A stretch of 45,308 bases of DNA from Candidatus Rifleibacteriota bacterium. GTDB lineage: Bacteria > Muiribacteriota > Ozemobacteria > Ozemobacterales > Ozemobacteraceae. The notes under the pieces are model-generated. The model saw nothing but the letters and a program-made list of their open reading frames with translations. It did not search any database and was not told the DNA's origin. Positions 1-45,308 of this stretch are shown one piece after another (the first letter of the stretch is position 1; every line of letters begins with the position of its first letter). The position numbers and the translations under genes are program-made. The stretch covers positions 1-45,308 of the forward strand of contig CAJOQX010000306.1 in assembly GCA_905236865.1 (NCBI GenBank), given 5' to 3'.

Positions 1-47
1 GATGAGAGATGAGAGAGGTAATGAGAGCTTAACATCTCTCTCTCGTC
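1..47. repeat. GA/CT-rich imperfect inverted repeat
   Basis: A GAGAGATG arm (4-11) is mirrored by CATCTCTC (33-40), followed by further CTCTC. Similar purine/pyrimidine-rich, low-complexity sequence recurs at about 183-212, 8131-8188, 24767-24787 and 33886-33983, always between genes. Function is unknown; the left edge may be cut by the window. Confidence 0.55.
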
Positions 48-66
48 TTTACTAACGATTATAACC

Positions 67-103
67 GTCATTGTGAGGCTTCGTAGAAGCCGTGACAATC
101 CAG
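67..103. repeat. REP-like palindromic element
   Basis: GTCATTGTGAGGCTTC-GTA-GAAGCCGTGACAATCC forms a hairpin: GGCTTC (77-82) pairs with GAAGCC (86-91) around a GTA loop, and ATTGT (70-74) pairs with ACAAT (95-99) outside a small internal loop. The GTCATTG..GAGG...GACAATCC pattern resembles the short intergenic palindromes found in many copies in unrelated bacterial genomes. Only this copy was found in the window. Confidence 0.65.
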
Positions 104-255
104 AGGTTAGTCTTAAAAACTTTATTGAACAACATATATTTTTTCATAGCAAAAAACTTTCATAAGCAAAAACAATACCCTTATCTCTAAGCTCTACTCT
201 CTTATCTCTTTTTAAACAGAGGTCGCATGATGAGAAATATGTCGAACAAGCGAAG

Positions 256-344
256 AAAGACTGATTAATAACTAAAAAAGTTTGCGTTTGCACTGACTTC
301 GCATATACTGTGCTCGTAATTGATAATTAGTGTCAGCAGTCTTT
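256..344. repeat. 8-bp inverted repeat enclosing a 21-bp element
   Basis: AAAGACTG (256-263) is exactly inverted as CAGTCTTT (337-344), 73 bp apart. The interval contains the 21-bp element at 275-295. It could be the ends of a small non-autonomous element or chance pairing in AT-rich DNA. Confidence 0.35.
275..295 (+). repeat. 21-bp dispersed element, copy A
   Basis: AAAAAGTTTGCGTTTGCACTG. It differs by one base from copy C (20103-20123) and by two from copy B (8064-8084, opposite strand). All copies are intergenic. Confidence 0.7.
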
Positions 345-355
345 ATCTAATCTTT

Positions 356-2617
356 TTATTGTTTTGGAAGTACTCTAAGACCTGAAGCTGTAAAAACCAA
401 CAAATTCTTTGATTCACTATCAGTAAATACCCCTAAAATTCTATTGTTGCTCTTAAATGACAACGGAGTAAAAACATTGTTTTCTTTTAAATAAAGAGAG
501 TCAATACTAGATACCCAAAGATTATTTTCAGAATAATTAATAGAAATTGGATAATCAGGAACAATACCTGTTAGCGGAAGTTTATTTTTAGAATATTCAA
601 ATATTCTCCCATCATTTAAAGCTATATAAAGAGATTTGTTTTCAAAATTACAAACATCAACAATTTTAGCAGAATCAGTATTTCCTCTGTAAAACATTAA
701 ATTCCATTTTCCATCAGCTTCATGAGCCATAACACCTTGATTAAGAACAGCAATATACTGCTCTGAAATCTTCCAAATAGAATGGCAATTATCAACAAAC
801 TCTGTTGGAATAATAAAAAATGGTTTTAATTCTTTATTATCATAAATTTTAACATTACCATCTGCGAATAATAACAAAAGCTTGTCATCATCACTAATGC
901 TCATATATTTTAAACCTGATGTTTCTTTTGAATCTACTATTAATTCTGCCTTATCGTCTATGATTTTATATATTCCAGCTTTGCTACTATATGCATAACA
1001 ATCTTTTTTATTGCTACAAAGCTTATTGGCATTTGATTTACTGTTATTGTTTACTTGACTCCAATTTTTACCATCAAAAGCCCAAATTCCTCTATTTGTT
1101 GTAGCCAAATAATACTTACCGTTAAAGAAAGTAATATCTGAAAAAACAGGATTTTGTAATTCAACAGGAAGTTCAACCATTGGTTTCTGATTAGGAGAAT
1201 AATCTCCTATAGGAATAGCACTTTCCATCAAAGGTTCTTTTCCATCTGTTTCAAGTAATCCATAGTCAGGCATTCTTTTGTATATTGGACGATTTTGAAC
1301 AGGAAGAGTTGTTACAGGTAATGTAGGAGTATATGTTCCCAACTCTGGAACAACCCCAAAAATAGAACTTTTGCCAACATTTCCAGAAAAATCAAAGTAA
1401 TAAAGGAACACCGAAGACTTGCCTGTAGCGGCTAAAAAAGTATCGCACAAACATAAAGAATGAGTCGGAATACTAGATAAACGATCCATTTTTCCTTTAT
1501 AATAACGGAAAACGCCTTCATTAGAAGCTATAAATAAGATTTCTCCAGCATTAATTATAGAATTTATATAACTAGGCTTTGTAGTGGAAAGCATTGTCCA
1601 TTCACGGTTTCTTGAACTTCTATAACCCGCAATTATACCGTGGTCAGTTCCAATGAAAACATTTTTATCTGTAGTAATCATACATCTAGGCCTTTTGCCT
1701 GCCAAAACTTCCAAATTTAGACTATCTAGCTTATCAGGATGTCCAATAAGTATTCCTTCATCATGTAAAATCCAAAGCTCTTTCCGTTGAAAAGCAAAAC
1801 TCTTGGCTATATAATCATAAGTTTTAGGAATAAAAATAAGCTTTTCACCATTGTTATAATAAATACCTTTGCCTAACGTACCGAACAAGAACTGTTTCTT
1901 TTTCTCATTAACAACTGAAAACGAGTTAATTAGCCTATCAGGGAGTTTATTTTCGGCAATAAATGGTTTTATTTCATTATTTTCATACTCAAAGATTCCA
2001 GGATAACCAGCAATTAATAAACGATTACCAAGTATAGACAAATCTTTCCCATAAAAATTTTCAGGTAAATCTTTTAACTTTTTAGACCCACCAGATACTG
2101 TATCTATTTCTGTAACACCGTTATTCCCAGCAATATACAGTTTGTTGTTAAACCAGATAGAATCAGAAATTATACTATGTTCTTCAAATGGTAGCTCACG
2201 AACACGGCTTATTTGCCCACCAAAAACACCTATACTTGTATTGCGTCTTTCTACAATATTTTGAATTGGATTGATAGAAATGATTCCATAAACAAAAAGG
2301 ATAAAAATAATAGAAAAATCTACTATCGGAGTCCAATTTGAACATTTGCTTTTTAAAAAGTCTTCCTGTGCTGCTAATTTTGAAATACTCTCATTCAAAG
2401 AAGTTAATTCAGCAGTTTGAGCAACAGTGACACCAATAAATTTCTGTTCGTTTTCTTTAATTAGCTTATTTAAAGCAGTTTTCTGTCTTCTATAAGTTTT
2501 GATTTGTATGATAATTTTGCTGATTTCCCACCAGCGTAAAGTCTCATCGTAAACCCAAAACATAGCATCTATAAGGTTATATAAAAATTTGCCTATTTTT
2601 GAATTTTCTTCTTCCAT
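356..2617 (-). CDS. Membrane-anchored beta-propeller protein
   Basis: A protein of about 753 residues with no recognised specific function. The N-terminus is a short cytoplasmic part with a charged, probably coiled-coil segment (about residues 30-95), followed by one membrane span (VDFSIIFILFVYGIISI, about 99-117). The rest is a series of repeats such as LYIAGNNGVTEID, LLIAGYPGIFEYENN and VFIGTDHGIIAGY, typical of two-component-regulator-type propeller blades (Reg_prop-like). I infer one or two seven-bladed propellers facing the periplasm or outside. The ORF-track start at 2671 overlaps murI. The ATG pair at 2620/2617 follows GGAG and lies about 10 bases after the murI stop; the second ATG has the better spacing. 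It is the last gene of the minus-strand operon. There is no kinase or output domain, so it could be a sensor, assembly scaffold or adhesin. Confidence 0.8.
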   Translation of the reverse strand: MEEENSKIGKFLYNLIDAMFWVYDETLRWWEISKIIIQIKTYRRQKTALNKLIKENEQKFIGVTVAQTAELTSLNESISKLAAQEDFLKSKCSNWTPIVDFSIIFILFVYGIISINPIQNIVERRNTSIGVFGGQISRVRELPFEEHSIISDSIWFNNKLYIAGNNGVTEIDTVSGGSKKLKDLPENFYGKDLSILGNRLLIAGYPGIFEYENNEIKPFIAENKLPDRLINSFSVVNEKKKQFLFGTLGKGIYYNNGEKLIFIPKTYDYIAKSFAFQRKELWILHDEGILIGHPDKLDSLNLEVLAGKRPRCMITTDKNVFIGTDHGIIAGYRSSRNREWTMLSTTKPSYINSIINAGEILFIASNEGVFRYYKGKMDRLSSIPTHSLCLCDTFLAATGKSSVFLYYFDFSGNVGKSSIFGVVPELGTYTPTLPVTTLPVQNRPIYKRMPDYGLLETDGKEPLMESAIPIGDYSPNQKPMVELPVELQNPVFSDITFFNGKYYLATTNRGIWAFDGKNWSQVNNNSKSNANKLCSNKKDCYAYSSKAGIYKIIDDKAELIVDSKETSGLKYMSISDDDKLLLLFADGNVKIYDNKELKPFFIIPTEFVDNCHSIWKISEQYIAVLNQGVMAHEADGKWNLMFYRGNTDSAKIVDVCNFENKSLYIALNDGRIFEYSKNKLPLTGIVPDYPISINYSENNLWVSSIDSLYLKENNVFTPLSFKSNNRILGVFTDSESKNLLVFTASGLRVLPKQ

Positions 2618-2630
2618 CATAACTCCAACT

Positions 2631-3440
2631 CTAATATTCGACCCAAGGATGAGAAACACACTTGCCATCAATATCTCTATTTAAGAATTTGCTAGCAATA
2701 TTTGTAAATGTTTCTGGACTATCGGAAACAAAAAAGCTTTCTTTGCCTAGAGTTTCTTGTTCAGTCACAATACGTCTAGCTTCAAGAGTTTCTTTTACCT
2801 CTTTAGCTGTTTCATAAGCAGAATCTACGAGACAAATCTTATTATCAAAGAAATTACTAATTTGCTCTTTCAACAGAGGGTAATGAGTACAAGCCAAAAT
2901 TACAGATTTTACATCTGTTTTCTTTAAATCGGAAAGATACATATCCATAGCGTCTTCGGCAAGTTTTGTATTCATAAGGTTTTCTTCGACTATAGGAACA
3001 AAAAGTGGACAAGGAACAGCAATAACATTAAGAGAGTTACGAAGCCTCTTTATTCTGTTTTGATATGCACCAGAATTAATAGTTGCTTTTGTTCCAATGA
3101 CAGCAATACTATTATTTTTAGCAGACTTTATTGCTGCTCTGACTCCTGGTTCAATAACACCAATCACTGGTATTCTAACTTCATTCTTTAAAGTTGATAA
3201 AGCTAATGCAGAAGCTGTATTACAAGCAATAACAATCATTTTCACATTCTGCATTTCCAAAAATTTAGCTATTTCCAAAGAATATTTCTGAACAACAGTC
3301 GATGATTTATTGCCATAAGGAACTCTTGCGGTATCGCCAAAGTATATTAAATTTTCAAAAGGAAGAAGTTCACGTATTTCTTTAAATACTGTTAAACCTC
3401 CGACACCTGAATCAAATATTCCTATAGGTCTATTATCCAT
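2631..3440 (-). CDS. murI: Glutamate racemase
   Basis: Interconverts L- and D-glutamate to supply D-glutamate for peptidoglycan precursor synthesis in the cytoplasm. The family signatures are all present: IGIFDSGVGGLTV at the N-terminus, IACNTASA with the first catalytic cysteine, and ILACTHYPLL with the second. Length (about 269 residues) fits the family. The ORF-track start at 3458 is a TTG overlapping the upstream TGA stop. The ATG at 3440 gives MDNRPIGIFDSG, the usual N-terminus, so I prefer it, though the TTG coupled start is possible. It is packed between the GT26 fusion gene and the propeller gene, so it is probably co-transcribed with surface-polymer functions. Confidence 0.96.
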   Translation of the reverse strand: MDNRPIGIFDSGVGGLTVFKEIRELLPFENLIYFGDTARVPYGNKSSTVVQKYSLEIAKFLEMQNVKMIVIACNTASALALSTLKNEVRIPVIGVIEPGVRAAIKSAKNNSIAVIGTKATINSGAYQNRIKRLRNSLNVIAVPCPLFVPIVEENLMNTKLAEDAMDMYLSDLKKTDVKSVILACTHYPLLKEQISNFFDNKICLVDSAYETAKEVKETLEARRIVTEQETLGKESFFVSDSPETFTNIASKFLNRDIDGKCVSHPWVEY

Positions 3441-3454
3441 TTTTACACTCTTGC

Positions 3455-5188
3455 TCAATCTTTATTTAACTTGTATCTCATGATATATACAACAAAAACA
3501 GGTATTTCTAACATACGAAATATTCTTTTAGGTTCTAGACAAAGCCTAAATAACCATTCCATACCGAAACGCTGCATCCATTGAGGGGCTCTAGGCAAAT
3601 TTCCAGAAATAACATCAAAACTTCCGCCAACACCTATTGCTACGGCATTACTAGCATATTCACGGAGTTTAGTAATAAAATCTTCTTGTCGTGGAACTCC
3701 CATTGCTACAAAAACTATATCAGCTTTACTATCTTTGATTTTTTGAAGCATTATTTTTTCTTCATCAGAATCTATTTTAAAATAACCATGTTCAACACCG
3801 ACAATATTTGCATTGGTTTTCTCTTTTAGGATTTCAGCAGCTTTTGAAGCAACACCTGGTTTACTTCCGATAAAGAAAATCTTATGATTTTTCTCTTTAG
3901 ACATTTCACAAATCTGCCCTACTAATGCAACTCCTGGAACTCTACTAGGAAGTGGTGTTCCAATAAAATCAGCGGCCCAAACAATACCTGCCCCATCAGG
4001 AACAATCAATTCTGCAGCCTCTACTTTAGATTTAAAATTATTGTCTTTATGAGCCTTTACAATAGCAAGAGAGTCTGCTGTTAAAATGTGCATAAAACCA
4101 GAATTTGGTTTTGCTATATGCTCACTAATTTTGTCCAAAACATCTTTGGGATGTATTGCATCTACTTTAACTCCGAGTATATCAACTTTTTCCAAATCAT
4201 CATGCATAAAATCATAACTTACTGTTTTTCTTGCAAAGGTTTTTATAAAACTTGTCATACTCAAAAACAATAGGGCGAGCAAACAGACATATCCAAAAAT
4301 AGGTGCATTTAAAGAAACAAGAAGTCCAGTAAAATTAAGACATAAAAATATTAATGCGGAAAAATTAATCGTTTTTTCACGATTCAAAGACCAACGCCAG
4401 CCATGCTTATCTTCATTATCAGTTTTATGCAATCTGTTACCAAAGTAAGAAGTAACAATCATCAAACTTATAAAAGCTATAGGATATAAAATAGCCATAG
4501 CAGGAATAAAAAAGCTAAAAAGTATTAGATTTCCAGTTGATTCACTTAAAGAAACCAATGACAATGCTACGCCAGATGCAAATATTCCCGAGTTGCTCAT
4601 TAAAATTCTATTTCCTGAACAAGTATGAACAATAGTGGCAACTGAGAATGTAGCAAGAGCAAAATCTATTAAAGTCAATATTATATTATAGTTTGAAGAG
4701 TTCAACATAAACAAAAGATGAGTTATTGCAGATGTTGAAATAAGAATAAATGGCATCTCATATACTAGGCTTGAAATTTTTAAACAAACCAGCAAAATAA
4801 ATATAAAGCCTGAATAACTAACTATATTTAAAGTAGAAAGTCCTGGAAAATAGAAATAAACAGCTATAAAAGAAAAAAGTAAAGCGGCAGGGAAAATGAT
4901 TCTTTTCGGATATCTGTATTTATCTCTTAAAAAACCAATTACAGCAAACGCAAAAATGATTATAAGAATTTTATAATCTATTTCTGCATTTGGTATACTT
5001 GCTTTGTTAAGATAATAGCCTAAAACTATACCAAATAGAGAGCCAAAAAAAGGCAAAGCTCCAGCATATTGCTCATATCTCTTTAATTCGTAAGGAAAAT
5101 TAAATGGGATTTTGTGTGCAATATACGTAAAAGTAATCATACCCATAAGAGCTAGGGTAATTGACGATAAAAAAACATCTATCTGCAT
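3455..5188 (-). CDS. GT4-like membrane domain fused to WecG/TagA/CpsF glycosyltransferase
   Basis: The C-terminal third (about residues 335-577) is a GT26 enzyme of the WecG/TagA/CpsF family, which transfers an aminosugar to an undecaprenyl-linked acceptor. It has TADSLAIVKAHKD, VPDGAGIVWAADF, GVPRQE and GGSFDVISGNLPRAPQW. The first 320 residues are multispanning and resemble the MraY/WecA (GT4) prenyl-phosphate sugar-phosphate transferases: GALPFFGSLFGIVLGYYL matches the family's early loop. The acidic signatures are degraded, however. IGFLRDKYRYPKR stands where a DDxx-type motif is expected, and LMSNSGIFASGVALS where GDxG is expected. I infer a catalytically dead GT4 region acting as membrane anchor or lipid binder for GT26. 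Start is ATG 5188 without a clear ribosome site. It is followed by murI with overlapping stop and start. Confidence 0.88.
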   Translation of the reverse strand: MQIDVFLSSITLALMGMITFTYIAHKIPFNFPYELKRYEQYAGALPFFGSLFGIVLGYYLNKASIPNAEIDYKILIIIFAFAVIGFLRDKYRYPKRIIFPAALLFSFIAVYFYFPGLSTLNIVSYSGFIFILLVCLKISSLVYEMPFILISTSAITHLLFMLNSSNYNIILTLIDFALATFSVATIVHTCSGNRILMSNSGIFASGVALSLVSLSESTGNLILFSFFIPAMAILYPIAFISLMIVTSYFGNRLHKTDNEDKHGWRWSLNREKTINFSALIFLCLNFTGLLVSLNAPIFGYVCLLALLFLSMTSFIKTFARKTVSYDFMHDDLEKVDILGVKVDAIHPKDVLDKISEHIAKPNSGFMHILTADSLAIVKAHKDNNFKSKVEAAELIVPDGAGIVWAADFIGTPLPSRVPGVALVGQICEMSKEKNHKIFFIGSKPGVASKAAEILKEKTNANIVGVEHGYFKIDSDEEKIMLQKIKDSKADIVFVAMGVPRQEDFITKLREYASNAVAIGVGGSFDVISGNLPRAPQWMQRFGMEWLFRLCLEPKRIFRMLEIPVFVVYIMRYKLNKD

Positions 5189-5204
5189 AATTATAGGTCA
5201 AATA

Positions 5205-5426
5205 TTACGTATTGCCAGATAGCTCGCAATAGACTATGTAATAAAGGATGAGACCGAAATAAATAAATTCTAACCCAATTACAAATGGGTAATTTTTTCT
5301 TAATTCGTCCCACCAATCCCAAAAAAAATTGAGTCTATCGAATAGTGCAAGAAGAATTTGCACTAAAACATAAGAGAAAACAAAAACAATTGTTAATATA
5401 ATTGGAATTATGTAATAGTAAGACAT
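5205..5426 (-). CDS. Small two-span membrane protein (hypothetical)
   Basis: A 73-residue ORF beginning MSYYYIIPIILTIVFVF with two hydrophobic segments (about 3-28 and 48-66) separated by an aromatic, charged loop (FFWDWWDELRKNYPF). No family is recognised. It fills the gap between the TPR gene and the GT26 fusion, ending 16 bases before the latter. The ORF-track start at 5462 is a TTG that coincides with a -35 box, so the internal ATG at 5426 is preferred. That ATG has no Shine-Dalgarno sequence and sits about 8 bases after a good -10 box, so the mRNA may be leaderless. Alternatively this is only leader sequence of the next gene. Confidence 0.5.
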   Translation of the reverse strand: MSYYYIIPIILTIVFVFSYVLVQILLALFDRLNFFWDWWDELRKNYPFVIGLEFIYFGLILYYIVYCELSGNT

Positions 5427-5433
5427 AAGAATG

Positions 5434-5462
5434 ATTTTACATATTTTTTTTTGAACTGTCAA
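5434..5462 (-). promoter_or_regulatory. Near-consensus sigma-70-type promoter
   Basis: On the minus strand TTGACA (5462-5457), a 17-bp spacer and TAAAAT (5439-5434). It begins four bases beyond the stop of the TPR gene. It would drive the small membrane ORF, the GT26 fusion, murI and the propeller gene. The predicted start site falls at or next to the ATG at 5426. Confidence 0.65.
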
Positions 5463-5465
5463 GAA

Positions 5466-7979
5466 TTATAGATTGCTATTGTTTCTCTCTTCTTGATATA
5501 TCAAATATAATTCATTTTGAGCAGCTTCTTTTAATTCATAATCACATCGTTCCTCGTAATCTGTAATTATATTGAAATAATATTTGGCTTGTTCTTTCTT
5601 ATTTTCTGCTTTACAGCATTTTCCTAGCATAAAAATAAATTTATGATAGAGTTTCTTATTATTATAATCAGCTAATGCAAGTCTTAATCCTTCCTTTGCC
5701 AACCATTTCAAATCATTATAAGAAGATAATTGTTCGGCTATTTTGCATATTTCATAAAAAACATTAACATTATCTGGAGCATATTTAAGTATTTCTTTGC
5801 CTTCTGATATAGCATTTTTCAAATTATTAGCTTCTTGAAATCTTTTCATTAACCGCAAATGTTTTTTTGCTTCGTTAAAATTACTCTCTCCATTATCTTC
5901 TAATTCTTTTTCTATTCTCAAAATATCACTATAAGTATTATAGGTAGAATCAATTTCTTTAGCTTTTTTAAATAAATCCAAAGCCTCTTTATACTGTTTT
6001 TTCATTTCTTTTTGACGACCTAATTTATAATAAGGTGCAGCAAATCTTTCTTTAACTGGAATCATATTTAATAAATAAACAGCTAATTCATAATATTCTG
6101 CTGGAAGATCCATATCCCCCCAAGCTTGGTAAGAGATATAATCTCCATAAACAGTAAAAATAAAAGGTAAATAGCGAAAATCATCTTTTATGGGGCAAGT
6201 TTTTAATGCATCAAATACTAATTGCGATTCCTCTGTATAATGATATTCGTAAATATCTTCACTCAAAATCTTTCTAGCATAAATTTCACAATCATCGTCT
6301 TTTATTCCCAATGCAGCATTGTATTCTACAATAGCCTGTTCATACAAACCATCGTTAAACGCTTGATTACCCTTATTAAAATGCTCATTTGCCAATTGTA
6401 AGTTTTTACCTTTTATGTCTGTTTTTCCGTTTTTTATGTCTTCTATACGTGAAATTTGATAATCAGCATTAGATTGTTTTGCCCATTCAGGAACTTCTTC
6501 TTTTAATTTTTTATAATATTGAATTGCCTCATCAAAACGTTTCAAACTAACTAAACACCAGGCTATATTTTCATAATATTTAAAAGGACGAGAAGATAAA
6601 TTAATAGCTTTTATAAAATATTCTTCCGCTTTGTCATAATTTTTTGTTCGTTCGTAATCAATTGCCAATTCATTATAAGCTGAACAAAGTGCAGTATTGT
6701 TTCCCGTTCTAATAGCACATTCAATACGTTCTTCCAGTGCCTCACGAAACTCTGAAAATTCTTTATCAGAGTCATTTGTTCTAACATATTCTTCATAGTT
6801 TAAAGAAATTAGACTATCAAGCATACTAGCTTCTTCAGGAAGAAGATTTTTAACTTTTTTATACTCTTCTATACTTTCTAACCTCTTACCTTTGCTCATT
6901 AGTTCCTCTGCATGTAAGTAAATTTTATATGCATTAACTATTTCCTCTAAAGTATGTTTATCAAAGCTGTTTTTGAAGTATATTTTCGCATCAATTACTA
7001 GACGTTTGTATTCTTCTTGCTCTTTTGTTCTACCTTCGCTAAGATTACATTCCATTTGACTTCTTGCACGTCTTAATTCTTTTATATCATAGAAATCTTT
7101 TTTTACCGATTCTATATAATTAATGGTTTCAACCCCTTTTTTGTTATCACCTGTAGATTTATATATGTAAGCCATATCACGATATATGTGCAAATAGTCT
7201 TCTTTTGGACCATAACAATAATTTAACGCTTTTGTATAATATTCTAACGCCTTTTCATTGTCATTATGAACCCCAAGATAATAATGCTTTCCCATAAAAT
7301 AATAAATGTTACAGAACTCTTTTTTAATATCTTGGTTATTAGAAAGTTTTATACAAAGTTCACAAATATCTACAGAACGCTTTTTGTCAAAATAATTATC
7401 ACGTTTAAAACAAAATCTAAACAATTCGTAAGCAATATCAACATTATCTGGTGATAATTCTAAAGCTTTGTCGTAGTATGCTAATGCTAATTCAGCAATT
7501 TCTATTCTAGAACCTATTATTTCTGATATTTTTTCTAGTTTATAGGCTATATAATAATATAAATAAGCTTTTTCTAGATTAGACATTGAGTTTATCTTAT
7601 CTTGCAGACTATTACCCCAATATTTTAAGACATACTCATCTATACTAGTATTTTTGTTATCAATTTCTTCATCAACATATTTTCTAACTGCTAATTCTAT
7701 TTTTGGGGAATTTGTAATTGTTGTATTTGTTTTAAAAGCTGAATTAAAGATGTTCTTACCTTCTTTTATAATATCTGAAATATTTTGTGTTATATCATTA
7801 TCTTTATCAACTATAACATTTTTTGAAAAATTCTTAATTGTATTTTTATTGTCAACTTTGTTATTAGATTCATTATTATTAACATTGCTTTCATTAACAT
7901 TTTTATTATAATTATTATCATCTTCTATACTATTTATTATTTTAGTGGCAATATTTTGTGCCATCTTAAAAATATCCAT
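5466..7979 (-). CDS. Large cytoplasmic TPR-repeat protein
   Basis: An 837-residue protein without signal peptide or membrane span. Residues about 15-100 are Asn/Asp/Lys-rich and probably disordered (for example NNYNKNVNESNVNNNESNN). The remainder is many tetratricopeptide-type repeats, such as AYYDKALELSPDNVDIAYELF, KALEYYTKALNYCYGPKEDY, AEEYFIKAINLSSRPFKYY and ALDLFKKAKEIDSTYNTY. TPRs are protein-binding scaffolds, so partners cannot be read from the sequence. Start ATG 7979 follows AGGAG at about 8 bases. It is upstream of the small membrane ORF/GT26 genes, but an internal promoter right after its stop suggests partly separate expression. Confidence 0.85.
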   Translation of the reverse strand: MDIFKMAQNIATKIINSIEDDNNYNKNVNESNVNNNESNNKVDNKNTIKNFSKNVIVDKDNDITQNISDIIKEGKNIFNSAFKTNTTITNSPKIELAVRKYVDEEIDNKNTSIDEYVLKYWGNSLQDKINSMSNLEKAYLYYYIAYKLEKISEIIGSRIEIAELALAYYDKALELSPDNVDIAYELFRFCFKRDNYFDKKRSVDICELCIKLSNNQDIKKEFCNIYYFMGKHYYLGVHNDNEKALEYYTKALNYCYGPKEDYLHIYRDMAYIYKSTGDNKKGVETINYIESVKKDFYDIKELRRARSQMECNLSEGRTKEQEEYKRLVIDAKIYFKNSFDKHTLEEIVNAYKIYLHAEELMSKGKRLESIEEYKKVKNLLPEEASMLDSLISLNYEEYVRTNDSDKEFSEFREALEERIECAIRTGNNTALCSAYNELAIDYERTKNYDKAEEYFIKAINLSSRPFKYYENIAWCLVSLKRFDEAIQYYKKLKEEVPEWAKQSNADYQISRIEDIKNGKTDIKGKNLQLANEHFNKGNQAFNDGLYEQAIVEYNAALGIKDDDCEIYARKILSEDIYEYHYTEESQLVFDALKTCPIKDDFRYLPFIFTVYGDYISYQAWGDMDLPAEYYELAVYLLNMIPVKERFAAPYYKLGRQKEMKKQYKEALDLFKKAKEIDSTYNTYSDILRIEKELEDNGESNFNEAKKHLRLMKRFQEANNLKNAISEGKEILKYAPDNVNVFYEICKIAEQLSSYNDLKWLAKEGLRLALADYNNKKLYHKFIFMLGKCCKAENKKEQAKYYFNIITDYEERCDYELKEAAQNELYLIYQEERNNSNL

Positions 7980-8017
7980 AGATCATTCTCCTAATTGTTA
8001 ACCACAATAATACTCTT

Positions 8018-8048
8018 ATAATATCACATTGTTTCATAATTTTAGCAA
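8018..8048 (-). promoter_or_regulatory. Possible extended -10 promoter of the TPR gene
   Basis: Minus strand: TTGCTA (8048-8043), a 19-bp spacer and TATTAT (8023-8018) preceded by TGA, an extended -10 pattern. The long spacer lowers confidence. It would give a leader of about 35 bases with the AGGAG ribosome site. Confidence 0.4.
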
Positions 8049-8063
8049 TGAAATAAAGAAAAT

Positions 8064-8084
8064 CAGGGCAAACGTAAACTTTTT
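8064..8084 (-). repeat. 21-bp dispersed element, copy B
   Basis: Read on the minus strand it is AAAAAGTTTACGTTTGCCCTG, one mismatch from copy C. It lies between divergent genes. Confidence 0.7.
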
Positions 8085-8097
8085 CTTTTATTGATTG

Positions 8098-8125
8098 ATG
8101 AATCTTTCATAGTTAGTAGATTCAT
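8098..8125. repeat. Hairpin with perfect 8-bp stem
   Basis: ATGAATCT (8098-8105) and AGATTCAT (8118-8125) with a 12-base loop. It has no T-run in either direction, so it is not a classical terminator. It could be an operator or an RNA hairpin. Confidence 0.4.
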
Positions 8126-8286
8126 AATAATGACAATGAGATGCGAGATAATTTAAGAGTTTAGAGATAAGAAATGAAAGATGAGGGAATTGTTGATAAA
8201 AATAAAAGAATATTTTAAAATAAATCTTGAAATAGAATAAAATTAATTAAGATAAAAATAACTAAACAAAATCGAAAGGGGAAAAA

Positions 8287-9258
8287 ATGAAAAAATACGT
8301 TTTTATTATAATAACGCTTATAAGTTTATATATTGCAATGCTTATTATATCCAATATTTGCAATGATTTAGGGAAATACAAAGAAGCTGTTACAGAAGCC
8401 AAAAAAGCTAAACAAGAAGCTGTAGAAGCTGAAAAAAAAGCAAAAATATCTTTGTTGGAAGCTGACAAAAAAACTAAAATTATTATAGAAGAAGCTGAAA
8501 AGAAAGCAAATATAATAATTACCCAAGCAGAAGAAAAAGCAAAATTAGTGGAAACAAAAGCTAAGGAAACAGAAGATAAAGCAAAAGAAGAACAAAAACT
8601 TGCCACAAAACTCATAGAAGAAGCAAAAGAGTCTTCAAGTGATAATTCTACAGTAATGCAGATAATTGCCAAAGCGAAAGAAGATCAGAAAAGAGCTGAC
8701 CAACTATTAGACGAGGTAAAAAAAGAGAAAGAAATTAACAACAATAACTTAAAATTAATTGCTGAACTTTCAGAAAAGAATAAAGCAGAAGAAATAAGAC
8801 TAGCGGATGAAAGACAAAAATTAGAAACTGAAACACAAGAACTAAAAGCACTTCTTTCAAAAACTATAAAAGAAAAAGAAGAAGCTAAAGTTTTGGCTAA
8901 AAATGTGACAAATAATAAAGAAGTCACTAATAAGCTACACGAAAACAACAATAAAAAATCAAATAAGACAAAAAAAGAGAAAAAAGAAGTCACTTATTCG
9001 ACTGATTACGACAATGAAATAATAGCAGATTTCATTAAACAGAAAAACATAGCAAATGATAGAATAACAAATATCATCGCAACATTTGTTAGTGATGAAA
9101 ATATCGTAGTAGATGCTCCTGGACCAAATTCTAAGCTTATTGCTGTTCCTTCTAAAGGTTCTAAATGCGAAGTTTTGGAACAGAAATATTATTGGTATAA
9201 AATTAAATATAATGAATTAATTGGCTGGACTAAAAGATCAAATATTAAGTTTAAATAA
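8287..9258 (+). CDS. Membrane-anchored coiled-coil protein with C-terminal SH3b-like domain
   Basis: A 323-residue protein. One N-terminal membrane span (YVFIIITLISLYIAMLIIS) is followed by a long Ala/Glu/Lys-rich heptad region (about 30-220, for example KKAKQEAVEAEKKAKI), which resembles the rod of TolA-like proteins by composition only. The last 60 residues (IVVDAPGPNSKLIAVPSKG ... YYWYKIKYNELIGWTKRSN) look like a bacterial SH3 domain, which often binds cell-wall material. Type II topology places the rod and SH3b in the periplasm. I infer an envelope-spanning or wall-binding role. Start ATG 8287 follows AGGGG. The antisense ORFs of the track over this gene are shadows caused by its Lys/Glu-rich codons. 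Confidence 0.8.
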   Translation: MKKYVFIIITLISLYIAMLIISNICNDLGKYKEAVTEAKKAKQEAVEAEKKAKISLLEADKKTKIIIEEAEKKANIIITQAEEKAKLVETKAKETEDKAKEEQKLATKLIEEAKESSSDNSTVMQIIAKAKEDQKRADQLLDEVKKEKEINNNNLKLIAELSEKNKAEEIRLADERQKLETETQELKALLSKTIKEKEEAKVLAKNVTNNKEVTNKLHENNNKKSNKTKKEKKEVTYSTDYDNEIIADFIKQKNIANDRITNIIATFVSDENIVVDAPGPNSKLIAVPSKGSKCEVLEQKYYWYKIKYNELIGWTKRSNIKFK

Positions 9259-9317
9259 TAGTTATTGTAAATTTACAAAAAAGTTACCATTACTAACAGT
9301 TAAATTAAAATAAGGTA

Positions 9318-9346
9318 TTGACTGATAAAAGTGCAAGTGCTAGTTT
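9318..9346 (+). promoter_or_regulatory. Possible promoter of the aminotransferase gene
   Basis: TTGACT (9318-9323), a 17-bp spacer and TAGTTT (9341-9346) preceded by TGC (extended -10). The -35 is good, the -10 poor. Confidence 0.4.
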
Positions 9347-9395
9347 ATTTAGCTAAAGTTGTATAAAGCTTTTATCTTAATAATTGGAGTTAATT

Positions 9396-10502
9396 ATGAA
9401 GGTTCCTCTTTTAGACCTAAAACCTCAATATGCACAAATAAAAGATCAAATAGTTCCAGAACTTCTATCTATTTTTGAAAGCCAAGGTTTCATTCTAGGC
9501 CCTAAAGTCGAAAAACTAGAAAAAGAAATGGCTGAATATATTGGTGTAAAATATACTTTGGGCTGTTCGTCTGGAACAGATGCTCTTTTGCTTGCACTTA
9601 AAGCATTAGATATAAAAGAAGGCGATGAAGTTATCACTACCCCGTATACATTTTTTGCAACCGCAGGTTCAATTGCAAGAACAGGAGCAGTAGCTAAATT
9701 TGTCGATATAGATCCAGACACTTTCTTAATGAATGCAAATCAAATAGAAGAAAATTTGACACAAAAAACAAAAGCAATAATTCCAGTTCATCTTTTCGGT
9801 CAATGTGTTGACATGGATACCGTTATGAAAATTGCTGAAAAATATTATATTCATGTTATTGAAGATGCTGCTCAAGCAATTGGAGCTGAATATAAAGGCA
9901 AACAAGCAGGAACTTTTGGAAATGTAGGTTGCTTTAGCTTTTTCCCAAGTAAGAATTTAGGTTGTTTTGGTGATGGTGGTCTTGTATCAACTAACAGTGA
10001 AAAAACCTACCAGCGTATGAAAGGTCTTAGAGTTCATGGTGGTCAAGTTCAATATCAGCACCAAGAAGTTGGTATGAATGCTCGTCTAGATGCTATTCAA
10101 GCCGCTGTAATATCTATAAAATTACCGTTCTTAAAGAGCTGGACAGAAAAAAGACGTAGAAATGCAGAAATTTACAACGAGCTATTCAAAGATAACCAAA
10201 GAGTAATTACTCCTAAAGCAAAACCAGACTGTTACCATATTTACAATCAATACGTCATAAGAATAGACGGAGATCGAGATGCACTAAAAGCTCACTTAGC
10301 TGAAAAAGAAATAGGTTGCTCTGTTTATTACCCACTATCGTTACATCAACAACCCTGTTTCAAATATTTGGGTTACAAAGCAGGCGATTTCCCAGAATCA
10401 GAAAAAGCTGCGGCTACTTCAATAGCATTGCCTATTTATCCCGACCTTACCCAAGAGCAAATTGAATATGTTGCAGAAACAATAAACAATTATCTTAAAT
10501 AA
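9396..10502 (+). CDS. DegT/DnrJ/EryC1-family nucleotide-sugar aminotransferase
   Basis: A PLP-dependent enzyme that transfers an amino group to a keto-sugar nucleotide for surface glycan synthesis. The fold-type I signatures are present: CSSGTDALLLALKAL (phosphate-binding), TTPYTFFATAGSI, IPVHLFGQ, VIEDAAQAIGAEYKG with the PLP-ring aspartate, and FFPSKNLGCFGDGG with the Schiff-base lysine. The C-terminal GMNARLDAIQAAV and YYPLSLHQQPCF are typical of the WbpE/WlbC-like branch. The exact sugar cannot be told. Length 368 is normal. ATG 9396 is chosen because GGAG lies six bases upstream; the track's TTG at 9384 falls within that site. A strong terminator follows at once. Confidence 0.93.
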   Translation: MKVPLLDLKPQYAQIKDQIVPELLSIFESQGFILGPKVEKLEKEMAEYIGVKYTLGCSSGTDALLLALKALDIKEGDEVITTPYTFFATAGSIARTGAVAKFVDIDPDTFLMNANQIEENLTQKTKAIIPVHLFGQCVDMDTVMKIAEKYYIHVIEDAAQAIGAEYKGKQAGTFGNVGCFSFFPSKNLGCFGDGGLVSTNSEKTYQRMKGLRVHGGQVQYQHQEVGMNARLDAIQAAVISIKLPFLKSWTEKRRRNAEIYNELFKDNQRVITPKAKPDCYHIYNQYVIRIDGDRDALKAHLAEKEIGCSVYYPLSLHQQPCFKYLGYKAGDFPESEKAAATSIALPIYPDLTQEQIEYVAETINNYLK

Positions 10503-10510
10503 GATACAAC

Positions 10511-10550
10511 AAAAGCCTAGCAAAAAAAAACAATTGCTAGGCTTTTATTA
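10511..10550 (+). terminator. Rho-independent terminator
   Basis: AAAAGCCTAGCAA (10511-10523) pairs perfectly with TTGCTAGGCTTTT (10534-10546), a 13-bp stem ending in a short T-run, just after the aminotransferase stop. Confidence 0.85.
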
Positions 10551-10594
10551 TAATACCTTTAATACAAAATAAATTGTTATTATTAGGAGAACCG

Positions 10595-11530
10595 ATGTTA
10601 AAAAAAATATTATTTGTTTTTCTATCAATCTTTTTCCTTTTGTCAATGCAAAGTTATGCAGAAGATATGTTTGATTATGTTCCAGGTAATACGGGGCTTA
10701 TTATTCAATCTAACATTAAGCAAATTCAAACTATTCCTGAAGTAAAACAATGGTTAGAAAATGCTGTAATAAAACAGAGCGACAATTATTACGAAGAAAT
10801 AAAAGCAATAGGTTTCAATCCTATAGACGACATAGAATCATTATTGTTATTTGTTCCAACTGAAGCCATATCAGATATTAACAAGTCTAAAACCAACATT
10901 GCATTGTTAGCAAAGGGTAAGTTCAATGTAGATCAAATCATTGAAGAAATTAACAATAAAAAAGAATTATTTGAAGATTTTGAAATTGGAATAGAAAACG
11001 GCTTGCAAAATATTATTATAAACAATAATGGCAACAGATTAAAAATATTATTTATAAATGAATCTACAGTTATTGCAGGCTTTGAAGAAGGTGTAGATAA
11101 TGCGAAATTAGTCAGATATGGTAAAAAAGAAGGGATAAAATCACAAAGGGATTTCTCGACTTTCTTAACAGAATTAGATTCTAATTCTACTTTAGCAGTT
11201 GCAACTGTTGTATCTAATGACACAAGAAAGATTCTTTTAGGAAACGACCAGTTAAAATCTTTAGGAAATCTTTCTTATCTTTTATGTAATCTTACACTTA
11301 CAGATAAACTAGCAATAAATATGACAGGTAGTTTTGCCAACCCCTCAGACATGAAGGCTATAACTAAAGCTATTAATTCTTTTGTAGAAACAATAAAACC
11401 TGCCTCTGAAACAACAAACAAACCCATTGGTGAATTTGCTAAGAATCACAAAGTAACAACCAAAGGTTTGTTAGCAACATTAGACTCAGAAATTTCTAAA
11501 GAAACTTTTTATCAATTTTTAGGTTTGTAA
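10595..11530 (+). CDS. Exported protein of unknown function, paralogue 1
   Basis: A 311-residue protein with a clear signal peptide (MLKKILFVFLSIFFLLSMQSYA). No family is recognised. The mature part begins DMFDYVPGNTGLIIQSN and resembles the next gene, which has NLIPEDTDFIFQINVSKIL at the same place. Both continue with a helical segment and a G.(N/D)P..DI motif (IGFNPIDDIESLLLF versus SGFDPFKDIRNVAIF). The two are therefore tandem paralogues. Start ATG 10595 follows AGGAG at five bases; the track's TTG at 10574 is rejected. The protein is probably periplasmic, as no lipobox or later membrane span is seen. Biochemical role unknown. Confidence 0.8.
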   Translation: MLKKILFVFLSIFFLLSMQSYAEDMFDYVPGNTGLIIQSNIKQIQTIPEVKQWLENAVIKQSDNYYEEIKAIGFNPIDDIESLLLFVPTEAISDINKSKTNIALLAKGKFNVDQIIEEINNKKELFEDFEIGIENGLQNIIINNNGNRLKILFINESTVIAGFEEGVDNAKLVRYGKKEGIKSQRDFSTFLTELDSNSTLAVATVVSNDTRKILLGNDQLKSLGNLSYLLCNLTLTDKLAINMTGSFANPSDMKAITKAINSFVETIKPASETTNKPIGEFAKNHKVTTKGLLATLDSEISKETFYQFLGL

Positions 11531-11646
11531 ATTAAATAGATAAAAAAATATGTCTATTACAGCTAATAATCATAATTAAAGAATAAAAACAAACAGTTTT
11601 ATTATAAAATAGATAAAGAAATACTATGCTAAATAATAACTTACTC

Positions 11647-11679
11647 TTGACATTAACCGCTATATACAGTTATTATAAT
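11647..11679 (+). promoter_or_regulatory. Promoter of exported paralogue 2
   Basis: TTGACA (11647-11652), an 18-bp spacer and TATTAT (11671-11676). A perfect TATAAT overlaps at 11674-11679 but with a 21-bp spacer. Leader about 40 bases. Confidence 0.6.
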
Positions 11680-11719
11680 CTAGGTATTTGTATTCCAAAC
11701 ATTAAGGGAGTAGATATAA

Positions 11720-12748
11720 ATGTTTAAAAAATTAATGCTTTGCATTGCTATTATCGTTGCTATTTCTTGTCAAGCTGTATTTGCTGCTGGCTTAACAAAT
11801 TTGATTCCTGAAGATACAGATTTTATTTTTCAAATAAATGTTTCTAAAATACTTTCTAGTCCAGAAATTCAGAAACAAATACAAGAAGCTCTAAAAAAAG
11901 ATGAAAACCAGCAAAAAATGTTTGAAGAATTTAAGACCAAATCTGGTTTTGATCCTTTTAAAGATATTAGAAACGTAGCTATTTTTACTTCTGGTAAAAT
12001 TGTTGAAAATCAAGAAGCACTTGGTGGAGTTTTAGTTGAAGGTACTTTTGATATACAAAAGTTCGTTGGAGCTATAAAAGATGATAAAAGTGCTATTCAA
12101 GATGTTACTCCAACAGTTATTGATGGTTTTACTTGTATAGTTCCCAAGAATGCTAAAGAAGGCTACGCTATATTCTTAGACAAGAACTATCTTGTTGTTG
12201 GTAGCCAAGCAGGTTGTGATGCTGTAAAAGCAATAAAAATGGCTAAAGCAAAAGCTATCCAAAACAAAGCGTTTTTATCTGTTATGAGCAAAGTTGATTC
12301 AGCTGCAACTTTAAGTGGCGTTGGTTTATTACCAAAAACTTTAAAAGATAAATGTCTTGAAAATCCTAACTTAGCTTTCATAGCAAATATCGATTCTTTC
12401 TTCTTTGATTTCAACAATGATAAAAATATGGTTTTCAACTTTAATGCTCAAATCGACAAAGAAGAAAATGTTAATCCTGTAGTAACTCAACTTACTGGTT
12501 TAGTTCAAATGATTAAAATGATTGCTAGCAGTCAATTGGCTGAAGCAGCTGAAGTAATGAACAAAATAGCTATTACCAGTGAAAAGAATATTGTAAAAAT
12601 GTCTTTTGATATTCCTGCCGATAAAATCATTGAACTCAAAAAGAAAATAGAAGAAAAAGCTAAGGAATTTGAAAAACAAAATGGTGGAAATGGCATTAAC
12701 GCTCCACGTAAAGAACAAGAAAAAGGTAATGATGCTTTACGTCAGTAA
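11720..12748 (+). CDS. Exported protein of unknown function, paralogue 2
   Basis: A 342-residue protein with signal peptide (MFKKLMLCIAIIVAISCQAVFA). It is a paralogue of the preceding gene in its first third, with the same P..T..I.Q.N opening and G(F)DPFKDI motif. A charged C-terminal tail (KKKIEEKAKEFEKQNGG...) is probably a helix followed by a disordered end. Start ATG 11720 follows AAGGGAG. It has its own promoter and a terminator, so it can be expressed separately from its sister. I see no catalytic motif; it could be a periplasmic binding or scaffold protein. Confidence 0.8.
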   Translation: MFKKLMLCIAIIVAISCQAVFAAGLTNLIPEDTDFIFQINVSKILSSPEIQKQIQEALKKDENQQKMFEEFKTKSGFDPFKDIRNVAIFTSGKIVENQEALGGVLVEGTFDIQKFVGAIKDDKSAIQDVTPTVIDGFTCIVPKNAKEGYAIFLDKNYLVVGSQAGCDAVKAIKMAKAKAIQNKAFLSVMSKVDSAATLSGVGLLPKTLKDKCLENPNLAFIANIDSFFFDFNNDKNMVFNFNAQIDKEENVNPVVTQLTGLVQMIKMIASSQLAEAAEVMNKIAITSEKNIVKMSFDIPADKIIELKKKIEEKAKEFEKQNGGNGINAPRKEQEKGNDALRQ

Positions 12749-12776
12749 AATAAATAGCTAGTTATAATAAAGAAAT

Positions 12777-12820
12777 AAAAAGAAACTAGTTTTAATATTA
12801 ACTAGGTTCTTTTTATTTTT
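12777..12820 (+). terminator. Rho-independent terminator
   Basis: AAAAAGAAACTAGTT (12777-12791) pairs with AACTAGGTTCTTTTT (12800-12814) with one mismatch, followed by a long T-tract. It closes the exported-paralogue gene. Confidence 0.8.
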
Positions 12821-12895
12821 TTTGTATTATTATTTTTTTAATCATTATTTCATATTTTTCATAAAACTTTTTAAACAGAAACAAAGTAAAATAAG

Positions 12896-12925
12896 TTGTG
12901 AGAAACAAAAAAGATATAGTATAAT
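12896..12925 (+). promoter_or_regulatory. Possible promoter of the pilin-like cluster
   Basis: TTGTGA (12896-12901), an 18-bp spacer and a perfect TATAAT (12920-12925), giving a short leader before ATG 12957. Confidence 0.5.
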
Positions 12926-12956
12926 AAAAGATAAACAAGCAAAAATAGGGTACATA

Positions 12957-13787
12957 ATGAGCAACGAAAATAATGAATTAACAATAGAAAACTTTTTAAA
13001 AAAAGTTCAAGAAGGCGATAACACTCTTTTAATCATCGGAGCTGTTTTAATGATTGTTCCAATGATCACTTTGTTTTTCCTTGTAGGCGGTAAAGCCGAT
13101 AAAAAAGCGACTCAGCATAAACTAAAAACTATGCAACGAAAAAATGTATATAGTTATTTAAGAAAAGAAAACAACAAATCTACAAATTCTGCTACCAAAA
13201 AAACGAGCTCTAGTAGTTCTTCTAGTAATTGGTCTTTTACTCCTCGAACCTTAGAACAAAAGATAGCTGATGAATTAAGAGAAGCCGCTTTAACCGTAGA
13301 GAGACAATGTTCTCAAGTTAGAGTTCCTCCAGGATTAACAGGAGATGCTAGAAATATATATATTGCAGAACATAACTACAATCTTAGTATGGGTAATGGT
13401 TCATTAGATTTAGGTAATTATAGAGAAGCCGAAAATTATTTTCAAAAAGCTCTTGATGAAGCAGACGACAACCCTTTTTTGAAATTATACGCTTTGGGAG
13501 GCTTATGTGCTGTTTACGAAAAAACAGGAGATATAGCAAGGCTACAAGAAGCATATAGTAGATATTTTGATGCAATCAAAAATGATATACCACCAGAATT
13601 TGGGGGAGGTATAGATTTAAAAGGTTCTATTAGCAATGCTTATAAATCTTTGGTTTCAGTAGGAAAATACGCCTTAGAATCAGAATTATCCAAAGCAATA
13701 TCTGAAACAAAAAGATTCAAATCTGGTATTCCATCTGAAATTAACATACGTGATGCCTACAAAAGTTTTCCCTTCAAATACGAATAG
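12957..13787 (+). CDS. Single-span membrane protein with TPR-like domain
   Basis: A 276-residue protein. A short cytoplasmic head (MSNENNELTIENFLKKVQEG) is followed by a membrane span (about 24-45, LLIIGAVLMIVPMITLFFLV), a Lys/Ser-rich linker (KKTSSSSSSSNWS) and a helical domain with TPR features (GNYREAENYFQKALDEADDNP). The ORF-track start at 12822 lies in the preceding terminator. ATG 12957 has AGGG six bases upstream and a TATAAT box just before, so it is chosen. It is the first gene of the pilin-like cluster, 11 bases before the PilX-like gene, so an accessory or assembly role is inferred. No specific family is recognised. Confidence 0.75.
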   Translation: MSNENNELTIENFLKKVQEGDNTLLIIGAVLMIVPMITLFFLVGGKADKKATQHKLKTMQRKNVYSYLRKENNKSTNSATKKTSSSSSSSNWSFTPRTLEQKIADELREAALTVERQCSQVRVPPGLTGDARNIYIAEHNYNLSMGNGSLDLGNYREAENYFQKALDEADDNPFLKLYALGGLCAVYEKTGDIARLQEAYSRYFDAIKNDIPPEFGGGIDLKGSISNAYKSLVSVGKYALESELSKAISETKRFKSGIPSEINIRDAYKSFPFKYE

Positions 13788-13798
13788 AGGAGCATAAT

Positions 13799-16663
13799 AT
13801 GAACAAATTCACAATCAATAAAAAAACAGGAAGTGTTTTTATTACTGTTATTGGAATTTTAGGTGTAATTATTTTTGCTGCGACAATATTTATGTCCTCT
13901 ACTATTCAAGAAGGAAGAGAAACAAATCTGTCTATAAGAGGTCTTCATGCTTCATCGCTTGCTGAAGCTGCATTAGAGCGAGCAATGAATAAAATAATAA
14001 AAGACATAAACAAAATCGATTTAGCCCAAACCAAGTCGACAGATTTATCAATCGCTCTACGCCTACCTGCCCCAGAAGGCAGTTCAAATCTAGGTTTAGC
14101 ATCAAATCTTGGGAATGATAATGTTTTACAATTATCGAATGATGTAACAAAAGAAATAGAGTTTGATAAAAATAGTCTCCAAGACGAAAAGAAAGATTTA
14201 GACGATTTAGTCAAATTTATGACTGATAATGCAGAATATGAAGTTTCAGTTAAAGCCAAAATTACTCATGCATTTAGAAATTCACCAGGAACTGACAATT
14301 CTAACTATAAAATTCCTGGAGTCGATATTTCTTGGAACACAAGAAAAGACGTTAATTCTTTATTAGATGGAGAAGGTTATAGAGCTTGGGAATTAAAATT
14401 TCCAGATAATATGAAATGGTTTCAATTTAAAATTCCTATAAAATTATTTGGTTTTGAAATAGCTAGTGTTGACGTTGTAAAAGTTGTAAGTGATTTATCT
14501 AAAGCTGCTTTTGGTTTCAGTAATCCTAGTATTGAAGACATGACTACTATGAATTGGTTAGCAGATAAGCTAATGAATGACGTAATAGCAAAAGTGGGCT
14601 CATTTATTTCAGGCAACAATATAAATGATTTGTATCCGATAGAAATAAATGTTCAAAAGGGAAATATGCCAAAAACTGTTTCAGAACTATGGCCAGCAGG
14701 GACAAACATAACAGAACAAGAAAATCAATATTTTGAAAAATATGGACAAATATCTTTCGATTGTGAAGCAAAAATTAAATATAAAGATGGCTACACTTCA
14801 ACAAGACGATTAAATGCAGTAAAAGATTTTAAGGTATCTGACTGTGAACCGCCTGCTTCTATGTATAGTTTTTTTATAGCAAATGAAGACAACAAACAAA
14901 TATTATTTAACGATGTTGGCGGACAAATGTATATAAATAGCGTATCTTATTCTAACATAGGAGCTTATGCATTAGGTTTACTAAAAGATGCAGTTTCAGA
15001 TGGCAGTAAAAATGACGACATGAATAAATTAGAATTTCCTGGTTTAATAAGGATTAATTCAAAAACCGACAAACCTATTGAATGTAATGTAAGTTTAATG
15101 GGTGATAGATCTCAAACAGAAATAGTAAACAAAGATAAAGACGGAAATATAATCAAAGAAAACAACACTGGTTTTCAAAGTTTTCTTGGTGATGCTAGGG
15201 ATATTCTCAACGGCTTAGATGCTACATTATTGGTTAAATCAAAAAGAGATGTAAAAAAAGCAAATGTTTCCTATAGTGTTGATGTAAAAAAAGAAGAAAA
15301 AAAGCCAAAGGAACCATCTGTAGACAAATCAGAATCTGACAACGGAAACGTTCCCGCAAACGATAATAAAAATAACAACGATGATAAATCAAACAAAGAT
15401 GATGATAATTCAGGAACAAAAACTTCCGTTTCGGGTAAATTATCTGCAAAAAGAGATAGAATATCTATCAAAGAATTATCTGGTTTGCTAGGAACAAAAG
15501 GAATTGGCATGAATTTAGTTCCTGCAGTAAATAATATGGGTTGTAATGTTATAGAATTGGCAATATGTTTAGCTCTTATGCCACTAGGAGAACAGCTTGT
15601 AGAAGCAATAGACGACCAAACAAAAGAGGCTGGCTTTGGAAAGTACGTTTCGCTCACAGGTGGCTTAAGTAATATTGTTGACGAAATGGATTGTTTTGAA
15701 ACTTGGGAAATGCCTTATATGGGAACAAGAAATTCACTATTTACTTGGCCTAATCTTGGAGGAAACTATAATAGAACACATTTATTTGGATATGCTGGTT
15801 TCCATCCTCCGTTAACAAGAGAAATTGAAGGAAATGTTGTCGCTAAGTATAGACAATGGAGAATGTGCATTCTAGGGATGACTTTATCGGATAAAATATA
15901 TATTGGCGTTGTACCTATACCTCCAATTCCTGCACCTTTATGGAAATCAACAGAACAAACATTTAAATATGGCTATAATATCCCTGGGTTTAAAAGTTTA
16001 GATGATAATGGAGATGACGATAGCACAGTACATACTTATGATCCTGCTGTAGAAGAAAATAAAGTTCCTAATTTATATACAGGAGAACAATATGCTAAAA
16101 AAGCTACATATTACTATGAAAAAGAAAGCGATTTTCTTGAAGACCTTCCAAATAGAATGGCTGTTGTCAAAGGGAAAAAATGCCTTGTTTTAAACGGAAT
16201 AACTTATGTAGCAGATAGCATTAGCGATTTTCGTGTTGCAGACTCTGACACTCTATATGTTGTTGGAAAAGGCATGATTGTTGTTAGCGGTAACGTTAAA
16301 CTAGGTTGCAATATAGTCTGCATAGACAATGACGAAAAAGATGATAAAGAAAAAACGGTATTTTCTTTAATTTGTCGAAAAGGCGGTCTAATTATGTTAG
16401 AACCGAATTCTTTTTTACTTGAAGGATCTCTTTATACAGATAAAGGAATTATTATGGGGCCTAGTTCAAGTTTGCACATTCTTGGCAACTGGGTTACTAA
16501 TGTTTTTGAAAGAGACAAAATTGCAGGAACACTTGTCGTTGACTATATTTCATCTCGAACCAGAACAGATGTAGGTAGTCTGCATCCTACTAGAGGGAAA
16601 TATAATCCCAAAAGATATAATATTTCATTTAGCCCTGTATGGTCTACTTGGAGAGCATATTAA
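13799..16663 (+). CDS. Giant PilX/GspK-like minor (pseudo)pilin
   Basis: A 954-residue protein. The N-terminus (NKKTGSVFITVIGILGVIIF) has the class IV prepilin layout: basic leader, glycine, hydrophobic helix. It lacks Glu at +5, as do GspK and Pseudomonas-type PilX. LHASSLAEAALERAMNKI fits the PilX-type N-terminal helix. PilX/GspK proteins sit at or near the pilus/pseudopilus tip and are usually 150-350 residues. This one has a large globular middle, a Lys/Asp/Asn-rich linker (about 490-550) and a C-terminal beta-rich part (about 800-930: VVGKGMIVVSGNVKLGCNIVC). It may act as a tip adhesin. Start ATG 13799 follows AGGAG at six bases. Its stop overlaps the start of the next pilin gene (TAATG). 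Confidence 0.8.
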   Translation: MNKFTINKKTGSVFITVIGILGVIIFAATIFMSSTIQEGRETNLSIRGLHASSLAEAALERAMNKIIKDINKIDLAQTKSTDLSIALRLPAPEGSSNLGLASNLGNDNVLQLSNDVTKEIEFDKNSLQDEKKDLDDLVKFMTDNAEYEVSVKAKITHAFRNSPGTDNSNYKIPGVDISWNTRKDVNSLLDGEGYRAWELKFPDNMKWFQFKIPIKLFGFEIASVDVVKVVSDLSKAAFGFSNPSIEDMTTMNWLADKLMNDVIAKVGSFISGNNINDLYPIEINVQKGNMPKTVSELWPAGTNITEQENQYFEKYGQISFDCEAKIKYKDGYTSTRRLNAVKDFKVSDCEPPASMYSFFIANEDNKQILFNDVGGQMYINSVSYSNIGAYALGLLKDAVSDGSKNDDMNKLEFPGLIRINSKTDKPIECNVSLMGDRSQTEIVNKDKDGNIIKENNTGFQSFLGDARDILNGLDATLLVKSKRDVKKANVSYSVDVKKEEKKPKEPSVDKSESDNGNVPANDNKNNNDDKSNKDDDNSGTKTSVSGKLSAKRDRISIKELSGLLGTKGIGMNLVPAVNNMGCNVIELAICLALMPLGEQLVEAIDDQTKEAGFGKYVSLTGGLSNIVDEMDCFETWEMPYMGTRNSLFTWPNLGGNYNRTHLFGYAGFHPPLTREIEGNVVAKYRQWRMCILGMTLSDKIYIGVVPIPPIPAPLWKSTEQTFKYGYNIPGFKSLDDNGDDDSTVHTYDPAVEENKVPNLYTGEQYAKKATYYYEKESDFLEDLPNRMAVVKGKKCLVLNGITYVADSISDFRVADSDTLYVVGKGMIVVSGNVKLGCNIVCIDNDEKDDKEKTVFSLICRKGGLIMLEPNSFLLEGSLYTDKGIIMGPSSSLHILGNWVTNVFERDKIAGTLVVDYISSRTRTDVGSLHPTRGKYNPKRYNISFSPVWSTWRAY

Positions 16664-17175
16664 TGAAAAATTCAACCTTAAACCAAAAAGGAACTTCCTT
16701 AATAGAAATAATCATTGCAGTATTTATAATAGCTTGTGCTTTTATACCTATACTTAGATTAGTTGATTATGGTTCTGTTTCCACTGCAAAAATAGGTAAC
16801 TATGCAAAAGCAACAAGATTAGCCCAAGAACTCATCGAAGAATTTAAACACGTTCCTTTTAAAGTCATCAATGATACCTACAAAGATTTTCCTGTTGGGG
16901 AATGGCGAGATGAAGGTATTCCAGAATCTTACTATTCGGAAACCCAAAGAAAAATTGAAGAATTTAGAACCGAAGGCGAAAAAACAAAAAGCGTAAAAGA
17001 CTTCGACTGCAAAACAAAAGTAAAAATATATAAAAATGATTTCGATCAAATAAATGAAATTTGGCTTGAAGTTGAAATTGGTTGGTATGATATGGGTACT
17101 ATTGAAAAAGCTAAAGGAACAAAAAGATTAATAAAAGTAGCCAATGCTTACCATAATGCAGAAGCTATATATTAA
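16663..17175 (+). CDS. PilV/GspI-like minor prepilin
   Basis: A 170-residue prepilin. NQKG-TSLIEIIIAVFIIACAF is a standard type IV prepilin cleavage and methylation motif (cut after Gly, Glu at +5) followed by a membrane helix. A small globular domain follows (about 60-165). GspI and PilV are the nearest families by size and by the AKATRLAQELIEEFK segment. It would be processed by a prepilin peptidase encoded elsewhere. ATG 16663 overlaps the previous stop by one base, implying translational coupling; the track's start at 16639 lies inside the upstream gene. Confidence 0.85.
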   Translation: MKNSTLNQKGTSLIEIIIAVFIIACAFIPILRLVDYGSVSTAKIGNYAKATRLAQELIEEFKHVPFKVINDTYKDFPVGEWRDEGIPESYYSETQRKIEEFRTEGEKTKSVKDFDCKTKVKIYKNDFDQINEIWLEVEIGWYDMGTIEKAKGTKRLIKVANAYHNAEAIY

Positions 17176-17216
17176 TAAAACCCACGTAGAATGTTATCTA
17201 TTTTAGGAGCAAAAAA

Positions 17217-18647
17217 ATGATTATTAAGCAGCAAAAAAATAATATGAGCAAAAAAGCTTTCACATTAGTTGAGATTATGGTAGCAATAGTCATAACCACA
17301 ATAGTTCTAACTGCTGCTTTTACTATTTGGTCTAGAATAAGATTACGAATTTCACGTTCCTATACCAAACAAACATTACAAAATGAACTTAGAAAAATTG
17401 CAAACTATATGCAAAATGATTTCAAATCTATAAGGTATTATAGAGATGGAGACGAATCCAAACCCATAGAATTACCAAATAACAATACAAACTGGACTCT
17501 ATCATTTCAAAAGTTTAAAGAAATAGATGAAAGTAGTAAAGACAAATTAGCTCAAGATATTCTTGAAGAAGTAAAATATTCTTTAAACAATAAAGTACTA
17601 AAAAGAAATAACAAATTATTATCTGCTAATTGTGAGTCTGTACAAATTATTCGAGCAACAGAAGAAAAAAGCAATATATATGAAGATAAAAGATTAGAAG
17701 AAGCTAGAGATTCCAAACTAGAAATCGAAATAACTGGGGTATTAAGAGTTCCTGGTACCACAGAAGAAGAATATCATGTAGAAAAAACTTCAGTAGTTAT
17801 GCGTAACGAATACTATACTAAAATAAATAAGAATTATAAATCCAACTTTGATTTGCAAAAAATGGGTAACGTAGTTGTAGAAGCAGATTTAGGGAAAATT
17901 GATTTGGCAAGTCAATCTAACGAAGCATTAAAAGAAATGTTGGCAACTTTAGAGCAAACAATGATTAAATGTAATGAAAACCTAGATAATATAAATTCAG
18001 CCATGGGCGATGAAGAACCAGAAGGAGTCCATTGGTGGGAAAAATTAGGTGCTTGGCTTGGTGCAGACAACTTATATGGAGAATTTAAAAATGAAAGAAA
18101 TAAATTAGTTGCTGCTGATACTATTGATGAGGTTAATAAGGCTGTTGAAGATATACAAAAAAAAGTTGACGAAGACGAAGAAAAATTCTTCAAAAATTCA
18201 TATAGTGGCTATGATAAATTAACTAATGAAGAAAAAAAAGAGTTTAAAAAAGCTTATGATATGAAAGTTCATGACAAAAATATGGAAGATGCCTACAAAA
18301 AACTTAACAATGGGAAAGAACCTATTACTAATGAAAAAATACTTAATGCCCAAGCAAATGGGAATAAGTTAGATGAAAATGGGAAAGAAACCACTATATT
18401 AGATGGTGGAGGTGATTCATCAATTGTTGAACAAAAGAAACAAGAAGCTAACAATATTCTATCCTATTATAATAATATTTCTTTAGATTGGATGGATAAA
18501 TCAGAATATAAAGAAATAATAGGAACTTACCAATCTAGAAAAAATTTATTAGAATCTGCTAATACAAAAATAGAACTAATAAAAGTTAAAGATGAATGTA
18601 ATAGAGATAAAAATGAAGTAGAAAAAGAATTAGCTTCAAGAAAATAA
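17217..18647 (+). CDS. PilW/GspJ-like prepilin with long helical C-terminal extension
   Basis: The first 210 residues are a prepilin of the PilW/GspJ type: SKKAFTLVEIMVAIVITTIVL with Glu at +5. Cleavage would follow Ala rather than the usual Gly. A beta-rich domain follows, ending near TSVVMRNEYYTKINK. The last 250 residues are unusual: highly charged, predicted helical (EALKEMLATLEQTMIKCNENL, VNKAVEDIQKKVDEDEEKFF) and unlike ordinary PilW. Total length 476 is well above the usual 200-350. Start ATG 17217 follows AGGAG at seven bases and adds a ten-residue leader before the second possible Met. The extension may be exposed on the filament or bind another component. Confidence 0.8.
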   Translation: MIIKQQKNNMSKKAFTLVEIMVAIVITTIVLTAAFTIWSRIRLRISRSYTKQTLQNELRKIANYMQNDFKSIRYYRDGDESKPIELPNNNTNWTLSFQKFKEIDESSKDKLAQDILEEVKYSLNNKVLKRNNKLLSANCESVQIIRATEEKSNIYEDKRLEEARDSKLEIEITGVLRVPGTTEEEYHVEKTSVVMRNEYYTKINKNYKSNFDLQKMGNVVVEADLGKIDLASQSNEALKEMLATLEQTMIKCNENLDNINSAMGDEEPEGVHWWEKLGAWLGADNLYGEFKNERNKLVAADTIDEVNKAVEDIQKKVDEDEEKFFKNSYSGYDKLTNEEKKEFKKAYDMKVHDKNMEDAYKKLNNGKEPITNEKILNAQANGNKLDENGKETTILDGGGDSSIVEQKKQEANNILSYYNNISLDWMDKSEYKEIIGTYQSRKNLLESANTKIELIKVKDECNRDKNEVEKELASRK

Positions 18648-18785
18648 AAAAAATCTTGAAAATATTACAAAAATTTTTAATATTAGTTAAAAGTATCTTT
18701 TATACAAATTATGTGTTACAATAAATAAGATATTTCTTTGTCATTGTGATTTAAATCAAACTTTGATATATAGGAGTAAAGTTTT

Positions 18786-19991
18786 ATGGCAACATTCACC
18801 TATAAAGCCAAAAACTACGACGGCAAGATTGTTTCTGCCGAAATGGATTGTGATTCAAAAGAAGTTTGTATTAGCAAGCTTCGTGAAAAAGGTTATTTTG
18901 TAATTAATATTGCCGAAAAAAAAGGTGGCGGAGCTGGCAATATGAGTTTATTCCAAAGAGGGGTAAACTCACAAGAAGTAAGTATTTTTGCTAGACAGTT
19001 TGCAACAATGATTGGTTCTGGTGTTCCTCTTGTTAGATGTCTAACGATTCTTCAGTCGCAAGCTGAAAATCCTACTTTTAAGAAGATAATTAGCCAAATA
19101 AGAACAGATGTTGAAGGTGGTGCAACTTTCTCAAAAGCTCTAGAAAAACATCCTAAAGTATTTAGCAACTTGTTTTGTTCTCTAGTTAAAGCTGGTGAAA
19201 TAGGTGGTATTCTTGATACAATTCTCGAAAGACTTGCAGAATATCTCGAAAGCTCAGAAGCACTAAAAGCTAAAATCAAAGGTGCAATGACTTACCCAAT
19301 CGTTGTATTCGCAATTGCTGGTTTGGTTGTTGTTGCATTGGTTATGTTCGTTTTGCCACAGTTCAAAGAAATCTTCATGGGTATGAATATTGAATTGCCA
19401 ATGGCAACAAAAATTCTGTTGGCAACGTCTGACTTCATGGTAGGTTGGTGGTTTGTTATTATTCCAGCTATTATTCTTATACCACTTTTAATTTGGAAAT
19501 TCTTCCAAACTAAAACAGGTTCAAGAATTTGGGATACAAACATACTTCGTGTTCCTAATCTTGGGTTGATGATGAGAAAAGTTGCTGTTGCAAAATTCAC
19601 AAGAACTCTTGGTACTCTTATTTCATCAGGCGTTCCGATTTTGCAAGCTCTTGAAGTTACTTCTCAAACCGCTGGTAATATAGTTATTTCCGAAGCTGTT
19701 GATAAAACTCGTGTATCAATCAGAGAAGGTGAATCCATTGCAGAACCTCTTAAGAGTTCAGGCGTTTTCCCTCCAATGGTTGTTCAAATGATTGCAGTTG
19801 GTGAAGAAACAGGTGAATTAGACAAGATGTTAACTAAGATTGCAGACTTCTATGACTCCGAAGTCGATACAGCCGTTAAAGGTTTGACATCAGTTATCGA
19901 ACCTCTGGTTATCGTTGTTCTCGGTGTTGTAATCGGTGGTATTGTTATGGCAGTTTTCATGCCAATGCTCAAATTGGTTAACGTTAACTAA
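18786..19991 (+). CDS. pilC: PilC/GspF inner-membrane platform protein
   Basis: Polytopic protein that forms the inner-membrane platform of type IV pilus and type II secretion machines and couples the assembly ATPase to pilin addition. Two T2SSF domains are visible (about 65-190 and 270-395), each with the FARQFATMIGSGVPL / FTRTLGTLISSGVPIL motif and a following GE..G.L segment (VKAGEIGGILDTIL; VAVGEETGELDKML). About three membrane spans, including IVVFAIAGLVVVALVMFVL and VIVVLGVVIGGIVMAVFMP. Length 401 is typical. Start ATG 18786 follows AGGAG. Codon choice looks more biased (GGT, GTT, GCT) than its neighbours, suggesting higher expression. No ATPase, secretin or peptidase is nearby. Confidence 0.95.
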   Translation: MATFTYKAKNYDGKIVSAEMDCDSKEVCISKLREKGYFVINIAEKKGGGAGNMSLFQRGVNSQEVSIFARQFATMIGSGVPLVRCLTILQSQAENPTFKKIISQIRTDVEGGATFSKALEKHPKVFSNLFCSLVKAGEIGGILDTILERLAEYLESSEALKAKIKGAMTYPIVVFAIAGLVVVALVMFVLPQFKEIFMGMNIELPMATKILLATSDFMVGWWFVIIPAIILIPLLIWKFFQTKTGSRIWDTNILRVPNLGLMMRKVAVAKFTRTLGTLISSGVPILQALEVTSQTAGNIVISEAVDKTRVSIREGESIAEPLKSSGVFPPMVVQMIAVGEETGELDKMLTKIADFYDSEVDTAVKGLTSVIEPLVIVVLGVVIGGIVMAVFMPMLKLVNVN

Positions 19992-20004
19992 TAGTTTTCC
20001 CATC

Positions 20005-20044
20005 AAAAACAAAAAACCTCGCTTATGCGAGGTTTTTTGTTTTT
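20005..20044 (+). terminator. Strong rho-independent terminator
   Basis: AAAAACAAAAAACCTCGC (20005-20022), loop TTAT, then GCGAGGTTTTTTGTTTTT (20027-20044): an 18-bp perfect stem with T-rich 3' arm after pilC. It could act in both directions. Confidence 0.92.
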
Positions 20045-20102
20045 GGTTTAATTCCTATTGAACAGATACCTATATTTAACTTCTGCAACAGAGAGTAACA
20101 AA

Positions 20103-20123
20103 AAAAAGTTTGCGTTTGCCCTG
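20103..20123 (+). repeat. 21-bp dispersed element, copy C
   Basis: AAAAAGTTTGCGTTTGCCCTG, between the pilC terminator and the large exported protein gene, 60 bases upstream of its ATG. One mismatch each to copies A and B. Confidence 0.7.
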
Positions 20124-20182
20124 TAATAGCCTTTAAACTATATTGAAGTTTGTTCCTTTATTATGATAGTATAAGAATATCT

Positions 20183-23100
20183 ATGAAAAAGAAACGCTTA
20201 CAATCTCTATTTTTACTAATCTTTTTACTTTGCTTAACTTTAGCCTTTTTAGGCTATGGTTGTGGTGGTAATGGTGGAGTTGGACGAGTAATCAATAAAG
20301 AATCTCCTCTTTCTTTATCAGGAAAAGCTTTTTTTCGTGAGCGTCAAGTATATGCAAATATTCCAATTTTTGTGAAAAACCTTCTAAATGAAACAGTTGC
20401 TGTTACTACTACTGATATTAGTGGTTATTATTCTTTTACAAACATTCAACCAGGCACTTATTATCTTTCAGCAACTACTGGTGAAAGTGAAGTAACTTTT
20501 GGAAATATGGTTCAAGTTACAGATCAGGGTGCTACAGAGATTGAACCCGTATCATTATTATGTATTAACAATGTAATAGTAGATTCAATAAGTTCAAATT
20601 CTTTCCACTTAGAATTTAGAACAAATCAGTCTTGTACTTCATTAGTTAGATATAGTGCAACAGGTGGATATGAAATAACTAGAGAAATATCTAAAACTAG
20701 CAAAAATCATCATGATATAACAATAACAGATCTTAATGCTCTCACAAATTATGAAATATCAATTGATTTGGTGGGCAATGATGGGCAAAAATTTACAATG
20801 AACGGATTGACTGCTCATACAATAGGTTTTGCAGGATGTTCCAATATTTCTGTAAACATAGACAATGGAGCTTATGAAACAATAAATCAAACCGTAACAT
20901 TATCTTTAAACGCAAAAGATTGCTATTTAATGAGGATAAGTGAAGATTATTCAATGGATGAATCTTCTTGGATAGCTTATTCCCAAAATTATACTCATAA
21001 TTTTTCAAATACATCAAGTGGAATTAAACGTTTATATGTTCAATTTCGCGATAAAAGTGGTTTAGAATCGCCTATAATATCTGACTCTATTGTTTATACT
21101 ACCTCTGGATATTTAGGCGTATGGATAAATAACGGTGAGGCAATCACAAATCAATCAACGGTTGAAGTTAAAGCTGTATGTCCTGGAGCAACTCACATGT
21201 TAATTTCAGACAATCCTAATTTTTCTAATTCATTTTGGGAAACTTATGTAGCTTTAAGGAAATGGCAATTTAATTCTACAGAAGGGATAAAATACATATA
21301 TTGTAAATTTAAAGGTGGCGCAGCTAACCCAGAAGAAGTATTTAAAACATCAATTCTTTATGACAACTCACCGCCAAAAGTTGAAGTTATAATAAATAAT
21401 GGCGTAAAATCAGTCGCAACTAATACTGTTGAAATACAATTTAGGTATACTAGCTTGCCTTCATATATGAAAATATCTAACACTACTGCACCAACTTCTT
21501 CAGATGATTGGCAAACTTTTAAAACTCCAATACAATGGACTCTACCGCTTGGAGATGGAGAAAAAACAGTTTATGCCATCTTTAAAGATGATGCTGGAAA
21601 CGAATACGGACCAGTTGAGGCAGAAATAGCAATAGATACTGTTGCACCAACAGGAAATACTATTGCAATATTAGAATCAGATAATCCGTCTTCTCAAGAA
21701 ATTTCTAAAGTTTTGTATGAGAAATTACCTGCTTATCTACATTTCAATATTTCAGATGATTCAACAAAAACAATTTACTATCATATAGGTCTAGCAACTT
21801 CAACTATACCAACAGAATATAATGAACTATCCTATCCTGCTAATCCAATCTCATTAAATACAGATATATTATTTATTGGTAACATTAGAATTTGGGCTTA
21901 TTTTGTTGATGAAGCAGGAAATAAAAGTCCTGTATCTTACGTATCACTAGAAGTCGAAGGAGCTGAAATAATCGTATCACCCAGTATTGTAGGTTTAAGA
22001 GCTTCTGGAGAACAAAGTTTCTCAGTAACATACAACAACCTAGACGAAGGAGATATAGGTAGTATAAAATGGATAGCTTCTGGTCCTGGAAGAATGACAC
22101 AAGAGAACGCCGTTTACAAAGCTCCGAATATTATTTGGGAATATGAAGAAGTAACCATAATAGCAACCCCTACTCATCAGCCCAAAAAAATTTCTTATGA
22201 TATTTTTGGAATTGCTACGGTTTCCCTACAGGCAACCCCACAAGTTGTTTATTTACAAAATAACGGAACTTATACTACAGATTTCACAGAAATGCAAATT
22301 GAACCAAATGGAACAGCAATTTTCAACGTTTATGTTATTCCTGATACAACAGGAATAAGAATAACTTCTGTTAAAAGTTTAAATAACAGATTACTTGGAA
22401 CAGCTACAGTTGTATATGAAGAAGCACCTTATGGAAGTATAGCAACTATTACCTATATTCCAAATAGGGAATTTCCTGAGGAGGCTGATAATGATGAAGT
22501 AACCATTAATTTTCAAACACAAGGATCTTCCCCAATTGCAGGTAAAGTCAATGTTGTAATATTCCACGGTGCAAAGATTATTTTAACAGGAACTTCTGAT
22601 ATAACACAAAAAGGAACAGAATTAGTAGTATCTCCCAATATATCAAATACTGGAAGCAGCGTTGTACACTGGGAATTATCCCCTCCTTATGGAGCTAGCT
22701 TTTCTGATGATGAAGATAATCCTCAAAGTGCAACAGATACTCTAAAAGTCGAAAAAGTTAAGATTTATTCTTTAGCTACTGACTCTTACATACCAACTAC
22801 ACTAACAGCGTCAATAGATGGTGCAAAAAAAACTTATGAATTTACAGCTTATCCTCCTCTCAAACTAAGATTAAATATAAATGCAACCGATGCAATGCCA
22901 CTAGCTGACCCAATGATTTTTACAGCAACTTTTGATTTTGTCAACGGTAGTATTGATGAAACAATAGATTGGACATATAAAAATGCAAATAGAAAAACTC
23001 CGATGCCTGCAAATGGGAATTCTTATGCAGATAGAGGAACTTTAACTCAACAAAATAATTATCAGGTAGAATATAAACGTCCAACCAATCGCCCTAGCGA

Positions 23101-24763
23101 AGATGATAAAACTGCTTCAGATATTGTTGAAGTTTATGCAACATCTCGAATAGACCCAAATGCTAGTGATTGCGTAAGAATAAGAATTCGTGAAGGTGTA
23201 GTAGTAGAAATATTCAAAGACATACAAAAAAATGAACCAATAACAGATGCGTATACAAATATTGAAGTAGGAACTTTACAATTTTATGTAAAAGTTACTC
23301 CCGAAATAATAAATAACACATCTGTAACTTGGACTGTCAACGGTGTTACTAGTTCAGATATCTATGGCAGCATTGATAGCAATGGAAAATATACAGCCCC
23401 TAGTTCTTATGAATCTAATTCAGTAACAGTAAGAGCTACTTCAAATTATAACCCATCGGTTTTTAAGGATGTCACAGTTCATTTAAGTGAATTTTGGAAA
23501 CCTATAGCTAGCAACATGAAAGACGAAGACACAGAGGAACCCATGCCTATCAGCAAAGTTTTTGTGGATCCAAGCACTAGTAAGGGAAAAGATTTTGTCG
23601 TGTATGCTGGAACTGGAGCAGAAAACCAATTTGGATATTATGGATTATGGTATGCAAACTTTCCCGACTCTGAAACAACCGAAACAGAAGAAGAAAATAA
23701 AGATTGGTGGATTGGAGTTGGGGGACTTTCTAGTAGAAGTAGAACTGCAAGTTTAAGCTATTTAATTTATGATATAACAATGGATAAGGAAAAAAATATT
23801 TATGTAAGTACTGGAAGCGGTATTTTTTATATAGATTTAAATTCATCAGATCCTAACAATCAAGCTATATTATTAAATCTTACCTCTGGAGCAAATATAC
23901 CTCCATTAACAAGCCTTGTTGCAGCCTTTGATAATTATGGTAATACTTTGTTATTAGCAGGTTCTAAAAATGGAGTTTATTCATTTACTATACCAAAAGA
24001 AAACCCCTACAAGCCATGGGTAGTAAGTTCTCGCAAATTATTAATTGATACCAAAACGCCCTATAGAGAGCAAGAAACACGAACCGAAATAGTAAAAGTA
24101 ATTGAAAACGGAGAAGAGAAAGATGTAGAAGATAAAAAAACTGCTTATTCAAACAATTTAATACCAAATCCAATTTCATCAGCTGTTCGTTCTCTTAGAT
24201 TCGATAGCTTAAATAAATCTTTATATTTTGGCACTTCTTCTGGAAGAATCTACCATTGTGAGAGTTTGGAACCAAATATGGAAAATATAAATGCTGATGT
24301 GTTTTTGGATTCATCATCAATAAAAACAGTTTCTACCAATGTTGATATATATCCTGATTTATCTTATCCTCCTTATGGTGAAGTAAATGGAGTTCCATTG
24401 GCAATAGCTTTAGACGTTATAAATACTAACACCTTATGGACTGCTACTACAAGTGGTGTTTCAAGATCTATTGATTATGGAAGCTCTTGGTCTTCGTTTA
24501 GTTTTGGTGGTGTTGATACCAACAGTAAATGCATTATTGTTGACCCCAATAATACTATAAACGTTATGGCAGGGAGTGAAGATGGGCTTTATCGCTCCAC
24601 TGATGGTGGTAACACTTGGACTAGAATAAGAAGCGGATTATACAATTACAAAACCATTACAACTTTAACTCAAGCTCATGGAGCTGCTAACGAAAGAAGA
24701 AAGGTATGGGTTGGAACATCAGGCGGAGTCTTTATGAGTAGACAATCCCTCTCTTTGGAATAG
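20183..24763 (+). CDS. Giant exported multidomain surface protein (possible lipoprotein)
   Basis: A 1526-residue protein with a signal sequence (LQSLFLLIFLLCLTLAFLGYGC). The cysteine is lipobox-like, but glycine at -3 is unusual, so lipidation is uncertain. Order: a carboxypeptidase-regulatory/SdrD-type beta-sandwich (about 35-130, ISGYYSFTNIQPGTYYLSA), fibronectin- and Ig-like repeats (to about 1110; VTWTVNGVTSSDIYGSIDSNGKY is a Big2-like end), and a C-terminal propeller with BNR/Asp-box repeats (SIDYGSSW, STDGGNTW) and GVYSF/GVFMS blades. No catalytic triad or glycosidase motif is seen. Likely an adhesin or binding protein on the cell surface. ATG 20183 lacks a Shine-Dalgarno site; the track's TTG at 20150 would spoil the signal peptide. 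It stands alone between a terminator and the thioredoxin-like gene. Confidence 0.85.
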   Translation: MKKKRLQSLFLLIFLLCLTLAFLGYGCGGNGGVGRVINKESPLSLSGKAFFRERQVYANIPIFVKNLLNETVAVTTTDISGYYSFTNIQPGTYYLSATTGESEVTFGNMVQVTDQGATEIEPVSLLCINNVIVDSISSNSFHLEFRTNQSCTSLVRYSATGGYEITREISKTSKNHHDITITDLNALTNYEISIDLVGNDGQKFTMNGLTAHTIGFAGCSNISVNIDNGAYETINQTVTLSLNAKDCYLMRISEDYSMDESSWIAYSQNYTHNFSNTSSGIKRLYVQFRDKSGLESPIISDSIVYTTSGYLGVWINNGEAITNQSTVEVKAVCPGATHMLISDNPNFSNSFWETYVALRKWQFNSTEGIKYIYCKFKGGAANPEEVFKTSILYDNSPPKVEVIINNGVKSVATNTVEIQFRYTSLPSYMKISNTTAPTSSDDWQTFKTPIQWTLPLGDGEKTVYAIFKDDAGNEYGPVEAEIAIDTVAPTGNTIAILESDNPSSQEISKVLYEKLPAYLHFNISDDSTKTIYYHIGLATSTIPTEYNELSYPANPISLNTDILFIGNIRIWAYFVDEAGNKSPVSYVSLEVEGAEIIVSPSIVGLRASGEQSFSVTYNNLDEGDIGSIKWIASGPGRMTQENAVYKAPNIIWEYEEVTIIATPTHQPKKISYDIFGIATVSLQATPQVVYLQNNGTYTTDFTEMQIEPNGTAIFNVYVIPDTTGIRITSVKSLNNRLLGTATVVYEEAPYGSIATITYIPNREFPEEADNDEVTINFQTQGSSPIAGKVNVVIFHGAKIILTGTSDITQKGTELVVSPNISNTGSSVVHWELSPPYGASFSDDEDNPQSATDTLKVEKVKIYSLATDSYIPTTLTASIDGAKKTYEFTAYPPLKLRLNINATDAMPLADPMIFTATFDFVNGSIDETIDWTYKNANRKTPMPANGNSYADRGTLTQQNNYQVEYKRPTNRPSEDDKTASDIVEVYATSRIDPNASDCVRIRIREGVVVEIFKDIQKNEPITDAYTNIEVGTLQFYVKVTPEIINNTSVTWTVNGVTSSDIYGSIDSNGKYTAPSSYESNSVTVRATSNYNPSVFKDVTVHLSEFWKPIASNMKDEDTEEPMPISKVFVDPSTSKGKDFVVYAGTGAENQFGYYGLWYANFPDSETTETEEENKDWWIGVGGLSSRSRTASLSYLIYDITMDKEKNIYVSTGSGIFYIDLNSSDPNNQAILLNLTSGANIPPLTSLVAAFDNYGNTLLLAGSKNGVYSFTIPKENPYKPWVVSSRKLLIDTKTPYREQETRTEIVKVIENGEEKDVEDKKTAYSNNLIPNPISSAVRSLRFDSLNKSLYFGTSSGRIYHCESLEPNMENINADVFLDSSSIKTVSTNVDIYPDLSYPPYGEVNGVPLAIALDVINTNTLWTATTSGVSRSIDYGSSWSSFSFGGVDTNSKCIIVDPNNTINVMAGSEDGLYRSTDGGNTWTRIRSGLYNYKTITTLTQAHGAANERRKVWVGTSGGVFMSRQSLSLE

Positions 24764-24788
24764 TTTGTCTCTCATCTCTACATCTTTA

Positions 24789-24817
24789 TTGTTGTTTAGA
24801 CAAGTCTATGATATAAT
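24789..24817 (+). promoter_or_regulatory. Extended -10 promoter at leaderless distance
   Basis: TTGTTG (24789-24794), a 17-bp spacer and a perfect TATAAT (24812-24817) preceded by TGA (extended -10). The ATG at 24824 begins seven bases after the -10 box, so the transcript would start at or beside the start codon. Confidence 0.6.
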
Positions 24818-24823
24818 CTATTT

Positions 24824-25246
24824 ATGCTTAATGTTGAAGAATTTGAAAAATTAGTTATACAAGAAAAAAAACTTGCTGCACTTTGTTTTACCGCTAGTTG
24901 GTGTGCTCCTAGTCAAAATCAGATTAATACACTTGAAGAAATTCGTTCAGAATATGAAAAAAAGAATTTTCTTATAGAAGTTATAGATATTGAGCAGTCA
25001 CAAGAATTAGCAAAACTTTTAAAAATAAATAATTTTCCTACTACTTTATTTTTTGCCGAAGGAGAATTAAAAGAGCAGAATTGTCTTTATGGTTATCAAG
25101 ACAAAACAATGTTAATAGATGGTTTCGAATGTACTCTTTGGGAAATTGAAAACAAAAGTTCCGCTAACAAGTATATATGGTGGATTATTGGATTTCTAGC
25201 TCTGTTCGCAATAATTATGATTTATTATACTAGTTATGCTAATTAG
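24824..25246 (+). CDS. Tail-anchored thioredoxin-like protein with CxxS site
   Basis: A 140-residue protein. Residues 1-105 have a thioredoxin fold pattern: a strand (LAALCFTASWCAPS), a middle strand (FLIEVIDIEQSQELAKLL) and the cis-proline segment INNFPTTLFF. The active site reads WCAPS, so the resolving cysteine is replaced by Ser, as in monothiol or isomerase-like members. A C-terminal membrane helix (YIWWIIGFLALFAIIMIYY) with no signal peptide suggests a tail anchor with the thioredoxin domain in the cytoplasm. No Shine-Dalgarno is present; the promoter is unusually close. Function is probably in disulfide or protein-folding chemistry rather than general reduction. It converges with the TPR gene six bases away. 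Confidence 0.8.
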   Translation: MLNVEEFEKLVIQEKKLAALCFTASWCAPSQNQINTLEEIRSEYEKKNFLIEVIDIEQSQELAKLLKINNFPTTLFFAEGELKEQNCLYGYQDKTMLIDGFECTLWEIENKSSANKYIWWIIGFLALFAIIMIYYTSYAN

Positions 25247-25252
25247 ACATAT

Positions 25253-27307
25253 TCATTTATTAACTTGACTATCTGGTGTAGAAATAGCAGTAAGACTGTC
25301 TGTGATATCTACACTGTTTTTATCTTCTTTTTCCTTATAAAAACTGTCTTTATTTAACGCATTAGACTTAGTTAATCTCTGATATTCGATTTCCACAGCT
25401 TTCTTTATAGCATAAGAATCAGTGGTATCCCTAAGAACAGCTAATACTTGTGCAGCAGCTATATTTTCTCCTTGTTTATTCAAACATCTAGCATAACTTA
25501 AAATAATATCAGCTCGTCTAGGATTTTTTTCTATAGCTTTTTCCAGATATATTTGAGCTTTTTCATACTTTCCAATTTTTTCAGCAATTAAACCTAATCT
25601 ATTAAGATTATTGCTAGAATCCAACCCTAAAGAATAAGCATTTTCATAAGCTTCATAAGCCTCTGGAAGCCTATTTAACTTTTCATATATTATACCTAAC
25701 ATTTCAAAAGAATCTGAATTTTTCCTGTATTTAGACAATTCATAATAATAAGGTAGAGCAGCTTCCCAATTACCTTGATAAAATTCAAAGCCACCTTTTT
25801 CTTTAATTTTATCTAATTTAGCTTTTAATTCTGAACTTTCTATAATAATAGGCACAGATTTCTTTTCTTCTTTATTTGAATTTTCATTCTCTTTTTTTTC
25901 AGATGTATTTTCTTTTTTGTTTTCCCTAATACTGTCTATTTCTTGTTGTGATACATCTGGTATAGTAGGTTTGTTTTCTACTTTTTCAGCATTTTTCGAA
26001 TCAGTATTATTCTTTGCTTCTTTTTTCATACTAGCTTCAAGAGAATCTAAACCGCCATCATCGGCCATAACAAGTTGAACATCATCAACTTCATGATTTT
26101 CAAGAGCCTCGTATAAAACAACCCCATTAGATTTAGGTGTTGTTTCTTGCTTTGAATCTTTTTTTACAATAGATGTTTCTTTTTTCCCTTGTATAAACAC
26201 AACCTGTTCATTAGTTTTTTTCGTTTCTGAAGCATTGTTTTTGTCATTATTCGTTTCTGATTTTTGCAAAGGAATATTTACAACTGGCTTAATAGTTTCA
26301 ACTTGAACTATAGTTTGTTCTTTTTCTTGTTTGTCTTTTATGGGTTCATTAGGAATTTGCTTTTTGATATCTATTCTGTTCTCTTGCTTGTTACTGCTTT
26401 GTGGTAACATAGCGATTTGTTGGTTATTATTAGGAATAATTGAATCACTAGGAGGCAATATAGGTGTTTTTTGTACATTTTCTAAAGATGCTTGTTTTAC
26501 AGAAACCGAGGAAGAATAAACTTCAAAGTTTTTTGATATTTGAAAATATGTTTCATCTTGTTCATTTTGAAAATATAACCCTACCCCTATGCTTACACAA
26601 ACAACTAAACTAACAAGAATCCAATATATTTTCCAAGAGTTAGAGTTCATATATACAAGATTTATTGCTGAAGAATACATAATATCACTTCCTTCCGTTT
26701 CTCCTTTTGCTTCATCTAGTTTATCTTTTGATTCATCGACTTTAATTTCTATGGTTTCCTGTTTTTTCTGCACATCTATTATTTCTGTTTCAGAACTAGC
26801 TGGTAACAATAGTTCTGCTTTTCTAGGTTTGTTGGCAATAATTTTTATTTTATTGTCATCTTCCAACATACTTAGAGCATTATTAGAAATAAGCTTATTT
26901 GCAGGTATTCCCATAGATGGCAACAATACCCTTTCTACCTCAAACCAATCTCTAAAACTACTGAAAATAGATAAATAATAAGCCTCTTTTATGTTAAAAA
27001 TCCAAACAAGGATAATAGCTACAGAAAAAAGGAAATTAACTACTATTATATAGTTTATTCCAAACAAATTTACAAAAAATTCATATATGAAACCACAAGA
27101 ATAAAGGCTATAAGCAATAAAAATAGAGAATAAATGAATTGTCAAAAAAATTATTCCACGATCTATGTGACCTGCATATATTTGTCCAAGTCCCATAATA
27201 AAAAAAGACATCAAAGCAGCTACACCAGGATTTTTAGTTGATTTTCTAAGATATTCACGCCTAAAATCCCTTAACCATGAATAATCTCTCTTCTTTTTTC
27301 CTCTCAT
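25253..27307 (-). CDS. TM2-like membrane protein with long linker and C-terminal TPR domain
   Basis: A 684-residue protein. The N-terminal part (about 25-130) is hydrophobic, with NPGVAALMSFFIMGLGQIYAG and GIIFLTIHLFSIFIAYSL resembling TM2-domain proteins. Another span lies near 225-245 (IYWILVSLVVCVSIGVGLYF). A long Lys/Glu/Ser/Pro-poor-complexity linker (about 250-500) leads to a C-terminal TPR domain (about 510-650: YYYELSKYRKNSDSFEMLGIIYEK, AYENAYSLGLDSSNNLNRLG). Its start ATG 27307 directly follows the stop of the LolA-like gene (TAAATG). It is the last gene of the ptsI operon. The specific role is unknown; the architecture suggests an envelope scaffold. Confidence 0.75.
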   Translation of the reverse strand: MRGKKKRDYSWLRDFRREYLRKSTKNPGVAALMSFFIMGLGQIYAGHIDRGIIFLTIHLFSIFIAYSLYSCGFIYEFFVNLFGINYIIVVNFLFSVAIILVWIFNIKEAYYLSIFSSFRDWFEVERVLLPSMGIPANKLISNNALSMLEDDNKIKIIANKPRKAELLLPASSETEIIDVQKKQETIEIKVDESKDKLDEAKGETEGSDIMYSSAINLVYMNSNSWKIYWILVSLVVCVSIGVGLYFQNEQDETYFQISKNFEVYSSSVSVKQASLENVQKTPILPPSDSIIPNNNQQIAMLPQSSNKQENRIDIKKQIPNEPIKDKQEKEQTIVQVETIKPVVNIPLQKSETNNDKNNASETKKTNEQVVFIQGKKETSIVKKDSKQETTPKSNGVVLYEALENHEVDDVQLVMADDGGLDSLEASMKKEAKNNTDSKNAEKVENKPTIPDVSQQEIDSIRENKKENTSEKKENENSNKEEKKSVPIIIESSELKAKLDKIKEKGGFEFYQGNWEAALPYYYELSKYRKNSDSFEMLGIIYEKLNRLPEAYEAYENAYSLGLDSSNNLNRLGLIAEKIGKYEKAQIYLEKAIEKNPRRADIILSYARCLNKQGENIAAAQVLAVLRDTTDSYAIKKAVEIEYQRLTKSNALNKDSFYKEKEDKNSVDITDSLTAISTPDSQVNK

Positions 27308-28165
27308 TTAAAGACCCCAATTTAGAAAGCTATTCTTAACCGCTTCTTTTGCTTTATCAACCTTTTTTATTATGCTATCTTTGTAATCTTCTATTTTTTG
27401 CATAATTACAACGCTAATAGGAATCATATCTGCCTTCGTTGTATTTTCATATTCAAATTTTTTATCTTCAATTTTTTCATTTATTTTATATGATTTTACA
27501 GATAAAACACTCTTTATTTTATTATCACTACCGTATTCAATAACTTTAACAGGCAAATAAATCTTTTCAGAAAATATAGCTTCATAACAGCCTAATTCAA
27601 ATATTTGAACAAAAATACTTAGTTTAGGAGTGAGTTTTAAATTATAATGATAATCTCCATCTTTCATTTTTTCCCTTTTAACTGCTTCAATAGAGAAAAA
27701 AGCTGACAATGTACTTCTAGTCATATTAACAAATATTTTCTTCGGATTAAATACAGCCATTATTATTCCCCATTTATCTATAAAAGGAGAAGATTCTGAT
27801 TCATAATAAAAACATTCATTAAGATTTTTTATATATATCCAAAGATTGTTACCATTAAAGAAAACACTAGAACTTCCATCTGAAAAAATAATAGAAAATT
27901 TATCTGGACTTTTTATTCGCAACGTAACAGTTGACGTGCTAATATCATCGCAAAGTTCTACTTCTGATTCTATTGCCTCTATACTTTCAGATTTCCTTTC
28001 CATTCTGTCAAAAAGTTGATTAACAGTAAAAGAAGCTGGCAATGGTTTTGCAAATTCTAGTATAGAAGATGAAGTTGCAGAATAAGACAAATTTATTTCT
28101 GTAGCCATACTAGTTACAGAAATAAGTATAAAAGAAAATAAAGATATTAATAATTGTCTTTTCAT
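27308..28165 (-). CDS. LolA-like periplasmic protein
   Basis: A 285-residue exported protein with signal peptide (MKRQLLISLFSFILISVTSMA). SPDKFSIIFSDGSSSVFFNG, NNLWIYIKNLNECFYYE and later beta strands follow the LolA/LolB pattern: an antiparallel beta barrel that binds acyl chains of lipoproteins. LolA carries outer-membrane lipoproteins across the periplasm. It is longer than E. coli LolA (about 200 residues) and has a helical C-terminal tail (KIEDYKDSIIKKVDKAKEAV). It may be a LolA relative with a changed cargo rather than the main carrier. Start ATG 28165 follows AGGA closely. Operon context is O-antigen ligase upstream and TPR protein downstream. Confidence 0.7.
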   Translation of the reverse strand: MKRQLLISLFSFILISVTSMATEINLSYSATSSSILEFAKPLPASFTVNQLFDRMERKSESIEAIESEVELCDDISTSTVTLRIKSPDKFSIIFSDGSSSVFFNGNNLWIYIKNLNECFYYESESSPFIDKWGIIMAVFNPKKIFVNMTRSTLSAFFSIEAVKREKMKDGDYHYNLKLTPKLSIFVQIFELGCYEAIFSEKIYLPVKVIEYGSDNKIKSVLSVKSYKINEKIEDKKFEYENTTKADMIPISVVIMQKIEDYKDSIIKKVDKAKEAVKNSFLNWGL

Positions 28166-28237
28166 AAGTCCTGCAATAAAAAAAATACTTTGCAGCTTAG
28201 AATTTATTCATTTTAATAATTTTGTAAATATATTTTT

Positions 28238-30748
28238 TTAATTAGCGTCTTTTCCAAATGAATTATAAAAATTATTTAAATCTTTCAAACGCCTAGCTTT
28301 TAATTCTTTATACTCTTCAGGAGTTTCTTCATAAGCTATTTTTAATAACTCACCAGCCTGTTTATATTTTTTTTGCTTTTGATATAACATCCCTAAACTG
28401 TTTGTAACCATTAAATAGTCAGAAAGATTATTAAGCCTTTCATTCCTTTTTAATAGTTCAAAAGCTCTTTCTAACAAAAGTTGGGCTCTAGGTAAATCTT
28501 TATTCGTTTCTGTTAAAATGAAACCTATGGCATTTAAAATTCTAGGTACATCTGGATAAATACGAAGAGCTTTTTCAAAAATATCGAGGGCTTCTTTATA
28601 ATTTTTTTCGTAACAAAAAAATATACCTTTTAGATACATAGCATCTATAGTATCCTTTAAATCAGACTCTATAAGATTTAAGTAAGTTTTACTAATTTTA
28701 TAATCTCCTCGGTCATAAGCTAACCAAGCAAGATTCAATCTCATTCTATCAGCAGCCATTCTTTCTTTTGAACTCGAAGGTATACTAATAAGACCTTCTT
28801 TAAATACCTGTTCTGCTTCTTTTTTATTCTGTTCTAACAGGAGTATTTGTCCAAGAAGTTCATAAGAAAGTGGGTCATCAGCCCACTCTAAATTCTTAAC
28901 AGCATAAACATGAGCTTCATGTATTTTATTATGTTCAAACAATATTTTTGCTATATTATATTTCACATTAAAAATATTTGGAACCATAGTGTCTAATTGA
29001 TTTAATACATCTAAAGCTTCATCTGTTTTTCCTTGAAATTCTAAAGCATGAGCTAAACCGCTATATGCTCTCAAAGATTGCGAATTTGTCTCTATGGCCG
29101 ATAAAAAATACTGTTCAGAATCTTTGTATTTCTGTTTTCCAAAACTTTCTATTCCCTTTCCGATATATTTTTCTTCTAACTGGTAAGATAATTGAAAATG
29201 AGTGGCTGTCAAAAAATAAATAATAGGCAAAAAGATAAAGAAAATAGAAATAATTGTAAATTTAGGTTTATATCTAAGCTCTGGAAGACAACAAGATAAA
29301 TGTAAACTTATAATCAAAACCATCATACCTATTAAAGGTAAAATAGTAAAATTATTATTAAAAAGACCATAAAAAACAAAAGTTAGAATTCCAACAAAAG
29401 TTGATTTTCCTAAGTAAAAATAATCACTATTAGAATTTGAAGTATAGCTCATATTAATTATACTAGTGCTAATTCCAAAAAATATAACAATAAAACTAAT
29501 CGCTATTGGAAGATTAATTATGTGAACAAAACCAGACTCAATACTCAAATATAAAATTAATAAAGCAATAAAAGTGTATAACCAAGGAAATTCTATGACT
29601 TGCTCTTCTTTTTCTTTCAAAGAAGATATTTTAATTTTCTCATATCGTGTATTTTTCCTTATAAAACAACCAAATAAATAAACAAATAAAGAGCTTATCC
29701 CCCATAGACCAATAAAACCAGTTTCGGATAACGTTGTAATTATAAATGAATGAGGATCGTCATTATATATTGCTAGACCAAGTATAGAACCTGTTGGAGG
29801 ACGTTTTAAAGGCATAATATAAGGAATTGAGCCTGCACCAGTACCTGTTTTGGGATGTTCCTTGAAAATTGAAAATCCCATTTGCCATTGAATCAATCTA
29901 GCTACAAAAGGCTTATAATTATTAGGAACTTTAGTCAACTTTTCCCAAGGATATTTTGAAATTTCATCAAATATAACCCATTGAGTAAACAATAGAAATA
30001 AAGCAATAAAAAAACCAAATATTATTGGTGAAATCTTAGTTAATTTTCCAGATGATTTAAAAGAATCTGCCCATATCCATAATAGAACCATAAATGATAT
30101 ACATAGATTAATTCCTGATTTCTTTATTATAAGAAGAGCTCCTAATTGTATTATAAAAAAAGAAAGAAAAATTAAACTGTTCTTTAAACTTATAGGACGT
30201 AATTCAAAAGCCAAACCTAATGTGACTATTGCTGTTAAGCACAAGAAAATTCCAAGAAAATTAGGATTTGTTAATGTTCCAACAACGGTATATTTACTTT
30301 CCCAAACAAGAAAATCACAACCATAATTTTGGCAAAAAGCATAAACTGCCATAAAAAAACCACTTATAGCAATCATACCTGCCACACCAAAGTTATCTTC
30401 TTGTCTTCTGAATAATCTAAGAGCTCCTAAAGAAGCCAATAAACCTATATATATTAAAGAAATTCTTAAAGATGAATTATAATGTGTAAAACTCAAAGAA
30501 ATAACTATCGCTAAAAATATAATAAATAAAATATGGGTTAATGTATTAAAAACTCTGACAGGACGATATATTATCAAAAATAAAGCTGAAAAAGAAAGAG
30601 AAATCGAAGCAGCTACAATTTGAAGCCAGCCACTAAAAAGAAACGGATTACTACCACCGATATCTAATATCCATGGTTGAATCACAAATAAGGCTGTTAT
30701 TGCCAAACCAACTATTCGTATAAATATATTAATATATTTTGAAGTCAT
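28238..30748 (-). CDS. O-antigen ligase-family protein fused to TPR domain
   Basis: An 836-residue protein. About 12 membrane spans fill residues 1-500. The Wzy_C/O-antigen ligase signature is visible around 300-350: GTGAGSIPYIMPLKRPP followed by DDPHSFIITTLSETGFIGLWG with the conserved His and Glu/Gly. The family joins undecaprenyl-linked polysaccharide to lipid A core (WaaL) or to proteins (PglL/PilO-type). Residues about 510-820 are TPRs (SEQYFLSAIETNSQSLRAYSG, ALDIFEKALRIYPDVPRILNA), probably soluble. The PglL-type alternative is relevant because a pilin cluster is nearby. Start ATG 30748 overlaps the DUF192 stop (TGATG). Confidence 0.85.
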   Translation of the reverse strand: MTSKYINIFIRIVGLAITALFVIQPWILDIGGSNPFLFSGWLQIVAASISLSFSALFLIIYRPVRVFNTLTHILFIIFLAIVISLSFTHYNSSLRISLIYIGLLASLGALRLFRRQEDNFGVAGMIAISGFFMAVYAFCQNYGCDFLVWESKYTVVGTLTNPNFLGIFLCLTAIVTLGLAFELRPISLKNSLIFLSFFIIQLGALLIIKKSGINLCISFMVLLWIWADSFKSSGKLTKISPIIFGFFIALFLLFTQWVIFDEISKYPWEKLTKVPNNYKPFVARLIQWQMGFSIFKEHPKTGTGAGSIPYIMPLKRPPTGSILGLAIYNDDPHSFIITTLSETGFIGLWGISSLFVYLFGCFIRKNTRYEKIKISSLKEKEEQVIEFPWLYTFIALLILYLSIESGFVHIINLPIAISFIVIFFGISTSIINMSYTSNSNSDYFYLGKSTFVGILTFVFYGLFNNNFTILPLIGMMVLIISLHLSCCLPELRYKPKFTIISIFFIFLPIIYFLTATHFQLSYQLEEKYIGKGIESFGKQKYKDSEQYFLSAIETNSQSLRAYSGLAHALEFQGKTDEALDVLNQLDTMVPNIFNVKYNIAKILFEHNKIHEAHVYAVKNLEWADDPLSYELLGQILLLEQNKKEAEQVFKEGLISIPSSSKERMAADRMRLNLAWLAYDRGDYKISKTYLNLIESDLKDTIDAMYLKGIFFCYEKNYKEALDIFEKALRIYPDVPRILNAIGFILTETNKDLPRAQLLLERAFELLKRNERLNNLSDYLMVTNSLGMLYQKQKKYKQAGELLKIAYEETPEEYKELKARRLKDLNNFYNSFGKDAN

Positions 30749-31293
30749 CAGTAATCAGAATATTGTATTTCATTAGGTAATTCAAGAAATATTTGAGGTA
30801 TCTCTAATTTATCACCAACTTTTATACTTAATTCATCTATCATACCTGCTTTTAATTCTAAAGCATATTTTGCTTCACCTTTAGAAGTATAGTGAGGAAG
30901 CAAATCTATTTTTTTACCGTAACCAGGAATCATATTTTTTATATATTCAGTAACTTCCATGTTTTCAGAAAAAAATACCAAATCTAAAGGGATTTTAGTG
31001 TTCATCATCCAAAAAGACATCTTTTGAGGATATTTATAAATAAACAACATTCCTGTATTACTAGCTATTTCATTATAGAACATTAAACCTTTAGCTTTTT
31101 CATCCCTTTTCTTTGCCAACATAATCTTAAAATCATAACCTTTAAATCTGGCAGAAACAGATGGAAGATTCTGCGGTTGAGAGAATGATTCTTTTATATA
31201 TTGGGCAGAAAGCCGATGAATAAAAGGGGAATACAAAACAATAATAACCGCTAAAATCGTGATTTGAATTAGTATTTTATTTTTATTCTTCAC
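30748..31293 (-). CDS. DUF192-family membrane-anchored protein
   Basis: A 181-residue protein with an N-terminal membrane anchor (ILIQITILAVIIVLYSPFI). The DUF192 (PF02643) core is clear: KGLMFYNEIASNTGMLFIY, then FWMMNTKIPLDLVFFSENMEV and YALELKAGMIDELSIKVGDKL. The family is small, secreted or membrane-bound, and of unknown biochemical role. The start is a GTG at 31293 overlapping the ptsI stop by four bases (GTGA), which implies translational coupling. Its position between ptsI and the O-antigen ligase is probably just operon packing. Confidence 0.9.
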   Translation of the reverse strand: MKNKNKILIQITILAVIIVLYSPFIHRLSAQYIKESFSQPQNLPSVSARFKGYDFKIMLAKKRDEKAKGLMFYNEIASNTGMLFIYKYPQKMSFWMMNTKIPLDLVFFSENMEVTEYIKNMIPGYGKKIDLLPHYTSKGEAKYALELKAGMIDELSIKVGDKLEIPQIFLELPNEIQYSDY

Positions 31294-33032
31294 AACAAGC
31301 CCAAATCATTATTTAATTTGCTTAATTGTGTTTCTATTTCTATCGAGCTTTTTAGAGTTAGCAATGGAGCTATTTTTGCTCTTATATCAGCATAAGAAAT
31401 ATTGCGGATTATATTTTTCACTGCTGGGATAAGAATAGAATTCATTGAAAGCTCTCGTAATCCTAACCCCAAAAGCAAAATAGTGTATTTTATATCACCA
31501 GCAATTTCACCACAGATACAAACTTCAATCTTATGTTTTTCTGCAGCTTTTACAACATTGTCTATTAAACATAAAATTGCAGGATTAGTAGGCTTATAGA
31601 GATGAGTTACTTTTGGATTGGTTCTGTCAACAGCGAGAGTATATTGAACTAAATCATTGCTTCCTATTGCAAAAAAATCAACTTCTTTAGCATATATCTC
31701 CGACATTATCGCTACAGAAGGAACTTCAACCATTATACCTATTTTGATTTTATTAGGAATAGATATTCCTTCTTTTCTCATTTGCTCTTTAACTTCAAAT
31801 AGAATATTTTTTGCTTCTGTAAGTTCTTCAATACTAGAAATCATAGGAAACAATATTCTGATTTGATCTTTTGGAGTTTTGGAAGCTGTTCTTAATATTG
31901 CCCTAAGCTGTGTTATAAATATATCTTTACATTCCAAAGAGATTCTTATAGCACGCCATCCCAATTCAGGATTCTGTTCTATACTATTTCCTGTAAGATG
32001 TGATATTTTATCACCACCTAGGTCTATAGTACGAATAACCATTGGCTTACCTTTCAATTTAAGTGCAGCCTCATAATAACTATCGTAAAGTTCTTCTTCT
32101 GTTGGGAAAGTTCTTCTTGTAAGATATGCAAATTCGGTTCTATATAGCCCTACTCCATTTGCATTGTTTTTCACCGCCTGCTCAATATCGCTAAGCTGTC
32201 CTACATTAGCCTTTAATAAAACCTCAACCCCATCTTTTGTTACTGATGGTTCTGAAAGAACCTCATACATTCTTCTTTGACGATTCTGATATTCGGTATA
32301 TTCTTCCCTATATTTCTTTTTTAAACTTTCATTAGGGTTTAAAATAATCTGCTCTGACGAACCATCTATAATAGCAAAAACACCATCTTTCGCCTTTTTC
32401 ATCAAATTTTTAACTTGAATCAAGGCAGGAATTCCCAGTGATCTTGCCATAATTGCAGCATGAGAAGTAGTCGTCCCTTCTTCAATTGCAATACCAAGTA
32501 TTCTTGACGGATCTAAGGTCATCATATCTGAAGGTGTTAAGTCTTCTGCAAGAACTATCATACCTTCATCTAATTCTTCTAGCTTTGTTGTCGGATTTTT
32601 AGATTTCTGACAATTTTTCAAAATACGTTTGCCAATATCAAGAATATCTATTGCTTTGCTTTGAAATTGAGGGTCTGGGAGATTTTTAAAGAAAGTACTA
32701 TAATCTTTTATAACTTTGCTAACAGCAGAACAACAATCTTGTTTTTGTTCCTTTATTCTTTTTATAATTTCTTTACGTAAATCAGGATCATCTATTAATG
32801 TTAGGTGAGCCTGAAAAATATTTGAAATTTCTACACTGCTTTTAATTTGAGGCATATCAAGCATTTGGATTATTTCATTGCGTGAAATATCTAATGCGAC
32901 ACCAAAACGTTCAATTTCGGTTTCAACATCGTTAATATCAACATTTTCAGTAGGAAGACTTTCTAACTGAAAGTGTTTTAAACAATATATTTTTCCCAAG
33001 GCATAGCCTGGAGATATAGATAAACCTTTCAC
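31290..33032 (-). CDS. ptsI: Phosphoenolpyruvate-protein phosphotransferase (enzyme I)
   Basis: Takes phosphate from PEP onto a histidine and passes it to HPr, starting the sugar phosphotransferase or nitrogen-PTS relay. All landmarks are present: GLSISPGYALGK at the N-terminus, the active-site His in EGTTSHAAIMARSLGIPA (about residue 190), LYRTEF, FPMISSIEEL, GIMVEVPSVA, FAIGSNDLVQYTLAVDR and the catalytic Cys in CICGEIAGD. At about 580 residues with no GAF domain it is PtsI rather than PtsP. The track's TTG start at 33053 is less likely; GTG 33032 follows AAGG at nine bases and gives the usual N-terminus. HPr and enzyme II are not in the window. It is first in a five-gene operon. Confidence 0.95.
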   Translation of the reverse strand: MKGLSISPGYALGKIYCLKHFQLESLPTENVDINDVETEIERFGVALDISRNEIIQMLDMPQIKSSVEISNIFQAHLTLIDDPDLRKEIIKRIKEQKQDCCSAVSKVIKDYSTFFKNLPDPQFQSKAIDILDIGKRILKNCQKSKNPTTKLEELDEGMIVLAEDLTPSDMMTLDPSRILGIAIEEGTTTSHAAIMARSLGIPALIQVKNLMKKAKDGVFAIIDGSSEQIILNPNESLKKKYREEYTEYQNRQRRMYEVLSEPSVTKDGVEVLLKANVGQLSDIEQAVKNNANGVGLYRTEFAYLTRRTFPTEEELYDSYYEAALKLKGKPMVIRTIDLGGDKISHLTGNSIEQNPELGWRAIRISLECKDIFITQLRAILRTASKTPKDQIRILFPMISSIEELTEAKNILFEVKEQMRKEGISIPNKIKIGIMVEVPSVAIMSEIYAKEVDFFAIGSNDLVQYTLAVDRTNPKVTHLYKPTNPAILCLIDNVVKAAEKHKIEVCICGEIAGDIKYTILLLGLGLRELSMNSILIPAVKNIIRNISYADIRAKIAPLLTLKSSIEIETQLSKLNNDLGLL

Positions 33033-33062
33033 AATTAAAAACCTTGAAAACAAAGTTGCGGC

Positions 33063-33091
33063 ATTATATCATAAGCCTATTAACCTATCAA
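33063..33091 (-). promoter_or_regulatory. Strong extended -10 promoter of the ptsI operon
   Basis: Minus strand TTGATA (33091-33086), a 17-bp spacer and a perfect TATAAT (33068-33063) preceded by TGA. The leader would be about 24 bases before GTG 33032. Confidence 0.75.
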
Positions 33092-33126
33092 GTTTTATTT
33101 AAATTATATTTTTTATTGGAGCATAT

Positions 33127-33885
33127 ATGCAAATATTAATATGTAATGATGATGGAGTCCATTTTCCTGGAATAGTTGCCTTAGCAAAAGTTATGAGCAC
33201 ATTAGGAGAAGTATATATTTTTGCACCAGATATAGAACGTAGTGCTGCTAGTAATGCACTAACTCTAGGTTTACCCCTAAGGGCAAAAGAAGTTCCTTTT
33301 GAAGTAAATGGTGTAAAAGCTTTTGCAATAAGTGGAACACCTGCAGATTGTGCAAAGCTAGGCATAGAATTTTTTGCACCAAAGAAGCCAGATTTAATTG
33401 TTTCTGGCATAAACAAAGGACCTAATATGTGCTGCGATATAATGTATTCAGGAACTGTTGCTGCTGCCTACGAAGGAGCTTATGCAGACATTCTTTCATT
33501 AGCTGTTTCTTTAAATAGTTACTCTACTGATTCTGATTATTCTGTAGCTGCTAATTGGGCTTTGAGATGTGTAAAAAAACTTATTGAAATTAAGGCAGAC
33601 AAAACTTATGTTTACAACTTAAATGTTCCAAACTTGTCTGATTCTGAAATAAAAGGTTTAAAAATCACAAAAATGGGTTTTGTTGAATATAGAGGTGGTT
33701 TTGAAAAACGCATAGACACTTTCGGAAAACCTTATTATTGGGTAAATGGAAAACCTTTCGTAATAGATAAGAATCCAGATTGCGACAACAATGCTGTTTC
33801 AGATGGCTATGTATCTCTAACACCTCTCACAAGAGATTACACCGCCTACAAGATTATAGATAAACTTAAAGATATAAATATATAG
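33127..33885 (+). CDS. surE: 5'/3'-nucleotidase SurE
   Basis: A metal-dependent survival protein that dephosphorylates nucleoside monophosphates. The metal-site motif is ILICNDDGVHFPGI (two Asp near residue 8). PDIERSAASNALTL, SGTPADCAKLGIEFF and VSGINKGPNMCCDIMYSGTVAAA follow in family order. Length 252 is normal. Start ATG 33127 has GGAG seven bases upstream. It is divergent from ptsI, sharing a 94-base spacer with the ptsI promoter. The birA gene follows after a repeat-like spacer. Confidence 0.96.
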   Translation: MQILICNDDGVHFPGIVALAKVMSTLGEVYIFAPDIERSAASNALTLGLPLRAKEVPFEVNGVKAFAISGTPADCAKLGIEFFAPKKPDLIVSGINKGPNMCCDIMYSGTVAAAYEGAYADILSLAVSLNSYSTDSDYSVAANWALRCVKKLIEIKADKTYVYNLNVPNLSDSEIKGLKITKMGFVEYRGGFEKRIDTFGKPYYWVNGKPFVIDKNPDCDNNAVSDGYVSLTPLTRDYTAYKIIDKLKDINI

Positions 33886-33894
33886 AGGAAAATA

Positions 33895-33959
33895 GAAGTT
33901 AGAGAGAAGAAAAGAGAAAAACAAGATTCAAAACAAACATTCCTCTACTCTCTAACCTC
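33895..33959. repeat. GA/CT inverted repeat between surE and birA
   Basis: GAAGTTAGAGAG (33895-33906) is inverted as CTCTCTAACCTC (33948-33959), 11 of 12 positions paired. The right side continues with pyrimidine-rich CTAATCCCTCACCCCTCACCTC up to about 33981. It separates surE from birA and leaves birA without a ribosome site. Confidence 0.55.
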
Positions 33960-33988
33960 TAATCCCTCACCCCTCACCTCTAAATATC

Positions 33989-34753
33989 ATGCACACAAAA
34001 CTTATAAATACACTAAAAGAATTAAAATTTTGGAAAAATCACAAGTTAGCTTGGCTTTCTTTTACTTCTTCTACCAACGATGACATCAAAGCTTTATGGC
34101 GTGATAAAGACTTTTGTCACAGAATAGAAGTCGCAGATATACAAACCAATGGAAAAGGACAATATAATCGAAAATGGTCTTCTGATACAGATGGGCAAAA
34201 TCTTATGTTTTCTTTTTCTGTTGATGTAAAAGAATATCATTTTCCTATTTCGATGATAGCTGGTATTGCTCTTGCTTCTGCCTTGGATAAGATGGAATTA
34301 TCAACAAAAGACTTCTGGCTTAAATGGCCAAACGATATTTGGATAAATGATAAAAAACTTGCAGGAATACTTACAGAATCAACTACCTTTGTTGGTGGTT
34401 TTAGATCTGTAGTGGGAATAGGCATCAATATACTTCCTTTAACAGATAAATCAATAAATGCAATTTCTCTTAGCGAATACGGTTTAGATTATTCTCGTGA
34501 AGAAGTCCTAATTAATTTCTGTAAAAGCTGGAACAATATATTTGAACTTACTACAGAAGAACAAACAAATTTATGGAATAACTACGCAGGGCAATTTTGG
34601 AACAGAGAATTTTCTGTAGCTATACCTAATGAAAATACCTTTATAGCAAAACCTGAAAGAGTTGAAGAAGATGGAGCTTTAATAATAAAAGATACAAACC
34701 AAAGAGAAAAAAGAATTATTTCAGCTTCCCTATTACCAATCTTAAATAAATAA
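33989..34753 (+). CDS. birA: Biotin-[acetyl-CoA-carboxylase] ligase
   Basis: Attaches biotin to carboxyl-carrier proteins through biotinyl-AMP. TSSTNDDIKAL, ADIQTNGKGQYNRKWSSDTDG (the ligase's GRGRxGRxW-type biotin loop, here GKGQYNRKW), LKWPNDIWINDKKLAGIL with the catalytic lysine, and VGIGINI are all in order. A small C-terminal domain is present. There is no N-terminal winged helix, so it is a group I ligase without repressor function. Length 254 is usual. Start ATG 33989 has no Shine-Dalgarno sequence and follows a CT-rich repeat, so its translation or promoter is unclear. Confidence 0.93.
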   Translation: MHTKLINTLKELKFWKNHKLAWLSFTSSTNDDIKALWRDKDFCHRIEVADIQTNGKGQYNRKWSSDTDGQNLMFSFSVDVKEYHFPISMIAGIALASALDKMELSTKDFWLKWPNDIWINDKKLAGILTESTTFVGGFRSVVGIGINILPLTDKSINAISLSEYGLDYSREEVLINFCKSWNNIFELTTEEQTNLWNNYAGQFWNREFSVAIPNENTFIAKPERVEEDGALIIKDTNQREKRIISASLLPILNK

Positions 34754-34797
34754 TCATATTTATTGTGAATATGTATATAAGCTACAATAACAATTAC

Positions 34798-34826
34798 TTG
34801 ATAAACAAACAAGGATAGTATAAAAT
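34798..34826 (+). promoter_or_regulatory. Promoter of the YvyF-like gene
   Basis: TTGATA (34798-34803), a 17-bp spacer and TAAAAT (34821-34826). It gives a leader of about 120 bases that contains a 25-codon uORF (34872-34949). Confidence 0.55.
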
Positions 34827-34956
34827 AGATTTACTTCGTTATAGATATTAATTATAAATTGTTGTCTAATAATGGAGTCTTTGATTTGGTTTGCCAGTCG
34901 TAGCAACTATTTATGGCTTATAAAAAAGTCATTAAAATATGAAAGGTAATAATATT

Positions 34957-35331
34957 ATGGCAGAACAGCAAGATGGAAACAATTTGATTGCTTGTAGAAT
35001 CTGTGGTCAGATTATGGTTAAAATATCTAGGGACGTATGTCCTAAATGTTTTAAAAAAGAAGAAGAACTTTTTATAAAAATCAAGTCATTTTTGAAAGCA
35101 AATCCTGGTGTATCAGTACCTCAGGTCGCTCAAAATTGTGGTTGTTCAGAAGAAGATGTTTGGGGATTTATAAAATCTGGACGTTTGGATCGTATTGGAC
35201 TAAGTAAAATTGCTCATCACTGCGAATTATGCAATTCGATAATTTATGAAGGGGTAATGTGCGATGACTGTCAAAAGAAACTTAAAAACCAGCTTAGTTC
35301 ATTGAAAAACGCCCCATATAATAGACGTTAA
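34957..35331 (+). CDS. YvyF-like zinc-ribbon protein with helical DNA-binding-like core
   Basis: A 124-residue protein. An N-terminal zinc ribbon (CRICGQIMVKISRDVCPKC), a helical middle (FIKIKSFLKANPGVSVPQVAQ then EEDVWGFIKSGRL, a MerR-like helix-turn-helix pattern) and a C-terminal ribbon (CELCNSIIYEGVMCDDC) match the YvyF/TIGR03826 family. That family is known from flagellar operons of Firmicutes and is proposed to be regulatory. No flagellar gene is nearby. ATG 34957 is chosen because AAAGG lies ten bases upstream. The track's ATG at 34939 lacks a ribosome site. It precedes the coiled-coil gene by 163 bases. Confidence 0.75.
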   Translation: MAEQQDGNNLIACRICGQIMVKISRDVCPKCFKKEEELFIKIKSFLKANPGVSVPQVAQNCGCSEEDVWGFIKSGRLDRIGLSKIAHHCELCNSIIYEGVMCDDCQKKLKNQLSSLKNAPYNRR

Positions 35332-35363
35332 TTTAAAAAAAATTATACTTTAAGTTAGAAAAG

Positions 35364-35392
35364 TTGCATTGATTTAAACTCTATGCTAGACT
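35364..35392 (+). promoter_or_regulatory. Possible extended -10 promoter
   Basis: TTGCAT (35364-35369), a 17-bp spacer and TAGACT (35387-35392) preceded by TGC. Layout resembles the candidate at 9318-9346. Would serve the coiled-coil gene and perhaps valS. Confidence 0.4.
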
Positions 35393-35494
35393 AACTAATC
35401 TATAGTTATATTTAGTATTGATATTTTACTTAAAAGGAAGTATTAATAAATATAAGTCGCTTTTTAGTAGTAAGTTTGTTTTAGGAGATCGATG

Positions 35495-37594
35495 ATGCCA
35501 GAAGCCAACGGCGAGATAAGTAATGAATTTTTCAAAAAATTGAATCAGCAGATTGTTCAAAAAGACAATCTGATTAAATTACTTCAATTACAGATTAGAA
35601 ATTTAAAAAACCAAATTGAATCTGGTGAAGCAGATAACGATAGAGCAGATGATTTACAAACAGCTCTAGAGCAGAAAAATTCTGAGCTTGAAAGTTTGCG
35701 TGTTGAGCTAGATGAACAAAAGAAACTCTGTAAAAAAATCGGTGATGAAAAAGATAGCCAAATTCGTTCTTTAAACGAAATGCTTGAAAATAACAAAAAT
35801 ATGTCCGTTGCAGAGTATGTTGAAGACCCTAAAATTGTTGAATTAGAAGATAATCTTAGAAAAATTCAATCCGACTATCACAATGTAAAAAAAGAGCTAG
35901 ATGAGTTAAAAATTGAAAAATCTGGCGTTTCTGATGAAAATTCACAACTAAAAAGCGAAATAGAAAAAATAAAAGGTGAATCAGATAATTCTTTAAAGAA
36001 AATCAGCGAGCTAAATGGATTGTTAGACAAAAAACAAGCTGAACTTCAAGCTACTACTGATGAATTAAAAGCTACTGTCGAAGAACTTAAAAGTAAGACA
36101 GAACAATTAGAAGCTGTTCCTAATGAACTAAATGCATTAAAAGATGAAGAAATTAAAAAGGCTGTTTTAGAAGCCAACAATAAAAACCAAGAACAAATAG
36201 AAAAAATTTCTCTCGAAGCTGAAACATATAAGACTCAAGTTGCAGAGCTTTCTCAACAGATGGAAGATATGCAGAAGAATCTAGAAGCAAAAGAAAAAAA
36301 TCAGATTTCTGTTGATGATGAGTTAAAAAAAGCAAATGATGAACTTAATGAAGCTAAAAATGAAATCTTAAGATTAACAGCTGAAAATGAAAAAATAAAC
36401 GATAAAGTTAATGTCTACGAAACAGAAAAGCAAGATATAAATGAACTTAAAAACAAACTTATAACTTCTGAAGAAACTGTAGACAAATTAAACAAAGAAT
36501 TAGAAAAACTAAATTCCGAAGGGGTTTCAAAAACTAAGCACGAAGAGTATATGTTGCAAATTTCTCAATTGCGTCAAACGGTTGAAGATAAAGAAGAAGA
36601 AATATCTAAACTTCAAAGAAGCCTAGAATTAAAAAGAGATGAAGTTCCATCAGTAGACAACAAAGCCTTAGAATCTCTATCTCAACAATATGCAGATCAG
36701 CTTCTTATCACTCAAAATGTTGAAAAACAATTGAGAGAAGCTAAAAACCAATTAGTTGAAAAAGAAGCTGAAATTAATATGGTTAAAAATCAGCTTGAAG
36801 AACAGAAATCTGTTAAAGTATTAGACGCACCTGTTACTTTAGATAATGATGAAACTCTCGCAAGCTTTATAGATTTCTTCGACGGATTAGATGCCGCTCT
36901 TTCAAAAAAATCTGATCCTGAACTCCAAAATTTACATAAAAAATTAATGGATAGGCTAATTATTCCTAACAAGATTAATTATATGCCTGTTATTTCAGAA
37001 GAATTTGATGTAAATAAACATATTGCAACCACCTATTTCAGAAGCGATAAATTCCCTGAACGTTGCATTGTGTTTGAAGTCGAAAAAGGTTATACCAAAG
37101 GTGATAAGGTTATTAAAAAATCTAAAGTTTGGGTTGTTCAAAACCTTTATAGATGTACTAATTGTGGTGTTGCCCAAACTAATCCAGAAAGCCGTTTTTG
37201 CCATCTTTGTGGAACTAGAATAGTTGCTCCTAATGGACTTTCAATAGATAATCTCCCTATTTTTGAACCAACTGCTACAACTTACAGTAACTTCTCTCAA
37301 AGAATGATGGAAAAAGGAGATTTAACAAAAGCCAAAGAATACATTGAATTTGGTCTAAATATCGATCCTAATTATCTGCCACTTATATTCAGTATGTCAG
37401 ACGTTTTAATAACGGAATCAAGATTCCAAGAAGCCATAGATTACTTAGAACGTGCTTATAAGATTAAACCAGATGAAAGAACAAGATTGAAGATTCAAGA
37501 AATAGAAACAAAACTCAATATATTCTCTAATGCTAGAAGCCTCAATCTCAGCTCTGAAGAATTTGATAAGTTAATACATTTAATACAGAAATAA
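35495..37594 (+). CDS. Long coiled-coil protein with zinc ribbon and TPR C-terminus
   Basis: A 699-residue cytoplasmic protein. About residues 5-450 form a long coiled coil (LKATVEELKSKTEQLEAV, heptads throughout). A globular part follows (about 460-550). Then comes a four-cysteine zinc ribbon, YRCTNCGVAQTNPESRFC plus HLCG (about 552-575), and a C-terminal TPR pair (about 600-680: DLTKAKEYIEFGLNIDPNYLP, FQEAIDYLERAYKIKPDE). The ribbon closely resembles the one at the end of the cyclase. No family is recognised; a structural or scaffold role is inferred. Two ATGs at 35492/35495 follow AGGAG; the second is better spaced. valS starts 27 bases downstream, so the two may share a transcript. Confidence 0.8.
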   Translation: MPEANGEISNEFFKKLNQQIVQKDNLIKLLQLQIRNLKNQIESGEADNDRADDLQTALEQKNSELESLRVELDEQKKLCKKIGDEKDSQIRSLNEMLENNKNMSVAEYVEDPKIVELEDNLRKIQSDYHNVKKELDELKIEKSGVSDENSQLKSEIEKIKGESDNSLKKISELNGLLDKKQAELQATTDELKATVEELKSKTEQLEAVPNELNALKDEEIKKAVLEANNKNQEQIEKISLEAETYKTQVAELSQQMEDMQKNLEAKEKNQISVDDELKKANDELNEAKNEILRLTAENEKINDKVNVYETEKQDINELKNKLITSEETVDKLNKELEKLNSEGVSKTKHEEYMLQISQLRQTVEDKEEEISKLQRSLELKRDEVPSVDNKALESLSQQYADQLLITQNVEKQLREAKNQLVEKEAEINMVKNQLEEQKSVKVLDAPVTLDNDETLASFIDFFDGLDAALSKKSDPELQNLHKKLMDRLIIPNKINYMPVISEEFDVNKHIATTYFRSDKFPERCIVFEVEKGYTKGDKVIKKSKVWVVQNLYRCTNCGVAQTNPESRFCHLCGTRIVAPNGLSIDNLPIFEPTATTYSNFSQRMMEKGDLTKAKEYIEFGLNIDPNYLPLIFSMSDVLITESRFQEAIDYLERAYKIKPDERTRLKIQEIETKLNIFSNARSLNLSSEEFDKLIHLIQK

Positions 37595-37621
37595 TTATAA
37601 AGTTTGAACGAAGGCTTAATT

Positions 37622-40288
37622 ATGTCAGAAAATGAACAAAAGCTTTTATCAAAAGCTTATGAACCAACAGAAGTTGAAAACTCAATTTATTCAAAATGGG
37701 AAGAAAAAGGCTGTTTTCACGCCCATGAAGATTCAAAAAAAGAAAAATATTCTATAGTTATTCCACCACCAAATGTTACTGGTATGCTTACAATGGGGCA
37801 TATTCTTAACAATACATTACAAGATATCCTAATTCGTTACCATAGAATGTTAGGCTTTGAAGCTATGTGGCTTCCTGGCACTGACCATGCTGGTATTGCT
37901 ACTCAAAATGTAGTTGAAAAAGCTTTAGCCAAAGAAAAACTTACAAGGCACGATTTAGGACGTGAAAAATTTGTTAATAGAGTTTGGGAATGGAAAGAAA
38001 AATACGGTGGTATTATTTTAAAACAACTCCGTAAACTTGGCTGTTCCTGTGATTGGCAAAGAGAACGCTTTACCATGGATGAAGGTCTAAGTAAAGCAGT
38101 ACAAAACACTTTTATAAAACTTTATAACGATGGTTTAATATACAAAGGCAAATATATTATTAACTGGTGTCCTCGTTGTAGGACAGCTCTCTCTGATGAA
38201 GAAAAAATACCAGAAGACACTAATGGACATCTTTGGTATATGCATTATCCTTGTAAAGATGGTAATGGCTCTATTCAAATTGCTACGACTAGACCAGAAA
38301 CCCTGTTAGGTGATACTGCTGTAGCTGTAAATCCTTCTGACGAACGTTTCAAAGACATGATTGGCAAAACTGTTGTAGTTCCATTTGTTAATCGTGAAAT
38401 ACCTGTTATAGCAGACGATTATGTTGATAAAGCCTTTGGTACTGGTGCAGTTAAAATAACTCCAGCTCATGATCCAAATGACTTTGAAGTAGGTCGCCGT
38501 CACAATCTAGCACAAATCATTGTTATGGATGAAACAGGCGTGATGAACGAAAATGCTGCCGAGTTCAAAGGAATGGATAGATTTGAAAGCAGAGAAGCAA
38601 TAGTCAAACGTCTTGAAGAAATGGGTCTTCTAGATAAAATAGAAGACCACCAATTAGCAGTCGGACATTGTGAACGTTGTAAAACTATAATTGAACCATA
38701 TCTTTCAGATCAGTGGTTTGTAAAAATGAAACCTTTAGCTGTTAAAGCTATTGAAGCTTATAAAAACGGCACTTTACGTTTTACTCCAGCTAGATGGGGT
38801 TCTGTTTATCTTCACTGGATGGAAAATATTCGTGACTGGTGTATAAGCCGCCAACTTTGGTGGGGTCATAGAATTCCTGCTTATACTTGTAGCCATTGTG
38901 GAAATGTAATTGTTTCTGCTGAACAGCCAACGAAATGTACAAAATGTAATGCAACTGAAGGAATCAATCAGGATTCAGATGTTCTAGATACTTGGTTCTC
39001 CTCTTGGTTATGGCCTTTTTCAACAATGGGGTGGCCAGACGAAACAGAAACATTAAAAAAATTCTATCCAACAGATACTCTTGTCACTGGTCCAGATATT
39101 ATTTTCTTCTGGGTTGCTAGAATGGTTATGTCTGGCTACTACTTCTTAGATAAATGTCCTTTCCATGATGTTTACTTCACAAGCATTGTTAGAGATATGA
39201 AAGGACGCAAAATGAGTAAATCTTTGGGTAATAGTCCAGACCCATTAGATATAATTGCAAAATACGGTGCAGACGCTCTGAGATATACTATTGTTTCGCT
39301 TGCTCCAGTAGGTCAAGACATTCGTTTTGCTGAAAACAAAGTCGAAATAGGAAGAAACTTTGCTAACAAACTTTGGAATGCTTCTAGATTTGTCCTTATG
39401 AATCTCGAAGGAGCTAATGTAAGTATAAATAATAAAATTCCTGATTCTGAAAAACTAAGTGAAGTTGATAGATGGATAATTTCTAGAATGAATTACACTA
39501 TAGATCAGGTTAGAAACTTGCTAGTAGAAGGTAATTTCAGATTTAACGATGCTTTAAAAGCAGTATATGAATTTATATGGAACGATTTCTGTGATTGGTA
39601 TATTGAAATGAGCAAGTCTGTCTTGTTTGGACAAGATTTAGAAAGAAAAGCTACTGTTCAACAAGTATTGCTTAGTTGCTTAGATAATGCTCTAAGAATT
39701 CTTCATCCATTTATGCCTTTTGTTACTGAAGAAATTTGGCAAAAACTTCCTGGAAGTGAAGGCTTCTTAATGAAAGCAACTTTCCCGATTGCAGACAAAG
39801 CTTCTATTGATTCTACATTAGAAGCAGAAATAAGCGATTTAATGGAAGCTGTTCGTGTCATTAGGAATATGAGAGCTTCTGCCAATATATCACCTGCAAA
39901 AAAACTAACCGTCAGAATAGTAGACAATGGCAGTCTTAGCAATGTTTATACAAAACAAGTTCAAATGATATGTGCTCTCGCTGGTGTTGAAAAATTTGAA
40001 ATAATTAAACAAAAACCAGTTGGTCACCTAGTCGGTCTTGCAGGCTCTACTGAAATATGTATCGATTTAGCTGGTGTTATAGATATTGCTGTCGAACTTG
40101 CTCGTGTTACAAAAGAAATAGAAAATACCGAAAAAAATAGGGCAAAAATTGCTTTTAAGCTAGATAATGAAAACTTTGTAAGCAAAGCTCCTATCGAAAT
40201 AGTTGAAAGAATCAGAACTGATGTTGCAGGTTATGATAAACAACTAATCAAGCTAAAAGAATACAAAAAAGAACTTGAGAATATTTAA
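37622..40288 (+). CDS. valS: Valyl-tRNA synthetase
   Basis: Class I aminoacyl-tRNA synthetase charging tRNA-Val, with editing of misactivated threonine. Signatures: PPPNVTGMLTMGHILNN (HIGH-type), the editing-domain segment ATTRPETLLGDTAVAVNP, CISRQLWWGHRIPAY, cysteine pairs (CSHCG...CTKC), DVLDTWFSSWLWPFS and KMSKSLGNSPDP. A C-terminal coiled coil (about 820-888, VTKEIENTEKNRAKI) is the tRNA-binding arm of ValRS. Length 888 is typical. ATG 37622 follows AAGG at seven bases; the track's TTG 37604 is rejected. A terminator follows. Confidence 0.98.
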   Translation: MSENEQKLLSKAYEPTEVENSIYSKWEEKGCFHAHEDSKKEKYSIVIPPPNVTGMLTMGHILNNTLQDILIRYHRMLGFEAMWLPGTDHAGIATQNVVEKALAKEKLTRHDLGREKFVNRVWEWKEKYGGIILKQLRKLGCSCDWQRERFTMDEGLSKAVQNTFIKLYNDGLIYKGKYIINWCPRCRTALSDEEKIPEDTNGHLWYMHYPCKDGNGSIQIATTRPETLLGDTAVAVNPSDERFKDMIGKTVVVPFVNREIPVIADDYVDKAFGTGAVKITPAHDPNDFEVGRRHNLAQIIVMDETGVMNENAAEFKGMDRFESREAIVKRLEEMGLLDKIEDHQLAVGHCERCKTIIEPYLSDQWFVKMKPLAVKAIEAYKNGTLRFTPARWGSVYLHWMENIRDWCISRQLWWGHRIPAYTCSHCGNVIVSAEQPTKCTKCNATEGINQDSDVLDTWFSSWLWPFSTMGWPDETETLKKFYPTDTLVTGPDIIFFWVARMVMSGYYFLDKCPFHDVYFTSIVRDMKGRKMSKSLGNSPDPLDIIAKYGADALRYTIVSLAPVGQDIRFAENKVEIGRNFANKLWNASRFVLMNLEGANVSINNKIPDSEKLSEVDRWIISRMNYTIDQVRNLLVEGNFRFNDALKAVYEFIWNDFCDWYIEMSKSVLFGQDLERKATVQQVLLSCLDNALRILHPFMPFVTEEIWQKLPGSEGFLMKATFPIADKASIDSTLEAEISDLMEAVRVIRNMRASANISPAKKLTVRIVDNGSLSNVYTKQVQMICALAGVEKFEIIKQKPVGHLVGLAGSTEICIDLAGVIDIAVELARVTKEIENTEKNRAKIAFKLDNENFVSKAPIEIVERIRTDVAGYDKQLIKLKEYKKELENI

Positions 40289-40296
40289 GACAATAT

Positions 40297-40328
40297 AAAA
40301 AACGAGGTTTTTATTAACCTCGTTTTTT
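40297..40328 (+). terminator. Rho-independent terminator after valS
   Basis: AAAAAACGAGGTT (40297-40309) pairs with AACCTCGTTTTTT (40316-40328): a 13-bp perfect stem with a T-run. Confidence 0.9.
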
Positions 40329-40355
40329 TATAATTTATACTTTTACAGAGCAAGA

Positions 40356-40709
40356 ATGGAGAAAGAATTCTATCTAAGTTTACAAGATGTGGGAGACTTA
40401 ATATATAGAGCCTCCCAAAGGTATCTTTTTAGAGAAAAAAAAGACTTGGGTATGGAGGTTTCTATACAAACCAATTCTTTACAAGAAACAATAATTCTAA
40501 GGCTAGTAGATAAATCACATCTATTAGTTAAAGTATTTCCTCATAAAAATTTTTCTCAAGAATTTGTCTATCGTATTGAAGTTTATAAAACAAGAGAAGG
40601 CGAAATGCGTGGAACGAAAATAGCATTCTTAGAAGCTTCAAGACAAGATTCTGCCGTTGTTGAAATTCAAAAATTTGTGCAAAGTTTCCTTTCTCAACTT
40701 GGTTATTAG
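40356..40709 (+). CDS. Small conserved-looking hypothetical protein
   Basis: A 117-residue soluble protein, not recognised. It starts MEKEFYLSLQDVGDLIYRAS and alternates predicted helices and strands (MEVSIQTNSLQETIILRLV, FVYRIEVYKTREGEMRGTKI), ending in an amphipathic helix (VVEIQKFVQSFLSQLGY). No signal peptide, membrane span or cysteine cluster is seen. It sits alone between the valS terminator and the TPR-membrane gene. The start has no good ribosome site; a possible TATACT -10 box (40336-40341) lies just upstream, overlapping the terminator region. Confidence 0.65.
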   Translation: MEKEFYLSLQDVGDLIYRASQRYLFREKKDLGMEVSIQTNSLQETIILRLVDKSHLLVKVFPHKNFSQEFVYRIEVYKTREGEMRGTKIAFLEASRQDSAVVEIQKFVQSFLSQLGY

Positions 40710-40875
40710 GTCTGCCTATACCATTTGTCCTGATTAGTATAGTAGGTTAAACAGTGAAAATTTTGTTCGATAAAACTTTCTTTGAGAGTTTCTTATAATT
40801 CTTGGCTATTTATAAATTTTCATTGTCTCATAACTTATAAAATATAAAAGTTTTACAATTTAAGAGGGTAATAAT

Positions 40876-42930
40876 ATGAAAAAATGCTTGCTATATATAT
40901 TTTTTTTGTTCATTAATATAGCTTGCGTTTTCGCACAAGAATCATTAGGTTCTATAGAAATAGATCTAAAATATCATCTACTAATTCAAAAAGCTGAAAG
41001 AGCTGAAAAAACAGGGAACTATGAAGAAGCTGCTCAAAGCTACCAAGAAGCTTATGAAGAATCAAATAATGTTCAGCCTTTAATGCAATTGGCTAAGCTT
41101 TACACAAGACTAGGAATGTATGATACAGCTAAAGATGTAATAGATAAAATTCCAATTAAAAAACTTCGTAAAGCTGGAAAATCTGAAGTCCACTTGTTAG
41201 AAGGCAAAATTCAAATAGCCAAAGGCAATCTCGGTGACGCACATATAGCTTTAAACAAAACTTTAAAATTAACTCCAAACAAATTTCCTGCTAAAGTTAG
41301 ATTAGCAATGATAAACCTTATAAAAGGAATGAAATCCGAAGCTGAAAAACAATTAGACAATGTTGTAATAAAGGATAATATTGAATATGATATAGATGAA
41401 TACAGATTATGTTTTGCTATTGATATGCATAATGGCAATTTTGCTAGAGCATATAAAGCCTGTGAATTAATAAGCAAAATAAATACAAAAAACAACCCTA
41501 AAATTGGCTTTTTTGAAGCTATAATGAATCAACCAATCATAATATTAGTTTCTTTTCTACCTTTGCTTTTATCAAAATATCTTGCCGTTATATATTATTT
41601 AGTAGTTTTTATGGCACTAGGATTATGTGCATCAGCTTTGTGTAAAAAATCAGCATTTTGGCAAATCTTTCTTTTCGTATTTGCAGGCATAATTTTAATG
41701 ACTTTATCTTATAATTTTTCAATAACAGATGTTTATTCAAGCTTTTTAAATGGTTATTGTTATATTTATGATGAAATGTGGATTATACCCAGATTGATTA
41801 TCGGTTCCAACCTATTTGCGTTTGCTCTCTTTATTTTATATCCTTGTTTTAAACTATTAAAAGAGGATATACGACCTGTAACTTATGAATTATTAGGGAT
41901 TTGGCTTTTCTGTTTTTTCTTCAGCAGTTTCGTCCTCTCTTTTCAAAGCAACTTACCTATTATTCAAAAACTAACCTATATGAGTATAGGTTTAATATTT
42001 AGTTTCCTCTCTTCTTTAATTATGCCTTTTGGCAAATTAGTAGTATTTAGAATTACACAATTATTAGGTTTATCTAGTTTGATAAAAATAAGTGGTGCTC
42101 AAATCACTAAAGAAAATATAAGTTTTACAGACATGAAAATTTTAGAAACAAAAATTTGGAATTATATTTCTAAAGGAGACATTGAAACCGCTTTTACAAT
42201 AGGGAAAAAAGCTTTAACCATTGATAATCAGAAAAATTTTCCTTATTTTTGGCAAGGGTTTATTTTTGCCCTAATCAACAGAGAAAACTATGAAGAAGCA
42301 ATAAACAGTATAAATAATTATTATATGATTTTTCAAGGAACAGAATATTATGAAATTGGACAAATATATGAAGCTTATATAAAAACAGAAAAAGGTGATT
42401 TTTTAACAGCTTACAAAATCATCAATTCAATTTCATCCGATAGGGCAAAATTACTAAATGCTGATGAAACGGCAATTTCTCTTTTAGTCCTAGCACGTTG
42501 TTGTTTAAATTCAGATGATGCTAATCAAGCTCATATTAATTACAATAAAGCATTAAGCACAACAAAATCTTCTTTATTAAGATACATAATATTAACAGAT
42601 ATTGCTGAATTAGATTGCAAATTAAAATATAAACAAGATATGCCAAAATGGAAAAAAATAGCTAATAATCTAAATTGCGAAGGGAAATGTCTAGCTTATA
42701 GAAGTACAATTAATTCTATAGTTGCTTATACTTCCGAAATGAAAGATGAAGCCTTTACATTAGCTTCAGAATGTCTAAATTGTAAAATTAAAACAGGAAA
42801 AGCAATAGCTTGGCTTGGACACCTGCTTTGCAAACAGGGAAAACCAAGCGAAGCTGAAAAATTGCTTTCACGAATGACAGCAGGAAGCTATTCTGCTGAA
42901 TGTTTAATGGTAGAAATTACTTCTTTGTGA
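40876..42930 (+). CDS. Exported TPR - multispan membrane - TPR protein
   Basis: A 684-residue protein. The signal sequence (CLLYIFFLFINIACVFA) is followed by periplasmic TPRs (about 35-200: AEKTGNYEEAAQSYQEAYEES). Then come about five to six membrane spans (about 215-395: IILVSFLPLLLSKYLAVIYYL, ELLGIWLFCFFFSSFVLSF) and more TPRs (about 430-670: YFWQGFIFALINRENYEEAI). The two TPR blocks would face opposite sides of the membrane if the span number is odd. No enzyme motif is seen. Start ATG 40876 follows GAGGG at seven bases. The cyclase starts seven bases after its stop, so they are almost certainly co-transcribed and may work together. Confidence 0.8.
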   Translation: MKKCLLYIFFLFINIACVFAQESLGSIEIDLKYHLLIQKAERAEKTGNYEEAAQSYQEAYEESNNVQPLMQLAKLYTRLGMYDTAKDVIDKIPIKKLRKAGKSEVHLLEGKIQIAKGNLGDAHIALNKTLKLTPNKFPAKVRLAMINLIKGMKSEAEKQLDNVVIKDNIEYDIDEYRLCFAIDMHNGNFARAYKACELISKINTKNNPKIGFFEAIMNQPIIILVSFLPLLLSKYLAVIYYLVVFMALGLCASALCKKSAFWQIFLFVFAGIILMTLSYNFSITDVYSSFLNGYCYIYDEMWIIPRLIIGSNLFAFALFILYPCFKLLKEDIRPVTYELLGIWLFCFFFSSFVLSFQSNLPIIQKLTYMSIGLIFSFLSSLIMPFGKLVVFRITQLLGLSSLIKISGAQITKENISFTDMKILETKIWNYISKGDIETAFTIGKKALTIDNQKNFPYFWQGFIFALINRENYEEAINSINNYYMIFQGTEYYEIGQIYEAYIKTEKGDFLTAYKIINSISSDRAKLLNADETAISLLVLARCCLNSDDANQAHINYNKALSTTKSSLLRYIILTDIAELDCKLKYKQDMPKWKKIANNLNCEGKCLAYRSTINSIVAYTSEMKDEAFTLASECLNCKIKTGKAIAWLGHLLCKQGKPSEAEKLLSRMTAGSYSAECLMVEITSL

Positions 42931-42937
42931 CAAATAA

Positions 42938-45205
42938 ATGGCAGAAAATAATAAAAATAATGAAATAAATAATAAGGCAGTGAATGAAGTAAAACAAAAC
43001 ACTAAATCATCGCCTTCTAAAAATACCAATATAAAAAAAATAACTACTAAAAAACCCTCGAATTTAAAAAACTATTTTATTGATATGCTTTGGATTTTTG
43101 GTAGCTTTTTGACTATTGCAATATCAGCTCTTATCTATTTTAATAAAATTCCTAAAAATATTATTTTTGGACTTCAATCCTATTTTTCTTACTTCTATAT
43201 TTTAGCTTTAATAGGAATTTTTGGAGTTTTAGGCGAACAGTATACAATAACTTTTCTAGGTTTTTTACTACCAACTTCGTTGGCGGCCACAACACTCCTC
43301 ATAATGTATAAACCTTCACAATTTCCAATAAATGTATGGTGGAATCAATATGCTACAATGGTTCTTTTTTCAGCCGCCTTTTTACTTTATCTGTATTTCC
43401 GTTATGAATATTTAAGGAAAAATGGTAGACAAATTACAACCGATTCTACAGGTAAAGTAGTCAAATCTGACGGTGCACTAAAAGCAAGAGTAGATTCTAC
43501 TTTTGCTGCTAATTATATAAACGAAGTAGAAGAAAAGAAAAAACAAAATAACTTAGAATTAGACAAAGCTTTAGGTATTTCAAACGCTGATAATAAAACA
43601 GAAAATGATGCTGTTAATCAATCTAAAGAAGATACTTCTGGAGATAATACAAACGAACAAAATCAAAATGAAACAGATGAAGAACGCATGGATCGTGAAA
43701 TAAGAACCATGCGTGAAGAAATAAACAAAAAGTCAATGAGATTAACTACAACTTTAATGCGTATTAAGAATCTTACAAAAAGTCTTGATCGTGATCAAAT
43801 ATTTGCAAATACTGTAGAAATTATAACAAAAGGTCTTGATGCAAAAAAAGTTCAATTGCTTTTAAACGATGAAAAAGAAGGAAAACTTAGAATTGTAAAA
43901 GCTACAGGAATAAAACCAGCAGATTATAAAAAATTTGAAATTCCTTACGAAGAAAACAGTATGATTACTCACCTATTAAAACAAAAAATAAATGACGTTG
44001 TTGGTGGTGCAGGTGCCTTTGGCGTAAAAGAATGTGAAGTTGACCCCAAGTTAAGAGTGTTAATAGGGAAAGGAGTTTTTAAAACTATTCTCGCCGCCCC
44101 TATTTATGCAGATGGAAAACTATTTGCCATTCTAAATGTCGAAGAAATGACAAATTCAGATTATTCAAGAGATGATCAAAATTTACTTACAACCTGTGCA
44201 GAAGTTGCTGGTTTGGTCATGAAAAACGCAAAACTATATTCTGCAACCATGGAAGATTTGGTTTCCTCGCAAAAACTTAACGAAGAACAACTTAGAAAAA
44301 ATGAAGAACTTCGTGGTAGTTTAAGCAGAATCGTTTCTCCCTCTGTTGCAGAAATGATTATGTCTGACCCATCCGCATTAAAACTGGGTGGGAAAAAATG
44401 TGAAGTTACTATGTTCTTTTCTGACATTCGTGGATTCACAAAAATGTCTGAAAGCATGGATCCAACAGATATCGTTGAACAACTCAATGTATATTTCACT
44501 AAAATGACCGACATTCTTATGGAACTAGACGGAACTCTAGACAAATATGTTGGTGACGAATTAATGGCTCTTTTCGGAGCACCTGTTGCTAGAAATGATG
44601 ACCCTATTAGAGCTGTTCTTTGCGGTGTAAGAATGTTAGAAGCACTTTATCAACTTCAAGAAGTATGGAAAAAAGAAGGAAAACCAGTAATACAAATTGG
44701 TATCGGAGTTAATACTGGTATTGTTACCGCAGGTTATATGGGTTCTGAAAAAGCTCTTTCTTATACTGTTATAGGCGATAATGTTAATCTCGCAGCTCGT
44801 ATTATGGCACAAGCTAAAGGAATGGAAATGTTTATTACTAGAGCAACTTATGAGCGAGTTAAAGATTATTTTGACATAGAACAACGTGAATCCATAATGG
44901 TAAAAGGGAAATCAATGCCAATTGAAATTTTCTGTGTCAAAAAAGTTAAAGATGGGGTTGATATGTCTACTGTTATAGGAAAAGATGTTGCCCACTTAGC
45001 AACCTCATTAGTGGAAGAAAAACCTAAATCTATAAAAATAGAAGAACCCAAACCTTTAACTAATTTACCTCCAAATATGAAAAAAGAAGATATGAAACAA
45101 AATATACAGATAGAAAAAGTTAAAATGATAGCTTGTTCAAACTGCGGACAAGAAAATAACCCACAAGAAAAATTCTGCACAAAATGCGGAATGCCTATTT
45201 TTTAG
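42938..45205 (+). CDS. Class III adenylate cyclase with membrane domain, GAF and zinc ribbon
   Basis: A 755-residue probable adenylate cyclase. After an Asn/Lys-rich head there are about four membrane spans (about 43-155), a linker, a GAF domain (about 277-430: VQLLLNDEKEGKLRIVKATGI) and the class III cyclase domain (about 485-670). Metal aspartates are in FSDIRGFTKMSES and KYVGDELMALFGAP. The Lys before YVGDE supports ATP as substrate. VIGDNVNLAAR carries the transition-state Asn and Arg. The last 30 residues are a four-cysteine zinc ribbon (CSNCGQENNPQEKFCTKCG). All catalytic residues I can check are present. There is no Shine-Dalgarno; translation is probably coupled to the upstream TPR-membrane gene. 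What the GAF domain senses is unknown. Confidence 0.93.
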   Translation: MAENNKNNEINNKAVNEVKQNTKSSPSKNTNIKKITTKKPSNLKNYFIDMLWIFGSFLTIAISALIYFNKIPKNIIFGLQSYFSYFYILALIGIFGVLGEQYTITFLGFLLPTSLAATTLLIMYKPSQFPINVWWNQYATMVLFSAAFLLYLYFRYEYLRKNGRQITTDSTGKVVKSDGALKARVDSTFAANYINEVEEKKKQNNLELDKALGISNADNKTENDAVNQSKEDTSGDNTNEQNQNETDEERMDREIRTMREEINKKSMRLTTTLMRIKNLTKSLDRDQIFANTVEIITKGLDAKKVQLLLNDEKEGKLRIVKATGIKPADYKKFEIPYEENSMITHLLKQKINDVVGGAGAFGVKECEVDPKLRVLIGKGVFKTILAAPIYADGKLFAILNVEEMTNSDYSRDDQNLLTTCAEVAGLVMKNAKLYSATMEDLVSSQKLNEEQLRKNEELRGSLSRIVSPSVAEMIMSDPSALKLGGKKCEVTMFFSDIRGFTKMSESMDPTDIVEQLNVYFTKMTDILMELDGTLDKYVGDELMALFGAPVARNDDPIRAVLCGVRMLEALYQLQEVWKKEGKPVIQIGIGVNTGIVTAGYMGSEKALSYTVIGDNVNLAARIMAQAKGMEMFITRATYERVKDYFDIEQRESIMVKGKSMPIEIFCVKKVKDGVDMSTVIGKDVAHLATSLVEEKPKSIKIEEPKPLTNLPPNMKKEDMKQNIQIEKVKMIACSNCGQENNPQEKFCTKCGMPIF

Positions 45206-45308
45206 TAAATTTTGAAAATAACTTTGATAATTTATACTTCAGAACTATCAACCAATATGGAGTCAGTTCACCTTTATCTATGCGTTCATCATAAAAATAT
45301 GACAAAAA
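45195..45308 (-). CDS. Probable 3' end of a gene cut by the window edge
   Basis: Minus strand: 37 uninterrupted codons enter from the right edge and stop at TAG 45197-45195, reading FLSYFYDERIDKGELTPYWL and ending KLFSKFTKK. The basic, aromatic C-terminus looks like a real protein, and it would converge on the cyclase, overlapping its last codons. The start is outside the window and the family is not recognisable. At this base composition an open frame of this length by chance is unlikely but possible. Confidence 0.4.
   Translation of the reverse strand, partial: FLSYFYDERIDKGELTPYWLIVLKYKLSKLFSKFTKK

Follow-up and report, generated by a model that had tools for sequence, protein, structure and literature searches.

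What is the role of a protein that begins like a minor pilin and runs to 954 residues? The question is raised by a gene at 13799-16663 on the forward strand of the window, i.e., the whole 45,308-nucleotide stretch analyzed here, one contig of the 440 that make up a genome with 78.6% completeness. The giant protein probably occupies the K position among the minor pilins of a type IV filament and caps its tip, with a predicted beta-solenoid module adding to its size.

Gene and N-Terminus

The boundaries of the 954-residue reading frame given in the initial annotation are exact: an AGGAG ribosome-binding site precedes the ATG, and the gene is conserved in relatives. Eighteen full-length relatives (889–969 aa, 33–57% identity) are spread over the Ozemobacteraceae, and the giant gene is therefore real and under constraint. 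The features of the locus are as follows:

12822-13787, + strand: TPR protein with one N-terminal transmembrane (TM) segment, from its mechanical start, TTG 12822
13788-13792, + strand: ribosome-binding site AGGAG, 6 nt before the ATG, read from the sequence
13799-16663, + strand: giant protein, a probable K-position minor pilin; ATG start, 954 aa, ~105 kDa when mature
13799-13831, + strand: prepilin-type leader MNKFTINKKTG, with cleavage expected after Gly11
13832-14005, + strand: alpha1 helix, hydrophobic half first, +5 = Thr (AlphaFold helix 13–69)
14006-15298, + strand: predicted pilin-like body, with long strands and a mostly helical insert, then a mixed region up to residue ~500 (AlphaFold secondary structure)
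15299-15508, + strand: mostly disordered polar linker, residues 501–570 (AlphaFold; relatives compared)
16097-16549, + strand: predicted beta-solenoid core, residues 767–917 (AlphaFold, full and isolated models)
16616-16657, + strand: last strand, residues 940–953, with a proposed return to the pilin sheet
16663-17175, + strand: I-position minor pilin, PilV/GspI-like, 170 aa, Glu+5 (model matches, motif scan)
17217-18647, + strand: J-position minor pilin with a GspJ/PilW-like N-terminus, 476 aa, Glu+5 (model matches, motif scan)
18786-19991, + strand: PilC/GspF platform protein (T2SSF, 2e-70)
20003-20046, + strand: strong intrinsic-terminator-like hairpin ending the unit (20-bp stem and T run)

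Read from the sequence, the leader is short and basic; S-V-F-I-T and a hydrophobic stretch come after it. The giant protein thus has the basic leader ending in Gly or Ala and the hydrophobic alpha1 that mark a type IV (pseudo)pilin. Its N-terminus had been described as PilX/GspK-like without Glu+5, which holds for the protein, with Thr at +5, and for its family. In a motif scan of relatives and paralogs, position +5 is occupied by I, V, T, M, L, or F and never by Glu (0 of 32); the 19 orthologue-type sequences have I, V, T, M, or L there. Position −1 is Gly in the 32 relatives, except for Ala in two. Among the I- and J-type partners, Glu+5 is present wherever the scan found them, although the scan sought Glu and so shows its presence rather than its exceptionlessness.

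Profile models recognize the family only at its margins. No Pfam or NCBIfam family, including GspK, T2SSK, and PilX_N, reaches its cut-off for the giant protein, and the PilX_N and N_methyl models give no match at E up to 0.1. The GspK model gives a weak, sub-cut-off match (E 0.0013) to the N-terminal 76 residues of one relative (L050), and a paralog on contig C241 is borderline for PilX_N, with 26.4 bits in the genome search and 21.4 in hmmscan against a cut-off of 25.5. The size thought unusual at first is so only by comparison with textbook GspK/PilX, GspK being exceeded about threefold (307 positions in the NCBIfam model); within the phylum, where paralogs span 580–1070 aa, it is ordinary.

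Operon Structure

The giant gene is encoded with I- and J-type minor pilin genes, and its stop codon overlaps the ATG of the I-position gene in the sequence TAATG (translational coupling). The I and J products carry Glu at +5, while the giant protein does not. Together, a prepilin N-terminus without Glu+5, coupled K-I-J genes, PilC, and a terminator make up the layout expected of a tip-capping subunit in the GspK/PilX position, and the tip-type minor pilin proposed initially is well supported on these grounds. The order TPR/TM protein, giant, I, and J is found in most relatives checked, and the likely true start of the TPR/TM gene, ATG 12957, aligns with relatives. In the near relative G003, PilC is absent from the corresponding place.

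The I and J partners match GspI/GspJ-type models as well as PilV. No GspC/L/M or secretin gene lies beside the cassette within the window, and an Rfam search of 8000-26000 gave no match. The J-type minor pilin is enlarged too, at 476 aa versus 192 positions in the GspJ model. In many relatives, several GroEL/GroES-type chaperonin genes adjoin the pilin cassette (L040, L042, L043, L045, and L046).

Several relatives encode a 1200–1290-aa Ig/fn3 lipoprotein directly after J (e.g., L039, 14254-17850). Its ortholog in the window genome is located away from pilins on contig C362 (3236-6808, L160). A different lipoprotein of 1537 aa follows the cassette in the window (20150-24763); it is a candidate surface protein with SdrD_B, fn3, and Ig-like domains and two propeller-like Asp-box motifs near its C-terminus. 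This protein was ruled out as an operon partner: it is unrelated to the cassette-adjacent lipoprotein of relatives, and it is probably a separate transcription unit because the terminator at 20003-20046 intervenes.

Predicted Fold

A full-length AlphaFold model, built on 32 sequences (mean pLDDT 76, pTM 0.76), predicts that the N-terminal half is pilin-like and that a beta-solenoid lies in the C-terminal half. It thereby confirms the beta-rich C-terminus and supports the second functional module on a pilin that had been anticipated. A single 57-residue alpha1 (13–69) is followed by long strands with pLDDT over 90 (146–160, 314–327, and 333–348), and a mostly helical insert (residues ~183–297) separates the first two. 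Since the protein has no long hydrophobic helix other than the N-terminal alpha1 of pilin type, the refuting option raised with the initial annotation, an unrelated inner-membrane protein, is disfavored. Despite the long, confident strands, a Foldseek search of PDB structures found no significant pilin match for the full model.

The linker, which the model shows as disordered at about residues 505–568, had been called acidic. Residues 500–570 hold 13 D/E versus 14 K/R, so the region, while polar and N/D/K-rich, is not net acidic. It is also poorly conserved, with length and charge varying among relatives; an acidic linker as a functional element was rejected.

The solenoid core begins at an invariant Q764/K767/K768 motif, of which K767 and K768 are invariant in 32 relatives. 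When residues 628–954 were modeled in isolation, the solenoid (767–917) remained confident, while strand 940–953 went from continuous (pLDDT ~90) to broken (~53) and residues 628–757 also lost confidence, a comparison confounded by the different alignment behind the second model. Loss of the strand in isolation is what would be expected if, as in ComZ of Thermus thermophilus, the solenoid interrupted the pilin fold. Judging from secondary structure and model confidence, the solenoid may be inserted before the last pilin strand, with which the lost strand is consistent without being proof.

Comparison with Known Tip Pilins

A Foldseek search of the full model against 350,542 PDB chains ranked ComZ (6qvi) first with a weak score (E 0.085); the lower-ranked matches included beta-helix proteins. 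ComZ was again first for residues 628–954 alone (E 0.69), followed by the ice-binding protein FfIBP, which the ComZ authors report to be nearest to the solenoid of ComZ (PMC6561018). Taken individually, both ComZ matches are non-significant, with probabilities below 0.1, and the searches overlap in one region and are not independent; that the same tip pilin ranks first twice is suggestive only.

The resemblance extends to architecture. By prediction, the giant protein has the beta-solenoid on a pilin without Glu5 that defines the ComZ family: both are large minor pilins lacking this residue (Gly at 5 in ComZ) that join a pilin domain to a large beta-solenoid. ComZ has a GspK-like pilin domain, a proposed tip location, and a neighboring minor pilin with which it works, and the giant protein is predicted to be arranged alike. 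In contrast to ComZ, the giant protein has an extra mid-region, a predicted helical insert, and a disordered linker, and its 954 aa compare with 518 residues in the longest ComZ crystal chain. No PDB sequence matched the giant-protein profile at E up to 1, i.e., homology to ComZ is not detectable by sequence, and a search of a viral structure library gave nothing meaningful.

GspK and PilX share with the giant protein the K-I-J partners, the lack of Glu5, and the proposed tip-capping position, and relatives of the giant protein show the weak N-terminal match to the GspK model. GspK and PilX homologs both lack Glu5 (PMC7541494), and the HIJK minor pilins of type IV filaments assemble into a complex at the tip, where a subunit without this residue forms the cap (PMC10191384). 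The giant protein differs in being about three times longer, in lacking the T2SSK domain, and in having its K gene first in the cassette. Six genomes gave Pfam T2SSK matches above cut-off, which were rejected as GspK because those read are Tex RNA-binding proteins with HhH domains. The common HhH domain carries Tex over the T2SSK cut-off (contig C68 of the window genome, G000, and relatives L136, L141, L151, and L152), a trap for GspK annotation.

The modular pilins PilB and PilC of S. sanguinis and CofB of ETEC likewise carry an added module on the pilin, which the filament displays. S. sanguinis PilB retains Glu5 and carries a vWA module, whereas the module of the giant protein is a predicted solenoid and is probably inserted rather than appended. 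Protein A of the Verru_Chthon cassette (TIGR02600) belongs to a very long family (model of 1296 positions) whose N-terminus is similar to that of giant relatives. This similarity is limited to the N-terminus of a few relatives (best E 0.0044; residues 8–67 where read). The family is named as part of a multi-gene cassette, and protein C of this cassette also resembles the J pilin at the N-terminus (E 0.019); a literature search on the Verru_Chthon cassette found no paper.

Proposed Role and Alternatives

As a K-position tip pilin, the giant protein would first lose its 11-residue leader to prepilin peptidase. Because it lacks Glu+5, it would need no subunit above it and could sit first at the tip. 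The I and J pilins would dock below, the trio would prime assembly, and the filament would carry the K protein through a secretin, so that the solenoid may be displayed outside as a ligand-binding surface.

The same tip subunit could instead belong to a type II secretion (T2SS)-like pseudopilus, in which the solenoid would contact a periplasmic substrate and push it through the secretin rather than serve as an outside adhesin. GspK is the tip of the T2SS, the I and J partners also fit GspI/GspJ-type models, and seven secretins and numerous filament ATPases are encoded in the genome. This reading is nonetheless unlikely, given that a genuine GspK domain was not found in the genomes and that the cassette lacks adjacent GspC/L/M or secretin genes in the window. 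That the protein is no pilin at all, but a membrane-anchored periplasmic or surface protein with a chance Gly-hydrophobic N-terminus, would account for the silence of the PilX_N and N_methyl models. The K-I-J linkage, the conserved −1 Gly and long alpha1, the PilC gene in the operon, and the top structural match to ComZ make this very improbable.

Two further alternatives concern what the solenoid does. Since ComZ ranks first among solved structures and likewise combines a solenoid with the lack of Glu5, the giant protein might sit at the tip of a competence pilus as its DNA receptor. ComZ binds DNA aided by two lysines between its domains (PMC6561018), which recalls the invariant K767 and K768, but the lysines are not position-matched, a sequence relation to ComZ is not detectable, and several paralogs per genome speak against one dedicated function, so that a DNA receptor seems quite unlikely. 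The remaining alternative, raised by the initial annotation, is a tip pilin fused in a single chain with the adhesin and priming role of PilY1. PilY1 is a non-pilin with a beta-propeller; a tip or adhesin role is the proposed common ground. PF05567 (PilY1) was found in 0 of 40 Riflebacteria genomes, in which minor-pilin cassettes are abundant; this fits another protein doing the job of PilY1, but the search was run without a positive control. The giant protein has no PF05567 C-terminal beta-propeller. Its module is a predicted solenoid resembling ComZ and ice-binding proteins, so the PilY1-like nature suggested for it is not supported structurally, and the cassette-adjacent Ig/fn3 lipoprotein of many relatives could hold a non-pilin tip or surface role. 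A PilY1-like fusion is accordingly improbable.

Distribution and Paralogs

The giant-protein family is present in the host genus and the Ozemobacteraceae. A search recovered the C-terminal module from each of the 40 Riflebacteria genomes, with 1 to 11 matches per genome, while the full-length protein had no match in 17 sampled genomes from outside the phylum. A scan of named genomes for close relatives with the single protein returned nothing; a profile scan gave matches, those with names being Riflebacteria, unclassified, or apparently mislabeled bins. The named relatives are Candidatus Riflebacteria and Ozemobacter, the nearest being isolate Reindeer_2_mag_167 and uncultured bacterium RUG334.

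The window genome itself contains further cassettes in which a giant protein without Glu+5 precedes I/J-like genes, on contigs C118 (846 aa), C227 (887 aa), and C232 (~870 aa). The cassette on C227 has its own PilB and PilC, and similar giant proteins also occur on C58 and C241. The genome encodes a prepilin peptidase, many PilB/PilT-type ATPases, and the seven secretins. Such paralogous cassettes within one genome point to several filaments with a separate tip for each. It is conceivable, if doubtful, that Riflebacteria lack PilY1 and instead use giant solenoid tip pilins, one per cassette, so that several filaments would be armed with different built-in tips. PilT-type ATPases are unusually numerous and often paired (C168, C357, C212, and C294), suggesting several retractable filaments.

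Novelty and Significance

No description of a phylum-wide giant tip-pilin family was found in the literature. The proteins represent a new family of modular tip pilins but not a new kind, because modular pilins (PMC8179133) and one solenoid tip pilin (PMC6561018) are already known. The one clear precedent for a solenoid-enlarged tip pilin is the DNA-binding ComZ of Thermus, and the present family carries this single well-studied case over to an entire phylum, most of it uncultured, whose genomes have several paralogs each. It suggests that a binding module built into the K-position pilin is a general substitute for a separate tip adhesin, and the C-terminal module lends itself, as a clean and conserved target, to structural and ligand studies.

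Other Genes in the Window

Upstream of the cassette, two adjacent genes (10574-11530 and 11720-12748) encode secreted proteins of ~320–340 aa that have similar opening motifs after the signal peptide and match no Pfam family above cut-off. At the far end of the window, 42938-45205 encodes a nucleotidyl cyclase with a GAF domain and a C-terminal zinc ribbon.
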